This document shows, piece after piece, positions 1 to 64,000 of a stretch of 64,000 nucleotides of DNA; position 1 is the first letter of the stretch; the number at the start of each line of letters is the position of its first letter. The position numbers and the translations under genes were made by a program. The notes beneath the pieces are model-generated. The model made no database searches, had not been told where the DNA came from, and saw only the letters and a program-made list of their open reading frames with translations. Source of the DNA: Cupriavidus oxalaticus (GTDB taxonomy: Bacteria; Pseudomonadota; Gammaproteobacteria; Burkholderiales; Burkholderiaceae); contig NZ_CP069812.1 in the NCBI RefSeq assembly GCF_016894385.1, positions 1,736,001-1,800,000 on the forward strand, written 5' to 3'.

Positions 1-537
1 GGACTGCGCGTCGCGCCAGGCCTGCTCTGCTTGTGCGCGCACGGCATCACCCTCGGCCGCGGCGGCTTCGGCCCGCCGGATGGCAGCCTCCAGTTCGGTT
101 TGGCCCCGGGCGTGAGCGGCCAGCGCGGTGGCGAGCCGCGCCTGCAGGTCGTCAACCTGGGCGCGAAGCGCTTGCACTTCCGCCTGCAACCCTGTGTTGG
201 CGGCGTGCAGCGAATCGGCGCGCGTGATGGCGGCGGCCGCTTCGGCCTCAAACTCCCCGCTGCGCTGCGCGAAGACCTGTTCCCCCTGTTCAACGGCCAA
301 CGCCCAGACCGACAGCATCGCGTTGGCGACTGCTGGCGGCAGCGCGGCGGAGAGCGCGTCGTTGCGCGCCTGCTCGTCCTTCCACAGCTTCAGCTCGTCG
401 TTGATGGTGGTGCGGCTGCCCTGCCGAATCTCGGCATAGATAAGGTCGACGGTGAGCTCATGCGGGTGCCGGCCCGCGGCAACCAGGCGCGCGGCGGCTT
501 CACGGGTGCGTAGACGGGTATCGCTGATACGGCTCAT
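1..537 (-). CDS. KfrA-like DNA-binding coiled-coil protein, TnpT-like (partial)
   Basis: This frame starts at the ATG complementary to 535-537 and stays open to the window edge, so the C-terminus is missing. The translation begins MSRISDTRLRTREAAARLVA, followed by a stretch typical of the KfrA N-terminal domain (IYAEIRQGSRTTINDELKLW, about residues 32-51). From about residue 85 it is Ala/Glu/Gln/Arg-rich with heptad-like spacing, as in a long coiled coil. It is divergent from a tyrosine recombinase with a 133-bp gap, the arrangement known for tnpT/tnpS of Tn4651-type transposons, where TnpT is a KfrA-like accessory protein for cointegrate resolution. An ordinary plasmid KfrA is the alternative. 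Confidence 0.72.
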   Translation of the reverse strand, partial: MSRISDTRLRTREAAARLVAAGRHPHELTVDLIYAEIRQGSRTTINDELKLWKDEQARNDALSAALPPAVANAMLSVWALAVEQGEQVFAQRSGEFEAEAAAAITRADSLHAANTGLQAEVQALRAQVDDLQARLATALAAHARGQTELEAAIRRAEAAAAEGDAVRAQAEQAWRDAQS

Positions 538-578
538 GGGCGGAAGCTGGCTGAGAGGGTGGAATTTCGTGATTCTGA

Positions 579-654
579 GTAATGTATATTAATGTATTAC
601 GTTATATCTGTAATCTAAAGCCGTAGAAATTTACGATAACGCGCATAATCGTAA
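579..654. promoter_or_regulatory. AT-rich divergent intergenic region with inverted repeats; candidate recombination/resolution site
   Basis: In contrast to the GC-rich flanks, this gap is AT-rich. It holds a perfect 7-bp inverted repeat, TTACGAT (631-637) and ATCGTAA (648-654), separated by 10 bp. It also has two direct copies of TAATGTAT (580-587, 590-597) in 10-bp phase, and GTAAT/ATTAC arms at 579-583 and 596-600. Short arms around a central spacer suit a tyrosine-recombinase core site, and phased repeats suit an accessory DNA-binding protein. Operators for the divergent promoters would look similar. Confidence 0.45.
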
Positions 655-670
655 GCTTCATAGGTGTACG

Positions 671-1876
671 ATGCGGAACCCCGCCACAAAATCGTGTCAG
701 TCCATGAACCTGCCCGCTCCAGCCCCCGAATCGCTCCTGCCGATCACTCTGCCCGCCGCACTGGACGGCCGTGACGGCACCAACCGGGCGCGCGGCACGA
801 TCCGACAAATCACCGCGGACACCGACCTCGAGGCCGTGCGCCTGTGGCTTGCCGAATATGCGGGCTCGCCGCACACGTTGCGCAGCTACCGAAAGGAAGT
901 GGTGCGGCTGCTCGTCTGGGCAACGCGCGCCCTGGGCAAGCCGCTCTCCAGCCTCACGCGCGAGGACTTCCTGCTGTATGAGCGGTTCTTGGCCGCGCCG
1001 ACGGCGGACTGGACCGACCCGGCGCTGCCGCGCCGCGGCGGGGCGCGGCGCCTGTTCGAGGGGGCGCTCGCCGAGCGCAGCCGCCGTCAGGCGCTTGGCA
1101 TCCTTTCCGGACTGCTCGACTATCTCGTGGCGGCCGGCTACCTCGCCGGCAATCCGCTCGCCCTGCGCCGCAACCGTGCGACGCGCGCCGCGCGCACGAG
1201 GCGTGTAGAGCGCTATCTCGATCATGCGCTGTGGCAGGTGGTGCTCGCGTCGATGGAGGCCTGGCCGCAGGGCACGCTGCGCGAACGCCAGCACTACGAG
1301 CGCAGCCGCTGGGTGATGCGCTTCCTCTACCATACGGCGCTGCGCGCGAGCGAAGCCGCCCACGCGAAGGCAGCCGACATCGTCCAGCGGCGCGGGCGCT
1401 GGTGGCTGCACGTTGTAGGCAAGGGCGGTGCCGAGGGCGAGGTGCCCGTGAGCGACGCGTTGATGGCCGAGTTTGCCCGCTATCGCGCGTTCCACGGCCT
1501 GCCGCCGATGCCGGGGCCCGGTGAGCTGAGCCCGGCCATCCTGAGCGTCGCCGGCGATGCGAAGCGGCACCTCACGCCGACGGCGGTCTATCTGATCGCG
1601 AAGGAGGTGTTCCGGCGGGCGGCCGCAGTGTTAGAGGCGAGCGATCCGCTGGGCGCGGCGACGCTGGCGCGTGCCTCGACGCACTGGCTGCGCCATTCCG
1701 CGGCTTCGCACCAGGCCGACGCCGGCACCGATATCCGCTTTATTCAGAAGAACCTGCGGCACGCTTCGATTGAGACGACCGGCATTTACCTGCACGCCGA
1801 GGACGACCGGCGGCATGCGCACACCGTGGGCGAGCAGCAAGCTCAACCATCCACCGCGCCCGCCGCGCCACAGTAG
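671..1876 (+). CDS. tyrosine-type site-specific recombinase (TnpS-like integrase)
   Basis: A 401-residue phage-integrase-family recombinase that would cut and rejoin DNA through a 3'-phosphotyrosine intermediate. An N-terminal SAM-like core-binding domain (about residues 50-160, including SPHTLRSYRKEVVRLLVWA) precedes the catalytic domain. Visible catalytic residues are Arg in TALRASEA, Lys in VVGKGG, HWLRH (His-x-x-Arg), and the His and Tyr of LRHASIETTGIYLH. ATG 704 is an alternative start. It is related to the second recombinase at 25653-27350, with very similar motifs in both domains. The divergent KfrA-like partner suggests resolution of transposon cointegrates or plasmid multimers rather than phage integration. 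Confidence 0.88.
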   Translation: MRNPATKSCQSMNLPAPAPESLLPITLPAALDGRDGTNRARGTIRQITADTDLEAVRLWLAEYAGSPHTLRSYRKEVVRLLVWATRALGKPLSSLTREDFLLYERFLAAPTADWTDPALPRRGGARRLFEGALAERSRRQALGILSGLLDYLVAAGYLAGNPLALRRNRATRAARTRRVERYLDHALWQVVLASMEAWPQGTLRERQHYERSRWVMRFLYHTALRASEAAHAKAADIVQRRGRWWLHVVGKGGAEGEVPVSDALMAEFARYRAFHGLPPMPGPGELSPAILSVAGDAKRHLTPTAVYLIAKEVFRRAAAVLEASDPLGAATLARASTHWLRHSAASHQADAGTDIRFIQKNLRHASIETTGIYLHAEDDRRHAHTVGEQQAQPSTAPAAPQ

Positions 1877-2576
1877 GCGCTTATCGCCCCCAGTTATTTG
1901 TGAGGGCGCTCGGACCTCTACATCGGCCGCGAATGGATCGGCCCCGTCGGTTTGCACTTGCGGCGCGCCGACAACGGCATTCGCACCTACCAAAGCGCCG
2001 CACTTGCGCGACTACCTAACAGGCGCGTAGGTACCGTCGTTGTCCCAACGCGGCGTCATCGATCGCACGCGCCAAAGCTTGTCGGAACCCATTGGCCCCT
2101 TGCGGAATGAAATGAATCGCGCGGACCCGGCGACGACGGGTTGCATGTTCATCCGCGGCCCCGGCAAATCAGGGCCACAATGGAATCCTTGGCGAGCGCA
2201 CTCAGGCACGCTGCCGTCCTAACCCCAGAGCAATAGGCGATCGCCGACAAGAATTTGGGGATGACGGCGGCCACCATGCGTGATTCAAACCACCGGCCTA
2301 GAAACGAGAAGGGAGTTTCTGGGTCGTGAACCATCGCGGGATATGCCTTTGCAGATAAGGGCTGAACAACGCTTGCTCTTGAGTGCCTTATGTACGCGCC
2401 CGCACAGATCCTGCGAGCGGCACAGCCGTAGCCTGACGTTGTCGGCACCTTCCCCGCCGTAAAAGGTGATCAACTCTGCGGTCGACACTAGAGTAGTCAT
2501 GAAAGACACCCCGCGGGGGACGACAAATGGGCAAGATCGCCTTCGACGCAGCTTCGGCGTCCTTCAGGGGAGATTG
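1877..2576. other. no recognisable gene; leader of the acyltransferase
   Basis: None of the open frames here resembles a known family. A short plus-strand frame around 1915-2105 (it contains YIGREWIGPVGLHL) could be a decayed fragment, but I cannot identify it. Base composition becomes less GC-rich towards the right end. An AGGGGAG ribosome-binding site at 2566-2572 serves the next gene. Confidence 0.5.
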
Positions 2577-3704
2577 ATGGGCCAGTTCAAGCCGCTCACC
2601 AGTCTGCGCTTCTTTCTGGCGCTCTGGGTGCTATGCCTCCATTGGTTCCACGTTTACCCCGACGGCCGATACTTCGACATTGGCATCACCAGTACGTTTT
2701 TTGATCATGGCTATCTTGGGGTCGACGGCTTCTTCATCCTGAGTGGCTTTATCCTTGCTTACAACTATGATCCGGCGCCCGGCGAGCGGCTGGACTGGAA
2801 GAAGTTCATCATCGCCCGGATCGCACGCATCTATCCAGCATATGTAGCAAGCCTTCTCGTTTTTTCGGCTGCGGTAATTGGCCGTGACCTGATCTTGCAT
2901 TCAGCCATGGTCGGATCGACCAACTACACTTTGCCCGACTTCCTGCTTGGGCTGTCGCTGCTTAGCGCGTGGCGGTATGCTGGACCGACTGGATGGAATG
3001 ATGTCGGCTGGTCCGTCAGTGCCGAATGGTTTGCCTACGTCTGGTTTCCCCTCTTCCTGTTGGCGGCGCCGCGTCTGGGAAAAATCCGCATCGCATTGAT
3101 GGCAATACTCGCACTGGCCGTGGTCGGTGTGGTGGAGGCGACGTCGCCCACGCACCTGTCGATGAGTGGTGGCGTCGCCCGCCTGATCCCGGAGTTTATG
3201 CTGGGTGTGCTGCTATGCCGGTTGCGAGAGGCGATGCCGAGCTACCAGGGGTTTATTTGGGGAAGCTTGTTGTCGCTCCTCGTTTGCGCAATCGGCGTGA
3301 AAGTTGGAATCGATACGGTTTTCGTCGCTGGCGCCGCTGGACTGGTGTTTTCACTTTCTTATGGAATCGATGCACTGACAGGAGTCTTGTCATCGCCATC
3401 GTTGGTGTTTCTCGGGGAAATCTCCTACTGCCTTTATATCGTGCAGCGGATTCCTCAATACCTGTTCTCGTTCGCGAGGTCCCAGCGACCTGAGTTGGCT
3501 GCGTTACCTGCTACGGTTCAGGCGCTGCTGCTGCTGGCGCTTACCATCGGCGCAGCCGTACTACTCCACTTCGGTATCGAGAGGCCCATGCGTTCCTGGA
3601 TAAACCGCCGATTCGGCGCCAGTCGCAGGTCGCCAAAGTCAATCGCCGGGGCGACGAACAATGAGCGCGACCACCGGGGCTGGTACATACAGCGGAAACG
3701 GTAG
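2577..3704 (+). CDS. membrane acyltransferase family 3 (OafA/ExoZ-like)
   Basis: A 375-residue multi-pass inner-membrane protein of the acyltransferase-3 family, which transfers acyl groups to exported sugars, O-antigen or exopolysaccharide. The N-terminus has the family signature: LTSLRFFLALWVLCLHWFH (catalytic His in the first helix), then GYLGVDGFFILSGFILAY and RIARIYPAYVASL. About ten hydrophobic helices follow, ending in a basic tail after IERPMRSWINRRFG. ATG 2577 was chosen because of AGGGGAG at 2566-2572; a longer in-frame extension reaches 2466. By eye it is less GC-rich than its surroundings and has no operon partner, which suggests transfer as a single cargo gene. The acceptor is unknown. 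Confidence 0.85.
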   Translation: MGQFKPLTSLRFFLALWVLCLHWFHVYPDGRYFDIGITSTFFDHGYLGVDGFFILSGFILAYNYDPAPGERLDWKKFIIARIARIYPAYVASLLVFSAAVIGRDLILHSAMVGSTNYTLPDFLLGLSLLSAWRYAGPTGWNDVGWSVSAEWFAYVWFPLFLLAAPRLGKIRIALMAILALAVVGVVEATSPTHLSMSGGVARLIPEFMLGVLLCRLREAMPSYQGFIWGSLLSLLVCAIGVKVGIDTVFVAGAAGLVFSLSYGIDALTGVLSSPSLVFLGEISYCLYIVQRIPQYLFSFARSQRPELAALPATVQALLLLALTIGAAVLLHFGIERPMRSWINRRFGASRRSPKSIAGATNNERDHRGWYIQRKR

Positions 3705-3806
3705 CACATCATGCCGCCGGTCGCGCTCAGATCCACTTCAACGGTGCGGCCAAGAAGAATAACAATGAGGCCCATGAGTCGCCGACAGATTTCCAATCTT
3801 CTGCCG

Positions 3807-4112
3807 TCATTTGCCTTCAATGAGTTCTCCAAAAAGCTCCCTGACCTTGGATTTGGCATCCTTCAACGCAATACGGCCTTGCTCGGTGATTTCGTAAACC
3901 CGCCGATCACGTCGGCCGGTACGCTCACGACGTGAAGTGAGATAGCCCTTTTTTTCCAAGCCATGCAGCATCGGATACAGAGTTCCTGCGCTGAGCTCGT
4001 AACCGTGGTGTCGCAACTCCTCGATGATGCCGAGACCGAAGATGGGTTCTTCGGCTGCATGGTGCAGGATGTGCAAACGAATCAGCCCCCCGTAAAGGTC
4101 TTTGTCTGTCAT
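3807..4112 (-). CDS. PadR-family transcriptional regulator
   Basis: A 101-residue winged-helix repressor of the PadR family. The core LYGGLIRLHILHHAAEEPIFG is followed by GYELSAGTLYPMLHGLEKKG (recognition helix) and the wing RRDRRVYEITEQGR; the short C-terminal helix probably dimerises. It starts 9 bp after chrA on the same strand and should be cotranscribed with it. The chrA-padR pair is well known from class 1 integron surroundings next to IS6100, but no integrase or IS6100 is present here. Its natural target is probably the former chrA/TSUP divergent promoter, now split by the transposon. Confidence 0.85.
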   Translation of the reverse strand: MTDKDLYGGLIRLHILHHAAEEPIFGLGIIEELRHHGYELSAGTLYPMLHGLEKKGYLTSRRERTGRRDRRVYEITEQGRIALKDAKSKVRELFGELIEGK

Positions 4113-4121
4113 TCCTGAAGC

Positions 4122-5327
4122 TCACAGAACCGTGCTCAACAACCAGCCCGCAACACCACTGCCGATCACAACCAGCCACGGCGGCAGCTTCCAGAACATC
4201 AGCGCAACCAGTGCCACAAGGGCCAAGCCAAAATCGTTTGGCGCGTGAATCGCGCTCGTCCATACCGGTTGATAGAGGGCAGCCAGCAGCAGGCCAACCA
4301 CGGCCGCATTGATGCCAGACAGCGCCGCTTGCGTGCGTGGGGTGCGACGCAAGCGCTCCCAGAACGGCAATGCTCCCACGACCAGCAGGAAGGATGGCGC
4401 GAAGATTGCCAGCAGGCAGATCAGGCCGCCGAGCCAGCCAGTGGGTGTCTGGTTCATAGAAGCGCCGAGAAAAGCCGCGAAGGTGAACAGAGGGCCAGGG
4501 ACGGCCTGCGCAGCACCGTAACCCGCCAGAAATGCGTCATTGCTGACCCAGCCAGTCGGCACGACCTCAGCTTGCAGCAACGGCAGCACGACATGCCCGC
4601 CACCAAAGACCAGTGACCCGGCACGGTAGAAGGCATCCACCATCGACAACGCCGGATTCGGGAACAAGGTTGTCAACAAGGGCAACCCCATCAGGAGCGC
4701 AAAGAACAGCGTCAGCCAGAACAAGCCAACGCGACGACTGATGGCAATCGGCAACGGGTCATGCGCTGGCCCCTGCTGAGGCTTGAACAGCAACAGGCCA
4801 ATGACCGCTGCAAGGGCGATGACCCCCACCTGGCCCAAAGCGGACGGCACCAGAAGCACAAGACATGTCGCCGCTGCCATGATGGTGATGCGCGGTGCGT
4901 CTGGACAGAGGTTGCGAGCCATCCCCCATACAGCTTGCGCGACTACTGCAACGGCCACCACCTTCAAGCCATGCAGCACGCCAGCCGGGATCGCATCCCT
5001 GTAACTAGCCATGCCCAGTGCAAACAGGATCAGGGCAATCGCTGACGGCAGCGTGAAGCCCGCCCAAGCAGCGAACGCGCCGGCATAGCCGGATCGGGAC
5101 AGCCCAAGTGCCATTCCAACCTGGCTGCTGGCAGGACCCGGAAGGAACTGACAGAGGGCGACCAAATCCGCATAGCTGCGTTCGGTGAGCCACTGCCGAC
5201 GCGTCACGAACTCATCTCGAAAGTAGCCTAGGTGGGCAATTGGGCCGCCGAAAGAGGTCAGGCCCAGTCGGAGAAAAATCAGAAAAACAGTCCAAGGGCT
5301 GCGGTCAGTCATGGTGATGCCGGTCAT
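4122..5327 (-). CDS. chrA: chromate efflux transporter ChrA (integron-type)
   Basis: A 401-residue long-chain CHR-family protein that exports chromate from the cytoplasm. Two homologous halves are visible: the N-terminal half has LTSFGGPIAHLGYFRDEFV and CQFLPGPASSQVGMALG, and the second half repeats the theme in LVFGGGHVVLPLLQAEVV and AQAVPGPLFTFAAFLGA. About ten membrane helices. Two starts are possible, ATG 5327 or ATG 5312 (MTDRSPW). padR follows directly. Only 18 bp separate the first start from the inserted Tn501-like element, so its own promoter appears to have been displaced. It is clearly different from the second ChrA at 15512-16714. Confidence 0.93.
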   Translation of the reverse strand: MTGITMTDRSPWTVFLIFLRLGLTSFGGPIAHLGYFRDEFVTRRQWLTERSYADLVALCQFLPGPASSQVGMALGLSRSGYAGAFAAWAGFTLPSAIALILFALGMASYRDAIPAGVLHGLKVVAVAVVAQAVWGMARNLCPDAPRITIMAAATCLVLLVPSALGQVGVIALAAVIGLLLFKPQQGPAHDPLPIAISRRVGLFWLTLFFALLMGLPLLTTLFPNPALSMVDAFYRAGSLVFGGGHVVLPLLQAEVVPTGWVSNDAFLAGYGAAQAVPGPLFTFAAFLGASMNQTPTGWLGGLICLLAIFAPSFLLVVGALPFWERLRRTPRTQAALSGINAAVVGLLLAALYQPVWTSAIHAPNDFGLALVALVALMFWKLPPWLVVIGSGVAGWLLSTVL

Positions 5328-5340
5328 GGTCCCATCTTGC

Positions 5341-5345
5341 TATGT
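5341..5345. repeat. target-site duplication TATGT, left copy
   Basis: TATGT lies immediately outside the transposon end at 5346. The same five bases occur immediately outside the other end at 13576-13580. Tn3-family elements create 5-bp duplications, so this marks a single simple insertion. Confidence 0.9.
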
Positions 5346-5383
5346 GGGGTCGCCTCAGAAAACGGAAAATAAAGCACGCTAAG
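5346..5383 (+). repeat. 38-bp terminal inverted repeat (tnpA end)
   Basis: It begins GGGGTCGCCTCAGAAAACGG and ends AAAGCACGCTAAG, the Tn21/Tn501-type terminal repeat. The tnpA stop codon (complement of 5379-5381) lies inside it. It matches the complement of 13538-13575 except at the ninth base (C here, T there). Confidence 0.95.
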
Positions 5384-8345
5384 CCGGTTGCAGCGGTCGT
5401 AGCGGCCTGAACTTGCCCGCGCCGATCTTGGCGCTGCTGCGCCAGAGGTAATCGCCGGTGAGGTTGATGTGCTCCCAACCGAGCGGCGACAGGTACTGCA
5501 ACAGCGCGTCATCAACGGCATGGCCGTTGCCACGCAGCGCGTGCGCAGCCCGTTCCAGATAGACCGTGTTCCACAACACGACGGCAGCCGTTACCAGATT
5601 GAGGCCGCTAGCCCGGTAGCGCTGCTGCTCGAAACTGCGGTCGCGGATTTCACCCAGGCGGTTGAAAAACACTGCCCTGGCCAGCGCATTGCGCGCCTCG
5701 CCCTTGTTCAGGCCGGCATGCACGCGGCGGCGCAGTTCCACGCTTTGCAGCCAGTCCAGGATGAACAGCGTGCGCTCGATGCGGCCCAGCTCGCGGAGCG
5801 CCACGGCCAGGCCGTTCTGGCGTGGGTAGCTGCCGAGCTTTCGGAGCATCAGGGAGGCCGTCACCGTGCCCTGCTTGATCGAGGTGGCCAGCCGCAGGAT
5901 TTCGTCCCAATGGGCGCGGACGTGCTTGATGTTGAGCGTGCCGCCGATCATGGGTTTCAGCGCGTCATAGGCGGCGTCGCCCTTCGGGATGTAGAGCTTG
6001 GTGTCGCCCAGGTCGCGGATGCGCGGCGCGAAGCGGAAGCCCAGGAGGTGCATCAGGGCGAAGACGTGATCGGTGAAGCCCGCCGTGTCGGTGTAATGCT
6101 CCTCGATCCGCAAGTCGGACTCGTGGTACAGCAGGCCGTCGAGCACGTAGGTCGAATCGCGCACGCCGACGTTCACGACCTTGGTGTGAAATGGCGCGTA
6201 CTGGTCAGAAATGTGGGTGTAGAACGTCCGCCCTGGGCTGCTCCCGTATTTCGGGTTGATGTGGCCGGTGCTCTCGGCCTTGCTGCCGGTGCGGAAGTTC
6301 TGGCCGTCCGACGATGAGGTGGTGCCGTCGCCCCAGTGCTCGGCGAAGGGATGGCGGAACTGTGCGTTGACCAGATCGGCCAGCGCCGCCCCGTAGGTTT
6401 CGTCGCGGATGTGCCAGGCTTGCAGCCAAGCCAGCTTGGCGTAGGTCGTGCCGGGGCAAGACTCCGCCATCTTGGTCAGGCCCAGGTTGATCGCGTCGGC
6501 GAGGATCGTGGTCAGCAACAGGTTCTTGTCTTTGGCCGGGTCGCCCGATTTCAGATGCGCGAAATGCCGAGTGAAGCCCGTCCATTCGTCCACCTCCAGC
6601 AGCAGTTCGGTGATCTTGACGTGCGGCAGGATCATTGCCGTCTGGTCGATCAGCGCTTGGGCGGTGTCGGGTACCGCCGCGTCGAGCGGCGTGATCTTCA
6701 AGCCTGACTCGGTGATGATGGCGTCCGGCAGCTCGTTGGCCGTCGCCATACGGTTGACGGTGGCAAGCTGTGTTTCCAGCAGCGTCAGCCGGTCGTTCAG
6801 GTACCGGTTGCAGTCGGTGGCCACGGCCAGCGGCAATTCGCTGGCCTGCTTGAGGCTGGCGAATTTCGCGGGCGGCACCAGGTAGTCCTCGAAGTCCTTG
6901 AACTGGCGCGACCCCTGCACCCAGATGTCGCCGGAACGCAACGCGTTCTTCATCTCCGACAGCGCGCACAGTTCGTAGTAGCGCCGGTCGATGCCGGTGT
7001 CGGTCATGACCAGCTTCTGCCAGCGCGGCTTGATGAACTCGGTCGGCGCGTCGGCGGGCACCTTGCGGGCGTTGTCGCTGTTCATGCCGCGCAGCACCTC
7101 GATGGCGTCGAGCACGTCCTTCGCGGCGGGAGCGGCCCGCAGCTTGAGCACGGCAAGGAATTCCGGCGCGTAGCGGCGCAGCGTGGCGTAGCTTTCGCCG
7201 ATGCGGTGCAGGAAATCGAAGTCCTCGGGCTGCGCAAGCTTCTGCGCTTCGGTGACGCTCTCGGCGAAGGCATCCCAGGACATGACGGCCTCGATGGCGG
7301 CGAACGGATCGCGGCCCGCCTGCTTGGCCTCGATCAGCGCCTGGCCGATGCGGCCGAACAGCCGCACCTTGGCGTTGATCGCCTTGCCGGACGCCTGGAA
7401 TTGCTGCTGATGCTTGTTCTTGGCGGCGTTGAACAGCTTGCCCAGGATGCGGTCGTGCAGGTCGATGATTTCGTCGGTGACGGTGGCCATGCCCTCGATG
7501 GCAAGCGCCACCAGGGTGGCATAGCGTCGCTGCGCCTCGAACTTGGCCAGGTCGGCGGGCGTCATCTGGCCACCCTCACGGGCGATCTTGAGCAGGCGGT
7601 TCTGGTGCACCGACCGCTCGATGCCAGAAGGCAGGTCGAGCGCCTGCCACGCTTTGAGGCGTTCGATGTGTTCCAGCATGTGCCGCGAATTCGGTTTGAC
7701 GGGCGATTGGCGCAGCCAGGCCAGCCAGGTCGTTTTGCCGTTGTCCCGACGCTTGAGCAGATCGTCGAGGCGGCGGCGATGCGCGTCCGACAGCGGTTCG
7801 GCCAAGGCATCGTAGATGCGCCGGTTGGCGCGGGTGATTGCTTCGGCGCTCGCCCGCTCGACGGCGTTGAGGGCAGGCAGAATGACCGACTGCTGCCGCA
7901 GGTGCTCGATCAAGGTGCTGGCCAGCACGATGCCCTTGTCGGTCTGCAAGGCCATCTCGGTCAGCAACTGGACGGCCTGCCGGTAGTGGCCCATGGTAAA
8001 GGGCTGGAAGCCGAACACCGTTTGCAGTTCGACCAGGTGCTCGCGCCGGGTCTGCTCCCGCTGCCCGTATTCGTCCCAGCTTTCGACGCTGACCTTGAGC
8101 TGGTCGGCGACCAGTTTCAACAAGGGCGGAAACGGCGGCTCATCGACGCCCAGGATGACACCAGGAAAGCGCAGGTAACAGAGCTGCACGGCGAAGCCCA
8201 GCCGGTTGGCCGGGCCGCGCCGCTGCCGGATGATGGAGAGGTCGGTTTCGCTGAACGTGTAGTGACGGATCAACTCATCCTTGGTGTCCGGCAACGCCAG
8301 CAGGCTTTCGCGCTCGGCGGCGGACAGGATTGAACGACGTGGCAT
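5379..8345 (-). CDS. tnpA: Tn3-family transposase TnpA (Tn21 subgroup)
   Basis: A 988-residue replicative DDE transposase, the length usual for Tn21/Tn501 TnpA. It binds the 38-bp ends and forms cointegrates. It begins [20 protein letters not shown]. The C-terminal half contains the Tn3 transposase core, with [20 protein letters not shown], then [28 protein letters not shown] and the acidic [10 protein letters not shown] region (catalytic Asp/Asp/Glu). It starts 2 bp after the tnpR stop, so the two are one transcription unit. Transcription runs out of the element towards chrA. Confidence 0.97.
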
Positions 8346-8347
8346 AT

Positions 8348-8908
8348 TTACTGATCCGTTCTCAAGTATTGATACAGGGTTTCGCGACTGATTCCGAATT
8401 CACGAGCCAGCTTGGTCTTTTGCTCGCCAGCCTCGACACGTTGGCGCAGTTCGGCAATACGCTCAGACGACAGGGATTTCTTCCTGCCACGGTAGGCCCC
8501 GCGCTGCTTGGCGAGCGCGATGCCCTCGCGCTGCCGCTCGCGGATCAAGGCGCGTTCGAACTCGGCGAACGCGCCCATTACCGACAGCATCAGGTTCGCC
8601 ATCGGCGAGTCCTCGCCGGTGAAGGTCAAATGCTCCTTAAGGAACTCGATGCGTACGCCGCGCTGGGTGAGGCCCTGCACCAGGCGGCGCAGGTCGTCGA
8701 GGTTGCGCGCCAGACGATCCATGCTGTGCACCACGACCGTGTCGCCTTCGCGCACGAAGGCGAGCAGCCGTTCCAGTTCGGGCCGCCGTGTGTCCTTGCC
8801 CGACGCCTTGTCGGTGAACACTTTATCCACCTGGATCTGTTCGAGCTGCCGTTCTGGGTTCTGGTCGAAGCTGCTGACGCGGACGTAACCGATGCGCTGA
8901 CCGTGCAA
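8348..8908 (-). CDS. tnpR: serine resolvase TnpR
   Basis: A 186-residue resolvase/invertase that resolves transposition cointegrates at res. The N-terminus [20 protein letters not shown] contains the catalytic Ser. The Arg-rich motif [19 protein letters not shown] follows, and a C-terminal Hin-like helix-turn-helix ([20 protein letters not shown]) binds res. The length matches Tn21/Tn501 TnpR. It lies between res and tnpA on the same strand, and in this family TnpR also represses its own promoter at res. Confidence 0.97.
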
Positions 8909-9038
8909 GGTATCCTCCTGAGGGAAATGTGTCAGGAAGAAATCTATGACCCTTGACGGCGTATGTCAATCAATTCGGAAGGCAACTCTATTCTGACGAT
9001 TTAGCGCCGGATGGTCTGACGCCAAGTTAGGGTATGCC
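8909..9038. promoter_or_regulatory. res site and tnpR promoter region
   Basis: This 130-bp gap between tnpR and urf2 is where Tn21-subgroup elements have their three-subsite res. It is noticeably AT-richer than the genes and contains several imperfect dyads, for example around 8945-9000. The boundaries of the three subsites were not assigned. Confidence 0.7.
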
Positions 9039-10028
9039 TCAATCTGACGGTAGCGAGTCGCAGGCGTTCGGATCGGCATCGGTTTCGTTCCCTGTCTTGG
9101 CACGCGCTTCGAAGCGTTGATAACACTCCAACCCGCAGAAGTGCTCGACGTATTCCGCGCCTTCCGGGGTGAAGGCGGCATCGAGCGGGATTTCCTTGCA
9201 GCACACGCAGCAACTGGTGGTGGTCGAGTCACTTGCATTCATGGTGGCACCCCTCCATTGACTGACGAAGACGGCGAATGCCGCCGCCGGCATTGGCTTC
9301 GCGAACAGGAAGCCTTGTCCTGTGTCGCAGTCCGCTTGTCGCAATAGATCAAGACTCGCCGATGTTTCCACGCCTTCAGCCACCACATCCATGCCCAGCC
9401 CGTGCGCAAGCTGAATCACGGTGTGCACGATGGTTTGGTCGCGGCGGTCGTTGGCGAGCCCGGCGACAAACGATTGGTCGATCTTGAGCGTGCTGATTGG
9501 GCAGCACTTCAGATGTTGCAGACAGGAATACCCCGTCCCGAAGTCATCGGCGGCGAAGCGCACACCGATCTGCCGCAAGGCGTCCAGGGCGGGGAAGATC
9601 GCCGGATCACCAAACGCGACCGATTCGGTCAGCTCGATTTCGAGATACTCGGCGGGCAACTCGGCATCAGCCAGCACGCCCTTTACCCACCCGTCGAAGT
9701 CCGGTCCCACTTGGCTCGCCGAAACATTGACGGCCAGCCGGAACGGTCGCCATGCCAGCATTCGCCAGTCACGCATCTGGCGGCAGGCTTCGCCCAGCAC
9801 CCAAGCGCCGATTTCAGGCATCAGGCCGGACGATTCGACCACGGGCAGGAACTGGCCCGGTGGCAATAGTCCAAGCGTCGGATGACGCCAGCGCAACAGG
9901 GCTTCCGCGCCGACAATCCCACCACTGCGCAGATCGACGACGGGCTGGTAGTGCAGTTCAAGCTGCCCGCGCTCGACCGCTTGGGCCAGTTCCGGCGTCG
10001 TCCATCCATCCGGCCGGAAAGCGCTCAT
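9039..10028 (-). CDS. Urf2: EAL-domain protein with C-terminal Cys-rich DUF3330-like tail
   Basis: A 329-residue protein standard in Tn501-type mer transposons. Residues 10-245 form an EAL domain (cyclic-di-GMP phosphodiesterase family): the signature is present as [11 protein letters not shown] instead of the usual ExL, and [30 protein letters not shown] and VVAEGVET can be read. The last 60 residues hold [15 protein letters not shown], then [11 protein letters not shown], a small Cys-rich segment like DUF3330. Its ATG overlaps the merE stop (ATGA). No role in mercury resistance is established. Confidence 0.9.
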
Positions 10029-10261
10029 TCTCTTTCCCTGAATGCCCGCAACGCCCGCGACAGGGACAGAAGGAACAGGCCGGTCAAACCGAGCGCCGCG
10101 ATGACCCAATGCTCGCCGAGGAAAGCACCGGCGGTTGTGCCGGCCAGCACGACAGCGAGGATGGGCAGGTGGCAGGGGCAAGTCAGCACAGCCAGTCCGC
10201 CCCACAGGTAGCCGGTGATCGGTTTGTGCGTCTCGGACGGCAAGCGCTCGGGGTTGTTCAT
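10025..10261 (-). CDS. merE: broad mercury transporter MerE
   Basis: A 78-residue inner-membrane protein. Two hydrophobic segments (about 21-45 and 51-70) flank a loop, and the first holds the vicinal metal-binding motif TCPCHLP. MerE moves inorganic and organic mercury into the cytoplasm for reduction. Its start overlaps the end of merD by 4 bp and its stop overlaps the urf2 start, so all are translationally linked. Confidence 0.93.
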
Positions 10262-10623
10262 GGCAGACTCTCCGCGTGCTGTGCCGGCTCGGTCGGCAGG
10301 GTGGCCAACTGCACTTCCAGATCGGCCAACGCTTCGCGCCGACGCTCGACGAACTGACGCAGCAGGGCAAGCTGCGCGGCCGCTTCGTCGCCGTCCGCCG
10401 CATCCAGCGCCCGGCACAGCCGCGCCAGCGCGTCGAGGCCGATGCCCGCCTCGAAGGCCGCCCGCACGAAGCACAGCCGTTGCAAGGCGGCGTCATCGAA
10501 CAAGCCGTAGCCGCCTGGTGTGCACGCCACCGGGCGCAGCAATCCGCGCAGCAGGTAGTCGCGCACGATATGCACGCTCACCCCGGCATCAAGAGCCAGC
10601 CGGGACACCGTGTAGGCGTTCAT
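10258..10623 (-). CDS. merD: mercury operon co-regulator MerD
   Basis: A 121-residue MerR-like protein. The start [20 protein letters not shown] gives a MerR-type helix-turn-helix; the frame extends 7 codons upstream, but 121 residues is the family length. After [20 protein letters not shown] comes a coiled coil, without the three mercury-binding Cys of MerR. MerD binds the same operator and is thought to switch the operon off when mercury is gone. It lies between merA and merE. Confidence 0.93.
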
Positions 10624-10640
10624 TGAACACCTCCTTTTTC

Positions 10641-12338
<1,698 letters not shown>

Positions 12339-12397
12339 TTATCGTTTGTGGCGCCAGACAATGACGTCCGTTGTGCTGCGGTGCCGTTTTCAGTGAC

Positions 12398-12673
12398 TCA
12401 CTGCTTGACGCTGGACGGATAGCCCGCGTCTGCGGTTGCCTTGGTCAGCTTCTGCACGCTGGTCTTGGCATCGTCGAAGGTGACGACCGCTTGGCGTGTC
12501 TCGAAAGTCACGTCAACTTTGCTGACGCCTTCGACCTTGGAAATCGCCTTCTTGACAGTGATCGGGCAGGCGGAGCAGGTCATGCCCGGTACGGACAGCG
12601 TGACGGTCTGGGTGGCGGCCCAGACGGGGGCAACAACGGCGGCGAGGGCGAGGGAGGCAAACAGTTTCTTCAT
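12398..12673 (-). CDS. merP: periplasmic mercury-binding protein MerP
   Basis: A 91-residue precursor. The signal peptide MKKLFASLALAAVVAPVWA is followed by a 72-residue heavy-metal-associated domain with SVPGMTCSACPITVKKAI, where the two Cys capture Hg(II) in the periplasm and pass it to MerT. It starts 12 bp after merT, in the mer operon. Confidence 0.96.
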   Translation of the reverse strand: MKKLFASLALAAVVAPVWAATQTVTLSVPGMTCSACPITVKKAISKVEGVSKVDVTFETRQAVVTFDDAKTSVQKLTKATADAGYPSSVKQ

Positions 12674-12685
12674 GGTGAACTCCGA

Positions 12686-13036
12686 TCAGTAGAAAAATGG
12701 CATGACGTAGGGAAATCCGAGCGCGACCAGAACCAGCGCGGCCACGATCCAGAAAATGAGCTTGTAAGTAGCTCGCACTTGGGGAATCGCGCAGACCTCA
12801 CCCGGTTTGCAGGCCGCTGCCTGCCGGTAGATGCGCCGCCAGGCGAAGAACAACGCCACCAGCGCCACGCCGATAAAGATGGGGCGATAGGGATCCAACA
12901 CCGCCAAGTTGCCGATCCAAGCGCCGCTGAACCCCAAGGCGATCAGAACCAACGGCCCGAGGCAGCAAGCCGAGGCGAGGATGGCGGCAAGCCCTCCAGT
13001 GAAGAGCGCGCCGCGCCCGGTTTTTGGTTCAGACAT
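12686..13036 (-). CDS. merT: mercuric ion transporter MerT
   Basis: A 116-residue inner-membrane importer. The start [15 protein letters not shown] was preferred to an upstream in-frame start at 13102, because that would overlap the mer promoter. The first helix has the Cys pair in [10 protein letters not shown], the cytoplasmic loop has a second pair in ACKPGEVCA, and a third helix closes the protein. It accepts Hg(II) from MerP and is the first gene of the operon driven by the dyad at 13081-13096. Confidence 0.96.
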
Positions 13037-13071
13037 GCGCTTGTCCTTTCGAATTGAAATTGGATAGCGTA

Positions 13072-13102
13072 ACCTTACTTCCGTACTCATGTACGGAGTC
13101 AA
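13072..13102 (-). promoter_or_regulatory. mer operator-promoter PmerTPAD
   Basis: Read on the minus strand, a -35 TTGACT (complement of 13097-13102) and a -10 TAAGGT (complement of 13072-13077) are 19 bp apart, the over-long spacer typical of MerR-controlled promoters. Between them lies the dyad CCGTAC/GTACGG (13081-13096), the MerR site. The divergent merR promoter overlaps it. Confidence 0.95.
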
Positions 13103-13107
13103 GCGAT

Positions 13108-13542
13108 ATGGAAAACAATTTGGAGAACCTGACCATTGGCGTTTTCGCCAAGGCGGCCGGGGTCAATGTGGAGACCATCCGTTTCTATCAGCGCAAGGGC
13201 TTGTTGCTGGAGCCTGACAAGCCCTATGGCAGCATCCGCCGCTATGGCGAGGCGGATGTAACGCGGGTGCGCTTCGTGAAATCAGCCCAGCGGCTGGGCT
13301 TCAGCCTGGATGAGATCGCCGAGCTGCTGCGGCTGGAGGATGGCACCCATTGCGAGGAAGCCAGCAGTCTGGCCGAGCACAAGCTCAAGGACGTGCGCGA
13401 GAAAATGGCTGACCTGGCGCGCATGGAGGCCGTGCTGTCTGAGTTGGTGTGCGCCTGCCATGCGCGAAGGGGGAACGTTTCCTGCCCGCTGATCGCGTCA
13501 CTACAGGGTGGAGCAAGCTTGGCAGGTTCGGCTATGCCTTAG
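13108..13542 (+). CDS. merR: mercury-responsive regulator MerR
   Basis: A 144-residue activator/repressor. Residues 10-30 form the helix-turn-helix ([20 protein letters not shown]), and the long dimer helix is followed by Hg(II) ligands Cys82 (THCEEAS), Cys117 (ACHAR) and Cys126 (VSCPL). It untwists PmerT when Hg binds. The stop codon is inside the right inverted repeat of the transposon. Length and residues fit Tn501-type MerR. Confidence 0.97.
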
Positions 13543-13575
13543 CGTGCTTTATTTTCCGTTTTCTGAGACGACCCC
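13538..13575 (-). repeat. 38-bp terminal inverted repeat (merR end)
   Basis: The complement of the left end, finishing ...GAGACGACCCC at 13575. It overlaps the last codons of merR. The T-for-C difference at the ninth base from the outside is the only mismatch seen against 5346-5383. Confidence 0.95.
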
Positions 13576-13580
13576 TATGT
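13576..13580. repeat. target-site duplication TATGT, right copy
   Basis: Identical to 5341-5345. Joining 5345 to 13581 restores the pre-insertion sequence between chrA and the TSUP gene. Confidence 0.9.
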
Positions 13581-13600
13581 GGCAGAGTTGAGCCATAATA

Positions 13601-13634
13601 ATCGAAATTCGATAGCGAAACACGATAACGAAAC
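13601..13634. promoter_or_regulatory. dyad and direct repeats before the TSUP gene; candidate PadR operator
   Basis: A perfect palindrome ATCGAAATTCGAT (13601-13613) is followed by near-identical direct repeats CGATAGCGAAAC (13610-13621) and CGATAACGAAAC (13623-13634). It lies just upstream of the TSUP start and was originally shared with the divergent chrA-padR. PadR is the obvious candidate binder, but this is inference. Confidence 0.5.
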
Positions 13635-13640
13635 AAGCCC

Positions 13641-14423
13641 ATGGAACTCGTTCTGATCGGAGTTGTGGCCCTATTAACATCTGGGCTGACGTTGTTCTCC
13701 GGCTTCGGCTTGGGAACGGTCCTGATGCCGGTGTTCGCCCTGTTTTTCCCGTTGTCGCTTGCCATCGCAGCAACAGCCGTGGTGCATTTTGCCGCCAACC
13801 TCTTTAAGTTGGGGCTGATGGCCCGGCAGGCAGATTGGCCAGTTGTGGTGAAATTCAGCGTGCCCGCCGCCGTGACGGCAATCCTTGGCGCACGCTCCCT
13901 CGCGTTCTTCGATCAGTTGCCGCCCCTCTGGCACTACACCATCGCAGGCTCAGATTTTGAAATCACCGCCGTAAAAGCGGTCATCGGTAGTTTGATCGTG
14001 CTGTTTGCACTGCTTGAACTATCCCCTCGGTTTCAAGCGCTCGCATTTCCAGCGCGCTGGCTTCCTGTTGGCGGGGCGCTCTCGGGCTTCTTCGGGGGGT
14101 TATCGGGCAACCAAGGTGCGTTGCGTTCGGCGTTCCTGTTGAAGGCGGGCCTGTCCAAAGATGCGTTCGTGGCGACAGGTGTTGTTTCGGCGGTGATCGT
14201 CGATGCTGTGCGCCTCGGGGTGTACGGCACCGCCATGCTTGCAGGCCAATTCTCACAGGCTCAGACACTCGCATTACCCGTTATCGTGGGAACGATCTGC
14301 GCGTTCATCGGTGCTCTTGTAGGCAAGCGCATCTTGCAGAAGGTCACGCTGCGCACGGTACAGCTCATTGTTGCAATAGCTATGTTAAGCATAGGTACCG
14401 GATTGGCTCTTGGCTTGCTCTAG
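13641..14423 (+). CDS. TSUP (TauE/SafE) family permease
   Basis: A 260-residue inner-membrane protein with about eight helices, typical of the sulfite/sulfur-compound exporter family. Family hallmarks are the glycine-rich start SGLTLFSGFGLGTVLMPVFA and the internal repeat VGGALSGFFGGLSGNQGALR. It was divergent from chrA-padR before the transposon landed, so it is probably part of the same chromate/oxyanion module, perhaps moving sulfate, sulfite or a related oxyanion. The substrate cannot be read from sequence. Confidence 0.85.
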   Translation: MELVLIGVVALLTSGLTLFSGFGLGTVLMPVFALFFPLSLAIAATAVVHFAANLFKLGLMARQADWPVVVKFSVPAAVTAILGARSLAFFDQLPPLWHYTIAGSDFEITAVKAVIGSLIVLFALLELSPRFQALAFPARWLPVGGALSGFFGGLSGNQGALRSAFLLKAGLSKDAFVATGVVSAVIVDAVRLGVYGTAMLAGQFSQAQTLALPVIVGTICAFIGALVGKRILQKVTLRTVQLIVAIAMLSIGTGLALGLL

Positions 14424-14468
14424 GTAGCATTCTCAGCGCAGGCCGAAATGTGTCGCAAAATGCTTTAA

Positions 14469-14484
14469 TGTAGAGATCTCTACA
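14469..14484. promoter_or_regulatory. perfect 16-bp palindrome, candidate ChrB operator
   Basis: TGTAGAGATCTCTACA is a perfect dyad 39 bp upstream of chrB, in an AT-richer stretch. It is the only strong dyad between the TSUP gene and chrB. ChrB proteins act as chromate-responsive repressors of chr operons, so this is the natural candidate site. Confidence 0.6.
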
Positions 14485-14522
14485 GCATTGAAATGCGAGT
14501 TATGGGCTCCTAACATGCGCTC

Positions 14523-15485
14523 ATGACTGCTTTCTCTGATTCTTGGGCTTTGCTGATCGTCACCCTACCAACCTCCGGCGCCACCGCCCGGATGCGGATA
14601 TGGCGTGCAATCAAGACAATCGGTTGCGCCGCACTACGTGATGGCGCCTACCTTTTGCCCGCACGCGATGAGCAAATTGCCCAGTTGCGCGAGTTGGCCG
14701 GCGAGGCCCGGCAAGAAGGCGGCCAAGCCTGGCTTTTGAATGTCCGCGCCGCCGATCCGGAGGAAGAGACTGCTTTCCGGGCATTGTTCGATCGCAGCGC
14801 TGACTATGCGGAACTTCAGGTTGCCCTGTCAGATGCGCGCAAGTCGCTGTCCGATCAGAGCAGTGCCGAACTCAATCGCCTGCTGCGTCGCCACGGGCGT
14901 GCCTACGAAGCAATCCGCATGATCGACTTCTTTCCCAATGCGGCGTCGAGCCGCGCCGAAGCCCAATGGCATGACTTCAGCCGCGCCATCGAGACCATCC
15001 AGTCTCCCGGCGAACCACAGGCGCTCACGCGAGCAATCCCTCGTCGGGATCCTGCCCAGTATCAAGGGCGGCTTTGGGCCACGCGCCCCCACCTGTGGGT
15101 GGACCGCGTGGCAAGCGCCTGGCTGATCCAGCGCTTCATCGATCCTCACGCCCGGTTTCTGTGGTTGGAAAGCCCGGCTGATTGCCCTGAGGATGCGCTG
15201 GGCTTCGATTTCGACGGCGCGACCTTTACGCATGTGGGCGAGCGTGTCTCGTTTGAAGTGTTGCTGTCGAGCTTTGGCCTCGAGTCGGACCGCGGGCTCA
15301 GCCGGCTCGGCATCATGGTCCATGCGCTCGATATTGGCGGCATTTCGGTACCGGAAGCCAGCGGCTTTGAAGCCATGCTGGCCGGCGCACGAGCGCGCCT
15401 GGCGGACGACAACGCCGTGCTGGCGGAGATCGGCACGGTACTGGATTCGCTATACGCACACTTCTCGACCAACAAGAAGCCCTGA
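14523..15485 (+). CDS. chrB: chromate-sensing regulator ChrB
   Basis: A 320-residue full-length ChrB. The N-terminal half (WALLIVTLPTSGATARMRIW, then LRDGAYLLPARDEQ) is the ChrB-N domain. The C-terminal domain starts around residue 185 (WATRPHLWVDRVASAWLIQR) and contains FDFDGATFTHVGERVSFEVL. In this family it represses the operon until chromate is present. It opens a chrB-chrA-SOD-ChrB-C series with short gaps (26 bp to chrA). Confidence 0.93.
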   Translation: MTAFSDSWALLIVTLPTSGATARMRIWRAIKTIGCAALRDGAYLLPARDEQIAQLRELAGEARQEGGQAWLLNVRAADPEEETAFRALFDRSADYAELQVALSDARKSLSDQSSAELNRLLRRHGRAYEAIRMIDFFPNAASSRAEAQWHDFSRAIETIQSPGEPQALTRAIPRRDPAQYQGRLWATRPHLWVDRVASAWLIQRFIDPHARFLWLESPADCPEDALGFDFDGATFTHVGERVSFEVLLSSFGLESDRGLSRLGIMVHALDIGGISVPEASGFEAMLAGARARLADDNAVLAEIGTVLDSLYAHFSTNKKP

Positions 15486-15511
15486 CTTCAACTCTCTTCC
15501 AGGATTTAGTT

Positions 15512-16714
15512 ATGAGTCGCATGCAACAAGCCGGCGTGGCACCGCCGGACGTCACGGAACGGCCCGCCTATACCCTCTGGCAACTCGTGCTCTATTTCCT
15601 TCGCCTGGGCACGTTCGGCTTTGGCGGGCCGGTCGCGCTGGCCGGCTATATGCACCGCGACCTCGTGGAGCGGCGGGGCTGGATCAGCGATGGCGACTAC
15701 AAGGAAGGCATAGCGCTGGCACAACTGGCGCCCGGGCCGATGGCAGCGCAACTGGCGATCTACCTCGGCTACGTCCACTATCGAGTCCTCGGCGCAACGC
15801 TGATCGGCCTGGCCTTCGTGCTGCCGTCGTTCCTGATGGTGCTGGCGCTAGGCTGGGCCTATGTCCGGTTTGGCGGGCTGACCTGGATGCAATCGGTGTT
15901 CTATGGTGTGGGCGCCGCCGTCATCGGTATCATCGCGATCAGCGCCTACAAGCTGACCACAAAGAGCGTGGGCAAGGACAAACTGCTGTGGGCAATCTAC
16001 TTGGCGCTGGCTGCGGTGACCATCGTCACAGAGTCCGAGATCGCCTGGCTGTTCCTGGCAGCCGGCGTGCTTGCCTGGTTCTGGCGCGCCCCACCCAAAT
16101 GGCTGCGCCAGAGTGGCGCCAATGCGCTCGCGGCCACACAGGTACCGGCCGCGAGCGGCCTGCTGAGCACGCTGGACTGGCCGCTACTGACCCAGATCGG
16201 CGTGTTCTTTGCCAAGGCAGGCGCCTTTGTCTTCGGCTCGGGACTCGCCATCGTGCCATTCCTCTACGGCGGTGTCGTGACGGAATACCACTGGCTCAAC
16301 GACAAGCAATTCGTCGATGCGGTAGCCGTGGCCATGATCACGCCCGGCCCGGTGGTCATCACGGTCGGCTTCATCGGCTACCTGGTAGCCGGGCTGCCCG
16401 GCGCCTGCGTGGCAGCACTGGCAACCTTCTTGCCCTGCTACTTGTTCACAGTGTTGCCGGCCCCTTATTTCAAGAAGTACGGAAAACTGCCAGGCATCCT
16501 GGCCTTTGTCGATGGCGTCACCGCGGCTGCGATTGGCGCCATCACCGGTGCAGTGTTCGTGCTGGCCAAGCGCTCGATTGTCGACGTCCCGACCGTCCTG
16601 CTGGCGCTGGGCACGGTCGCGTTGCTGCTGAAATTCAAGAAGCTGCCTGAGCCAGTCATCATCACCGGCGCCGCGCTGATCGGCCTCGCCGTTTATCCGG
16701 TGCTGCACCACTGA
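15512..16714 (+). CDS. chrA: chromate efflux transporter ChrA (chrBAC-type)
   Basis: A 400-residue CHR-family antiporter that removes chromate from the cytoplasm. The N-terminal half has LGTFGFGGPVALAGYMHRDL and IALAQLAPGPMAAQLAIYLG; the C-terminal half has AFVFGSGLAIVPFLYGGVV and AVAMITPGPVVITVGFIGYL. About ten helices. It follows chrB and precedes the superoxide dismutase gene. Its sequence motifs differ enough from the ChrA at 4122-5327 that the two are not a recent duplication. Confidence 0.95.
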   Translation: MSRMQQAGVAPPDVTERPAYTLWQLVLYFLRLGTFGFGGPVALAGYMHRDLVERRGWISDGDYKEGIALAQLAPGPMAAQLAIYLGYVHYRVLGATLIGLAFVLPSFLMVLALGWAYVRFGGLTWMQSVFYGVGAAVIGIIAISAYKLTTKSVGKDKLLWAIYLALAAVTIVTESEIAWLFLAAGVLAWFWRAPPKWLRQSGANALAATQVPAASGLLSTLDWPLLTQIGVFFAKAGAFVFGSGLAIVPFLYGGVVTEYHWLNDKQFVDAVAVAMITPGPVVITVGFIGYLVAGLPGACVAALATFLPCYLFTVLPAPYFKKYGKLPGILAFVDGVTAAAIGAITGAVFVLAKRSIVDVPTVLLALGTVALLLKFKKLPEPVIITGAALIGLAVYPVLHH

Positions 16715-16736
16715 ATCAAACGAACCAGGGGACACC

Positions 16737-17327
16737 ATGAGCTACGAAATGAAACCGCTGGCATGCGATCCAGCCCGGCTTTCGGGCCTGTCGGAGAAAC
16801 TGATTGTCAGCCATTACGAAAACAACTATGGCGGCGCGGTGAAGCGGCTGAATGCGATTACCGCAGAGCTGTCAGCACTCGACGTGGCAGCCGCACCCGT
16901 CTTTATGCTGAACGGCCTGAAGCGCGAAGAACTGATTGCAACCAACTCCATGATCCTGCATGAGGTGTACTTCGACAGCCTCGGCGACGGCGGCAGTCCA
17001 GGCGGTGAACTGGAAGCCGCGCTCTTGCGCGATTTCGGCTCTGTCGCGCGCTGGCAAGCGGAGTTCGCCGCCATGGGCAAGGCACTTGGCGGCGGCTCGG
17101 GCTGGGTACTGCTGACTTACTCTCCGCGCGACGCTCGGCTGGTCAACCAGTGGGCTTCCGACCACGCCCATACCCTGGCTGGCGCGACGCCGATCCTGGC
17201 GCTGGATATGTACGAGCACTCCTACCACATGGACTATGGTGCGAAGGCCGCGGCCTATGTCGATGCGTTCATGCAGAACATCAATTGGGCAAGAGTCGCC
17301 AATCGCTTCGGGGGCGTGAGTAAATAG
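16737..17327 (+). CDS. chrC: Fe/Mn superoxide dismutase of the chr operon (ChrC)
   Basis: A 196-residue iron-type superoxide dismutase, which removes superoxide formed during Cr(VI) reduction. It has HYENNYGGAVKRLNAI near the N-terminus and the metal-ligand segment LDMYEHSYHMDYGAKAAAYV near the C-terminus, giving the Asp-x-x-x-His ligands. Inner ligand residues are less standard than in housekeeping SodB, as usual for ChrC. It starts 22 bp after chrA behind AGGGGACACC. Confidence 0.9.
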   Translation: MSYEMKPLACDPARLSGLSEKLIVSHYENNYGGAVKRLNAITAELSALDVAAAPVFMLNGLKREELIATNSMILHEVYFDSLGDGGSPGGELEAALLRDFGSVARWQAEFAAMGKALGGGSGWVLLTYSPRDARLVNQWASDHAHTLAGATPILALDMYEHSYHMDYGAKAAAYVDAFMQNINWARVANRFGGVSK

Positions 17328-17390
17328 TCAGTGAGAATCCCGGCCGCCTAGACCCAGCCACCACCTCGACAAACCAGAGCGGAGACCGCC

Positions 17391-17849
17391 ATGAAATGGA
17401 TTACCCGGGAACGCCCCAAGATCGACCGCATCGCTTGCCCGTGGCTCATCGCCCGGTTCATCGACGAGGCGCCGGAATTTCTCTATGTGCCCGCCGGCGA
17501 CGTGTTGCGCGTGGCAGGCGAGACCGGCGCCACTCCCTATGACATCCCCGGCGTGGAGCTGTCGCATGTCGGTGAGCTGTGCAGTTTTGACGCCTTTCTG
17601 GACAAGTACGGCCTGCCCGATCCCGCCTTGCGGCAACTGGCGGAGATCGTGCGCGGCGCCGATACGTCGAAGCTCGACCTGACGCCGCAGTCCAGCGGAT
17701 TCTATGCGATTTCCCTCGGCCTCTCGCAGGTGTATGCCGACGATCACGAGATGCTCGGCCACGGCATGGTGATGTACGACGCGCTCTATGCGTGGTGCCA
17801 GCACTGCCAGGCGGAAACCCACCGCTGGCCGCCGAAGATACCTGCTTGA
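17391..17849 (+). CDS. stand-alone ChrB C-terminal-domain protein
   Basis: A 152-residue protein matching only the C-terminal domain of ChrB: RPKIDRIACPWLIARFIDEA aligns with RPHLWVDRVASAWLIQRFID of the full ChrB, and VELSHVGELCSFDAFLDKYG with the FTHVGERVSFEVLLSSFG segment. No DNA-binding N-terminus is present, so an enzymatic or chromate/heme-binding role is more likely than repression. It is preceded by GGAGA and follows chrC by 63 bp as the last intact gene of the chr cluster. Confidence 0.85.
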   Translation: MKWITRERPKIDRIACPWLIARFIDEAPEFLYVPAGDVLRVAGETGATPYDIPGVELSHVGELCSFDAFLDKYGLPDPALRQLAEIVRGADTSKLDLTPQSSGFYAISLGLSQVYADDHEMLGHGMVMYDALYAWCQHCQAETHRWPPKIPA

Positions 17850-18335
17850 ACGCTGCACCCACTGGACGGCCATACCGGCCATGAGCGAGACGATCCTGTC
17901 ATACGCCGCTCCATGCATCTCATGTCGCCACCACGCGTTGAACCTATGCGCATAGACGAAGCCTTCGTGTTCGCGGAGACGAAATGCGGTCAGCGGCAAT
18001 TCGTTTGCCACTTTGCAGAAGTGTATGACGCCCTCATGCGCTTCGCCGTAACGCCTGCTACGAATGCTGAACTCGTGCAGATGCTCGTCGGCCCAGCCCA
18101 TGATGATATGGATGACCGAGGCCTAGGGTCAAAGAAGGCAGACCAATATCTGAGTCTGCCAATTTCATCCGCGGGGCCGGATGGCGGCCGAATGGGAAAG
18201 TGGCCTCCAAAGACTGCTTTCGGCAAAGGCGAGAGTCTCCAAGGGGGATCGATGGGAGACGATCAGTCATCCAGTGCCCGTGGCGCTTGACGATAAGCTG
18301 ACACAGATTCGAAATTTCCCTTATAGATCAACGCC
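17850..18335. other. debris between chr cluster and bufferin locus
   Basis: Apart from the minus-strand remnant at 17912-18110, no gene is recognisable. The open frames are short and their products match nothing I know. This looks like a junction where older genes have been cut by insertions or deletions. Confidence 0.5.
17912..18110 (-). pseudogene. remnant of a pRiA4b ORF-3-like protein
   Basis: The minus-strand frame reads IIMGWADEHLHEFSIRSRRY, then an inner part ending FVYAHRFNAWWRHEM. This is the middle of the plasmid pRiA4b ORF-3 family (usually MGW.DSHLHQF...RYG... followed by a YDF.D.WRHE-like motif). The N-terminal third and C-terminal half are absent: upstream the frame does not resemble the family, and downstream it runs into unrelated sequence. 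It is a decayed fragment, with moderate certainty. Confidence 0.5.
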
Positions 18336-18575
18336 TTAGGCTAGATTTGGCGAAAATTTCACGAATTCCGGCCGACCCTCGTTGCGGTTCCGGACATGGC
18401 GCGCCGCCAGCGCCCGCAGATATGGGGTGATGTCCTCCAGCAGCCGGCGATACGCCTCGCGGTCGCCGCCCTGGGCGCGCACCATCGCCGCCGACCAGTC
18501 CGCCGTGCCGTCAGCCCGGCTGACTGAAAGCTCGGACGGTAGCCCGGCGGCAGCCGGATCCTGGGTATGGTTCAC
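18336..18575 (-). pseudogene. truncated ECF sigma factor (RpoQ-like)
   Basis: A probable GTG start at 18575 (behind AAGGTGAAACG) gives a 79-residue product. Residues 27-65 (DWSAAMVRAQGGDREAYRRL, then EDITPYLRALAARHVRNRNE) are region 2 of an ECF sigma factor. The reading then changes to GRPEFVKFSPNLA and stops, so regions 2.3 to 4 are missing. It is divergent from the bufferin operon, where an ECF sigma gene normally controls that operon. As it stands it cannot be a functional sigma factor. Confidence 0.8.
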
Positions 18576-18749
18576 ACGGTTTCGTTTCACCTTGCGACGG
18601 TGCGCTTGGGAAGATGCCTGAATTCTGCTGCATGCGGAATCGTTTGTCGCTGCAAAAAAATCTTCCATAAGACGTAACCTTTGGTCGTTCCGGACCGAAC
18701 TTGCTGAAACGGTGCCGAATCGGCGCCGCAACCCTCAGGAGACAGAAAG

Positions 18750-19058
18750 ATGAACAGACGCGTACTGGCCGCCTCCACCTTGTCATCCGCCCTCGGGCTG
18801 GCCCTGGCTATGGCCGCTGCGCCCGGACTGGCGCAGCCCAAGGAGGTGCCACAGGTCGTCAAGGACAACATGGCCAGGATGGAGAAGGGCAAGCTGGAGA
18901 AGTGTTATGGCATCAATGCCGTGGCCAAGAACGACTGCGCGGAAGGCGCCCATTCTTGCGCGGGACAAGCGACGCAGGCACGCGATGCGAAGTCGTTTGT
19001 GCTGTTGCCGGCCGGTGACTGCAGCAAGATCCAGGGCGGCAAGCTGAAGCCCGCCTGA
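18750..19058 (+). CDS. bufferin precursor peptide (DUF2282; BufA/GigP)
   Basis: A 102-residue exported small protein. The signal peptide is residues 1-28 (cleavage near GLA-QP). The mature part has four Cys: 52 (EKCYG), 63 (NDCAE), 70 (HSCAG) and 91 (GDCSK), the DUF2282 pattern. In studied bufferins the DUF692 enzyme converts Cys into thiooxazole groups that bind copper in the periplasm. It is preceded by AGGAGA and opens the operon. A GTAACC box at 18674-18679 resembles an ECF -35 element. It corresponds to gigP in C. metallidurans by order. Confidence 0.92.
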   Translation: MNRRVLAASTLSSALGLALAMAAAPGLAQPKEVPQVVKDNMARMEKGKLEKCYGINAVAKNDCAEGAHSCAGQATQARDAKSFVLLPAGDCSKIQGGKLKPA

Positions 19059-19070
19059 CCGGAGCCAGCG

Positions 19071-19961
19071 ATGCCTGCCGCGTCTGTTGCACCGCAACGT
19101 GGGTCCGGCCTGATCCCGGCGCGAGCCGGGATCGGGTTGCGCTTCCGGCATCATCAGGCTGTGGCCGAGGCGCGCCCGGCGGTCGCCTGGTTTGAGGTGC
19201 ACACCGAGAATTACATGGGTGGCGGCAGCGCGCCGGCGTATCTGGACGCAATCCGGCGCGACTACCCGCTCGCCCTGCACGGGGTCGGCCTGTCGCTGGG
19301 TAGTGCCGAAGGGCTGGACAGCGCCCACCTGGCGCGCGTGCGCGAGGTGGTCGGGCGGGTGGAGCCTGGGCTGGTTTCGGAGCACCTGTCCTGGAGCATC
19401 GCGGACGGCAAATATCTTGCCGACTTGCTGCCGCTGCCAATGACCGAGGAAGTGCTGGTCATCGTTTGCAGCCATGTCGACCACGTCCAGAGCGTTCTGA
19501 GGCGGCGCATCCTGGTCGAGAACCCTTCGACTTACCTGCGCTTCTGCCACTCGACCATCCCGGAGTGGGAATTTCTCGCCGAGGTCGCTCGGCGCACCGG
19601 TTGCGGCATCCTCTGCGACGTCAACAACATCTATGTCAGCGCCTGCAATCACGGTTGGGAGGCCAGGATGTATCTGGACGCGCTGCCGCCGGCGGCGATA
19701 GGCGAGATCCACCTGGCCGGCAATAGCGTGCGGCAACTCGGGCAGGGGCGAACGCTGCGCATCGATGATCACGGCTCGCGCGTCGCGCCCGAGGTATGGG
19801 CCTTGTACGAGGAAGCGCTCCAGCGTTTCGGTCCGGTTCCCACGCTCATTGAATGGGACACGGCGGTGCCGGCGCTCGACGTCCTGCTGGAAGAGGCGGC
19901 CATTGCCGGGGCCGTGCTGGAGAGGCAAGACAATGCATGCCCATCCCCCTACGCTGCTTGA
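19071..19961 (+). CDS. DUF692 multinuclear iron oxygenase (BufB/GigA)
   Basis: A 296-residue TIM-barrel protein of the MbnB/TglH/BufB family, iron enzymes that modify Cys in ribosomal peptides. Candidate metal ligands sit in typical places: FEVHTENYM, LHGVGLSLG, SEHLSWS, LVENPSTYL, CDVNNIYVSACNHG, EIHLAGN, DDHGSRV and IEWDTAVP. Between the precursor and the DUF2063 gene it is expected to install thiooxazoles on the precursor. It overlaps the next gene by 29 bp, indicating coupling. Confidence 0.92.
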   Translation: MPAASVAPQRGSGLIPARAGIGLRFRHHQAVAEARPAVAWFEVHTENYMGGGSAPAYLDAIRRDYPLALHGVGLSLGSAEGLDSAHLARVREVVGRVEPGLVSEHLSWSIADGKYLADLLPLPMTEEVLVIVCSHVDHVQSVLRRRILVENPSTYLRFCHSTIPEWEFLAEVARRTGCGILCDVNNIYVSACNHGWEARMYLDALPPAAIGEIHLAGNSVRQLGQGRTLRIDDHGSRVAPEVWALYEEALQRFGPVPTLIEWDTAVPALDVLLEEAAIAGAVLERQDNACPSPYAA

Positions 19962-20748
19962 ACTGCAGCGCGCGATCGGCCGGGGCCTGCTGCATGGCGC
20001 CGACGACGACCTTGCCGCGCTCGTGGTGGCGGACGGGTTGGCGCCGGAGGCGCGGCTCGCTGTCTACCGGAACACCGCCACCGGGACGCTGGTGACAGCG
20101 CTACGGCTAACATATCCGGCCGTCCACGCCCTGGTTGGCGCCGAGTTCTTCGAAGGCGCGGCCCGGCTGTTCATCGAAGACTCGCCGCCGCAGAGCGCAT
20201 GGCTGGATGCCTATGGCGAGACGTTTCCCGAGTTCCTGGCGCGGCTGCCGCAGGCCGCCTCGCTGGCCTATTTGCCGGACGTCGCCCGGCTCGAGTGGGC
20301 CGTGGGTAACGTGCTGCATGGTCCGGACGCGGCGCCGCTCGCCCTGGACCGGCTGGCGCGACTGGAGGCGGCTGAACCGGGCGAGGTGTGTTTCAGGCCG
20401 CACCCGGCGGTGCGGCTGCTGCAATCGCGCTTCCCGGTGGATGCGATCTGGCGCGCGGTCTTGAACCATGACGACGATGCCATGGCGGCTATCGACCTGA
20501 ATGCCGGCCCGGTCTGGCTGTGGGTGCGGCGCAGCGCTTCCGGCGTCGCAATCGACCGGTCCACCGAGAGCCAATGGCGCTTCACCGCGGCCCTCTTCGA
20601 CGGGCGCGCATTGCACACGGCACTGGACGAGGCACCATCTGCCCACGCCCACACCTGGCTCGCCACCCTGCTGGCAGGGGGATGCTTTGCCGAGGTCCGG
20701 CTGGCCGACCTGGCAGCCGATCCAACCATTCGGAGTGCCCACTCATGA
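19933..20748 (+). CDS. DUF2063 partner protein (BufC/GigB)
   Basis: A 271-residue protein that begins inside the end of the DUF692 gene. ATG 19933 gives MHAHPPTLLELQRAIGRGLL. The DUF2063 domain occupies residues 8-105 (LAVYRNTATGTLVTALRLTY, then FIEDSPPQSAWLDAYGETFP). Such proteins hold the leader or core peptide for the DUF692 enzyme. The C-terminal half is a separate domain of the family. Its stop overlaps the next start (ATGA). Confidence 0.9.
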   Translation: MHAHPPTLLELQRAIGRGLLHGADDDLAALVVADGLAPEARLAVYRNTATGTLVTALRLTYPAVHALVGAEFFEGAARLFIEDSPPQSAWLDAYGETFPEFLARLPQAASLAYLPDVARLEWAVGNVLHGPDAAPLALDRLARLEAAEPGEVCFRPHPAVRLLQSRFPVDAIWRAVLNHDDDAMAAIDLNAGPVWLWVRRSASGVAIDRSTESQWRFTAALFDGRALHTALDEAPSAHAHTWLATLLAGGCFAEVRLADLAADPTIRSAHS

Positions 20749-21251
20749 CGCACGTACCTGAATCGATCCGCGCAAAGCCCACCATGACCGCCCGCGTGCT
20801 GCGTGCCATCGGGTGGCTGGAAAAGGTCCCTCACACCGTGCTGGCGCTGCCGTTGCGGCTGGCGGTGGCCACCGTGTTCTGGAACTCGGCAATGGCCAAG
20901 CTGGCCAACTGGAATAGCGCCCTGGAACTGTTCCGCGAGGACTACCAGGTGCCACTGGTGCCCCCGGAGCCGGCGGCCTACCTGGCGGTGTCGATCGAGC
21001 TGGCTGCGCCGGTCCTGCTGATGCTGGGGCTGGCGACCCGCCTCGTGGCGCTGGTCCTGCTCGGCATGACGGCGGTGATCGAGATCTTCGTCTATCCGCT
21101 CGCCTGGCCCACGCATATCCAGTGGGCGGCAATGCTGCTGGTGCTGCTGTGCCGGGGTGCGGGCAACTGGTCCCTGGACCATCTGGTGTACGAGCGGCTC
21201 GGGCGTGCACACCGCGGCGGGCCGCCACACGCGGCGGCAGGCGAACGATAG
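20745..21251 (+). CDS. DoxX-family membrane protein (BufD/GigT)
   Basis: A 168-residue four-helix inner-membrane protein of the DoxX family (LRLAVATVFWNSAMAKLANW, YLAVSIELAAPVLLMLGL, then two more helices). It is the last gene of the bufferin operon, ATGA-coupled to the DUF2063 gene. In bufferin/gig operons this DoxX protein is constant but its function is unproven; electron supply or membrane tethering of the maturation enzymes has been considered. Confidence 0.88.
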   Translation: MTHVPESIRAKPTMTARVLRAIGWLEKVPHTVLALPLRLAVATVFWNSAMAKLANWNSALELFREDYQVPLVPPEPAAYLAVSIELAAPVLLMLGLATRLVALVLLGMTAVIEIFVYPLAWPTHIQWAAMLLVLLCRGAGNWSLDHLVYERLGRAHRGGPPHAAAGER

Positions 21252-21286
21252 ATCGATAGCTCGATGCGGTACGCATCAAGGCCATC

Positions 21287-21317
21287 TTGACCTTCCCTCC
21301 GTAGGAACGTCCATACT
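21287..21317 (+). promoter_or_regulatory. MerR-family (copper/gold-type) promoter with 19-bp spacer
   Basis: A -35 TTGACC (21287-21292) and -10 CATACT (21312-21317) are 19 bp apart. The spacer region has a dyad, ACCTTCC (21290-21296) and GGAACGT (21304-21310), which match in six of seven positions as an inverted repeat. This is the layout and half-site of CueR/CadR-like MerR activators. No such regulator is encoded nearby. The transcript would start about 70 bp before a 58-residue ORF. Confidence 0.7.
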
Positions 21318-21396
21318 AACTGCAGGGGACAGAAGCCCCTACGGCCCATCAGCTCCAGGGCTGCGGGGCCATTGGACTTCCCGCTGGAGGCGCAAA

Positions 21397-21573
21397 ATGG
21401 AAGCTGCGGGGCGCACATTGCATGAAGCGGTGTTTGCGGTGTTCGAACGGGCATGCCGGGAAGGCAATTTCGAACTGGCCGAGCACCTCTTACGTGCGCT
21501 GGAGGCAATGGCTCGGCGGGAAGAGGCGGAACGGCAACTCGACCGTGCCTACCTGCTGCTGGCCGATCTCTGA
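21397..21573 (+). CDS. small conserved-looking protein behind a MerR-type promoter
   Basis: A 58-residue, highly charged, helical protein: MEAAGRTLHEAVFAVFERAC, then REGNFELAEHLLRALEAMAR and REEAERQLDRAYLLLADL. It has one Cys, no signal peptide, and alternating Leu/Ala suggesting a helical hairpin. GGAGG lies 8 bp upstream of ATG 21397, and a metal-type promoter lies at 21287-21317, so it is probably a genuine metal-induced small protein. I do not recognise a named family. Confidence 0.7.
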   Translation: MEAAGRTLHEAVFAVFERACREGNFELAEHLLRALEAMARREEAERQLDRAYLLLADL

Positions 21574-21862
21574 GAGGGGTCATCGGTCCGGACGTTGGCA
21601 CCGCGACTTCCACCGGCTTGCCATGATCCAGCTCCTCCTTTGGACGGTCACGATCTCATGGGGGCGTATCGGTATGCGCGCAACGTGGAGATCCATGACA
21701 GGTAGACGTCCAGGCTGATCTCTGTATCGGCGAGTAGACGGCTCACGAAACATTCGTCTTGGGGAAGCAAGATTCGCATGGGAAAGATGAGATGCGTTTC
21801 CATGGGCGTCGACAAGGCTTGCGGTTCTCCAGATTGCCGTGTACTGACAGCGGCTCCGATTC

Positions 21863-22387
21863 ATGAAAGGGTCAACTCCACTGTTCAAGTCCCTGATCGC
21901 CGGGTTGGCCGCCACCGCGATGTGCGTGACGGCACCGGCGCAGGCGCAGCCAGCGCGAATCGCCGCCGTGAATTCCGAACGGATCCTGCGCGACTCGCAG
22001 CCCGCCAAGCGGGCTCGGAACAAGCTTGTGCAGGAGTTTGCCGAGCGCGACCGTGACCTCCAGCAAATGGCGCGGAAGATCAGCGCCCTGGCCGCCCAAC
22101 TCGACCAGGACGCAGCCGCGCTGGGTGACGCCGAGCGTCAGCGCCGCCAGCGCGAGGTGGCTGAGCTGGACCGTGAGTTCCAGCACAAGCAACAGGCATT
22201 TCGCGAGGACCTGCAGCGCCGACGCAACCAGGAGCTGGCCCTGTTGGTGGAGCGTGCCAATCGGGTGATCCGCCAACTCGCCGAACAGCACAGGTACGAC
22301 CTGGTCGTACAGGAAGCGGTCTACGTGAATCCGCGCATCGATATCACCGACGACGTCATCAAGGCGCTGAATGCCAGCAGCAAGTGA
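21863..22387 (+). CDS. Skp/OmpH-like periplasmic chaperone
   Basis: A 174-residue precursor with a signal peptide (cleavage near AQAQPARI, about residue 29). It then has the OmpH/Skp start RIAAVNSERILRDSQPAKRA, a long coiled-coil arm (about residues 55-130, rich in Glu/Arg/Gln) and the closing strand YDLVVQEAVYVNPRIDITDD with VIKAL. Skp holds unfolded outer-membrane proteins in the periplasm. The housekeeping copy lies next to bamA; this one stands alone, so it is probably an accessory paralogue. Confidence 0.88.
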   Translation: MKGSTPLFKSLIAGLAATAMCVTAPAQAQPARIAAVNSERILRDSQPAKRARNKLVQEFAERDRDLQQMARKISALAAQLDQDAAALGDAERQRRQREVAELDREFQHKQQAFREDLQRRRNQELALLVERANRVIRQLAEQHRYDLVVQEAVYVNPRIDITDDVIKALNASSK

Positions 22388-22560
22388 AGGGGGAGTCGTT
22401 TGAATCGTGCTGTCCAAGCCGTCATGACGATTGCTGGGATAGAGATCATTGAATAGGCGTAGGAAACGGCGTACACCATTCCCTCCCTCCGAACCCGGTG
22501 TGCGGTTCCCCTGCGACTGGCTCCCCAACGACTGGCCGCGCGCCGTCGGAGCTAGCGGTC

Positions 22561-22632
22561 TCACAGCATGTGCTGGCCGCCATTGATGGCAAGGTTAGCC
22601 CCAGTCATGAAACCAGCCTCGTGCGAGCCTGG
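22561..22632 (-). pseudogene. 3' end of an acetoacetyl-CoA reductase-type SDR (phaB-like)
   Basis: The minus-strand frame ends HEAGFMTGANLAINGGQHML and stop, which is the C-terminus of PhaB-type short-chain dehydrogenases. Nothing of the Rossmann or catalytic part remains upstream. It directly follows a phasin fragment on the same strand, so both are probably leftovers of one polyhydroxyalkanoate gene group. Confidence 0.65.
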
Positions 22633-22656
22633 CGACCCTGCCGCCGACTTGGCGTG

Positions 22657-22830
22657 CTAGCGCTTGGCAGCGCGCGTGGCCTGGGCGGTCGCTTGCTGTG
22701 CCGTGTCCGAGGCCGCGGTGGCCGCGATATTCAAATTGCTCTCGGCGATCTCGCCCGCTTGCTTGGCGGCCCGCTGCATCGTTTCGAACAAGCTGGTGGT
22801 GGCGGTCAGCGCCGACTGCCAGGCGGCCAT
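22657..22830 (-). pseudogene. C-terminal fragment of a phasin
   Basis: The minus-strand frame reads AWQSALTATTSLFETMQRAA, then KQAGEIAESNLNIAATAASD and ends QATRAAKR with a stop. Ala/Thr-rich helices of this type form the C-terminal half of PHA-granule phasins. The usual N-terminal half is absent; upstream the frame changes character around 22830. Confidence 0.55.
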
Positions 22831-22935
22831 GGCAGCTTCCGAGCCGGCCGGCGCCCCCTTCCTCTCGGTAGCGCCGTATCGGGGCATGCGCCGCTGGCGC
22901 TCGCATGCCCCAGGCTTCAGGCATGCGGGCGCCCG

Positions 22936-23379
22936 TTATCGCAACTCGCATCTCATGCAAAGCGCCGATGCTCGGGTCGCGCGCTGTGCGGCTATCGATG
23001 ACATGACCTCCTGAGGAACAGCCTCGTTTGCGACGAGTGTGAATCCCCAGCGCGCGAAGTAAGCAGGCGCCACTACGGAGAAAACATAGGCATCCCGTGC
23101 TTCTGTGCCGCGGGCCCGCATTAGTAGTGCGTCAACTATACGCGTTGCGATACCTCTGTCCCGGTATGCAGCCTCGACTGCTGCCGAGCGAATAAGAACG
23201 CTCGTGCCGTGGTGCTCCGCCGCTGCGCATCCGACAATGAGTCCTTCGTATATCGCAATCTGGAAGCTTTCGATTATCAGGGATACGTCAGAGGTTGGTA
23301 GGCCGCAGCGTTCGAGCAAAGCAGCAACTTGGTGCCAGTCTGAAGGGGTGGCCGGACGTAGGAGAACGTCGGTCATCAT
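22936..23379 (-). CDS. GNAT N-acetyltransferase, ArsN2-like
   Basis: A 147-residue acetyl-CoA-dependent acetyltransferase. It has LLERCGLPTSDVS near the N-terminus, GLIVGCAAAEHHGTSVLIRS, then the acetyl-CoA loop AVEAAYRDRGIATRIVDALL and VAPAYFARWGFTLVANEAVP. These features match the ArsN2 type found in arsenic operons, which is thought to modify organoarsenicals or related toxins. The ATG at 23379 is preceded by AGGAG at good distance; the frame opens at 23397. No ars genes are nearby. Confidence 0.8.
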   Translation of the reverse strand: MMTDVLLRPATPSDWHQVAALLERCGLPTSDVSLIIESFQIAIYEGLIVGCAAAEHHGTSVLIRSAAVEAAYRDRGIATRIVDALLMRARGTEARDAYVFSVVAPAYFARWGFTLVANEAVPQEVMSSIAAQRATRASALCMRCELR

Positions 23380-23620
23380 GATGGTGTACTCCTGCATACG
23401 TCCTCGTCGACCAGGAAGGGCCGCGGCACGCGTCTAATTATAGGCAAGGCGGTGCGTCGCCTTCCTTGCGCAGCGCTCTGCGGTCATGCGACCGCGATGC
23501 AAAGGTTAGAAAGACTATCATCAGGATTCCAGGCTGTAAGCAAGTGTGAGTCAGCCGCTAGGCATTTTCTTGACAGTTGTGCCCGTGATAGGCCGGATAA
23601 TCCGATGCGTCTACTGCGTA

Positions 23621-23834
23621 TCAGCTGTCCTCATGCCCAGGCCCGTCCTGCCCTGCCGACTGCAGGCGAACCCCGCGATGGCGGGCGGCGTAGATGGCTT
23701 CGATTTTGTTGTGGCCGCCGACGCGGTGGTACAGCCAGCGTGTTAGTTTTCGCCGTCGCAAGCGAGACGTTGAGTGCATGTGCTGCAAGCTTAACGCGGA
23801 GTTTGTCTCGACTACACTTAGTAAACTCCTGCAT
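23621..23834 (-). pseudogene. frameshifted LuxR-type regulator fragment
   Basis: Two overlapping minus-strand frames carry consecutive pieces of one LuxR C-terminal domain. The first has KLAAHALNVSLATAKTNTLA (positions about 23710-23800); the next frame continues LTRWLYHRVGGHNKIEAIYA with ARHRGVRL (23621-23746). They match, in order, SRRLGISLATVKSHSGQLYHRLGA and IEAVFTARQRGAKL of the intact neighbour at 23940-24548. The N-terminal domain is missing. It is divergent from that gene and is a decayed paralogue. Confidence 0.65.
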
Positions 23835-23939
23835 AAAACGGTGCGAGCTTCACGCGTGGCTCGAGTCCAGAAGCTGCCAACCAGCATGCGCGTGGGCGAA
23901 CGCATAAAAGCAACAATCTTCTGTGTAACGGGGGACCAG

Positions 23940-24548
23940 ATGCGTGCGCTTCTAATTGCAGACAATTCGCTGCAGCGAACTGCCCTCGTTGATTGGCTAC
24001 GGCATGTTGGCGGCTTCGAGCAAGTGTCCTGTGCCAGCTTCGCCGACCTTGCGGGGATGCCAGGCAAGCCAGAAGAGAATCAGTTCCTTTTGATTGTTGT
24101 CGGGCCATCGGTCCACGGTAGAACGGCGCGCTTGCTGGACGAGTTCCGGCACCGTTTGCCGCCTGCGCCCCTGTTGATGCTGCCCGACCTGCCATTGCAT
24201 CGGGGCCACAAACCAGCAACGGGCTCGCGTGCGTTTGCAAAGTCAGATACGGCGGAGCGCGTTGTCCGCTTGGCCGCGGCTGGGCACCTGGCAGGACTGT
24301 TGTCGACCCCGGAGCATCAGGAGACTTCCGCGCAATTGGACGAAGCCCGCATGTTGCGGTTGACGAAGCGCCAATATCAAATACTCGTGTTGCTATCGCA
24401 GGGACATCCACTGAAGATAATCAGTCGCAGGCTTGGCATATCGCTTGCGACGGTTAAGAGCCACTCAGGACAGCTCTACCATCGGCTCGGGGCGAGCAAC
24501 AGCATCGAAGCCGTCTTCACCGCCCGCCAACGCGGCGCCAAACTATAA
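23940..24548 (+). CDS. LuxR-type regulator with degenerate receiver domain
   Basis: A 202-residue protein from ATG 23940, behind GGGGACC. Residues 1-120 have the outline of a response-regulator receiver (MRALLIADNSLQRTALVDWL), but the phosphoacceptor strand reads FLLIVVGPSVHG, without Asp. Residues 135-200 form a LuxR helix-turn-helix (LTKRQYQILVLLSQGHPLKI, then SRRLGISLATVKSHSGQLYH). It probably works without phosphorylation. Neighbours give no clear target; a slipin gene follows at 24747. Confidence 0.82.
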   Translation: MRALLIADNSLQRTALVDWLRHVGGFEQVSCASFADLAGMPGKPEENQFLLIVVGPSVHGRTARLLDEFRHRLPPAPLLMLPDLPLHRGHKPATGSRAFAKSDTAERVVRLAAAGHLAGLLSTPEHQETSAQLDEARMLRLTKRQYQILVLLSQGHPLKIISRRLGISLATVKSHSGQLYHRLGASNSIEAVFTARQRGAKL

Positions 24549-24746
24549 GGGGCAGACCGAAAGAGCCAGCTGATGACGATTGAGGTGAATTCTGGGACTC
24601 GCTGTCCAGCAGTTCAGTCCGAGCCCAACATGCTATCCACACACGGACCGGACTTTACGGTGGCCCAATGATAGCTCGCTAACACCGCAGCGGCGCGACC
24701 GATTTCTTCAAACAATGCGGGTGTTCGTTAACTTGGGAGCCTGATC

Positions 24747-25484
24747 ATGGCATTCGAAATCACCGCCGGCGGCGTCCTCTTCCTGATGGCGCTGCTTGTC
24801 ATCTCCGCCTTTCGTGTTCTGCGAGAGTACGAACGCGGTGTGGTGTTCATGCTGGGACGCTTCTGGAAGGTTAAGGGGCCCGGGCTCGTGCTGATCATAC
24901 CGGTGGTCCAGCAGATGGTCAGAGTCGACTTGCGCACCGTGGTAATGAATGTCCCCCCGCAGGATGTGATTTCGCGCGACAACGTGTCGGTCAAGGTCAG
25001 CGCGGTCGTGTATTTTCGCGTGGTCGACCCCGAGCGTGCCATCATCCACGTTGCCAACTTCCTTGAAGCCACCAGTCAACTATCGCAGACCACGCTGCGC
25101 TCGGTGCTGGGCAAGCATGAGCTAGACGAGATGCTCGCCGAACGCGAGCGGCTCAACTTTGATATCCAGCAATCCCTCGACTCCCAGACCGACGGCTGGG
25201 GTATCAAGGTCTCGAACGTTGAGATCAAGCACGTCGACCTCAACGAGACCATGATCCGGGCCATCGCACGCCAGGCCGAGGCTGAGCGGGAACGGCGCGC
25301 CAAGGTGATCCACGCCGAGGGGGAATTGCAGGCGTCGGTGAAGCTGCTGGAGGCCGCACAGATGCTGGCCAAGGCCCCGCAAGCAATGCAGTTGCGCTAT
25401 ATGCAGACCCTCACGCAGATCGCGGGCGACAAGAGTTCGACCATTGCCTTTCCACTGCCAATTGATCTCCTCAGTGCGCACTGA
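24747..25484 (+). CDS. slipin / SPFH (band 7) membrane protein
   Basis: A 245-residue stomatin-like protein. An N-terminal membrane hairpin (residues 5-25) is followed by the SPFH domain ([20 protein letters not shown], then [20 protein letters not shown] and [20 protein letters not shown]) and a C-terminal coiled coil rich in [12 protein letters not shown]. Slipins form oligomeric scaffolds in the inner membrane and usually pair with an NfeD protein, which is absent here. It stands alone with a 198-bp upstream gap. Confidence 0.9.
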
Positions 25485-25595
25485 GCGGAAAGCCCTGAGG
25501 CAGCGGCATGCAAGCCCAAGTCTAGCGCCCTGACGCTCCGATGGTGACGATAGCCAGATGAGGAATTGTTGTTGGCGAGCGATGGTTTCATACGT

Positions 25596-25625
25596 CTATT
25601 AACATAACTATTCTTATCGTAATAG
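25596..25625. promoter_or_regulatory. AT-rich inverted repeat before the second recombinase
   Basis: CTATT (25608-25612) and AATAG (25621-25625) form an inverted repeat around the 8-bp spacer CTTATCGT, with a further CTATT at 25596-25600. The segment TTATCGTAA (25614-25622) also occurs, as its complement, at 631-639 before the first recombinase. This fits a recombinase core site or operator. Confidence 0.4.
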
Positions 25626-25652
25626 CGTCATCGATGCACTAAACTGGCAGAC

Positions 25653-27350
25653 ATGAAAATGCTGCCAGCCAACCCCCAGACCCATCCCGCGCCGCCTGAC
25701 TTCCCCGATGCGGCGTCGCTGGCCGCGCTGCGCGCCTGGTACGAGGGCGTCTCGGCCCGCGACGCGGTGGTGCGCTATTTGGCTGAGCGCAGGGCCAGCG
25801 GCCAGTCCGCGCGCGGCATCCTCGGCCGCATCCAGCAGCAGTTGGCCGAATTCGCGCGTCGCCGGCAGCGCCAGGACCTGGCCGCCTTGTTTGACCACAG
25901 TGCGGTCGAGCGGACCGGGCGGGCGAAGGCCATCCACCAGACGATCGACGTGCTGCGCCGCCTACCGCCGCCGGAACCGCAGGTCAGTGATGACATCGGT
26001 CAATGGCTGCCGGCCCGTGCCGTGGCCGCGCTGCGCGCGCACGGCATCGAGACGCTGGCGGACCTGACGGTGCGGGTGCCGCGCCGACGCCGCTGGTGGG
26101 CGGCCGTGCCCGGCCTGGGCCCAGCGAGCGCGCGGCGCATCGAAGCCTTCTTTGCCGAACACCCGCAACTCACCGAGCGCGCCCGTGCGCTGATCGCCGT
26201 GACGGACCGCGGGGAAATCGTGCCCTGGGAGCAACTGCGCCTGCCCCACGAAGTCGACGGCTCGTCCGGGATCTTTCGTGCCCCGCGGCAAACCTGCACC
26301 CTCAATGCGGACAACGACTACGATGCGGTCCAGGCATGGCTCGCGCTGCACGAGTCGCCAGCCACCCAGCGGGCGTATCGCAAGGAAGCCGAGCGGCTGA
26401 TCCTGTGGGCGATCGTCGAGCGCGAGCGGCCGCTGTCGTCGCTCACCACCGAGGACGCGATTGCCTACCGCAGTTTCCTGCGCCGGCCGACCCCACACAA
26501 GCGCTGGGTGGGACCGCCGCGGCCACGCACCTCGCCCGAATGGCGCCCGTTTGCGCAGGGCCTGTCACCGCGTTCAACGGCCTATGCCTTGGCGGTGCTC
26601 GGAGCCATGTACCGCTGGCTGATCCAACAACGCTATGTGCTGGCCAATCCGTTCGCCGGCATCAAGGTGCGCGGCAGCGGGCGGACTGCGCCGTTGGATA
26701 CGTCGCACGCGTTCACCGAGGGCGAATGGATGCTGGTGCGTACGCTCGCCAACGGACTGGAGTGGTCCTACGGCTGGGATGCCGTGGCGGCGCAGCGGCT
26801 GCGCTTCGTGCTGGATTTTGGCTACGCCACAGGTCTTCGCGGCAGCGAGCTCGTTGGCGCCACGCTTGGCGGCATCGAGATCGATCCCCATAGCGACCAC
26901 TGGCTCAACCTGGTCGGCAAGGGCGCCAAGGCGGGCAAGGTGGCGCTGCCACCGTTGGCACGCATAGCGCTCGACCGCTATCTGGTGGAGCGCGGCCTGC
27001 CGGTCACGCCGGCGCGCTGGGACCCGCATACCCCCTTGATCGGCAGCCTCGGCCAGGAGCCTGCCAACGGCATCACCGGCACGCGCCTATGGGGCGTGTT
27101 GCGGCGCTTCTTCGCGCAAGCGGCGGACCTGATCCAGGCCGACCACCCGGTTGCCGCCGAGAAGCTGCGACAGGCCAGCCCACACTGGATGCGGCACACC
27201 CACGCGACCCATGCGCTGGCGCGCGGCGCGGAATTGACGACAGTCCGGGACAATCTGCGGCACGCGTCGATCTCGACCACCTCGATTTACTTGCACGGCG
27301 ACGAGGTGAAACGGGCACGCCAACTCGGGGCGGCGTTTTCCGCTCCATAG
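25653..27350 (+). CDS. tyrosine recombinase with N-terminal DUF3701-type domain
   Basis: A 565-residue recombinase. Residues 1-200 form an extra N-terminal domain of the phage-integrase DUF3701 kind, including helix-hairpin-helix-like VAALRAHGIETLADLTVRVP and AVPGLGPASARRIEAFFAEH. A SAM-like domain follows (SPATQRAYRKEAERLILWAI). The catalytic domain has Arg in ATGLRGSELVG, Lys in LVGKGAKAGK, HWMRHTHATHAL and NLRHASISTTSIYLH with the nucleophile Tyr. It is a relative of the 401-residue recombinase at 671-1876. No attachment duplications were identified. Confidence 0.88.
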   Translation: MKMLPANPQTHPAPPDFPDAASLAALRAWYEGVSARDAVVRYLAERRASGQSARGILGRIQQQLAEFARRRQRQDLAALFDHSAVERTGRAKAIHQTIDVLRRLPPPEPQVSDDIGQWLPARAVAALRAHGIETLADLTVRVPRRRRWWAAVPGLGPASARRIEAFFAEHPQLTERARALIAVTDRGEIVPWEQLRLPHEVDGSSGIFRAPRQTCTLNADNDYDAVQAWLALHESPATQRAYRKEAERLILWAIVERERPLSSLTTEDAIAYRSFLRRPTPHKRWVGPPRPRTSPEWRPFAQGLSPRSTAYALAVLGAMYRWLIQQRYVLANPFAGIKVRGSGRTAPLDTSHAFTEGEWMLVRTLANGLEWSYGWDAVAAQRLRFVLDFGYATGLRGSELVGATLGGIEIDPHSDHWLNLVGKGAKAGKVALPPLARIALDRYLVERGLPVTPARWDPHTPLIGSLGQEPANGITGTRLWGVLRRFFAQAADLIQADHPVAAEKLRQASPHWMRHTHATHALARGAELTTVRDNLRHASISTTSIYLHGDEVKRARQLGAAFSAP

Positions 27351-27608
27351 CGACTTGGGATGCGCCGCTTGACGGCGCTGCCAGCGAATCCAGTGCTTAT
27401 ATCGAAATGAAGCGTTTCTTTCTTTTCTATATAACCGTAAGGCTTATGATAGCGGATTGGCCGCATCTTGGCATGACCCCAAATCCGGAATTTGCTGAAC
27501 CGCCCTTTCCGCGCACTGAAACACTGAAACCGAGGCCGCAGACTGAATCCCGTGATTCATCACAACGCAGTATGTAGGGCGCGCACCTGAACCGTGACGG
27601 ACGATTCC
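27351..27608. other. intergenic region after the recombinase
   Basis: It contains an AT-rich patch (27418-27462) and an inverted repeat TGAATC/GATTCA (27544-27549, 27554-27559) around CCGT. This may be a weak transcription terminator serving the two convergent neighbours. No gene is recognised. Confidence 0.3.
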
Positions 27609-28667
27609 TTAGGGCTTGCGGAGCGAACGCAGGAACAGGTAGGTCAGGAGTATGCGGGATGGGGTTTTCTGAACAAAGAAGTAAGGCTGCGGCCTGCCTC
27701 CGAATCCCCTGAAGAAGCGCTCGACCGGCTCCAGCACCGACCCTTCGAAGTCAAACGTGCGCGCCACGCCAGAGGCAAATCGGATTGCGTTCCAGATGCA
27801 CAGGCTGCTAGCGCCGCTGGTGCGCAGCTTCGGGTCCGAGCCGGCCATCAGGTAATAGGCGACCTGTCCGTCCCAGACCAGATAGGCGCCTGCATGACGG
27901 TGCCCCAGTTTATCCACAGCAATGAAGATCTTGCGGGCCCCTCGCGCCGCGCACGCAGCGTCCAGGCGGCGCACGTAGTCGTCGGTATATGGCAACCGCA
28001 TGCATTGCCGGGTGAAAACCTGCCGGTTCAGCTGGATGAACTCATCGATACCGAGGTCGTCGCGCACCTGCAGACCATGGCGGGAGCCCGCTTTGCGAAT
28101 TTCGCCCCTGATGTTGTGCTGCATGCTATTCCAGAGCGCGGCCGTATCCGACAGGTCATCGAGCACATACGTGTACTTGGTGGTCTGGCGGAATCCCTTC
28201 CAGGCAAAGGGCAGCCAATTGGTCTGGCTGGGATCCCAGTGCTGTTGGAAATGGTCGAACCGCGGCAGTTGCCCAATCAGTTCGTCCATCAACTCCTTCT
28301 GTTGGCCCAGTATCCTCGCCGGTTTTCCCGCCATCGGTGCCAGCCACGGTCCGGCCATCTTGGCCAGCGCTGGCTGGGCGATGACTGAGAACCCATACAG
28401 CCGCCGGCGGGCATAGGGAAGGCTTGCGACCACCTGGCCACCGCGTTCCACCAGGGCAACGTCCCAGTTCCCGGGACCGGCGGTGGCATCCAGCCACCAC
28501 GCCTGGCTGAACAGGGGAATATTGACCGTATTGCAAAGCTGACGGTACCGGCGTTGCGCCGCGTCGCCCCCAGTGCCGATGTCAGGGATTTGCTTGACTG
28601 AATTAGCGGGCCAACTTGCGGCTGGCGCATTAGGATCAGCATAAGGTTTGCGCAGATCGTCGAGCAT
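27609..28667 (-). CDS. FemAB/GNAT-like acyltransferase (acetyltransferase_6 type)
   Basis: A 352-residue soluble protein of the double-GNAT FemAB/BioF2-like fold. Recognisable are the segment PLFSQAWWLDATAGPGNWDV near residue 50, RGEIRKAGSRHGLQVRDDL in the middle, and the closing GNAT-like part (HAGAYLVWDGQVAYYLMAGS, then TFDFEGSVLEPVERFFRGFG). Such proteins often transfer acyl groups during polysaccharide or cell-envelope assembly. GAGGAAG lies upstream of ATG 28667. There is no polysaccharide cluster around it, so the substrate is unknown. Confidence 0.75.
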   Translation of the reverse strand: MLDDLRKPYADPNAPAASWPANSVKQIPDIGTGGDAAQRRYRQLCNTVNIPLFSQAWWLDATAGPGNWDVALVERGGQVVASLPYARRRLYGFSVIAQPALAKMAGPWLAPMAGKPARILGQQKELMDELIGQLPRFDHFQQHWDPSQTNWLPFAWKGFRQTTKYTYVLDDLSDTAALWNSMQHNIRGEIRKAGSRHGLQVRDDLGIDEFIQLNRQVFTRQCMRLPYTDDYVRRLDAACAARGARKIFIAVDKLGHRHAGAYLVWDGQVAYYLMAGSDPKLRTSGASSLCIWNAIRFASGVARTFDFEGSVLEPVERFFRGFGGRPQPYFFVQKTPSRILLTYLFLRSLRKP

Positions 28668-29297
28668 ATCGGGTGGGCTTCCTCGAAAGGTTTCTGGCTC
28701 GTTCTCATGCCAACTTCGGCGAGCGGTAGCCCGCGCCTGAAGCTGAAATGAAGATACATTGGATTCCCAAGCAAACGACGAGGCATTGGTGTATTAAGCA
28801 ACAAAACTACATGTATGAGCTTGCAAGCAGCTAACCATAGGATGCTCAATATGTCGTGGCGAAGAGAGGCCTCAGTGCTCACAACCATACTTAGCCCGGC
28901 AAGTCCGGTTTTCCATGGTACGAGTGAAGCCGTGATTTTGGATGGATCTTGACGCCGCAAGGCTTCGCCAAGAAGCAGCTCTGGTTCCCAACTTTGGAGG
29001 GGGCGGTCGCTGCAGGCTGGGCGTCGCGGCCGGGAGCAGATCAGCGACTACTTATTGTTCTTGCTAGCATGCCCGCTGGAACACTGCGGTAACATCGTCG
29101 GTGAAGGTCTTTGTAGAAATAGATTGACGCGTTCCAGTGAGCTCCTGCGATGGTGTGATTCCGGCACTGTAAACAAGGGCTGGCTATATACTGAATTTAT
29201 GCAAAGCGGCCCGCCCAATCCTGGGCCTACGAGCAGATGAGCAGCCATAGTATGCATAATCGACATGGCGGCCATCTGCGGTCATAAGCGAATTGCC
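28668..29297. other. no recognisable gene
   Basis: Both strands contain only short frames without resemblance to known proteins. The AT-richer part around 28780-28860 probably holds the promoter of the minus-strand FemAB-like gene. Confidence 0.5.
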
Positions 29298-29534
29298 ATG
29301 CTTCCTCTCATTGAAGAGCGCCGGCATCTGGAGCTGGCCGACCGTCACATTGCGGAAGGTCGTGTGCGAATCCGGCGGCAGATTGCCGTAATCCGCCGGC
29401 TACGAGTCTCAGACTTTGACGACACGACTGCGCTGGAATTGTTGCGCGTGCTGCGAGCTATCGGGTTGACGTCGCGCGATCATCGGCACCTGGTGGTTCA
29501 CAACCTACTCGACGCATTGCAACACCAGAATTGA
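29298..29534 (+). CDS. small helical hypothetical protein
   Basis: A 78-residue basic helical protein beginning MLPLIEERRHLELADRHIAE. The core LADRHIAEGRVRIRRQIAVI resembles a family of small Burkholderiales and rhizobial hypothetical proteins in which this helix is the conserved part. The function is unknown. The frame can start further upstream at 29265, and the ribosome-binding site is poor. Confidence 0.55.
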   Translation: MLPLIEERRHLELADRHIAEGRVRIRRQIAVIRRLRVSDFDDTTALELLRVLRAIGLTSRDHRHLVVHNLLDALQHQN

Positions 29535-29658
29535 TGGGACGTGCTGATGACTGCACGCGCCGAGTTCGGCGAACTCACTGTACCCGGCAAGCCGGCTGGC
29601 CGGAACTTGTGGAACCAGCGCACTGGAGGCCGGGCGTTGGTTTGCCAGCCGATGGGCA

Positions 29659-31911
29659 TCAGAACGGCCAGAACGAGGGGCGGTTATGGTCTTGGGACCG
29701 AGGCCTGGAGGCAGGATTGGGCGCGGGTCCGAGCTTCGCATTCGAATCGATAGTTCCTGCCCGCAGTGCCATGTCGTAGAACGCGCCCACCATCGGCAAG
29801 GCGCTATGCGCACCCTGCCCCCAATCATTGCCAAGCGTCACGCGCCCATCGTCGAATCCCACCCAGGCGCCGGAAACCAGTTGCGCATGCATGAGGATGA
29901 ACCATCCATCCGTGTTGTCCTGCGTCGTGCCGGTCTTGCCGGCCACGTCGGCACGAATCCAAAAACGGTTTCTGATACTCATGGCAGTGCCGCGATCAAT
30001 CACGCCACGCATGACGTCGACGAGAGTATGTGCTGCAGCAGCGGGAAGTGCCTGCTCCGGCGACGTGCTTGGGAATTGGGCGAGCACTTTGCCTTCGTGG
30101 TTTTCGATGCGAGTGACCATACGCGGTTCAATATACGCGCCGCGGTTCGCGATCGTGCTATACGCCGAAACCATTTCCTTAAGCGTAACCGGGCTCGTGC
30201 CAAGGGCGAGCGAGGGGACCGCCTCGAGCGAACTCTCGCGTACGCCCATCTTGCGCGCGAGCCGTGCGACTTTCTCGGTACCTTCCTTTTGCATGAGCTG
30301 CGCCGTGACGCGATTACGCGAATACACGAGGGCGTCGCGCAGCGTCATTGGTCGGTCTGTGGGAGGCGCCGCATCGGTAGGCCGCCACGTCGCTTGGCCT
30401 TTCATCGGAATGGCGACGTTTTTGTCGACGAGTGTATCGCCCGGCTGTGCGCCACGTGCAAACGCCGCGCCGTAGACGAAGGGCTTGAATACCGATCCAG
30501 GCTGACGTCGCGCCTGCTGCACATGGTCGAACGGAGTTTCATTGAAATCACGACTACCAACCCATGCCTTGATCTCGCCGTTGCGCGGATCAATCGCGAG
30601 AAAACCCGCTTGGACCTGCGTCTTGCTGCGGCAAAGTGCGCGGACAAACGAGGGGTTCGCGCCGAGCTTTCGAAGCGCTACGCGATCAGATTGGCCGGCA
30701 TCGCGCGCGGCACGGTAGTCGGGAGTTTGCCGGATGAAGCTCCGAAAAAGGTCGTTCCCGGGGCTACAGCCCGTACGTTCATTCCATGCCCGATTCGCTA
30801 TCCATTGCAACTGGCTTGCCTGCCAGTTCATCGCTTGCACTGCCATCGACTGCAATCGGGAATCGATGGTTGTGCGCACGACCAGCCCGTCGGCATAGAT
30901 GTTGTAGCCATGGCGCTCGGCCCATGCAGTCAACCACTTGCGCAGGTGCGCCGAGAAATGCGGGGCGGCGCCCAGTGGCGCGATCTGCTGCTCGAATTTG
31001 ACGTAGAGATGCTGTCGCTTTAACCAGCTGTAATCCTTGTCACTGAGCTTGCCGTACTTGTTCATCTGCGCAAGCACTGTATTTCGCCGCTGGATTGCGC
31101 GATCCGGATTCAGCATAGGATTGTAGCTGCTGTTGGCCTTTAGCATGCCGACGAGCATCGCGCTCTCGAGAATGTCGAGCTGTTGGGCCGATTTGGCGAA
31201 ATAGGTGCGCGCGGCCATTTCCACGCCATAGGCGTTGTACAGGAATGGCACATTGTTGAGGTAGGTTTCAAGGATCTGGTCCTTGGTGTACACGAATTCG
31301 ATCTTAATCGCCGTGATCGCTTCCTTGACCTTGCGCGCGAGAGTCGGGGCGCGGCCGATTTCATCGGGATACAAATTACGCGCCAGTTGCTGCGTAATGG
31401 TCGATCCGCCCTGGCGATCGCCAGTCAATGTACGTAGTGCGGCCGACGCGGTGCGCAACCAGTCTATGCCGTGATGCTGGTAAAACCGGTGGTCTTCGGT
31501 CGCGATCAGCGCCTCTGCCATGTGGGGCGAGATCCGACTAAGCGGTACCCATTGGCGATTGACCGGTTTGAACTCGTCGATCAGTCTGCCGTCGGCCGAT
31601 ACGATCAGCGCTGGCCTGTCGATGCGGGCTTTGCGGATATCGTCAGTGTCTGGAGTAAAGGGAATCAGCGCCAGCACATACAGCAGAAACATTGCTGGCA
31701 GGGCAAAAAGCGTCAGCATGATGCCGCGTCGTGACGGACGGGCAAGGGAACGCAGCGCGCCGGTGAGCGTTCGCCTCGCCTTGGAAAACCTGCTGAGAAC
31801 CAAGGGTCCGATGCAAGGAAGCCGCCGTGCACAAGTCTCACGAAAGAACGTAATGTAGCGGCGATTCACGGTACCGAGCGATGGCGGAAAAGGAGGAGCG
31901 GATCGTACCAA
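29659..31911 (-). CDS. class A penicillin-binding protein (PBP1a-like)
   Basis: A bifunctional peptidoglycan glycosyltransferase/transpeptidase, 750 residues from the longest start; the true start may be internal. A membrane anchor lies at about residues 65-85. The GT51 domain has EALIATEDHRFYQHHGIDWL (catalytic Glu) and GGSTITQQLARNLY. The transpeptidase domain has RRQPGSVFKPFVY (Ser-x-x-Lys), SRN in DALVYSRNRVTAQL, and KTGTT in DVAGKTGTTQDNTDGW. It stands alone; the housekeeping copy is normally elsewhere, so this is probably an accessory paralogue. Confidence 0.93.
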   Translation of the reverse strand: MVRSAPPFPPSLGTVNRRYITFFRETCARRLPCIGPLVLSRFSKARRTLTGALRSLARPSRRGIMLTLFALPAMFLLYVLALIPFTPDTDDIRKARIDRPALIVSADGRLIDEFKPVNRQWVPLSRISPHMAEALIATEDHRFYQHHGIDWLRTASAALRTLTGDRQGGSTITQQLARNLYPDEIGRAPTLARKVKEAITAIKIEFVYTKDQILETYLNNVPFLYNAYGVEMAARTYFAKSAQQLDILESAMLVGMLKANSSYNPMLNPDRAIQRRNTVLAQMNKYGKLSDKDYSWLKRQHLYVKFEQQIAPLGAAPHFSAHLRKWLTAWAERHGYNIYADGLVVRTTIDSRLQSMAVQAMNWQASQLQWIANRAWNERTGCSPGNDLFRSFIRQTPDYRAARDAGQSDRVALRKLGANPSFVRALCRSKTQVQAGFLAIDPRNGEIKAWVGSRDFNETPFDHVQQARRQPGSVFKPFVYGAAFARGAQPGDTLVDKNVAIPMKGQATWRPTDAAPPTDRPMTLRDALVYSRNRVTAQLMQKEGTEKVARLARKMGVRESSLEAVPSLALGTSPVTLKEMVSAYSTIANRGAYIEPRMVTRIENHEGKVLAQFPSTSPEQALPAAAAHTLVDVMRGVIDRGTAMSIRNRFWIRADVAGKTGTTQDNTDGWFILMHAQLVSGAWVGFDDGRVTLGNDWGQGAHSALPMVGAFYDMALRAGTIDSNAKLGPAPNPASRPRSQDHNRPSFWPF

Positions 31912-32032
31912 ATGGAGGGCGCAGCGCCAGAGCGAGGTGCTAGAGTTACTTTTGTAACTTTCTTGATACAGGTCTCCGTGGTCCCGTCTGTTACCCTCGA
32001 GATGTCGCCAACGTTTAACTTTTGGGGCTTGT

Positions 32033-32335
32033 ATGTCTCGTCATTTCATCAGCCTGCTCTTGCTGGCCGGCTTGAGCGTCACCTCCGCTATCGCGTATGC
32101 CGATCCATGGAAGGATGAGTCTGGGCATGGACATGGCCGGAAGTACAAGGGCGGCGACTATAAGGAGGAGTATTGGGACGGTAGCTGTAAGGTCGAGCGA
32201 AAGTGGGAAAAGAATGGGGAGTACAAGGAAGAGCGCAAATGCAAGGATCGGCCGGCCGCTTACCATCCGCCTGGGGCAGTCTATTATCCGGAGCCGGCAA
32301 TCGTTGTAAGTCCGCAAGTCATCATCCGGCCCTGA
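32033..32335 (+). CDS. small secreted Lys/Glu/aromatic-rich protein
   Basis: A 100-residue precursor with a clear signal peptide (MSRHFISLLLLAGLSVTSAI, cleavage near YADPW). The mature part begins with a His/Gly-rich stretch, then has repeated charged-aromatic units (YKGGDYKEEYWDGSCKVERK, WEKNGEYKEERKCK) with two Cys, and a Pro/Tyr/Val-rich tail. It is not an enzyme type I recognise. A hairpin at 32373-32394 follows. Confidence 0.7.
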   Translation: MSRHFISLLLLAGLSVTSAIAYADPWKDESGHGHGRKYKGGDYKEEYWDGSCKVERKWEKNGEYKEERKCKDRPAAYHPPGAVYYPEPAIVVSPQVIIRP

Positions 32336-32372
32336 CGCCGATACTTCGAAATAGAAAGAGGGCCGGCTGCAA

Positions 32373-32394
32373 CGCAGTGGGCCTTGCCACTGCG
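32373..32394 (+). terminator. hairpin after the small secreted protein gene
   Basis: CGCAGTGG (32373-32380) and CCACTGCG (32387-32394) form a perfect 8-bp stem with loop GCCTTG. No T-run follows, so it is only a candidate terminator. Confidence 0.4.
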
Positions 32395-32615
32395 GTCACG
32401 CCCTAAGCTGCCTTGGCACGACCGCCCGGTTCTGGCCCTTGCCCCCGCCCGAACTGGCGCAACTGCAAACCTGCACGTGCCGTACAGATGGGCCTCGGCA
32501 CAGAAGCATAACTCCACCATTTATCCACTGGGACATCTCGTCCGGCGGGCCGTTTGCCTAAACGTTGCCGCGGAACAAAGCCTCTGTGGCCCCTCGTAAT
32601 GGCGTCCCGGCGTGT

Positions 32616-33398
32616 TCAGAGCGCCGCTTCCGTAGCCCCGCTCCGCCTGGACTTCCCCGTGGCGCCGGCTTTGCGCTGCTGGAGGTACTTTAGAACAAGG
32701 TCTGTGGTGTGCTGGAAATGGTCCGACAGGAGTTTGCATGCCTTGGTTGCATCCCGCGCCAGGATGGCGTTGACCATGGCTTCATGCTCTGCCGCCACAT
32801 CGCGGCTACGCTCTGCCTTGGGCGCAGCAAGAGACAGAACGCGGTAGCGCGCGGTCTGGTCTCTCAGCACCCGCGAGAACCGGCGCATCCAGGGCGAACT
32901 GCAACCGGCGATCAGCACTTCGTGAAACGCTGCGTGGGCGGTTTCCCATTCGGGATTCAGGGTGCCGCCTTGACCGCGCAACACCATCGGAATGCGCGTG
33001 AGGCGATGGTGAGCGGCAATCACTTCGGATTCCCAGGCAATATCGGCCGACTCAATGGCATCGCGCAGGGCAGCGGTCTCGATCTGCTGTCTGACCCGCG
33101 TGACATCCAGCAATTCATCCGGCGACAACTCCGCGACCCGGAAACCCTTTTGATCGATGGCCAGCACGAAGCCCGTCGTGCAGAGGCGTGAAAGCGCCTC
33201 GCGCAGCGGAATGACGCCGGCCTGGTAGCGGTCGGCCAGTTCTTTCAGGCGCAACTTGCTGCCGGCGGGCAGCTTGCCATTGATGATGTCTTCGCGGACG
33301 GCCTGCTCAAGGACCGACGCCCAGGTCCGCCCGCCCAGGTCGGGAAGGGCGGTGGCGGTATCGTCGTTGACTGCCATGTTTGCTGACTTGGCTGGCAC
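32616..33398 (-). CDS. GntR-family regulator (FadR/FCD subgroup) of the catabolic block
   Basis: A 260-residue regulator. Residues 25-95 form the GntR winged helix (VREDIINGKLPAGSKLRLKE, then YQAGVIPLREALSRLCTTGF). The helical FCD effector domain covers about 100-230 and includes metal-ligand-type residues (ETAHAAFHEVLIAGC; AAEHEAMVNAILARDATKAC). It lies on the same strand after the importer genes but has its own upstream gap with a TATATATATTC motif at 33436-33446. It probably senses the aromatic substrate or a pathway intermediate. Confidence 0.9.
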   Translation of the reverse strand: MPAKSANMAVNDDTATALPDLGGRTWASVLEQAVREDIINGKLPAGSKLRLKELADRYQAGVIPLREALSRLCTTGFVLAIDQKGFRVAELSPDELLDVTRVRQQIETAALRDAIESADIAWESEVIAAHHRLTRIPMVLRGQGGTLNPEWETAHAAFHEVLIAGCSSPWMRRFSRVLRDQTARYRVLSLAAPKAERSRDVAAEHEAMVNAILARDATKACKLLSDHFQHTTDLVLKYLQQRKAGATGKSRRSGATEAAL

Positions 33399-33435
33399 GG
33401 TTGCGTCTCGCAGAATGATAGATAGTGACCTTCAT

Positions 33436-33446
33436 TATATATATTC
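33436..33446. promoter_or_regulatory. TATATATATTC motif before the GntR gene
   Basis: This motif lies 38-48 bp upstream of the GntR start. The same 11 bases occur at 43398-43408 in front of the divergent YCF48/RND operon, with close variants at 41952-41960 and 43454-43465. It is a candidate autoregulatory GntR site. Confidence 0.5.
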
Positions 33447-33474
33447 CTCGACTTACCGATGTCGCAGCCATGCG

Positions 33475-34533
33475 TCAGGATCCACCCCTCGCAGAAGGCA
33501 GGAGCAGTTTCGACGAGACCGGCAAGGCCTCCAGCCCGAAGCGCTGCCGCACCCATCCCCACAGTCCTTGCGGAAAGAGCAGGGTGACCAGGATGGCGGT
33601 GGCGCCCAGGCCGATCAGGTAGCCGGTACCGTACTGGCCGAACCAGCGGTCGAGCGCCCAGAACAGGCAGGCGCCCACAAGCGGGCCTTCGATCGTGCCG
33701 ATGCCGCCCACGACCACCATGAAGATGGCAAAGGCGGTCCAGTCCACTGCGAAGGCAGCGTCGGGGGAGATCCGCAGGTTGCCGATAAAGTAGAGGGCCC
33801 CGGCAAGCCCCGCGCCGCCGGCGCACACGACGTAGATGACGTAGCGTGACTGGCGTACGTTGATGCCGTGTGAGGCGCTGGCCAGCGGTGCGTCCTTGAT
33901 GGCCCGCAGGGCAAGCCCATGCCGCGTCGACAGCAACAGGTGGACGCCGAACAGGCCGCAGGAGGCCGCGGCCAGCGTCATCCAGTACACCAGTGCTTCG
34001 CGTGTTGCGCTGTTGAAGTCGGCAAGCCCGAGCAGGCTTGTTCCGGTGCCGCCACCGAGCCATGGCATGTTGGCGATCGTCAGCCGTGCCAGTTCGGCAA
34101 GCGCCCAAGTGCCGATCGCGAAATAGCCGCCATGGAGACGGAAGGCGATCGGTGCGGCCAGGGCTGCCGCAGCGGCGGCCGCCAGCGCTGAGAGCGGTAC
34201 CGACCAGAACGGGTTCAGGCCAGCATTGTTCGACAGGGCGACGATGGCGTATCCGCCCAACCCGAAGAAGGCCTGCTGCCCCACGGAAACCATGCCGGCG
34301 AAGCCAGCCAGCAGGTTCCACATTGCAGCAAAGACAAAGTAGCAGCCGATGCGCGTCAGTTCGCGCATCCACGCCGGGTCGCCCCAGGCCGGCAGTGTCG
34401 CCGCCGTCAGCACCAGTGCCAGCAGCAAGCCATAGCTGGCATAGCCGGCGCGGGTCATCCGACGCACCCGCCATGCCGGTTCGGCCTGCAGGAGCCCGGA
34501 AGGCGGGATGGAGGTCGTATCGATGTGTTCCAT
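33475..34533 (-). CDS. branched-chain amino acid-type ABC permease LivM
   Basis: A 352-residue inner-membrane permease of the LivM family with about ten helices. The family segment AGFAGMVSVGQQAFFGLGGY (residues 73-92) is clear, as is ALRAIKDAPLASASHGINVR, the cytoplasmic loop that meets the ATPases. It is the last gene of a transporter cluster on this strand. Such LIV-type importers often carry aromatic acids rather than amino acids in catabolic clusters. Confidence 0.93.
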   Translation of the reverse strand: MEHIDTTSIPPSGLLQAEPAWRVRRMTRAGYASYGLLLALVLTAATLPAWGDPAWMRELTRIGCYFVFAAMWNLLAGFAGMVSVGQQAFFGLGGYAIVALSNNAGLNPFWSVPLSALAAAAAAALAAPIAFRLHGGYFAIGTWALAELARLTIANMPWLGGGTGTSLLGLADFNSATREALVYWMTLAAASCGLFGVHLLLSTRHGLALRAIKDAPLASASHGINVRQSRYVIYVVCAGGAGLAGALYFIGNLRISPDAAFAVDWTAFAIFMVVVGGIGTIEGPLVGACLFWALDRWFGQYGTGYLIGLGATAILVTLLFPQGLWGWVRQRFGLEALPVSSKLLLPSARGGS

Positions 34534-34537
34534 GTTT

Positions 34538-35404
34538 TCAGTCCCTGGTTTGGGGAAGAAGTCCCTGAGGCCGGACCAGCAAGGTCAGCAGGAAGATGAG
34601 GTGCCCGAACCACGTGCCCCAGCCCGGATCGAAGTACATGCCGACGGACTGGGCCACGCCGAGCAGCGCCGCGCCCAGCCAGGCGCCCCAGAACGATCCC
34701 ATGCCGCCGACGATGACCGCCTCGAAGGAGAACAGCAGCAGGCTGGGCCCGTCTGCGGGAGAGACGGTGGTGCGCATGCCTTGCAGCACGCCCGCCGCGG
34801 CGATCAGCATGAAGGCGATGGCGGTCGCCAGGCCATACACGTGCCTGGCATCCAGCCCGGTCAGCTGGGCGGCTTCCGGATCATCGGAGACTGCCCGGAA
34901 GGCGCGGCCGATCGCCGTGCGCGTCATCATTGCCTGCAGGCCCGCAGTGGCCAGCAATGAGACGGCGAAGACGAGCAGCGGCAGGGCGCCAATGGACAGG
35001 TCTTGCGTCAGCGGCAGGGCCACGAGGTTAAGTCCGCCTGCGTCGATGGAGCGCGGGTCCGACGTGAAGACGGCAAGCAGGACATTCTGGATCACGATGG
35101 ATAGCCCGAAGGTGACCACCAGCGCAGGCAGGGGATCGCGCGACAGCACACGGTTGAGTAGCGCACGCTGCAGCACGTAGCCGAGTGGGAAGAACAGCCC
35201 CACCACCAACACGGCGGCGGCAAGCGCCGGCCAGCCGCTGGCAAGCATCGCGGCGATGGCCGCGAACGCCGCCAGGACGAGGCAGTCGCCGTGGGCGATA
35301 TTGGTCAAGCGCATGACGCCGTACATCAGGGCTAGTCCGAGCGCAAAGAGGGCGTACACGCTGCCGAGCAGCAGCCCCTGGATCAATACATCTGTCAATA
35401 GCAT
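34538..35404 (-). CDS. branched-chain amino acid-type ABC permease LivH
   Basis: A 288-residue permease of the LivH family, partner of LivM. It begins LLTDVLIQGLLLGSVYALFA, has the motif ALGLALMYGVMRLTNIAHGD and the ATPase-contact loop TAIGRAFRAVSDDPEAAQLT. It starts 8 bp after livF and stops 4 bp before livM. Confidence 0.94.
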   Translation of the reverse strand: MLLTDVLIQGLLLGSVYALFALGLALMYGVMRLTNIAHGDCLVLAAFAAIAAMLASGWPALAAAVLVVGLFFPLGYVLQRALLNRVLSRDPLPALVVTFGLSIVIQNVLLAVFTSDPRSIDAGGLNLVALPLTQDLSIGALPLLVFAVSLLATAGLQAMMTRTAIGRAFRAVSDDPEAAQLTGLDARHVYGLATAIAFMLIAAAGVLQGMRTTVSPADGPSLLLFSFEAVIVGGMGSFWGAWLGAALLGVAQSVGMYFDPGWGTWFGHLIFLLTLLVRPQGLLPQTRD

Positions 35405-35412
35405 GGCTTACC

Positions 35413-36114
35413 TCAGCAGCCGAAATAGGCTTGTGTGATTTGCGCGGCAGACAGTGCGTCGGCGCGACCGGAGAGCGTGACCCGTCCCCGTTGCAGACAA
35501 TAGAGCCGCTCGCTGACCCTGCATGCCGTGGACAGGTCTTGCTCCACCACCACGACGGTGGTTCCCTCCTGGCCGACGGTCGTGAGCGCCGCATAGACTT
35601 CCCGTACCACCGCGGGCGCGAGACCGAGCGAGATTTCGTCGCACAGCAGCAGCAGTGGATTGCCCATCAACGCGCGGCCGATGGCCACCATTTGCTGCTG
35701 GCCGCCCGACAGCGAGGTGGCCGGCAGGGCACGCTTGTCTTTCAGCGCAGGGAACAAGGCGTACACACGTTCGAGTCCCCAGGTCCCGGCCCGGCCGGTG
35801 TGCTTTCCCATCAGCAGGTTTTCCTGGACCGACAGGCTCGGGAACAGCCTGCGGCCTTCCGGCACCAGACTGATTCCCGCTCGCGCCGTCGCGGCGGCTC
35901 CGATCCCGCCGATGGTGGTATCCCCGAATCGCACCGCATTCGCATGGACCGGCACCAGGCCGACGATCGACTTCAGCAAGGTGGACTTGCCGGCGCCATT
36001 CGCCCCGATGACCGCGACGATTTCGCCAGGATAGATGTCCATGTCGACGTCATGCAGGGCCTGGAAGTCGCCGTAGCGGCTGGACAATGCTCTGACTTGC
36101 AGGATGGCGTTCAT
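35413..36114 (-). CDS. ABC transporter ATP-binding protein LivF
   Basis: A 233-residue ATPase of the LivF type. Walker A is GANGAGKSTLL, the signature is LSGGQQQM, and Walker B is LLLLCDEISLGLAP. It powers the importer together with LivG. Its ATG overlaps the livG stop (ATGA), indicating translational coupling. Confidence 0.95.
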   Translation of the reverse strand: MNAILQVRALSSRYGDFQALHDVDMDIYPGEIVAVIGANGAGKSTLLKSIVGLVPVHANAVRFGDTTIGGIGAAATARAGISLVPEGRRLFPSLSVQENLLMGKHTGRAGTWGLERVYALFPALKDKRALPATSLSGGQQQMVAIGRALMGNPLLLLCDEISLGLAPAVVREVYAALTTVGQEGTTVVVVEQDLSTACRVSERLYCLQRGRVTLSGRADALSAAQITQAYFGC

Positions 36115-36839
36115 GTGCCGTGCTCCTCGGTTCCCAAGTAGATCTGCCGGACCTTGGGATCGGCCATCACGGCATCAGGCTTGCCGTCGCAGACAATCTC
36201 GCCGAAGTTGAGCACCACCAGGCGGTCCGCGACCTTCATCAAGGCATGCAGTACATGCTCGATCCATACGATGGTGATGCCCGACTGCTTCAGCACCTGC
36301 AGTTCAGAAACCAGCAGCGCGGCTTCTGCCTCGGTCAGGCCGCCGGCAATTTCGTCGAGCAGCAGCAGCGTGGGGGAGGTGGAAAGCGCGCGAGCCAGTT
36401 CCAGGCGTTTGCGGTTGAGCAGCGTCAGCGTGCCGGCAGGCTGATTCGCCAGCCCCAGCATGCCGCTCATGCGCAGCGCGTCGACGGCGCGTGCTTGCGC
36501 GGGCCCCGCGCCCAGTCCGGCGCCGAAGCGTGCCGCGGTGAGGCAGTTCTCGAATACCGTCATCGAGCCGAAAGGCCGAGGGATCTGGTATGACCGCCCG
36601 ATGCCCAACCGCGCCCGCTCATGCGCTGGCCGGCTAGTCACGTCGGCACCATCAAAAACGACGGTGCCACGGTCGGCGGCAACATCGCCGCTGATCAGGT
36701 TGAACAGCGTGGTCTTGCCGGCCCCGTTGGGACCCAGGATGCCGACCGTCTCGCCATGCCGAACCGAAAGCGAGACGCCCCTGCTGACATGGATGGCGCC
36801 ATAGTGCTTGCTGACGCCCTGCAGTTCCAGTGCTGACAT
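36111..36839 (-). CDS. ABC transporter ATP-binding protein LivG
   Basis: A 242-residue ATPase of the LivG type. Walker A is GPNGAGKTTLF and Walker B is LLLLDEIAGGL. The signature region reads TLLNRKRLELARAL instead of the usual LSGGQ..., a deviation from most LivG proteins. The C-terminal tail KVRQIYLGTEEHG is typical of the family. It is followed by livF with overlap. Confidence 0.92.
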   Translation of the reverse strand: MSALELQGVSKHYGAIHVSRGVSLSVRHGETVGILGPNGAGKTTLFNLISGDVAADRGTVVFDGADVTSRPAHERARLGIGRSYQIPRPFGSMTVFENCLTAARFGAGLGAGPAQARAVDALRMSGMLGLANQPAGTLTLLNRKRLELARALSTSPTLLLLDEIAGGLTEAEAALLVSELQVLKQSGITIVWIEHVLHALMKVADRLVVLNFGEIVCDGKPDAVMADPKVRQIYLGTEEHGT

Positions 36840-36846
36840 GAGCGCC

Positions 36847-37737
36847 TCACTTCAGCGGGAACGCGGCCTTGAGCCAGAAGGCATCACCGGCCGCGCGATT
36901 TTCGACCGCGAACTCTTTTTGCCACTTCAGCGTGAGGAACCAGCCCTTGCCGCTGTCATACTTGACCGACGGGCCGATGGCGAAGGCCTGGCCGCGTCTG
37001 CCCGGCAGGGTCTGTCCGTCCTGCTTGTCGTCCGTGATCTGCTTGTAGAGATATCCACCTACGCCGGCGACCCAGTGCGGAGACACGCCCCACCCGATGG
37101 CATAGTCGGCATGGAGCTCCTGCCCGGAGCGGTATCCGGTATCGCGATTGCGGGTGTTGATGGCCCACATCGCCTTGAAGTCTAGGTTCAGGCCGTCTGG
37201 CTTGACGCGGGAGATGGCGATGACGGGCTCGACCGCCCAGTAGTTGCGCCCGATGTTGGCGAGGTCGTTCCGGTCGTAACGGCCGGTCGGGGCATAGATG
37301 TCGAGCGCATAGACGACATGCCACTCGGGCGAATAGTGATAGCCGATCCCGGTGCCAAACGTCATGTCGCCAAGGCCCGATTTGGCCTGCGCGCTGCCAT
37401 TCACGCCGACCTTGAGGTCGACCAGCGGCGCGATCGCATGCAGGACGATATCGCCGCCAAGGAACTTCTGCCCGGGTACCCAGACGATGCGCGGGGCAAT
37501 GGCGCTTGCTCGCACGGAGAAGTCCACCGGCACGCGGTTGCCATCGCCATCCATCAGGCGATCCGCGCGGTAGTGGCTGGCAAACACCTGGCCATAGAGG
37601 CCGGGGGGCGGCAAGGCACCGGTCATGTAGTTCTCGGCGCCATGCGGGTAGATCGAGCCACCATTCTCGGTGGCCATGCAAGCGGCGCTGGCGGCGACGA
37701 GCGTCGTCGCAGTCCAGGCTTTCATCCTGACTGACAT
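36847..37737 (-). CDS. outer-membrane protein, phenol MetA-degradation family
   Basis: A 296-residue precursor from ATG 37737 (preceded by GGAGGAAG). The signal peptide MSVRMKAWTATTLVAASAA has a Cys soon after it. The mature protein is a beta-barrel of the MetA-pathway phenol degradation family, with alternating aromatic strands (DIVLHAIAPLVDLKVGVNGS, then GIGYHYSPEWHVVYALDIYA) and a C-terminal strand ending in FWLKAAFPLK. It sits between importer ATPase and binding-protein genes, so it is probably the outer-membrane entry route for the aromatic substrate. Confidence 0.85.
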   Translation of the reverse strand: MSVRMKAWTATTLVAASAACMATENGGSIYPHGAENYMTGALPPPGLYGQVFASHYRADRLMDGDGNRVPVDFSVRASAIAPRIVWVPGQKFLGGDIVLHAIAPLVDLKVGVNGSAQAKSGLGDMTFGTGIGYHYSPEWHVVYALDIYAPTGRYDRNDLANIGRNYWAVEPVIAISRVKPDGLNLDFKAMWAINTRNRDTGYRSGQELHADYAIGWGVSPHWVAGVGGYLYKQITDDKQDGQTLPGRRGQAFAIGPSVKYDSGKGWFLTLKWQKEFAVENRAAGDAFWLKAAFPLK

Positions 37738-37794
37738 GCAGTCTTCCTCCATTGTGTGTTCTGCAGGCGAGGCCGGCCGGCCCCGGCCGTGGCA

Positions 37795-39051
37795 TCAGAG
37801 CGGTATCAGCTTTCCGCCTACCGGTACTTGGGGCGAGCTCTGATTGCTGACGACTGTCAGCTCGAACCTGCGCTTGGCTCCACGCTTCCACTGCCCTCCG
37901 ACCAGCCCTGTCTTGGCGACATTGCCGACCGGGCCGCCCTGCCAGCGGATCGGTCCGACCACGGTATTGAGATCGGTCTGGGCGAGCGCGTCCCGGATCG
38001 CCGCGCGGTTGCCCGGGTCGCGGGCGCGCCGGATGACGTCGACCGCCACTTCGAGCAAGGCATGCACGAAGCCGATCGGTTGCGTCCATTGCCGCCCGGT
38101 GGACTGCTCGTAGTGGCCCGCCAGGTCGGCGGCGCTCTGGCCGGTCAGCGACGACCGGTACGGATGCCACGGTGTCCACCAGACCTCCGTGGTGATGCCC
38201 TCTGCCAGGTCGCCAAGTGCTTCGACCGTAGTGGGATACAGCATGGCCTTTGCCACGGAGATCACCTTCGGGCGGAAGTTCTGCTGGCGCGCCTGCGTCA
38301 GGAAGGTCTTCATGTCAGGCGGGATCACGACCCCGGTGACGATATCCACGGACTCGCGCCGGAACGCCGAGAGGTGCGACGCGAAGGATTGCGTCATGTT
38401 CTGGTAGCGGCCGGGATCGACCAGTGCAAAGCCCTTGCGGGCCAGCGCTGGCGGCAAGCCAAGTTTGCGGTCGCCCCAGGCGTTGCCGTCACTGTCGTTG
38501 GGAAAGAGGCCGCCCACCTTTTTATTGGTCGCGGCCATGGCCCACATGTTGGTGAAGACCTCGATGACGTCTTCCAGGCCCCAGAAAAAGTGATAGGTCC
38601 ATTTGAAGCCACGCTCCGCCGTGCCGCCGCGACCGAAAAACCACGGCTGCCACGGTGCCATCGTCGAGATGCACGGAACGCCGTTCAGCTCGCAGGCGTC
38701 CGAGACCGGATTGGTGGTCTCGGGTGTCGACGAAACCACCATCAGGTCGATCTTGTCCTTCAGGATCAGCGCGTTGGCGACTTCGCCGGCGCGGTTCGGG
38801 TTGGACTGGCTGTCGCGCAGCAGGATCTCGACCCGCGGTGCGCCGCGCTTCTCCAGTGCCGGCATGATCTGCTGGATGCTCCAACGGTCGGCCTCGCCGA
38901 ACGCGGCAAGCGGACCGGTCTGCGGCGAGACCAGGCCAATGCGGATGGGGCGGGATGGCTGTGCCATCAGGGGCGGACTGACAGCGGCGGCGGCCAGCGT
39001 GGCCGCCGATCCACACAGCAGTTTCCGACGCGATGCGTTCACGTGATTCAT
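37795..39051 (-). CDS. periplasmic substrate-binding protein (LivK-like)
   Basis: A 418-residue precursor from ATG 39051, preceded by GAGGAAGAC. The Tat-like signal NASRRKLLCGSAATLAAAAV is followed by PIRIGLVSPQTGPLAAFGEA, the start of type 1 periplasmic binding domains (LivK/AmiC family), and KDKIDLMVVSSTPETTNPVS in the first lobe. It captures the substrate for LivHMGF. Twin-arginine export is unusual but seen in ABC receptors of aromatic clusters. Confidence 0.9.
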   Translation of the reverse strand: MNHVNASRRKLLCGSAATLAAAAVSPPLMAQPSRPIRIGLVSPQTGPLAAFGEADRWSIQQIMPALEKRGAPRVEILLRDSQSNPNRAGEVANALILKDKIDLMVVSSTPETTNPVSDACELNGVPCISTMAPWQPWFFGRGGTAERGFKWTYHFFWGLEDVIEVFTNMWAMAATNKKVGGLFPNDSDGNAWGDRKLGLPPALARKGFALVDPGRYQNMTQSFASHLSAFRRESVDIVTGVVIPPDMKTFLTQARQQNFRPKVISVAKAMLYPTTVEALGDLAEGITTEVWWTPWHPYRSSLTGQSAADLAGHYEQSTGRQWTQPIGFVHALLEVAVDVIRRARDPGNRAAIRDALAQTDLNTVVGPIRWQGGPVGNVAKTGLVGGQWKRGAKRRFELTVVSNQSSPQVPVGGKLIPL

Positions 39052-39216
39052 GTCTTCCTCCATGTTTGCGCCTTGTTTTGCGTCTCTTTTTTCGGGCGCG
39101 TGCTCCCCTGGCGCCAGGGCAGGCCCCGGCGCCATTGGCTGACGCTGTGGTAAAGGGGGGCGGCGGCCAGCGAATGCAGCCGCCGGCGTTACGCCGTGCG
39201 CGCGCGTAGGCCGCCG

Positions 39217-40995
39217 TCAGGCGGCGCGACGGCAGCCGGTAGCATCGGGGGCGCGGCCCAGGATGTCGTGCAGGGCATCGGACAGCGCCTCTTCCGCATC
39301 TGCGCCCAGTTCCTGCCGGCGCCAGCTGACGAAGCGGTCCGGCCGGACCAGGATCGCGCCCGCGTCGGAAATGCCGCGCAGCCGGCTCCAGGTGCCATAG
39401 ACATCATGGGCATCGCAGTTGGGGCCACCGATGCTGACGACGTCAATCCCGACACCCAGGCGGTCCGACAGCCGGGCCGCGATGTCCTTCCAGGCCTGCC
39501 CGCCGATGCCGGTAAGCAGCGTGAAGCGGCCATGGCCAACCAGGTCCAGGGTCGACACACGGGCCTTGCGATGCTCCAGCCAGGCATGGGGCACCACCCC
39601 TCCCGGCGACGAGCACGGGTGGTAATAGAGTTCGGGATCCCTGGCGGCGGGCTCGCGGGGCAGGCCATCGGGCACCACGGCCGACGACTGGTAGACTTGC
39701 CCGAGCTCGACGCCATGGCAATTGAATTGGTAGTTCTGCAGTTCGACGGCATCCTGCAGCGCACGTCGCCGCGCGCGGCCGGTCTCGGTGTCGCTGAACA
39801 GTTCATCGACATTGGCCCAGCCTTCGGCTTCGCTCTGCCCGGCGCCGAAGCCCAGTGCCTTGGCGATCGGCAGCATGTCCTGTACCGATTTCATGGCACG
39901 GTCGACGACCTGGCGGGCCACCGGCTGGCGCTCGGCCGAGTAGGTATCGAGCAGGGTGTCGTCGGCATCGCCGCGAATGACGTACGCCAGCTTCCACGCC
40001 AGATTGAAAGCGTCCTGGATTGAGGTGTTGGTGCCAAGGCCGTTTGCCGGTGGATGGCGGTGGGCGGCGTCGCCAGCGATAAAGACCCGGCCCTTGCGCA
40101 TCGTCTTCGCCGCCACATGGTTAATCTGCCATTTGCTGACCGCTTTGACCTTGATGGGCAAGGAGTCGTCGCCGATGGTGGCGCGGGCGCGGCGGATTAC
40201 GGCCTCCTCGCTGAGATCGGGCTCGCCCTGCGCCGGGTCGTACATGAATAGCAGCACCCACTCGTTCCACGGACGCACGCAGATGTAGGTGCCGCTGCCG
40301 ACCCAGTAGTCGTTGCCCGGCTGCGTCATCCAGTACAGCACGCCGGGACGGTGTTCGCAGTATTTGGCGAGATCGACTTCGAGCCAGCAATTGACCGCTG
40401 CGCCGAGGCCCATCTTTCCGTCCATCTCGAATCCGCACTGCGGCACTACGGTGCTCGCACCGCCGTCGGCACCGATCACGTAGCGCGCCTTGACCCGGAT
40501 GGTCTCGTCGGTAAGACGATCCTTCAGGATGGCCGTCACTTCGGCATCGTCCTGGGTGATCTGCGTCAGTTCCGTGTTGAACAGGAACTCCGCTCCGCGC
40601 TCGCGCGCGCACGCCAGGATTTCGGGTTCCAACAGATGCTGCGGCGCATTGCACATTTGGGAGGGACTGGCCAGCGCATAGTCGGCCTTGCGCTGCTCCG
40701 AACTGCCCCAGGTCTGTAGCCGCGCGATCTCGGTGCCGGCAAAGCTGGTGGCCCAGATGTTGTTGCTCATCAGCTCATTGGGCGTTGCGAGCTGGCGCAC
40801 GCGCTCCTCGATGCCCAAGTCTCGGAGCACTTCCATCGTGCGCTGGTTGGTGATGTGCGCACGCGGGGAATTTGCCGTGCCCGGATACTTGGTGATGGTG
40901 AGCGTGCGAATGCCATAGGTCGCAAGCAGGGCCGTGGCGGTCAGTCCAGACGGACCTGCCCCGACGACCAGAACGGGTACTTCAATGGTTTTCAA
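39217..40995 (-). CDS. FAD-dependent phenol-type monooxygenase (TfdB/PheA family)
   Basis: A 592-residue flavoprotein hydroxylase that adds an ortho hydroxyl to phenolic rings using NAD(P)H and O2. FAD motifs are VLVVGAGPSGLTATALLATY (N-terminal), VIGADGGASTV (DG motif) and RVFIAGDAAHRHPP (GD motif). A C-terminal thioredoxin-like domain is present (LLTGIGGQAWKDIAARLSDR). The start is TTG 40995, chosen because GAGGAGA lies 7 bp upstream and the family begins here; no ATG is available in place. It should make the catechol for the extradiol enzyme at 42040-43002. Confidence 0.88.
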   Translation of the reverse strand: MKTIEVPVLVVGAGPSGLTATALLATYGIRTLTITKYPGTANSPRAHITNQRTMEVLRDLGIEERVRQLATPNELMSNNIWATSFAGTEIARLQTWGSSEQRKADYALASPSQMCNAPQHLLEPEILACARERGAEFLFNTELTQITQDDAEVTAILKDRLTDETIRVKARYVIGADGGASTVVPQCGFEMDGKMGLGAAVNCWLEVDLAKYCEHRPGVLYWMTQPGNDYWVGSGTYICVRPWNEWVLLFMYDPAQGEPDLSEEAVIRRARATIGDDSLPIKVKAVSKWQINHVAAKTMRKGRVFIAGDAAHRHPPANGLGTNTSIQDAFNLAWKLAYVIRGDADDTLLDTYSAERQPVARQVVDRAMKSVQDMLPIAKALGFGAGQSEAEGWANVDELFSDTETGRARRRALQDAVELQNYQFNCHGVELGQVYQSSAVVPDGLPREPAARDPELYYHPCSSPGGVVPHAWLEHRKARVSTLDLVGHGRFTLLTGIGGQAWKDIAARLSDRLGVGIDVVSIGGPNCDAHDVYGTWSRLRGISDAGAILVRPDRFVSWRRQELGADAEEALSDALHDILGRAPDATGCRRAA

Positions 40996-41029
40996 CTTTG
41001 TCTCCTCTCGATCTGTGTTGGTGGATGCC

Positions 41030-41884
41030 TCAGCGCGTGGACTCGTCGACGATCGGGTTCGACAGCGTGCCAATGCCTTCGATGCTGACTTCGCAAAGGT
41101 CGCCATGGCGCATCAGCAGCCGAGGGCTGCGCGCCCAGCCGATACCGGATGGCGTGCCGGCCACGATGACGTCTCCCGGTTCCAGCGTGATCGCCTCGCT
41201 GATGATCGAGATCAGCGACGGCACGTCATGCAGCATGTCGGAAGTGTTGGCAGACTGGACCATCTGCCCGTTGAGCCTGGTCTCCAGTCTCAGGCCGGCG
41301 GCACCCGCCGGCAGCTCGTCCGCGGTCACGAGGATCGGGCCAAAGCCGCCCGTGGCATCGAAGTTCTTGCCCACCGTCCATTGCGGCGACTTGAACTGGT
41401 ATTCGCGCACCGAGCCATCGTTGAAGATCGAGTACCCGAACACGTGGGAGAGAGCGCTCTCGCGTGCGATATGCCTGCCGCCCTTGCCGATGATGACCGC
41501 CAGTTCGCCTTCGAAGTCCAGCGAATCGCTCGCCTGCGGTCTCACGATGGCGCCGCCATGCCCCACGAGGCTCGTCGGCACGCGCAGGAACAGCGTCGGG
41601 TAATCCGGCTGCTCGTACGGCGATTCCTTGGTGTGATCGGCATAGTTGAGGCCGACGCAAAGAATCTTGCGCGGATTGATGACTGGCGGCAGGTAGCTGA
41701 CCTCGGCCGTGGCCGGCACGGGCGTCGCCTCCGCGGCCAGGTTTCGCCACTGCTCGGGGCTCAGACCCGCGGCGATCAGCGCTCCGGCATCGATGCCGGT
41801 CGACAGGGGTAGGACGGCAATTCCCTGGTCGGACACGATGCCCACGCATTGCTGGCCATCGAGCCGTAACGTTGCCAATTTCAT
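41030..41884 (-). CDS. FAH-family hydrolase (2-hydroxymuconate/acylpyruvate type)
   Basis: A 284-residue enzyme of the fumarylacetoacetate hydrolase fold. VNPRKILCVGLNYADHTKES opens the catalytic domain. The acidic metal ligands are in SLDFEGELAVIIGKGGRHI, and MLHDVPSLISIISEAITLEP with GDVIVAGTPSGIGWARSP follow. In meta-cleavage routes such enzymes hydrate, isomerise or cleave the ring-fission product. It lies between monooxygenase and extradiol genes on the same strand, behind AGGAGTT. Confidence 0.88.
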   Translation of the reverse strand: MKLATLRLDGQQCVGIVSDQGIAVLPLSTGIDAGALIAAGLSPEQWRNLAAEATPVPATAEVSYLPPVINPRKILCVGLNYADHTKESPYEQPDYPTLFLRVPTSLVGHGGAIVRPQASDSLDFEGELAVIIGKGGRHIARESALSHVFGYSIFNDGSVREYQFKSPQWTVGKNFDATGGFGPILVTADELPAGAAGLRLETRLNGQMVQSANTSDMLHDVPSLISIISEAITLEPGDVIVAGTPSGIGWARSPRLLMRHGDLCEVSIEGIGTLSNPIVDESTR

Positions 41885-41950
41885 ATCGAACTCCTATGTG
41901 GATCAATGCCGTTGTCTAGAACGGCTCAAAGATATAAATAACGAAAAAAC

Positions 41951-41960
41951 GTATATATTC
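41951..41960. promoter_or_regulatory. TATATATTC motif before the FAH gene
   Basis: GTATATATTC in the 155-bp gap between extradiol and FAH genes repeats the core of the motif seen at 33436 and 43398. The gap is AT-rich, unlike the surrounding genes, so a second promoter is likely here. Confidence 0.42.
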
Positions 41961-42039
41961 AGGCGCGATACGAACGAACGCTGAACTCGCGTCCTGCTAT
42001 TGAAGGAGCCGAGCTACTCGCGCTGCTTGCCCGGTGTAA

Positions 42040-43002
42040 TCAGGCTTCGGTGTTGCGCACGAAGTCTGCGGGAACGTCAGGACCCCACTGGTACAAGGAG
42101 TCCTCCGGGGGAAAATCGCCGGCCGGCCAGGTTTGCCCTGCGGCGATGTAGTCGATGTCGGCCGAATACTCGAAGAACGAGCCCCAGGGATCGCGCACGT
42201 AGAAGAAATAATTGGATCCGAGCACATGGCGGCCAGTACCCCAGCCAGCGGGGTAGCCGGCCGCGGCCATCTGGCTGGCACCCTGGCCAACTTCGTTGAC
42301 GTTGGCGACGTCCCACGCGGAGTGGTGCCAGCCTTTGGCCGAACTCTTGACCAGCGCCAGCAGATGGTGATCGCTGCCGTAAGGCGCATGGGTGAAGGCA
42401 ATCAGGTCACCGGAGCGGTCGGAAAGGCGCAGGCCGATGGCCTCGCGATAGAAGTCCAGTGCTCTGCCCACGTCAGGCGAGAACATCAGCACGTGCGAAA
42501 GGCGACGCGGCCGGATCTGGGGTACCTGGCTGCGCGTGGCCGAGCCCCGCACGCCGGCAGGCGTACTCTCCATGCGCATCACCGACTTGCCGCTCGGAGA
42601 GGTCTTGGGCCCTGCCTTGACCTGAACCAGGTTGCCGTCCGGGTCGAAGAACCACACGCCTTCGAGGCTGCCGAAGCGCGCGTCGTCGACGATCGTCGCG
42701 CCGCACGCCGCGAGTTGTTGCCGGATGCCCGAGAGATCTCCCTCGAAGCAATTGAAGCTGAGGTAGGCGAGCCGCTTGCTTTCGCCTTCGTAGAATCGGG
42801 CCCACCGATGATGGTCCGCGGCAAATACGTCGAGGCAGTCGCCGTTGCGCAGCACGGTCAGTCCGAACGACAGCAGGAAGTGTTCGGCGACGGCCAGGTC
42901 AGGCACCTCCAACGCGAAGTGGTCGATGGAATGTACCGCGTGACTGGCCGCTGCCGGCTGTACGTCAGGAAGTGACCGGTTCTTGGCCTGGCTGCTATCC
43001 AT
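42040..43002 (-). CDS. type I extradiol ring-cleavage dioxygenase (VOC fold)
   Basis: A 320-residue two-domain extradiol dioxygenase. The N-terminal domain (SIDHFALEVPDLAVAEHFLL) is structural; the C-terminal domain carries the Fe(II) ligands: His in RRLSHVLMFSPDVGRALDFY, His in GWHHSAWDVANVNEVGQGAS and Glu in PWGSFFEYSADIDY. It opens a catechol next to the hydroxyl pair. It is the first gene of the minus-strand catabolic arm, behind GGAGACAAAG. The exact catechol cannot be read; alkyl- or aryl-substituted catechols are possible. Confidence 0.9.
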   Translation of the reverse strand: MDSSQAKNRSLPDVQPAAASHAVHSIDHFALEVPDLAVAEHFLLSFGLTVLRNGDCLDVFAADHHRWARFYEGESKRLAYLSFNCFEGDLSGIRQQLAACGATIVDDARFGSLEGVWFFDPDGNLVQVKAGPKTSPSGKSVMRMESTPAGVRGSATRSQVPQIRPRRLSHVLMFSPDVGRALDFYREAIGLRLSDRSGDLIAFTHAPYGSDHHLLALVKSSAKGWHHSAWDVANVNEVGQGASQMAAAGYPAGWGTGRHVLGSNYFFYVRDPWGSFFEYSADIDYIAAGQTWPAGDFPPEDSLYQWGPDVPADFVRNTEA

Positions 43003-43632
43003 CCTTTGTCTCCAAGTTGTTCTGTTGATCAGGCTTCATGGCGAGCCCTGTGAGCGCGGCGTCAGCGAATGAAGCTGTCGGATGCCCGCTTGCGCATAAA
43101 ACCTATACTAGAGCAAAAAATATATAAAAACAACGTTTGACTATGATGTTGTCGAATCAACCATCGCGATCGTCACTCTGTCGCAGGGGAACCGAGGCAT
43201 GGTCTGGGATGCCGGCTGACCGGTGCGGTGTGTCGCTGGTTGTGCGGACGCCATCGCGCCGCCATTGATGCCATCGGCACTGCTGTCATATCTGGGCGCT
43301 GAACAGGGGCAATGCGTCGCTGATTCCTGCTCTGCATGCGCATTGTTGTGCGACTTCACGTTATTCCGCGGGCAGCGCCACATCTTCATTGTTTGAATAT
43401 ATATATTCGTAGGGTTAACGATGCTTTAAATGAATAGATATGAAGAGGTGTTTTATATATATTTCACGGCGGGCGTTCGCAGCATAGGCGGTAGGGCAAT
43501 CGGGGGTACGCCCTGCCGTTCCTGGCGATGGTTAGACGGAGTGGTGGTATCGCGCATCGCTGCCTTGACCCGACGCCGTTGCACGGCCGCGTCCCGGCCG
43601 GTTGATCCATTGCGCAGCACAGAGAGTCACGC
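43003..43632. other. control region between the two catabolic arms
   Basis: This 630-bp divergent gap has no recognised gene. It contains AT-rich patches at 43105-43135 and 43390-43470 amid GC-rich sequence, and the TATATATATTC-type motifs listed separately. The left patch faces the extradiol gene and the right patch faces the YCF48/RND operon. Confidence 0.6.
43395..43465. promoter_or_regulatory. palindromic AT motif cluster, candidate GntR sites
   Basis: GAATATATATATTC (43395-43408) is a perfect 14-bp palindrome containing TATATATATTC. A near copy, TATATATATTTC, lies at 43454-43465. They lie 170-240 bp before the YCF48 gene and share the core with the motif in front of the GntR gene. Confidence 0.5.
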
Positions 43633-44598
43633 ATGAAGCAAATCTTCAAGACATTGATTTCCGGCCTGCCGTTGATGGTGATCGGTGGCCTGCTTTACGC
43701 CGGCCTGTTCATCAAGCCCAAGCCCTCCGGGGTCAATCTCACGCCACCGCTGTTCCAGCGCGACGACAGGTTCTTTGGCATTACCCGCGGTCCGGCGAAC
43801 GCTGTCTGGCTGGTCGGCGCGCATGGCAGGGTGCTTCACAGCCGGGATGCGGCAAAGACATGGCAGCCGCAGGTTTCCAACGTGACGGTAAATCTTCAGG
43901 ACGTCGCCGCATGGGATGCGCTGCATGCGGTGGCTGTGGGCGACGAGGGCGTCGTGGCCGTAACGCAGGACGGAGGCACGAGCTGGCGCCAGGTGGAGGC
44001 ACCGCGGTCGCGCATCGCGAACAAGCTGGTGCGCGTCAAGGCGATGTCGAACGGGCAGGCGTGGGCCGTCGGCGAGGGCGGCGCCACGTTGCGCACGCTC
44101 GACTATGGCGTGAGCTGGACGCGTGCCGGTGCGCAAGAAGACGTCGCGTGGAACGACATTGCCGTGCTTGGACAGCACGCGTGGCGCGTCGGCGAATTCG
44201 GCCGCATCGAACACTCGTCAAACGAAGGCGGGAACTGGCAGGCGCAGGAGACCCCTGCCAAGGCAAGCCTGACCGCCGTGGCCTTTCGCGATGCGCGGCA
44301 TGGCGTCACCGTCGGCCTTGGCGGCACGGTCCTGTCTACCAGCGACGGCGGTCAGCACTGGCGGGTTGAGACACGGGCAACGGACGAACACCTCTTTGAT
44401 GTCATCTGGGACGGCCACCGCTGGCTCGCCACCGGCGACAAGGGCGTGGTCCTGCTGGGCGATGCGGCGGGACAGGCCTGGCGCGCCACGCGCGCGGCGC
44501 CCGGGGACCGCACCTGGCACACCAAAGTGGCCGCGGACGAGACCCATTACTACTTCAGCGGCGCGCAACCGCTGGTGACAAACAAGCAGGCGCTGTAA
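43633..44598 (+). CDS. YCF48/BNR-repeat beta-propeller protein, membrane anchored
   Basis: A 321-residue protein. An N-terminal membrane helix (residues 10-28) is followed by a periplasmic beta-propeller of the Ycf48/HCF136 type, with repeats ending in D.G..W: SRDAAKTWQPQ, TQDGGTSWRQV, LDYGVSWTRAG, SNEGGNWQAQE and TSDGGQHWRVE. In bacteria such proteins accompany an RND/MMPL permease, and here the permease gene follows after 32 bp. It is probably an accessory or assembly subunit of that transporter. Confidence 0.85.
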   Translation: MKQIFKTLISGLPLMVIGGLLYAGLFIKPKPSGVNLTPPLFQRDDRFFGITRGPANAVWLVGAHGRVLHSRDAAKTWQPQVSNVTVNLQDVAAWDALHAVAVGDEGVVAVTQDGGTSWRQVEAPRSRIANKLVRVKAMSNGQAWAVGEGGATLRTLDYGVSWTRAGAQEDVAWNDIAVLGQHAWRVGEFGRIEHSSNEGGNWQAQETPAKASLTAVAFRDARHGVTVGLGGTVLSTSDGGQHWRVETRATDEHLFDVIWDGHRWLATGDKGVVLLGDAAGQAWRATRAAPGDRTWHTKVAADETHYYFSGAQPLVTNKQAL

Positions 44599-44630
44599 GG
44601 CAAGCGGTGCCAGCAGCCAAGGAGGAGCCG

Positions 44631-47018
44631 GTGAACAAATTGTTTTCCAATCAGCTTGAACGCTTTGTCGATCTCTGTCTGCGACGGCGCGGGTACGTGG
44701 TGGCGATCTTCGTGCTGCTGACCGTGGTGATGGCAGGGTTCGCCGCGCGCGTCAGCATTCGTACGGTCTTCGACGACCTGCTGCCGCAAAGCCACGCCTA
44801 CATCAAGGTGCACAACGAGTTCCGGCAGGCATTCGGCAGCTCCAACATGGTCAGCATCATGCTGGAGGCCGAGCAGGGCGACATCTTCGATCCTGCGCTG
44901 CTAGGGAAGGTCAGGACGATCACCACCGCGCTGCAGCAGGTCGACGGTGTCAACCAGTTCCAGATCGTTTCGCTGGCGTCGAAGAAGCTCAAGGAAATCC
45001 GAGGCTCGACCGATGCCATCGAGATGCGGCCGCTCATGTGGCCCGACGTGCCCGATACGCCGGCCGGCCTGGCGGCGTTGCGCGAAGCCGTCCTGAACAA
45101 TCCGCTGGTCTATGGCGCCTACGTATCGAAAGACCTGAAGTCGACGCTGATCACGGTGGACTTCTATGAAGGCGCGGCCGACTACCGCAAGATTTTCCCG
45201 CAGGTGATGAAGATCGCCGACGCGCAGCGCGGCGACGGCGTGGTGGTGCGCGTGGTCGGTGAGCCCATCCTGTACGGTTGGGTGAACCACTATCTGCCGG
45301 AGACGCTGAACATCTTCCTGGTCACGGTGGCCTGCCTGGTCGCGTTGCTGTTTATCGCGGCGCGCACCTGGCGTGGGACCTTGCTGCCGCTGCTGGCCGG
45401 GCTGACCAGTGCCGTCTGGGCGCTGGGATCGGCCAGCCTGATTGGCTACAACCTGGACCCGCTGGTCATCGTGATTGCATTCTTGATTACGGCGCGAGCG
45501 ATCTCGCATTCCGTGCAGCTGGTGTCCCGCTTCGATGACGAGCTCGCTGCCGGCGCACCTACGACCGTGGCCGCAGCGCGGGCGGCGATGCTGCAGCTGT
45601 TCAAGCCCGGCATGCTCGGCGTGCTGGCGGATGCTGGCTGCATGATCGTGGTCGTTCTCACGCCAATCCCCCTGATGCACAAGGTGTCCATTATCGGTTC
45701 GGTGTGGGTGATGACGATTGCGGTGACGGCCTGCGTGATGACGCCGGTACTGTTGTCGTGGATCCGCCGCCCCCAAGGCCATGCACATCCGATTGACGTG
45801 TCGCCAGTCCTGCGCGGCATCCTGTCCTGCGCCGTGCGCGTCGTCACATCGAAAGCACGCTACGCCGTGCTCGCCGGGGCCGTGCTGGTGTTTGTCGCAT
45901 CCGGTCTCTATGCATTCAATCTGACCGTCGGCGATGCGGAGCCGGGCTCACCCATTCTCTGGCCGGACGCGGTCTACAACCGCGACGCGGCCGCCGTCAA
46001 CCGGCAGTTCCAAGGCGCCGACCGCATGTATGCCGTGGTTTCTGGCGCCCAGCCCGGTGCCATCAAAGACCCCGAGGTCTTGCGGACGATGAGCGAGATG
46101 CAGCGCTATATGGCGGCACAGCCGGAGATCGGCGGCAGCGTGTCGGTGGCGGACGTCATTCCGGCGGTCAAGCGGGTGCTGCGCGAAGGCAACCCGCGTT
46201 ACCAGGACCTCGGCAGCACGGCCCAGGAGAATGGCGAGCTGCTGTACATGCTGGCGTCGGGTTCGGATCCCGGCGACATGACGCGGCTTCTGGACCCGCA
46301 GGCCCGGCATGCGTCGGTTACCTTCTTCTTCCGCGACCATCGCGGCGAAAGCATCCGGACCGCGATCGACCGCCTGAAGACCTTCATCGCCGAACATCCG
46401 CTGGAAAAGGTGCAGTATCAGCTCGCCGGCGGGCTCGTCGGCGTGCTCGCCGCCGTCAACGAAGTGATCCTGGCCGGCCAGATCGAGAGCATTGCGCTGG
46501 CACTGCTGGTGCTGATCATCTGCTGCGCGGTGGCCTATCGCTCCACGATGGCCGGACTGTTCTTCATGGTGCCGGTGGTGCTCTCCAACACGGTCACGTT
46601 CAGCTACATGGCATGGAAGGGCATCGGCATGAACCTCAGCACGCTGCCCGTTGCAGCGCTTGGCATTGGCCTCGGTGTGGACTACGCGTTCTATATCGTC
46701 GATGGCATCCGCGAAGAGCTGGAGCACGATAACGACCTGGTGCGCGCGATCGCCAATTCGCTGGCTACCGCGGGCAAGGGCGTGCTGATCACCGCCCTGA
46801 CGCTGACCGTCAGCGTCGTGCTCTGGTGCACCTCTTCCGTGCGGTTCCAGGCGGACATGGGCATCCTGATGGCGCTCTGGCTCTGCATCTCCGCCATCAG
46901 CGCGCTCTTCCTGATGCCGGCGATGGTCTACGTATTCCGGCCACGCTTCATCGTGGGCTCGGCGTTGCCCGTCCGGGCCGCGCCCATTCCCGAAGCCCCA
47001 TTGAAGCAGGCGGCATGA
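44631..47018 (+). CDS. RND-superfamily transporter, MMPL/SSD type
   Basis: A 795-residue permease starting at GTG 44631, behind AAGGAGGAG. There are two homologous halves, each with one helix, a large periplasmic loop and a five-helix bundle. Half 1 begins RRGYVVAIFVLLTVVMAGFA and has FRQAFGSSNMVSIMLEAEQG; half 2 has PVVLSNTVTFSYMAWKGIGM and GIGLGVDYAFYIVDGIREEL, the conserved fourth-helix segment. No MFP or OMF gene is nearby, so it probably works as a single-unit lipid or hydrophobe transporter with the YCF48, DUF1302 and DUF1329 proteins. Confidence 0.9.
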   Translation: MNKLFSNQLERFVDLCLRRRGYVVAIFVLLTVVMAGFAARVSIRTVFDDLLPQSHAYIKVHNEFRQAFGSSNMVSIMLEAEQGDIFDPALLGKVRTITTALQQVDGVNQFQIVSLASKKLKEIRGSTDAIEMRPLMWPDVPDTPAGLAALREAVLNNPLVYGAYVSKDLKSTLITVDFYEGAADYRKIFPQVMKIADAQRGDGVVVRVVGEPILYGWVNHYLPETLNIFLVTVACLVALLFIAARTWRGTLLPLLAGLTSAVWALGSASLIGYNLDPLVIVIAFLITARAISHSVQLVSRFDDELAAGAPTTVAAARAAMLQLFKPGMLGVLADAGCMIVVVLTPIPLMHKVSIIGSVWVMTIAVTACVMTPVLLSWIRRPQGHAHPIDVSPVLRGILSCAVRVVTSKARYAVLAGAVLVFVASGLYAFNLTVGDAEPGSPILWPDAVYNRDAAAVNRQFQGADRMYAVVSGAQPGAIKDPEVLRTMSEMQRYMAAQPEIGGSVSVADVIPAVKRVLREGNPRYQDLGSTAQENGELLYMLASGSDPGDMTRLLDPQARHASVTFFFRDHRGESIRTAIDRLKTFIAEHPLEKVQYQLAGGLVGVLAAVNEVILAGQIESIALALLVLIICCAVAYRSTMAGLFFMVPVVLSNTVTFSYMAWKGIGMNLSTLPVAALGIGLGVDYAFYIVDGIREELEHDNDLVRAIANSLATAGKGVLITALTLTVSVVLWCTSSVRFQADMGILMALWLCISAISALFLMPAMVYVFRPRFIVGSALPVRAAPIPEAPLKQAA

Positions 47019-47084
47019 CGCTGTCAGCGGACATGCCGCGGGGCATGTCTCGCGCAATAAAAAACCAACAGAGGAGGAGACCCC

Positions 47085-48731
47085 ATGATGCAAGGAGGAA
47101 GGCTGCCCGTGCGGCGGCCCGGACAGGCCGCGCCAGCGATGAAATGCATTCCCGCCCTATTGCTGGGCCTTGGCATCGGCCTTGCCCCGGCGACAGCCAT
47201 GGCGACAAACGCCGATACATCGCAGCCGGTGTCCATCGCCAGCACAATCGCCCAGGCATCCGTCGCTGCCGAGCCGGGCACGCAGGCGGACGAAGACAGC
47301 GGATTCATTCACAGTTTCCGGTTCGGCGGTTATGCGCGGACCTGGGCGTCCTGGAACCTGGAGGATCACCCGGAGATTCCGCAACGCAGCGCCGGCTCGC
47401 TGCAGATGCTGCGCGGGTCGCTCTCACTGAATGCCGAGGCAACGACCGGGCCGCTGAAGTGGAAGGCGATCGGGCGTGCCGATAAGGAGGTCAATACCTC
47501 GTACCAGCGAGACCTCGAGGAGGCCAATCGGCGAAATTCTCCCGGAGGTCCGGGCAGCAACCTGATGGATCAGTACGACCAGGTCCAGCTTCGGGAACTC
47601 TATGTCGATATGGATCCGACGGAACGCTTGCACCTGCGCCTGGGGAAACAGCAGGTGGTGTGGGGCGAGACGGATTTCTTCCACCCAACGGACCTGATTC
47701 ACGGCTTTGACTACCGCTGGCGTTCATTTCTTGAAAGCGACAACGACGAACTCAGAAAGCCGCTCTGGCTGATCAACGCCAAGTTCGATGTGCCGGAAGC
47801 GGACGGCTCGCTGCAACTGGTTCTGCGCCCCGGCATCGATCGCGAGCGGGATATCGGGAACAGCTATGACCTTTACGGCGGCCGCTGGGCCGCGCAACCG
47901 TACAAGGGCGTTGACTTTCTGGCGCCCGGCTTCCTGAACTACGACCGCCGCCATCCGGCGGGGGATACGCACAATCCGACCGGGGGCCTGCGCTGGACCG
48001 GCCTCGCGGGACCGGTCAACTACGCCATTTCTTACCTGAAGACCTACAAGCCGGACCCGGTGGTGAATTCCGCCTTTGCGCCGTACCAAAAGACGCCGAC
48101 TGGCGGGCTTGGCGATTTCATCTTCCCCAAGATGGATGTGTACGACGTCAGCGTCAGCGGCCAGATCCCCGGACTTGACGCGGTCGTCACCGGCGAGGTC
48201 GCTTACCAGCGCAACGTCGCCTACAACGTCGGCAGCAACTTCATGAATGGCGCGCTGCCTGGCTTTGGCGGGATCATCCGCAAGGATGCCGTGCTCACCA
48301 CGTTGCGTTTCGACAAGCAATTGCGGCTGATGGAGTGGTTGGGCACCAACCAGGCCTCGTTCTTCTCGCTGCAAGTGTTCGACACCTGGTTGCCAGGCTA
48401 CAAAAGCTCCGACGACATCGTCGAGCAGGTTGGATTCGGGGCCCGCCTGCGGGAGCACACCACGCTGCTCACCTCCTTTATCCAGCTGAACTACCTCAAC
48501 AGCCGGCTCAACCCCGGCCTGGCTGTCGGTATGGATCTCAGCAACGGCGATGCATTCGTGATCCCCAGCGTCTCGTTCCAGATCGGCAATCACTGGCGTC
48601 TGCTGGCTGAGGCCGATCTCTTCTTCCCCAAGCACAGCAGGAAACCGGGCCAGGTCGAGAGTTCGACGCACACCCTCGGAGACTTCGCACGCAACAGCCA
48701 GTTCATGCTGCGGGCGACCTATCAGTTCTGA
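47085..48731 (+). CDS. DUF1302 outer-membrane protein
   Basis: A 548-residue exported protein. The signal peptide (IPALLLGLGIGLAPATAMA) precedes a large beta-barrel-like domain of the DUF1302 family: GSLSLNAEATTGPLKWKAIG, then LHLRLGKQQVVWGETDFFHP, a segment typical of the family. It ends with the aromatic strand FMLRATYQF. It is adjacent to DUF1329 and RND genes, a recurrent set in gene clusters for steroids, terpenoids and other hydrophobic substrates. Its likely role is uptake or display of substrate at the outer membrane. Confidence 0.88.
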   Translation: MMQGGRLPVRRPGQAAPAMKCIPALLLGLGIGLAPATAMATNADTSQPVSIASTIAQASVAAEPGTQADEDSGFIHSFRFGGYARTWASWNLEDHPEIPQRSAGSLQMLRGSLSLNAEATTGPLKWKAIGRADKEVNTSYQRDLEEANRRNSPGGPGSNLMDQYDQVQLRELYVDMDPTERLHLRLGKQQVVWGETDFFHPTDLIHGFDYRWRSFLESDNDELRKPLWLINAKFDVPEADGSLQLVLRPGIDRERDIGNSYDLYGGRWAAQPYKGVDFLAPGFLNYDRRHPAGDTHNPTGGLRWTGLAGPVNYAISYLKTYKPDPVVNSAFAPYQKTPTGGLGDFIFPKMDVYDVSVSGQIPGLDAVVTGEVAYQRNVAYNVGSNFMNGALPGFGGIIRKDAVLTTLRFDKQLRLMEWLGTNQASFFSLQVFDTWLPGYKSSDDIVEQVGFGARLREHTTLLTSFIQLNYLNSRLNPGLAVGMDLSNGDAFVIPSVSFQIGNHWRLLAEADLFFPKHSRKPGQVESSTHTLGDFARNSQFMLRATYQF

Positions 48732-48754
48732 ACCACGATAAGCAAAGGAGACAG

Positions 48755-50017
48755 GTGATGAGAAATCGCATGAAGGGGCTTCAGGCGGCGGTCCTGACAA
48801 TGGCAGCCACGATGGCGTGTGGTGTCGCGCTTGCGGCCGAATTGCCCGAAGGCACCGTGATCGAGAAAGCCAATCTCGACAAGGTCAAGAATGACACGTT
48901 TCAGGGACACACGATAGCAAGCCTGCTGACTGAGAAGCTGGAGTGGCAAATCCGGAACTGGAACCTCAAGCTTCCGCTTTCCCACGCTAAGCCTGTAGCG
49001 CTGGATCCGCGCTATCTCGAGGCGACGAGGAAGTATGCCGGACAGGTGAAGTACGACGCAAAGACACGTGAAGTCTCGGACTGGGTCGCCGGCATTCCGT
49101 TTCCGGATGTCTCGGCGAATGACCCGGACGCCGGCGAGAAGCTGATCTGGAATTTCTATTACGCGTCGCCGGAAGGGGATATCGCCAACAACAAGGCAAC
49201 CTATCTGCTGATCAGCGGGGATAAGGGGCTGGAGCAGACGCAGGACTGGCTGTTCATGCGGTATTACCTAAAAGGCCGCCTTGGGGGCGAGAATCCGGTG
49301 TCCGGAGATGGCAGCACCCTCACCAAGACGCTGTTCGTCGCGACCGCACCCGAGGATATCCGGGGCCTGGGGACCTTCACCATCCGCTACGACAACGCAA
49401 AGCTCGAAGACAGCTGGGCGTATATCCGATCGGCCCGGCGTACGCGGCGCCTCTCCGGTGGCGCGTGGATGGATCCAATCGGGGGTCTCGACCAACTCAA
49501 CGACGACATCTATATCTGGAACGCACGCCCGTCTTGGTACCGGCAAATCAAGCTGGTCGGCCGCCGCTGGATCCTGGCTAGTTCTGATGCCAGATTGGGC
49601 TACAACCCGGCAAAGAAGGGCTCGGCCGATGAGTGGCCCACCGTGGACCTGAAGGAAGCGCCTTATTGGAATCCCGTTCAGAAATGGCAGCCACGCGAGG
49701 TCTGGGTCATTGAGGCGACGCCGCCGGCCGAGCATCCGTACAGCAAGAAAATCGTCTATATGGATGTCAAATACCCCCGCCTGTATATGGGCGAGGCGTA
49801 TGACAAGAAGGGCGAGTTCTGGAAGTTCTTCAACTTCCATATGCGCCCGACGGTGGCGCAGGACGGCATCCGCTACGTCTCGTCGGTGCAGGGCGACACC
49901 ATCGATTTCAAAGCCAAGCATGCCTCGATTTTCCTGTTCCGCGATTACAAGCTGAACGAGAAGTCCATCAAGGAAGGCGATGTCTCGCTGAGCGCGCTAG
50001 AAACGATCGCGCGCTAG
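48755..50017 (+). CDS. DUF1329 periplasmic/outer-membrane lipoprotein-fold protein
   Basis: A 420-residue exported protein with signal peptide (LQAAVLTMAATMACGVALAA). The mature part has the DUF1329 layout, including SDWVAGIPFPDVSANDPDAG, SARRTRRLSGGAWMDPIGGL and PREVWVIEATPPAEHPYSKK, with a long curved beta-sheet expected as in LolB/LppX-like folds. It follows DUF1302 by 23 bp. It is probably a carrier of hydrophobic ligand across the periplasm for the RND transporter. This is inference from the conserved neighbourhood. Confidence 0.88.
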   Translation: MMRNRMKGLQAAVLTMAATMACGVALAAELPEGTVIEKANLDKVKNDTFQGHTIASLLTEKLEWQIRNWNLKLPLSHAKPVALDPRYLEATRKYAGQVKYDAKTREVSDWVAGIPFPDVSANDPDAGEKLIWNFYYASPEGDIANNKATYLLISGDKGLEQTQDWLFMRYYLKGRLGGENPVSGDGSTLTKTLFVATAPEDIRGLGTFTIRYDNAKLEDSWAYIRSARRTRRLSGGAWMDPIGGLDQLNDDIYIWNARPSWYRQIKLVGRRWILASSDARLGYNPAKKGSADEWPTVDLKEAPYWNPVQKWQPREVWVIEATPPAEHPYSKKIVYMDVKYPRLYMGEAYDKKGEFWKFFNFHMRPTVAQDGIRYVSSVQGDTIDFKAKHASIFLFRDYKLNEKSIKEGDVSLSALETIAR

Positions 50018-50102
50018 GCCTGCGTCTGCCGCGCTGCCATCTCTTTGCGACGATACCCAGCGGCGCGGCAGCTTTATTCGAACCGAAGGACCCGAGAACA
50101 CA

Positions 50103-51878
50103 ATGCGTAAACTGGACGACGACTCGACATCGCGCATCTCCCGGCGGGACTTTCTTCGCGCCGGCGGTGCAGGCGCGACCGCTACCGCGCTGGGTGTGAT
50201 GGCGAAAGGCGCCGTGGCAGACATGGCGAAGGTGCGCTGGCGCCAGCAGGCAGACGTCGTGGTGGTAGGCAGCGGCGCGTCCGCTGCCGTAGCCGCGCTG
50301 ACCGCGCGCAGTCAGGGTGCGAGCGTGATGATGCTGGAGAAATCGCCGGTGATTGGCGGTACTTCTGCCAAATCCGCGGGCATGTTCTGGATTGCCAACA
50401 ACTTCCGGATGCGTGCAAAAGGCATGCAGGATCCCAGACCGGATTTCCTGGCCTACTGCATTCGGTATTCCTACCCGCATCTCTACAACCCCGCTTCGGC
50501 GACGCTCGGTGTCTCGCAGTCGGTTTATGACCTGATCGGTGCGTACTACGACCATGGCGCTGCCATGGTCGATCTGATGCGGTCGAGCGGTGCGTTGCGT
50601 GTCGGCAGGTTCCATATCCTGCCGGAAACGGAAGCGGAGGACCTGCCTGACTACTTCGAGCATGGCGCCGAGAACAAGGCCCCGCGCGGCCGGGGCCTGG
50701 GCGCGCTGAAGGCAGATGGCACCCTCGGCTTCGGCAGCGAACTCGTGGGGCAGCTCAAGGCAAGGATTGACCAACTCGGCATCCCGGTATTGACCAGCCA
50801 TCGCGTGACCAGCCTGGTCACCAATGCGAGCGGCGAAGTCGTCGGCATCATGGCCGATAGCGACGAGGGGCCGGTGGCCGTGCGTGCCCATCGCGGCGTT
50901 ATCTTTGCAACCGGCGGGTATTCCTATAACCGGGAATTGCTGAATCTCTACCAGAGCGGCCCAGTCTTCGGCGGCTGCGGGGTGCCCACCTGCACCGGGG
51001 ATTTCATCGCTATCGCCGCCGGCGTGGGCGCCAAGCTCGGCAACATGGGCGGGGCGTGGCGGGCCGAGATCGTGCTGGAAGAAGCGCTGCAGTACATCAG
51101 CGTGCCCAACGACGTCTGGCAGCCGCCGGGCGACAGCATGATCGTCGTCAACAAGTACGGCCGGCGCGTCTTCAATGAGAAGCGCAACTACCACGATCGC
51201 GCCCGTACACACCATGACTATGACGCGAACAAGGCCGAGTTTCCGAACCTGCTGACGTTCATGGTCTATGACCAGCGTGCTGCAGAGCTTTACGGCGGCA
51301 ACCATCCATTGCCGACGCAACCGACCGGTGCGCCCTATGTGCTCTCCGGCAATACGCCTGTCGAACTCGCCGCGGCCATCGACGCTCGGCTGGCCACGTT
51401 GTCCGCCCATACCGGTGGCATCCAGCTCGCGCCTACATTCGCGCGGGAACTGGAGCAGACGATCGCGCGCTTCAATGCTTTCGCACATGCCGGACGTGAC
51501 GCGGATTTCCAGCGTGGAGAATTTGCATACGACCGGGATTACCGCCCGATCTTCGGCATGCCGCGCAAGGGCACGCATTGGGGCGACGCGGCGGGAAAGA
51601 ACCCGCTGCTATATCCGCTGCAGGAAAAAGGCCCGTACTACTGCATCATCCTGGCCCCCGGCACGCTGGACACGAACGGCGGGCCCGTGATCAACGCGCG
51701 AGCGGAAGTCTTGCGCAGCGACGATCGGCCGATTCCCGGACTTTACGGCGCGGGCAACTGTATCGCGAGCCCCGCGCACAACACGTACTGGGCCGGCGGG
51801 TGCACCTTGGGTAGTGGCATGACGTTCGGCTACCTTGCTGGCCTGCACGCAAGCCAGGCTTCGCCCCACGCTCTGTGA
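50103..51878 (+). CDS. Tat-exported FAD-dependent dehydrogenase (KstD/fumarate reductase-like)
   Basis: A 591-residue flavoprotein. The twin-arginine signal SRISRRDFLRAGGAGATATA implies export as a folded protein. The FAD site is ADVVVVGSGASAAVAALTAR with Glu in MMLEKSPVIGGTSAKSAGMF; GVIFATGGYSYNRELL and the C-terminal NGGPVINARAEVLRSDDRPI with LYGAGNCIASPAHNTYWAGG close the FAD domain. The family contains 3-ketosteroid dehydrogenases and fumarate reductases. The downstream cytochrome c could accept its electrons. The substrate is likely an alicyclic or aromatic ketone, unproven. Confidence 0.85.
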   Translation: MRKLDDDSTSRISRRDFLRAGGAGATATALGVMAKGAVADMAKVRWRQQADVVVVGSGASAAVAALTARSQGASVMMLEKSPVIGGTSAKSAGMFWIANNFRMRAKGMQDPRPDFLAYCIRYSYPHLYNPASATLGVSQSVYDLIGAYYDHGAAMVDLMRSSGALRVGRFHILPETEAEDLPDYFEHGAENKAPRGRGLGALKADGTLGFGSELVGQLKARIDQLGIPVLTSHRVTSLVTNASGEVVGIMADSDEGPVAVRAHRGVIFATGGYSYNRELLNLYQSGPVFGGCGVPTCTGDFIAIAAGVGAKLGNMGGAWRAEIVLEEALQYISVPNDVWQPPGDSMIVVNKYGRRVFNEKRNYHDRARTHHDYDANKAEFPNLLTFMVYDQRAAELYGGNHPLPTQPTGAPYVLSGNTPVELAAAIDARLATLSAHTGGIQLAPTFARELEQTIARFNAFAHAGRDADFQRGEFAYDRDYRPIFGMPRKGTHWGDAAGKNPLLYPLQEKGPYYCIILAPGTLDTNGGPVINARAEVLRSDDRPIPGLYGAGNCIASPAHNTYWAGGCTLGSGMTFGYLAGLHASQASPHAL

Positions 51879-51894
51879 GGGAGTTTGAGCCGAA

Positions 51895-52560
51895 ATGAAA
51901 ATGCGCCGGTCCACACTCGAGTACCACTTTGAACCCGGCACGGATGCCAGGCTGCCGCGGGTGCTGGCCCTGCATGGCGCCGGCGCCGACCAGCGACAGC
52001 TATTGCCGCTGCTGGCGCGAACAGCTCCGCACGCGGCCATCGTCGCACCGAAGTCCGGACGCTGGTTCGCCTGGACGCCGGACGGCCAGTCCTATGCCTG
52101 GTACCAGGACTTGTCCTTTCCGGCTGTCGAGCCGATCGGCTTTGGCGACGCCCTTTGGCAGCTGGAGCGCTTCTGCGCGGAGCGTGCGGGCGAAGGCACC
52201 GGCAGAAGGCCGCGCCTATCTGAACGGATCGATGTCGTCGGGTTCGGGCAAGGCGCGGTGCTTGGACTGGTGCTGGCCGCGGTATGGCCAGAACGCTTCA
52301 GGCATGTCATCGCGCTGGGCGGATATTGGCCGCGCATCAAGGGTTGGCAGCCTCCGCGGCGTGCCATGCATGAGGTACAGGTGACCCTGTTCCTGGATCC
52401 GTCCGGCCCCGTTGATCACGCGCTGGCCGAAGCCACCGCCGGCGAGCTTGCGCAACGCGGGGCCTGCGTGGAGGCTGCGTGGTTCGTTGGTGCCAACGAC
52501 CTGTTGGCGGCAAGCCTGGACACGCAATTGGCGGCGCGCCTGTCGCGCCCGCTCTCATGA
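51895..52560 (+). CDS. alpha/beta-hydrolase-fold protein lacking the catalytic serine
   Basis: A 221-residue protein of the carboxylesterase/phospholipase (LysoPLA-like) fold. It has RVLALHGAGADQRQLLPLLA (oxyanion strand). The nucleophile elbow reads DVVGFGQGAVLGL instead of the family GFSQG, so Ser is replaced by Gly. A convincing catalytic His near the C-terminus is also missing. It is therefore probably not a hydrolase, and may bind a ligand or assist the neighbouring flavoprotein. It starts 17 bp after the flavoprotein, behind GAGGGAG. Confidence 0.75.
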   Translation: MKMRRSTLEYHFEPGTDARLPRVLALHGAGADQRQLLPLLARTAPHAAIVAPKSGRWFAWTPDGQSYAWYQDLSFPAVEPIGFGDALWQLERFCAERAGEGTGRRPRLSERIDVVGFGQGAVLGLVLAAVWPERFRHVIALGGYWPRIKGWQPPRRAMHEVQVTLFLDPSGPVDHALAEATAGELAQRGACVEAAWFVGANDLLAASLDTQLAARLSRPLS

Positions 52561-52572
52561 CAGGAGGAAAGG

Positions 52573-52977
52573 ATGAAGGCATTCGGCATTCCTTGCCTGG
52601 CGCTGGCCGCTGGTGTGCTGTCAGCAACCTTGAGTGGACCATGCCGTGGTGAAGGCGTCAGCTTCGCCAGGGATATCAAGCCCATGCTGGTGCAGAACTG
52701 CGCCGCATGTCACCAGGGGATGAATGCCCCCGCAAGCCTCGATTTGCTACCCAAGGTCATTTATACCAGCTTGGTCGGTGTCAAGTCGACGCAGAGTCCG
52801 ATGCTGAGAGTCGCCCCCTCGGCGCCGGATGCCAGCTACCTGGTGCGCAAGCTGGAGGGGGCTCACCTCGAAGTGGGAGGGCAGGGCGTGGCCATGCCTC
52901 CCGGCGCTCCGCCGCTCGACCCCGCACAGGTTGGGGCGATTCGCCAGTGGATCGGCAACGGGGCGATGAATGACTGA
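52573..52977 (+). CDS. periplasmic c-type cytochrome
   Basis: A 134-residue precursor. The signal peptide (LALAAGVLSATLSGPCRG) is followed by a single heme-binding motif CAACH (in LVQNCAACHQGMNAPASLDL). A distal Met ligand is likely in GQGVAMPPGAPPLDPAQ, typical of small cytochromes c joined to dehydrogenases. It begins behind AGGAGGAAAGG, 12 bp after the hydrolase-like gene. It is likely the electron acceptor of the Tat-exported flavoprotein. Confidence 0.9.
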   Translation: MKAFGIPCLALAAGVLSATLSGPCRGEGVSFARDIKPMLVQNCAACHQGMNAPASLDLLPKVIYTSLVGVKSTQSPMLRVAPSAPDASYLVRKLEGAHLEVGGQGVAMPPGAPPLDPAQVGAIRQWIGNGAMND

Positions 52978-53078
52978 CGTAGCGACATCGGAATCGCGCC
53001 TACGCTGCCATACCGTTCATCAATCTTCCGGCGTCACCCCCAGCTTTGGGCATGCCGGGAACATCAACAGGAGACACC

Positions 53079-53522
53079 ATGGAAATCCGTGCAATGACCG
53101 ATGAGCAACGCAAGGCGATCGCGTTGGAGTACCTCAAACGACTCGACCGGGCGCAGGATGTACTAGACCTGTTCGACATGCATGCGGAAGTGTATTTTCC
53201 CAAATGGGGCGTTGCCGCAGGCAAGGACAAGATCGGTCAGCTTTTCACCGACCTGATCGCGCTCTTCGATTACATCAGCCACGACTACACCTATGCCAAC
53301 GTGATTCAACAGGGAGACAAGGTCGTGGTGGAGTCGACCACGCACGGACGTACGCGTGCCGGTGTCGAATGGCGTGCTGGTGTGACCCACGCGGGCCGGT
53401 GGTGCGATGTGTTCGAGATCCGCGATTTCAAGATCCAGCGGCTGTATATCTATCTGGATCCGGATTACGAAGGGGCCGACACGGCACGGTACCCTTGGCT
53501 TCGCGAGCGCCAATACGTCTAA
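53079..53522 (+). CDS. NTF2-like/SnoaL family protein
   Basis: A 147-residue cone-shaped alpha+beta barrel protein of the SnoaL/ketosteroid-isomerase fold. ALEYLKRLDRAQDVLDLFD (helical start), VYFPKWGVAAGKDKIGQLFT, VVVESTTHGRTRAGVEWRAG and FEIRDFKIQRLYIYLDPDYE are consistent. It starts at ATG 53079 behind AGGAGA, although the frame opens at 53046. This fold serves isomerases, dehydratases and hydratases. As the last gene of the plus-strand arm it may rearrange a ring intermediate. Confidence 0.8.
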   Translation: MEIRAMTDEQRKAIALEYLKRLDRAQDVLDLFDMHAEVYFPKWGVAAGKDKIGQLFTDLIALFDYISHDYTYANVIQQGDKVVVESTTHGRTRAGVEWRAGVTHAGRWCDVFEIRDFKIQRLYIYLDPDYEGADTARYPWLRERQYV

Positions 53523-53655
53523 CGGATGCCTGGAAAGTAGCGACCGGGGCGGGGCGAGCAGCCCTTTCCCTGATTGCCGCTATGGCGCTTCCGCAGTAAC
53601 CTCTGTCCTGTCGAACCGGCCAATTACTCGGCCATCCCACAGAGGAGTTCCCATC

Positions 53656-54213
53656 ATGCCGGCAGCGCCTGGTACCAAGGCTGACACGCCATGAGGGACC
53701 ACGCTCGAACAATGGCGCGTGGTGCAGGCCATTGTCGAGCACGGCAGTTATGCCCAGGCCGCCGAGGCGCTGCACCGCAGCCAGTCGTCGGTTAGCTACA
53801 TGGTGGCCCGCCTGCAGGAGCAACTGGGCGTGGAACTCTTCTCAATGGAAGGGCGCAAGGCGCGGCTGACTGAGAACGGCGCGGCCCTGTTGGCACGCGC
53901 CAGTGAACTGCTAGGCGATGCCTACCGCCTCGAGCAGCTTGCCGAAAACCTCCAGCGGGGCTGGGAAGCGGAGGTGCGCTTGGCGGTGGATGCTGCGCTG
54001 CCTGCCGATTTGCTGCTGTCGGCGCTGAAGGCATTCGCGCGCCTTGCGCCCCAGACGCGCGTGCACGTCACCGAAGTGGTGCTGTCCGGCGCCGACCAAG
54101 CCTTGCTGCAACGGCAGGCCGGCCTGGCGGTCGGCACCCGTATACCGACCGGACACTTCGGCGAGCGACTGCTGGACATTCCGTTCGTAGCCGTCGCGCT
54201 GGACTGCTCCTGA
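53656..54213 (+). pseudogene. LysR-type regulator broken by an early stop and a C-terminal truncation
   Basis: ATG 53656, well placed behind AGAGGAG, reads MPAAPGTKADTP and then meets TGA at 53692-53694. After the stop the same frame continues GTTLEQWRVVQAIVEHGSYA with QAAEALHRSQSSVSYMVARL, a complete LysR helix-turn-helix, and then part of the effector domain up to PFVAVALDCS and a stop. About half of the effector domain is missing. Translation could restart at GTG 53719, but the regulator would still be incomplete. Confidence 0.8.
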
Positions 54214-54294
54214 CTGCTTGTTCACTGACTCTTGCTGGCCTCTCGGCCATCGTCGTTGGCGTTAGCGAATGACCGAGAGCACCCGAACGCCTGG

Positions 54295-54966
54295 TCAAGC
54301 GGGGTTGACCTCCACTTCTAGGCCAGCCGCCTTCCATTCGGGAAAGCCGTCGACGAGGCGGCGTACCCGGTAGCCCTTGTCACGAAGTGCCGCGACTGCC
54401 TCGAACGACAACACACAATACGGCCCGCGGCAGTAGGCTACGATCTCCTGGTCTCTCGGCAACGCCGACAGACGCCGCTCGAGTTCATGCAGCGGAATAT
54501 TGAGCGCACCTGGCAGGTGGCCGAGGCTATATTCATGCTCGGGACGGACGTCGAGCAGCGTGACTGCGCCTGCCCGAAGCTGTTCAGCCAGCTCCTCGCG
54601 CGACATTGGCGAAAGCGCATCGCATGCCGAGAAATAGTCGGTCATGACCTGCCGGACTTCAGCCATATTCCGCTCCCCGACGCAGCCTAGTGCCTTCAGC
54701 AAGGCAACTACTTCGCTTTCTCCGGACAGGCTGTATAGAACGTGCTTGCCCTGCCGCGCTGTGTCGACAAGGCGCGCCCGGCGCAAGATCTGCAGATGGC
54801 GCGAGGCGTTGGCGAACGTCAGCCCGGCAATGGTCGCCAGCTCATCAACGCTGCGCGGCCCTTGGGCTATGTGCTCCAGCAGCTCAATCCGATGCGGATG
54901 ACCGACAGCTTGCGCGATGCCGGCCAGACTTGCGTAGATGGCCTGCTTGGGCCCTCTCTGCGCCAT
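54295..54966 (-). CDS. ArsR-type repressor fused to rhodanese domain
   Basis: A 223-residue protein from ATG 54966. Residues 5-95 are an ArsR winged helix (QAVGHPHRIELLEHIAQGPR, then SVDELATIAGLTFANASRHL). Residues 120-215 are a rhodanese domain (VTLLDVRPEHEYSLGHLPGA) with active Cys in AYCRGPYCVLSFEA. Such fusions sense persulfide or sulfide and control sulfur-detoxification genes. It is divergent from the persulfide dioxygenase gene, with a strong dyad between them. Confidence 0.92.
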   Translation of the reverse strand: MAQRGPKQAIYASLAGIAQAVGHPHRIELLEHIAQGPRSVDELATIAGLTFANASRHLQILRRARLVDTARQGKHVLYSLSGESEVVALLKALGCVGERNMAEVRQVMTDYFSACDALSPMSREELAEQLRAGAVTLLDVRPEHEYSLGHLPGALNIPLHELERRLSALPRDQEIVAYCRGPYCVLSFEAVAALRDKGYRVRRLVDGFPEWKAAGLEVEVNPA

Positions 54967-55086
54967 ACGTTTTCTCCAATTGATGTGTGCGCGCCTAGCG
55001 CTAGGACGCACCGTGCCCAAGGACTGGAAAGCGCGGTCGCATGCAATCCTCTTCCGGCAGTGCTTGACACGCTAACCGGCAATGAT

Positions 55087-55116
55087 CAATCATTCTCGGG
55101 ATTGATTGAATGATTG
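55087..55116. promoter_or_regulatory. 9-bp perfect inverted repeat, candidate ArsR-rhodanese operator
   Basis: CAATCATTC (55087-55095) and GAATGATTG (55108-55116) form a perfect inverted repeat with a 12-bp spacer, and an ATGAT/ATCAT dyad overlaps its left part. It lies in the divergent gap, 27 bp before the dioxygenase start, where repression would block transcription. Confidence 0.65.
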
Positions 55117-55142
55117 CATATCGCTCAGGAGGTGCGCAAGCC

Positions 55143-55889
55143 ATGATCGTCAGGCAGTTTCTCAATGACACCCCTATTGGAGCGTCATATCTCGTCGGAT
55201 GTGGCGGGAAAGGCATCGCCGCTGTCATCGATCCGATCCGAGAGCCCAGCGTGTACCTTCGTGCCGCCGAAGCCGGGGGAATGCATATCGCTTTCGTGGT
55301 TGAGACGCATATTCATGCCGATCACATATCAACCGGCCGCGCCTTAGTCGGCGCCACCGGCGCCGACTATGTGCTGTTTGCCGACGCTCCGGTGTCATAC
55401 CCGTTCAAGGGGGTGCGCGACGGCGACGAACTGCCGCTGGGAAACGTCACCGCGCGGGTACTGCACACCCCTGGCCACACCCCGGAACATATCTGCCTGC
55501 TGATTACGGACCGCACCCGGGCTGACGAGCCCTGGTTTGTGCTCACCGGACACACGCTCATGGTCGGCGACCTCGGCCGTACCGAGTTGGCGACGAGTGT
55601 CGAGGAAGGCGCGCGCGATCTGTTCCGAAGTGCTCGCCGGCTGGCTACGCTGCCAGATTACGTTGAAGTGTTGCCTGGGGCCTATGCCGGTTCGGTGTGC
55701 GGTCGCAGCCTAAGCGGTAAGCCTTGGTCCAGCATCGGGTTCGAAAAACGCTTCAACAAGGCATTGCGCATCGAGAACGAGGCCGCCTTCGTCGCACACA
55801 TGATGGCCGACATCCCGCTGCCTCCCCCCGAGGCGGCGAAGATCCGCGAAGTGAATGCGGGACTTCAAACACGGGCCACACCGGCATGA
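55143..55889 (+). CDS. metallo-beta-lactamase-fold persulfide dioxygenase (ETHE1/Blh-like)
   Basis: A 248-residue iron enzyme that oxidises glutathione persulfide to sulfite. Metal ligands are in ETHIHADHISTGRALVGATG (HxHxDH), LHTPGHTPEHICLL and GDLGRTEL. The start ATG 55143 is set by AGGAGGTG at 55127-55134; the frame opens earlier. The ArsR-rhodanese gene is divergent and an MFS transporter gene overlaps its stop, forming a sulfide-response operon. Confidence 0.9.
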   Translation: MIVRQFLNDTPIGASYLVGCGGKGIAAVIDPIREPSVYLRAAEAGGMHIAFVVETHIHADHISTGRALVGATGADYVLFADAPVSYPFKGVRDGDELPLGNVTARVLHTPGHTPEHICLLITDRTRADEPWFVLTGHTLMVGDLGRTELATSVEEGARDLFRSARRLATLPDYVEVLPGAYAGSVCGRSLSGKPWSSIGFEKRFNKALRIENEAAFVAHMMADIPLPPPEAAKIREVNAGLQTRATPA

Positions 55890-57148
55890 CGGCCGCCACG
55901 GAATCGACGGCCAGGCACAGCGCCGGCGTCAGGCTCGGTCTCAAGGAAAACTGGCGCCAGTTTGCGCTATTGGTCCTGATCAATGCCTTCGTGGGCGGAC
56001 TGGTGGGCATCGAACGCACCGTCGTTCCGCTGATCGGCTCCGAAGAGTTCCATATCGATTCCACGACCCTCATAACGTCGTTCATTATCAGTTTTGGCGT
56101 GGTCAAAGCCTTTGCCAACCTCGTGTCGGGCCAGCTTGCCGACTCCTGGGGGCGTAAGCGGGTGCTGGTGATCGGGTGGCTGGTGGGATTGCCTGTGCCC
56201 TTCATGATCGTGGCTGCGCCAACTTGGGGATGGGTCGTAGCGGCCAACGTGCTGCTGGGGCTCAGCCAAGGTTTCGCCTGGTCCATGACGGTGATCATGA
56301 AGATCGATCTCGTCGGCCCCAAGAGCCGCGGGTTGGCGGTCGGACTGAATGAGTTCGCCGGCTACTTCGCTGTGGGGGCGACAGCTTTCCTCACAGGCTA
56401 CCTGGCAAGCCGGTTTGGCCTGCGGCCGGTGCCGATCTATTTGGGCATCGGCTATGCCGTATTGGGAACTCTGCTGTCGATCCTGTTGGTGCGCGACACG
56501 CGCGAGCATGTGCGTATCGAAGCCCGGAGGGGGCACAAGGTCGAGTCGACACTGAGCTTCCGCGAAGTCTTTACGCTAACGTCCTTCCGCAACCGCAATC
56601 TGTTCGCGGCCTCGCAGGCCGGCTTGGTGAACAACCTCAACGATGGTATGAGTTGGGGCATCTTCCCGCTATTCTTCACGTCCTTCGGACTAGGGGTTGA
56701 GCGAATCGGCATTCTCAAGGCCGTCTATCCGGTCGTGTGGGGCGTGGGCCAGGTCGTTACCGGCCCATTGAGCGACCGCTGGGGTCGCAAGGGTCTCATC
56801 GTGGCCGGCATGTGGGTACAGGCCGCTGGCCTTCTGGTGACCGCCGCCACAGGTCAGTTCGTATGGTGGCTTGTGGCCAGCGTGCTGCTCGGTCTGGGCA
56901 CCGCCATGGTCTACCCCTGTCTGATCGCCGCCGTCTCTGATTCCTCCGAACCGGCTTGGCGCGCCCGCTCGCTCAGCGTGTACCGCTTTTGGCGGGATCT
57001 GGGCTACGCCATCGGCGCGCTGTCCGCCGGACTGATCGCTGATCGCTTTGGTTTTGCCGCCGCGATTTACGCGATTGGTGGCCTGACCTTCCTCTCTGGC
57101 GCCATCGTCGCCGTGGTAATGCGCGAAAACAGGCCAAGGCCGGCTTGA
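55886..57148 (+). CDS. MFS transporter of the sulfide module
   Basis: A 420-residue, 12-helix major facilitator. The inter-helix motif ADSWGRKRVLVIGWLVGLPV is the family loop 2-3, and SDRWGRKGLIVAGMWVQAAG repeats it in the second half. The ATG overlaps the dioxygenase stop (ATGA), so it is cotranslated; it may export sulfite, thiosulfate or another product. The substrate is not readable from sequence. Confidence 0.88.
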   Translation: MTAATESTARHSAGVRLGLKENWRQFALLVLINAFVGGLVGIERTVVPLIGSEEFHIDSTTLITSFIISFGVVKAFANLVSGQLADSWGRKRVLVIGWLVGLPVPFMIVAAPTWGWVVAANVLLGLSQGFAWSMTVIMKIDLVGPKSRGLAVGLNEFAGYFAVGATAFLTGYLASRFGLRPVPIYLGIGYAVLGTLLSILLVRDTREHVRIEARRGHKVESTLSFREVFTLTSFRNRNLFAASQAGLVNNLNDGMSWGIFPLFFTSFGLGVERIGILKAVYPVVWGVGQVVTGPLSDRWGRKGLIVAGMWVQAAGLLVTAATGQFVWWLVASVLLGLGTAMVYPCLIAAVSDSSEPAWRARSLSVYRFWRDLGYAIGALSAGLIADRFGFAAAIYAIGGLTFLSGAIVAVVMRENRPRPA

Positions 57149-57580
57149 CCCTCTGAAGGGGGGCTGCCAGTTTTGGCTCATCTGTAAGGACGTCCGTTCC
57201 AGGAGGGATGGCGCCTCTCACCTAGCGCACGGTCTCAATGTCGACGCGCGTTACGCGGTAGTCAATTGGGCCTTCCTATGCTCCGCCCCGTTGTCTCGCT
57301 CTTGGTGTTGCCCATCGTGCTTGGCACCGCTTCCGTCTCAGTGCAAGGCGCCCCATGGTAGGGATCGGGTGGGCCGGCCCACCGGGGGACATGCCGTTCC
57401 AGCAGCGCTCGCCGAGTCTCCGGGCATCGGCTGCGCGGCAGTTCAGCCAATTCCGGATTTCCAGTCCAGCAAACGCGCACGTAGTCGGCTATTGACGGCG
57501 TTCCTTTTACCGGCCGTGATTAAAGGTCTTTGACTATTAAGGAATTTCGGCTGGCTCGCGATGAAACGCCGTCACCAAAA

Positions 57581-57770
57581 ATGACACAAAAGTGCTTACA
57601 TGCTAGCCATGGAGTCGGGTTTAGCTAGCAAGGCCGTCCGCTGGCCGAGCATATTGCTGCAGGTACTGGCTGAGTTGTCACGACTTTTGTGTCACCACTG
57701 AGTATTCATGCGGGATACCGGACCATGTGTCATCAACTTTGCGTCCTGAATGTCATCAGTTTTGTGTCAA
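57581..57770. repeat. dispersed ~20-bp repeats, probable IS-end/transposase-binding repeats
   Basis: Three direct copies are present: TGTCACGACTTTTGTGTCAC (57676-57695), TGTCATCAACTTTGCGTCCT (57728-57747) and TGTCATCAGTTTTGTGTCAA (57751-57770). An inverted copy, the complement of ATGACACAAAAGTGC, lies at 57581-57595. Multiple subterminal repeats of this kind are known at ends of IS21-like elements. No transposase gene is nearby, so this is probably a remnant end. Confidence 0.55.
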
Positions 57771-57827
57771 CAGCCGGCGAGGTTGTCACCTCATGCAGCA
57801 AAAAAGCGCGCTCCCCTGCCGCGACAG

Positions 57828-57873
57828 TTGACATAGCGCCAGCTATGTCAAATTGCATATCGTTGCAACGATA
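57828..57873. promoter_or_regulatory. two strong dyads before a missing gene
   Basis: TTGACATAGC (57828-57837) and GCTATGTCAA (57842-57851) are perfect 10-bp arms around GCCA. A perfect 16-bp palindrome TATCGTTGCAACGATA follows at 57858-57873. AGGAGGA lies at 57888-57894, but the next codons (GTGGGCTAG) stop at once. This looks like an operator-promoter whose gene has been lost. Confidence 0.55.
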
Positions 57874-57949
57874 CGGAAGAACCAAACAGGAGGAAGCGGT
57901 GGGCTAGCGGCGCATGGCCGAACATGCCTTTCGCCCCTGGGCGAGCGCC

Positions 57950-58195
57950 TCATCCAGCGTTAGGATCGTCGGATGGCGCCCGACGCGATATCGCGCCGCT
58001 CTGGCGCGCAGGGTTGGCTGAAGGGACAGCTTCGACGATGACAATGGTCGTCGGACCCGCGCTCGGCTGGATGGTCGGATCGCCGGCCGGCGTCAAACCT
58101 GCCGCACGCGTCCTGGCCACCGCCTGCTCGATCGCACGTCCGACCACGTCTTGAACGCGTTGGCTCATGATGTAGTGAGTCAGTTTCGAAGCCAT
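57950..58195 (-). CDS. small protein, paralogue of the divergent ORF at 58307
   Basis: An 81-residue protein beginning MASKLTHYIMSQRVQDVVGR, then AIEQAVARTRAAGLTPAGDP, with a hydrophobic TTIVIVEAVP segment near residue 55. The first 40 residues align closely with the oppositely oriented small ORF at 58307-58510. GAGGGAGG precedes the ATG. I know no function. Confidence 0.6.
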   Translation of the reverse strand: MASKLTHYIMSQRVQDVVGRAIEQAVARTRAAGLTPAGDPTIQPSAGPTTIVIVEAVPSANPARQSGAISRRAPSDDPNAG

Positions 58196-58306
58196 GGCGC
58201 CTCCCTCTGTGGTTCGTGAGTGCATCATAGTCGGTTACGCCAAGCAATGCGTTGCGCTGCGCAGGCGTTCCGAGTCCGGTAGACTCTCCAAACAGGAGGT
58301 CCAGGC

Positions 58307-58510
58307 ATGGCAACGAAGCTGTCCCTATACATCCTAAGCGAGAGGTTTCAGGAGGCCTTTGCGAGGGCGGTGGCGCGGGCCGCAGAAGAGGCCAGGGCAG
58401 TTGGCTTGCCTCCGGCAGGCAGTCCGGTGAAATCGCCGCCGTCGAAGCGACGCGCGACGGTCGTGTATCTTCCCCCAAAGCCCACCCGTAGAGGCGAGGG
58501 AAGCCGGTAG
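58307..58510 (+). CDS. small protein, paralogue of the divergent ORF at 57950
   Basis: A 67-residue basic protein: MATKLSLYILSERFQEAFAR, then AVARAAEEARAVGLPPAGSP and a Lys/Arg/Pro-rich tail. AGGAGGT lies 8 bp before the ATG. It shares the pattern MA(S/T)KL..YI.S.R.Q, a middle helix and GL.PAG.P with the head-to-head neighbour. The tail lengths differ. The function is unknown; a small nucleic-acid-binding or antitoxin-like role is only a guess. Confidence 0.6.
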   Translation: MATKLSLYILSERFQEAFARAVARAAEEARAVGLPPAGSPVKSPPSKRRATVVYLPPKPTRRGEGSR

Positions 58511-59017
58511 TCAGCCTGGTTACGCCTTGCTTGCGGGAAGGTGGCGCGATGGTGGCGCGGCCCAGTGTGACGGCGGTGGCCGCGAAATTCGCCGGCTGGC
58601 AGCGTCACGCTGGCCACCGGTTCCTCGCGGCCGCGTCGCTTCTCGGCACCCAGGCACGCTGCTCCGCTGGGCCAGGCGCGGTGCCTTCTCTTTCCAAATT
58701 CGGACGGCCCGCTGCGCGGGCAGGCTTTCCGCCATCAAGGCTGGGCGACAGGCAGCGGCATCGGCCAACTGGCGTCGTCACCAGTGAGCGCCCACCTGGC
58801 GTGAACAGACCTGCCCGGACCCAACGTCAGCGGATCCAACCCACCTGGATGCGCGGTGCGCGCGGCGTACGACGCTGCCGCGCTGTTTTGGTCGCGTCGC
58901 GCGCGCACCAGGACGCATCGCGTCGAGAGAAAAAGCGCCTTTCTCTGCCTCCATCATGATTGCCCTTATCAGTGGATCAGGCTCAAGTGCAGAGTGCCTC
59001 ACGGTGATCCGAAATAT
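58511..59017. other. no recognisable gene
   Basis: GC-rich sequence with long but unfamiliar frames on both strands, none with a ribosome-binding site or family resemblance. The right end becomes AT-richer and contains the Fic operator candidate. Confidence 0.45.
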
Positions 59018-59041
59018 CTCAAAATCGGCTCAAAATTTGAG
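59018..59041. promoter_or_regulatory. direct repeat plus palindrome before the Fic gene
   Basis: CTCAAAAT occurs at 59018-59025 and again at 59029-59036, one helical turn apart. The second copy is part of the perfect palindrome CTCAAAATTTGAG (59029-59041). It ends 23 bp before the Fic start and is a candidate autoregulation site. Confidence 0.5.
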
Positions 59042-59064
59042 GCGTATATGGCAAAATACGGCTC

Positions 59065-60282
59065 ATGAAACCAATCTCGCCTTGGATTTGGCGTCGCGCA
59101 GATTGGCCCGTAGGGGCTCTCGCCTATGACGCCGAGAGAGCCGCGCCCGATTTGGCGGAGGCCTACCGGATGCACGGTGTCTTGGAAGGCAAGGCCATTG
59201 CCATCGGCCTTGGCAGTACCAGCCAGGTAGCCCTCGATGCGCTGTCCGATGAGGTGCTGGCCACGGCTGCCATTGAGGGTGAACGGCTCTCGCTCGATAC
59301 CGTTCGCTCGTCGGTCATGAGGCGACTTGGATTGGCGACGTCCGGACCCATTAACCGAAGTGTCGACGGCCTGGTGGACGTCATCAGTGACGCAACGACA
59401 GCCATTGATACGCCCTTGGACGAAGACCGTCTGTGCCGCTGGCAATCTGCGTTATTCCCTGGTGGCACTTCAGGCATCCATCGAATCGCCGTCGGTCGCT
59501 ATCGTGACCATGCCGATCCAATGCAGATCGTGAGCGGTCAGCCGGGCCGCGAGGTGGTCCATTACGAGGCACCGCCTTCAGAGGACGTACCGGCTCAGAT
59601 GAAACGTTTCATTGCCTGGTTCGCCGACACCTCGCCGGTCCAGGCCTCGGCGTTGCCGGCAAGTCGCAAGCCCGTCGATGGCTTCGCCCGCGCCGCAATC
59701 GCGCACCTGTGGTTCGAGAGTATCCACCCGTTTGAGGACGGCAACGGCCGCATTGGTCGGGCTATTGTCGACATGGCCATGGCTCAGCATCTGAGACAGC
59801 CGGTGCGCCTGTACAGTCTGTCGCGGCAGTTCCTGTTCTCACGCTCGGCGTACTACGATGCCCTGAACCATGCTCAGCGCGGCGAAACGGACGTTACAGC
59901 ATGGGTGCAGTGGTTTGCGCGCCAAAGCACGGCTGCCTGTCATGCCGCGAGCCTGGTCATCGACCAGGCAATTGAGAAAAGGCGCTTCTGGGAGAAGCAA
60001 GAGGGCAGCGATCTTCATGAGCGGCAGCGCAAGGTGCTTCAGCGCCTCCTCGACGACGGAGACGGCGGCTTCTTGGGCGGACTGAACGCTGAGAAGTACA
60101 TGAAAATGACGGGGGTCTCAAAGGCCACGGCCACTCGCGATCTATCGGAGATGGTCACGGGCGGGCAATTGCGGAGCCACGGTGCGGGCAAGGCGGTGCG
60201 CTATTACATCAATGTGCCCGGGTGGTCGCATGGTCTAGCTGTGGAGGCGATCCGGGTGGTCCAGACCCCGAAGGAGATCTAG
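59065..60282 (+). CDS. Fic-family protein with N-terminal DUF4172 and C-terminal winged helix
   Basis: A 405-residue protein. The N-terminal part (SPWIWRRADWPVGALAYDAE) is of DUF4172 type. The inhibitory helix ATAAIEGE is near residue 73 and matches the (S/T)xxxE(G/N) rule, a class II Fic. The catalytic motif is HPFEDGNGRIGR at about residues 223-234, complete with His. A winged-helix domain follows (LNAEKYMKMTGVSKATATRD). Such proteins transfer AMP to target proteins and usually control their own gene. Confidence 0.92.
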   Translation: MKPISPWIWRRADWPVGALAYDAERAAPDLAEAYRMHGVLEGKAIAIGLGSTSQVALDALSDEVLATAAIEGERLSLDTVRSSVMRRLGLATSGPINRSVDGLVDVISDATTAIDTPLDEDRLCRWQSALFPGGTSGIHRIAVGRYRDHADPMQIVSGQPGREVVHYEAPPSEDVPAQMKRFIAWFADTSPVQASALPASRKPVDGFARAAIAHLWFESIHPFEDGNGRIGRAIVDMAMAQHLRQPVRLYSLSRQFLFSRSAYYDALNHAQRGETDVTAWVQWFARQSTAACHAASLVIDQAIEKRRFWEKQEGSDLHERQRKVLQRLLDDGDGGFLGGLNAEKYMKMTGVSKATATRDLSEMVTGGQLRSHGAGKAVRYYINVPGWSHGLAVEAIRVVQTPKEI

Positions 60283-60425
60283 TCGTTGCAGGGACTGGCC
60301 TCAGGGTCCAGTTCCGAGCTCAGGTTTTCCAGGCGGCGCAACGCCGGATGGGGGCCGCCGTGCCACAGGTGCCACTTGGCGCCATACAACGCCTTGATCG
60401 CGTACGACGTCAAAGCTGCAAATGC
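60279..60425 (-). pseudogene. remnant of an ISKra4-like transposase C-terminus
   Basis: The minus-strand frame ends SYAIKALYGAKWHLWHGGPH, then PALRRLENLSSELD and a short tail before the stop. The segment KWHLWHG..H.AL..LE.L is typical of the C-terminal part of ISKra4-family transposases. The remainder of the transposase is not found upstream. It overlaps the end of the Fic gene by only a few bases. Confidence 0.4.
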
Positions 60426-60765
60426 ACTGCCGGCAGGGGTACAGCCTCGCCATCGCCTTGCCGCGTAGTCAGCCCCCGGTTTGGCGCGGTCTCCTCTGAA
60501 GCTTCGAACGATGGATCTACATTCATTCTTCCTATTCGACGATGAGGCCAAAGAATTCAAGCCACGCCCCCAGCGTGGACAAGAATTTGGAAGGGATGTT
60601 CTGGAAGCTCATATGAGCGTCATACCCGACCGAGACTTCGCCGATACTGCGTCGCGAACCGGCCTCAGAAAAGGGGGTTATGATACTTGCGATCGGCATG
60701 CGCGATGTCCTAACCCTCCGCGGGCCGTGCAGCCTCAGCAAGGTTCTCCACTTGAAGTGGCGACA
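60426..60765. other. no recognisable gene
   Basis: Short frames only. It may contain more of the decayed insertion sequence and the 3' flank of the CoA-transferase gene. No terminator was identified. Confidence 0.4.
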
Positions 60766-61935
60766 TTACTCTGCATACAGTTCGGCCAAGACTTCATACG
60801 TATGCTGGCCGATTGTGGGCAGACTGCCCCCGTCCCTGCGCATCAGATCGATTCGGAGCGGGAGTCCCGGCAAAGCAATGTCGTTGCGCCCCACCGCGGC
60901 AACCGGGACAAAGGCATGCTCGTCACAGCCGCCGTCGATCTCGGCAAGCGTGCGCACTGCGCCCGATACCACGCCTGCCCGGGTCAGCAACTCGCACACT
61001 TCTTCGGACCTGATGCCGCGCAGGACCTCCCCGAGTTCCGCACGCAATGCGGCGCGATTTGCGACGCGCCCGGCGTTGTCCGCGAAGCGGCTGTCGGCGG
61101 CAAGGTCCTTGCGGCCCAGACATTCGCACAAACGCGCGAAGTGATCGTCGAGATAGGCGGAAACGACTACCTGCCCATTCGCGGTCGCGATCAGGTCCGC
61201 CGCCGGCGCGACGGTGGGCTGGCCATTGCCGCAGCGCAGTGGCACGTTCCCCGTCAGGCGATACTCGGCCCAGGACTGGCTCAGGGCTTCCAGCGCAACG
61301 TCGATCAGCGACACGTCGACCCTGCTGCCGCGCCCCTTGGTTCCGCGCCGGATGAGGGCGGCGAGTACGCCGGTCACCAGCGCATGCGAGGCCATGACGT
61401 CGACCACCGCGAAGCCCACCCGCATCGGATCGGCATGCAGTTCTCCGTTCAGGCTCATCATGCCGCTTTCCGCCTGCGCGGCAATATCAAATCCTGGGCG
61501 CGCCGCCGCGGCGCCTTCGTGTCCAAAGCCGCTGACCGAGCCATAGATGACACGGCTTGACCTGGCCAGCAGGTCATCCGCCCCGAGACCTATCCTGTCC
61601 ATGACGCCCGGGCGGGCGTTCTGCAGGACCACATCGGCGCTGGCGGCCAGTGCGAGCGCCTGATCTCGCTGCGCCTCGACACGCAGGTTGAGCACCACCG
61701 ACCGCTTGCCACGGTTGTACGCGGAGAACATCGGCCCGAACTCGTCCTGGCGCCAGCCAGTGAAGCGGCTGGCATCCCCGCCGGGCGGCTCGACTTTGAT
61801 CACATCCGCGCCCAGCTCAGCAAGGGTCTGCGCCGCGGCAGGCACCGCGATGAACTGACCAAACTCGACCACTCTGAGCCCCTTCAGCGGGGCATCCGCT
61901 TCACGCTTTTCCGGTTCTGACATCATCATATTCAT
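60766..61935 (-). CDS. CaiB/BaiF-type (family III) CoA-transferase
   Basis: A 389-residue CoA-transferase from the ATG at 61935 (MNMMMSEPEKREADAPLKGL; the frame opens at 61995). It has LRVVEFGQFIAVPAAAQTLA, then ELGADVIKVEPPGGDASRFT and NRGKRSVVLNLRVEAQRD, the usual N-terminal domain. The catalytic Asp is expected in RVGFAVVDVMASHALVTGVL. It moves CoA between organic acids, probably to activate an acid from the nearby catabolism. The IclR gene lies just upstream on the same strand. Confidence 0.9.
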   Translation of the reverse strand: MNMMMSEPEKREADAPLKGLRVVEFGQFIAVPAAAQTLAELGADVIKVEPPGGDASRFTGWRQDEFGPMFSAYNRGKRSVVLNLRVEAQRDQALALAASADVVLQNARPGVMDRIGLGADDLLARSSRVIYGSVSGFGHEGAAAARPGFDIAAQAESGMMSLNGELHADPMRVGFAVVDVMASHALVTGVLAALIRRGTKGRGSRVDVSLIDVALEALSQSWAEYRLTGNVPLRCGNGQPTVAPAADLIATANGQVVVSAYLDDHFARLCECLGRKDLAADSRFADNAGRVANRAALRAELGEVLRGIRSEEVCELLTRAGVVSGAVRTLAEIDGGCDEHAFVPVAAVGRNDIALPGLPLRIDLMRRDGGSLPTIGQHTYEVLAELYAE

Positions 61936-61969
61936 TCGTGGATCACCCGGGACCGGGACCCGCTCCGAA

Positions 61970-62896
61970 CTACTTGTCCAGAAGCCTGTCGCCAATCTGC
62001 CGCGCAGCCGCCAGCAGTTGCCGCCCTGCGCTCGCTTCCAGCGCCTCCTGGTCGCCGTGACTAATCGACAGCACGCAGGACAGCACCAGCAGCTCTGCGC
62101 CTTGCCCTCGCGGCAGCGGCGCGGCCAGCGCGGTGGTATGCGCCCTTAGCAGGTTGCGGCGCAGCACGTAGCCATGGCGCATGAAGTAGCGCCTGAACTC
62201 CTCGAACTCACCCTTCCGGCCGGACCAGCTTCCCGGCTCCTCATGCTCCAACTCTCGCGTGGCGCGCTTGCGCTCCTCGGCAGACGCGCCCACCAGCCAT
62301 CCAGCGCCCACCGTGCTGTCCAGCAAGGGCAGCGTCAACCCTGCACCCGGCTTGCGCTTAAGCACATCCCTTGTCGTCACGCTTTCGATCTGCACCATCT
62401 TGAGCCGGTCCCTGACCGAGATGGTGACGGAGCCGTCGATGGCGTCGGCCAGTTCCTTCATGGGTCCGATCGAGAGCTGGCGCAGTTGCAAGCCGGCGAG
62501 CAGCGGGTAGCCAAGGCAAAGCACGCTGGTGCCAAGGCCAAACTCGCCGGTCTCGGGATTGCGACGCAGGTAGCCAAGCTTGATCAGCGTGTGCGTCAGG
62601 CGGGAGACAGTTGGCCGTGGTAGACCCGTGCGCCGGGCCAACTCCGCATTGCCCATCTCGGGAAAATCGACGGAGAAGCACTGCAGCACCCTCAGGCCGC
62701 GCTCGAGCGTGCTGGCGAACTGGCGATCATTGGGCTCTCGCAGGACGGCATGGGTCGCGCCGCGGCGCTTCTCAGGTGCGATAGTCGGGCTGGATGGGGT
62801 GCGCATGTCTGCGATCCGTGGCTGAACGTGGATCGACAAGTGTGCCACCGGTGCCGCCGCCCGTGAACGTTGCTCAGAGCCGATCGATTCTTTCAT
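61970..62896 (-). CDS. IclR-family transcriptional regulator
   Basis: A 308-residue regulator from ATG 62896, behind GGAG, which overlaps the end of the alpha/beta-hydrolase gene by 23 bp; ATG 62806 (MRTPSSPT) is an alternative. Residues 60-115 form the IclR winged helix (NAELARRTGLPRPTVSRLTH). The C-terminal effector domain has MVQIESVTTRDVLKRKPGAG and LPLLDSTVGAGWLVGASAEE. It probably controls the flanking CoA-transferase and hydrolase genes. Confidence 0.88.
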   Translation of the reverse strand: MKESIGSEQRSRAAAPVAHLSIHVQPRIADMRTPSSPTIAPEKRRGATHAVLREPNDRQFASTLERGLRVLQCFSVDFPEMGNAELARRTGLPRPTVSRLTHTLIKLGYLRRNPETGEFGLGTSVLCLGYPLLAGLQLRQLSIGPMKELADAIDGSVTISVRDRLKMVQIESVTTRDVLKRKPGAGLTLPLLDSTVGAGWLVGASAEERKRATRELEHEEPGSWSGRKGEFEEFRRYFMRHGYVLRRNLLRAHTTALAAPLPRGQGAELLVLSCVLSISHGDQEALEASAGRQLLAAARQIGDRLLDK

Positions 62897-63785
62897 TGAG
62901 GAACTCCGTGATCAGGCGATTGACCTTGAGCCCCTTCTCGTGGACGACCCAGTGGCTGGCATCCGCGATCCGCTCCACGCGCCGGTCAGGGAAATAGTCG
63001 CCCAGACCTTCGAGGCAGCCGGGCAGCAGGAAAACGTCCTGCTCGCCCCAGATGATGAGCGTGGGCACCGGCACTACCATGGCGGCACGGTCGAATTTCA
63101 CGCCGCTCGCGCCCGGATCCATTCGGGATGCCGGATGCAGCGGCGAAGCTCGGTAGTAGGCAAGGCCGGCGCGTACCGAGCCCGGGCGCGACCAGGTGCG
63201 GCGGCAAGCCGCCAGCAGGTCGTCATCCAGCCAGTCCGGCAAGCTGGCCGTCCCCGACGCCAGCATACCGATGAGGTAGTGATGATCGTCCGCGCACACC
63301 CGCGCCTCGGCGTCGTCTTCGAGGAAAAAGGTCATGTAGGCGCTGGCGGCCTGCTGAGCCGGGTTCTGGACCAGCTCGCGCCGGTAGATGTCGGGGTGCA
63401 CCGCATTGATCATCACCAGTCCGTGCAGCCGCTCAGGGTGGCTGAAGGCCAGAGCACAGGCAATCGCACCACCCCAGTCGTGCCCAACGATCACGCATTT
63501 CTCCACGCCGAGGTGGTCGAGCAGCGCCACGAGGTCGGTCACCATGTGACGCGCACGGTAGCCATCCACCGCCGCGGGCCCGGTGGACTCGCCGATGCCG
63601 CGCGTGTCGACGGCCACCGCGTGAAAGTGGTCCCCGAACGCCTCAAGTTGCGCCCGCCAGGACATCCACGATTCGGGAAACCCGTGAACGAACAGCAGCA
63701 AGGGGGCATCGGCATGCCCGCACGCGGCATAGTGCAGCCGGATGCCGTTCAGTTGGACGTATTGGTGCCGGATCTCGAGCGCCAT
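62874..63785 (-). CDS. alpha/beta-hydrolase with Asp nucleophile (epoxide hydrolase/haloalkane dehalogenase-like)
   Basis: A 303-residue hydrolase. The oxyanion motif is LFVHGFPESWMSWRAQLEAF, and the nucleophile elbow is CVIVGHDWGGAIACALAFSH, with Asp as nucleophile. The acid is in IIWGEQDVFLLPG and the base His in DASHWVVHEKG. An Asp nucleophile points to epoxides, haloacids or haloalkanes rather than esters. It precedes the IclR gene with overlap and follows an incomplete gene, possibly in one operon. Confidence 0.88.
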   Translation of the reverse strand: MALEIRHQYVQLNGIRLHYAACGHADAPLLLFVHGFPESWMSWRAQLEAFGDHFHAVAVDTRGIGESTGPAAVDGYRARHMVTDLVALLDHLGVEKCVIVGHDWGGAIACALAFSHPERLHGLVMINAVHPDIYRRELVQNPAQQAASAYMTFFLEDDAEARVCADDHHYLIGMLASGTASLPDWLDDDLLAACRRTWSRPGSVRAGLAYYRASPLHPASRMDPGASGVKFDRAAMVVPVPTLIIWGEQDVFLLPGCLEGLGDYFPDRRVERIADASHWVVHEKGLKVNRLITEFLNERIDRL

Positions 63786-63794
63786 GCCTGCCCC

Positions 63795-64000
63795 CTAGTT
63801 CCAGGAAAAGTCCGCGGGTGGATCTTCCGCAGCCGTGCTGCCAATGGGCATGCCGAGCAAGTCCTCGGCACTGCTCAGCAGCAGTTGCCGCGAGACGACA
63901 GACGGCATTTGCGCCGCACGCTGTCTGCATAGCGTCGCTTTCAGCTCGACCGCCGCGCGCGTCGTGTCGCAAACAGACCCGGCCTCCGCCAGCAGATCTA
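63795..64000 (-). CDS. C-terminus of an unidentified protein (partial)
   Basis: The minus-strand frame enters from beyond the window and ends with stop TAG at 63795-63797. The readable part is LLAEAGSVCDTTRAAVELKA, then QMPSVVSRQLLLSSAEDLLG and a tail ending ADFSWN. It lies 9 bp before the alpha/beta-hydrolase start, so the two should be cotranscribed. I do not recognise the family from this fragment. Confidence 0.6.
   Translation of the reverse strand, partial: DLLAEAGSVCDTTRAAVELKATLCRQRAAQMPSVVSRQLLLSSAEDLLGMPIGSTAAEDPPADFSWN

Follow-up and report, generated by a model that had tools for sequence, protein, structure and literature searches.

A Tn3-family transposon splits the sigma factor gene beside an intact bufferin operon in Cupriavidus oxalaticus

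How can a bufferin operon be expressed when the sigma factor gene beside it is broken? The question is raised by a 64,000-nucleotide stretch of the Cupriavidus oxalaticus genome (the window), in which a complete bufferin operon lies next to a fragment of an ECF sigma factor gene. The original prediction, made from the letters of the window, treated the neighbouring sigma factor as the dedicated activator of the operon. Even in C. metallidurans CH34 that role is an assumption: in the available text of PMC10304878 the authors assume RpoQ-dependent initiation of gig and report no evidence for it.

The bufferin operon is intact

The bufABCD genes occupy positions 18750-21251 and all four are open and intact. 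On the plus strand, bufA (18750-19058) encodes a Buf1 (DUF2282) bufferin precursor (Pfam E 2.8e-20), bufB (19071-19961) an MNIO (DUF692) bufferin maturase (PF05114 E 1.4e-102; NCBIfam MNIO_BufB NF050167 at 374 bits, cut-off 310), bufC (19933-20748) a DUF2063 partner protein (Pfam E 6.2e-23, above cut-off) and bufD (20745-21251) a DoxX-family membrane protein (Pfam E 7.8e-17, above cut-off). A 12 nt gap separates bufA from bufB, and bufB/bufC and bufC/bufD overlap by 29 nt and 4 nt. The predicted DUF2282-DUF692-DUF2063-DoxX operon therefore held in its genes and coordinates with all four Pfam families matched, and the four precursor cysteines said to be kept (Cys 52, 63, 70 and 91) were seen in the BufA translation, the N terminus of which is signal-peptide-like as judged by eye. 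With a four-Cys DUF2282 precursor, MNIO, DUF2063 and DoxX genes, the window locus is by gene content a Buf1 operon. Among NCBIfam models the sole match to BufA was the BufA2 model, below its cut-off (25 of 60 bits), and the HvfC and HvfX models matched the DUF2063 and DoxX proteins below cut-off only. A protein with FTDG repeats matched no Pfam or NCBIfam model.

A transposon interrupts the sigma gene after codon 70

The sigma gene is split by the insertion of a 23,406-bp Tn3-family transposon at C2:1730975-1754380, the right end of which is window position 18380. The right-hand 18.4 kb of the element fills positions 1-18380 and its left end (C2:1730975) lies 5,026 bases before the window. The 35-bp right terminal inverted repeat (18346-18380, minus strand) is a perfect copy of the left repeat at C2:1730975-1731009, and a genome search found exactly two copies of this repeat, inverted, and no others at up to 3 mismatches. 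The 5-bp target-site duplication GTTGC (18381-18385) recurs immediately beyond the left repeat; a 5-bp target duplication is usual for the Tn3 family. The related Cupriavidus plasmid p1 of KK10 has the locus uninterrupted: there the sequence matching the left flank extends to L148:14405 and that matching the right flank starts at 14403, which marks the empty site. On a C. taiwanensis plasmid, a Tn3 element encoding a transposase and a tyrosine recombinase is bounded by the repeat's first 32 bases, with 1 mismatch at either end.

The gene is interrupted after codon 70, and both halves were recovered. The reference for each was P0003, an intact 210-residue sigma from a compost metagenome. The 5' half, from a sigma-F/RpoQ-type ECF gene (18381-18590, minus strand, 70 codons), is 81% identical to residues 1-70 of P0003, and residues 16-82 of the intact sigma from the second locus described below match the minus strand at 18581-18378. 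Its start codon is most likely the GTG at 18590: P0003 begins MKRRPVSDTQDP and the aligned window sequence from the in-frame GTG is VKRNRVNHTQDP. A frameshift in this half was considered, since comparison with four copies (the second locus, L139, L140 and L141) places the ATG of their MKQN (here MQQN) out of frame in the window, and was rejected because P0003 aligns with the in-frame GTG start over 70/70 positions at 81%. The open frame runs through 70 native codons and 14 transposon-derived codons to a stop at 18336, and this fragment gave no Sigma70_r2 match in a Pfam search. The truncated minus-strand fragment that had been predicted is thus real, but the cut falls early in region 2 and not after it, 70 native codons remain, and the "unrelated residues" that follow the cut are the transposon inverted repeat.

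The rest of the gene is retained. The 3' half (140 codons) was found 23.4 kb upstream, beyond the window, where it is 89% identical to residues 71-210 of P0003 and lies next to the NrsF-type anti-sigma gene rsqA (PF06532 E 1e-26), whose distance from bufA has grown by 23.4 kb. The NCBIfam AntiSigF_NrsF model gave the anti-sigma of the window locus 24 bits, far short of its cut-off of 300. A single frame with complete regions 2 and 4 is absent at the window locus and present at the second locus. The cis sigma is very probably inactive, since one piece lacks region 4 altogether and the greater part of region 2, and the other is without a start. That the split sigma might still function, whether through its C-terminal fragment or through both pieces, is very improbable: the C half is an open 153-aa frame in which Pfam r2 positions 21-70 and region 4 are preserved and which is followed by an intact rsqA, but it is without the start of region 2, its candidate start codon (TTG) falls inside the inverted repeat, and the N half gave no match to region 2.

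A sequencing error, which the original prediction left as a possible cause of the truncation, was excluded because of the two identical terminal repeats, the 5-bp duplication and the recovery of both halves; a simple deletion was ruled out by the same repeats, duplication and complementary halves. At 90% identity or more, 3 member sequences on 5 contigs form a cluster headed by the 153-aa C-half protein (members counted as a cluster and not read individually), and one of these contigs has 3,888,701 bases and is hence distinct from the contig of the window (3,885,446 bases). Nothing was found in favour of an assembly or sequencing artefact, and the exact repeats and duplication, the complementary halves and this second contig leave it next to no probability. 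No title describing this insertion was found among the top-ranked open-licence literature on bufferin, RpoQ/gigPABT and NrsF.

The transposon carries mer and chr cargo

The element encodes a Tn3 transposase, TnpA (near the left end; PF01526 E 1.3e-148; NF033527 at 710 bits, cut-off 500). A TnpS-like tyrosine recombinase gene with a Phage_integrase match (671-1876, plus strand) is divergent from a putative TnpT frame (537-1, minus strand), which continues to the left of the window and is named for its position (compare the "DNA-binding protein" in L145). The cargo includes a first copy of the chromate transporter gene chrA (4122-5327, minus strand), a nested second Tn3-family transposase with a serine resolvase (5379-8908, minus strand) and mer genes at 9039-13542 for a DUF3330/EAL protein, MerA, MerT and MerR, of which the putative MerA was named by us from its HMA and Pyr_redox domains. 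The chr genes, for TauE, ChrB, ChrA, an Fe-Mn SOD and a ChrB_C protein (13641-17849, plus strand), are all directed towards bufA. We assigned the element, as a candidate, to the Tn4651-type Tn3-family transposons with TnpS/TnpT, as these are described in the available text of PMC7157771. It is like them in its Tn3 transposase and in a tyrosine recombinase gene that diverges from a putative TnpT frame, and unlike them in its mer and chr cargo and its nested Tn3 transposase (PMC7157771). The 5-bp duplication is also as usual for the family. The case shows that mercury/chromate transposons can uncouple copper-response circuits.

A second complete locus and a conserved promoter

The same chromosome carries a second complete sigma/anti-sigma/bufABCD locus (C2:3294554-3298493), all of it intact. 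Because this second undamaged copy could stand in, we regard the insertion as an ordinary one, although its consequence for regulation is interesting. According to the original prediction, an intact sigma gene elsewhere that binds the GTAACC-type promoter would overturn it; of this, an intact sigma gene with its anti-sigma was found, and the promoter is kept. Region 4.2 of the two sigmas is nearly identical as judged by eye from the translations. BufB is 77% identical between the two loci, and a recent duplication was rejected by the BufB tree (64/82 BufB rows kept at at least 68% identity and at least 240 residues, with CH34 added as outgroup). There the second locus clusters with C. necator N-1, C. 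alkaliphilus, UYMMa02A and the genome G025 (support 0.997), and the window copy falls outside this group, nearest KK10 by distance, across weak intervening branches (0.299 and 0.775). Cross-recognition between the loci is not guaranteed, as they are not recent duplicates.

The promoter is of the sigma-F type, GTAACC-N16-CGAA, a motif known from Caulobacter. It lies before the window bufA at 18674-18699 on the plus strand and before that of the second locus at L005:3921, and the two sites agree in their first 14 bases. The motif precedes bufA in 59 of the 60 loci with a divergent neighbouring sigma at at least 45% identity (a count that includes the window, L005 and three duplicate records) and in 7/25 other loci. 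Across the genome the motif shows no enrichment, with 9 matches where a reversed control pattern has 25; therefore its position, not its number, is the argument. The matches in the genome include buf and copK places, and one at C2:2747794 in the 3' end of a gene resembling dxs by eye was taken as chance.

In G025 the operon-adjacent sigma is lost and the promoter kept, and no RpoQ-type sigma was found in that genome (best match 30% identity, E 9.1e-11); a promoter can therefore outlive its sigma. For six other motif-bearing loci without a divergent sigma at at least 45%, the genome's best match had 34-48% identity, and at L024, L050 and L062 this was a weaker sigma gene within the locus itself, a few kb off. 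These loci are therefore poor evidence for action at a distance.

Expression of the window operon

An ancestral Cupriavidus locus would have held copK-like genes, the anti-sigma gene rsqA/nrsF, the sigma gene rpoQ/sigF and a divergent bufABCD. Entry of the 23.4-kb mer/chr transposon after codon 70 left the 5' half beside bufA and the 3' half beside rsqA, with bufABCD and its promoter untouched. The RpoQ-type sigma of the second locus most likely drives the window operon in trans through the conserved motif, and would remain controlled by its own anti-sigma. BufB and BufC would mature the bufferin at its cysteines and, going by the family, the exported product would bind copper as described for Buf1 bufferins. 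We give this account, from the insertion to drive in trans, a probability of about two in three. Counting against it, rpoQ deletion in CH34 raised gig expression in metal-treated cells, as reported in the available text of PMC10304878. On this account the strain is a natural cis-sigma knockout, in which the window operon is without its cis sigma but retains the promoter, and the sister operon retains both.

The operon may instead be silent or nearly so, a relic heading to decay while the second locus does all the work. The broken cis sigma, the second full set, the sigma-less operon of G025 and a decayed bufA fragment elsewhere in the genome would fit this, but the four open genes, the four cysteines and the kept promoter argue against it and we judge it unlikely. 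The bolder alternative to the trans sigma, which we place next and also as unlikely, is that transcription of the chr genes crosses the right inverted repeat into bufABCD, making bufferin chromate-induced. Five plus-strand chr-cargo genes end at 17849, 900 bp before bufA; no plus-strand terminator-like site was found in 17800-18780 (shuffling predicts 0.7 for both strands together), and the folding of a 116-nt stretch behind the last chr gene is no better than that of shuffled sequences (z 1.25). However, many terminators are missed by pattern scans, 900 bp is a long distance and the sigma-F-type promoter is intact. A wider form, in which chromate read-through is joined by titration of the second sigma by the orphan RsqA, so that transposon activity and chromate together set the bufferin level, is quite improbable; the insertion has put rsqA behind the transposase gene, with both reading the same way, and no terminator-like site was found in L097:4800-7000.

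Relation to known bufferin loci

As far as Buf1 (DUF2282) clusters are described in PMC12452194, the window locus is like them in its four-Cys precursor, MNIO, DUF2063 and DoxX genes and in having sigma and NrsF genes in the cluster, and unlike them in that a transposon divides the sigma gene, with the NrsF gene 23.4 kb away. In Caulobacter, sigma-F controls the adjacent CC3254-3257 and the remote CC2907-2905 via GTAACC-N16-CGAA, according to the available text of PMC3511200. The promoter motif and gene content are those of this sigma-F/NrsF regulon, but there a single intact sigF serves two DUF2282 operons, whereas the present genome has two sigma loci, one of them broken (PMC3511200). We consider Caulobacter sigma-F the better precedent than CH34 RpoQ (PMC3511200).

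The gigPABT-rpoQ-rsqA locus of C. metallidurans, as given in the available text of PMC10304878, shares the gene order, the divergent sigma/anti-sigma genes and the GTAACC-N16-CGAA motif before gigP, but its sigma is intact. The label "gigPABT-type" applied by the original prediction stands for gene order and promoter motif and does not extend to close sequence kinship, as the operon proteins are only 32-48% identical to those of CH34 (BufA 37%, BufB 48%, BufC 32%, BufD 48%; sigma 35%). In CH34 the motif lies before both gigP and the sigma gene.

Bufferin operon and the split sigma gene

The window covers C2:1736001-1800000 in a genome of two contigs. It contains a Buf1 bufferin operon whose sigma-F/NrsF-type regulator has been disrupted by a Tn3-family element. 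The operon genes bufA (18750-19058), bufB (19071-19961), bufC (19933-20748) and bufD (20745-21251) were all complete, coupled and over their Pfam cut-offs, and cysteines were found at positions 52, 63, 70 and 91 of BufA, bearing out the original prediction of a complete operon with all four precursor cysteines kept. BufB exceeded the cut-off of the NCBIfam bufferin maturase model (374 bits vs 310) and its residues 20-279 aligned to 3bww, a DUF692 protein of known structure (E 6.5e-35); the NCBIfam BufA2, HvfC and HvfX models gave below-cut-off matches to BufA, BufC and BufD. The proposed likeness to gigPABT of C. metallidurans held for gene order and promoter motif but not for sequence, as the window proteins were distant (32-48% identity).

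In the open frame beside bufA the sigma sequence ended at 18381 and was followed, in the minus-strand reading, by GAGGGTCGGCCGGAATTCGTGAAATTTTCGCCAAA. Exactly two copies of this 35-mer were found in the genome (3 mismatches allowed), inverted at C2:1730975-1731009 and C2:1754346-1754380, and GTTGC formed the five bases just outside both ends of the element. Beyond the element's left end, the minus strand carries the missing sigma part and an anti-sigma gene of the NrsF type. The native sigma halves of 70 and 140 codons corresponded to residues 1-70 (81%) and 71-210 (89%) of the intact sigma P0003, which is 210 residues long and comes from a compost metagenome. Cupriavidus sp. KK10 carries an empty site on its plasmid p1 (L148), where the left flank ran to 14405 and the right flank started at 14403, and the flanks abutted or left few-base gaps between aligned pieces also in L139, L140, L141, L142, L012 and L005, making 7 of the 7 loci examined with KK10 p1 and the genome's own second locus (L005) included. 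A transposon almost certainly inserted inside the window sigma gene; the frame breaks off as predicted, but the apparent truncation is due to insertion and the rest of the gene lies beyond the element. An independent loss was seen at L143 (G025:C1), where the sigma gene was missing, the anti-sigma was matched over residues 177-210 only, and bufABCD and the promoter were kept despite the loss of sigma.

Structure and possible spread of the transposon

The element spans 23,406 bp, with a Tn3 transposase near its left end (L097:6987-9968, in the region left of the window) and a tyrosine recombinase at 671-1876, divergent from an intervening open frame that may encode TnpT. The same layout of Tn3 transposase, candidate TnpT and divergent tyrosine recombinase is given for TnpS/TnpT elements in PMC7157771. 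The cargo comprised ChrA (4122-5327), a second Tn3-family transposase with a resolvase (5379-8908) and mer genes (9039-13542), followed at 13641-17849 by TauE, ChrB, ChrA, superoxide dismutase and a ChrB_C protein; the stretch from 5379 to 13542 sits nested within the larger element. The transposase region recurred in a C. taiwanensis plasmid (93.8% over 80% of a 4,641-base query), where the annotation shows the same gene order and a 12.8-kb stretch is bounded on both sides by the repeat's first 32 bases, with one mismatch each.

The C-half sigma protein with its repeat-derived start headed a cluster formed at 90% identity, whose 3 member sequences occur on 5 contigs. The longest of these contigs has 3,888,701 bases compared to 3,885,446 for the window's contig, and from this cluster we infer that the same insertion is likely present in another assembly. 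When the DNA of 60 genus genomes was searched, matches in other genomes that covered the buf locus fully or almost fully were 72-78% identical and one 344-base partial match reached 82%, so no near-identical locus was found in the other genomes of this set.

Second locus and promoter motif

An intact sigma elsewhere, which according to the original prediction would count against its reading if it binds the GTAACC-type promoter, was found on the same contig in L005 (C2:3294554-3298493), together with NrsF and its own bufA, bufB, bufC and bufD. By global alignment its BufA/B/C/D were 83/77/62/64% identical to those of the window, the values for C and D varying with the choice of start codon. DUF2282 genes above the family cut-off and NrsF genes each numbered two in this genome, as did RpoQ-type matches at E <= 1e-30, of which one was full length and the other a C half. 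Counting this genome, an RpoQ-type sigma at that threshold occurred in 6 of the 60 genus genomes and a DUF2282 match in 23.

The motif GTAACC-N16-CGAA occupies 18674-18699, with its first base 76 bases upstream of bufA, and L005 also has it in front of bufA. A divergent neighbouring sigma (at least 45% identity to that of the second locus) was present in 60 of 85 loci with adjacent bufA and bufB. The 85 loci were gathered through similarity to the window's BufB, a route biased towards close relatives, and their independent n is smaller as they take in the window, L005 and three records present twice. The motif was found in 59 of these 60 loci (the miss being L072) and in 7 of the 25 without a counted divergent sigma, where weaker or otherwise placed matches in L024, L050, L062 and L085 were scored as none. 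Genome-wide, the motif was not enriched over a reversed control (9 vs 25 matches).

In C. metallidurans CH34 the motif preceded gigP on the minus strand (L147:3669-3644, ATG 3526) and the sigma gene (L147:3704-3729, ATG 3763). The chromid stretch L147:3644-3729 holds two divergent motifs, despite no RpoQ-dependent gig promoter being reported for CH34 in the excerpted text of PMC10304878. A further copy in the window's genome preceded genes for a small exported-looking FTDG-repeat protein and CopK (PF11525, E 1.1e-27) at L097:4061-4822 (C2:1729060-1729821), a pair just past the split-off anti-sigma gene and convergent with it. KK10 had the motif at the matching place, before one gene joining parts of both proteins, and the ancestral locus may therefore have been a small copper regulon.

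Expression of the window operon

According to PMC3511200, Caulobacter has one sigma-F, under negative control by NrsF, that drives two DUF2282/DUF692/DUF2063 operons via GTAACC-N16-CGAA, one beside sigF and one elsewhere. The window operon now resembles the operon remote from sigF and, because of this resemblance, we hold it most likely, at roughly two chances in three for the reading as a whole, that the sigma of the second locus would act in trans on window bufABCD. Counting against it is G025, which has retained the promoter in a genome that yielded no RpoQ-type sigma; of the six other motif loci lacking a counted sigma, three lie near a weaker sigma gene, and the top sigma match in any of the six genomes is 34-48% identical. 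The window operon may instead be silent. Transcription from the chr genes may also read through into it, which is weakly favored by scans of 17800-18780 that found no plus-strand terminator. Each part of the window locus is of a known kind, and the combination of a bufferin operon and a transposon-broken sigma is useful as a natural knockout.

Other mobile-element traces

At L137:6597-7235 (C2:1712596-1713234) the repeat's first 20 bases precede a 3' piece that by eye resembles merA, and a decayed, stop-containing bufA fragment adjoins it immediately, a relic of an earlier element beside a third bufferin gene. About 128 bp at C2:1803996-1804124 (L095:3996-4124), 78% alike to the element's right end and adjoining a frame that by eye resembles an integrase fragment, probably represent the terminus of a related element. 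Another integrase, with DUF3701 and Phage_integrase domains, was found at 25653-27350, 4.4 kb downstream of bufD, suggesting that the region often takes up foreign DNA.
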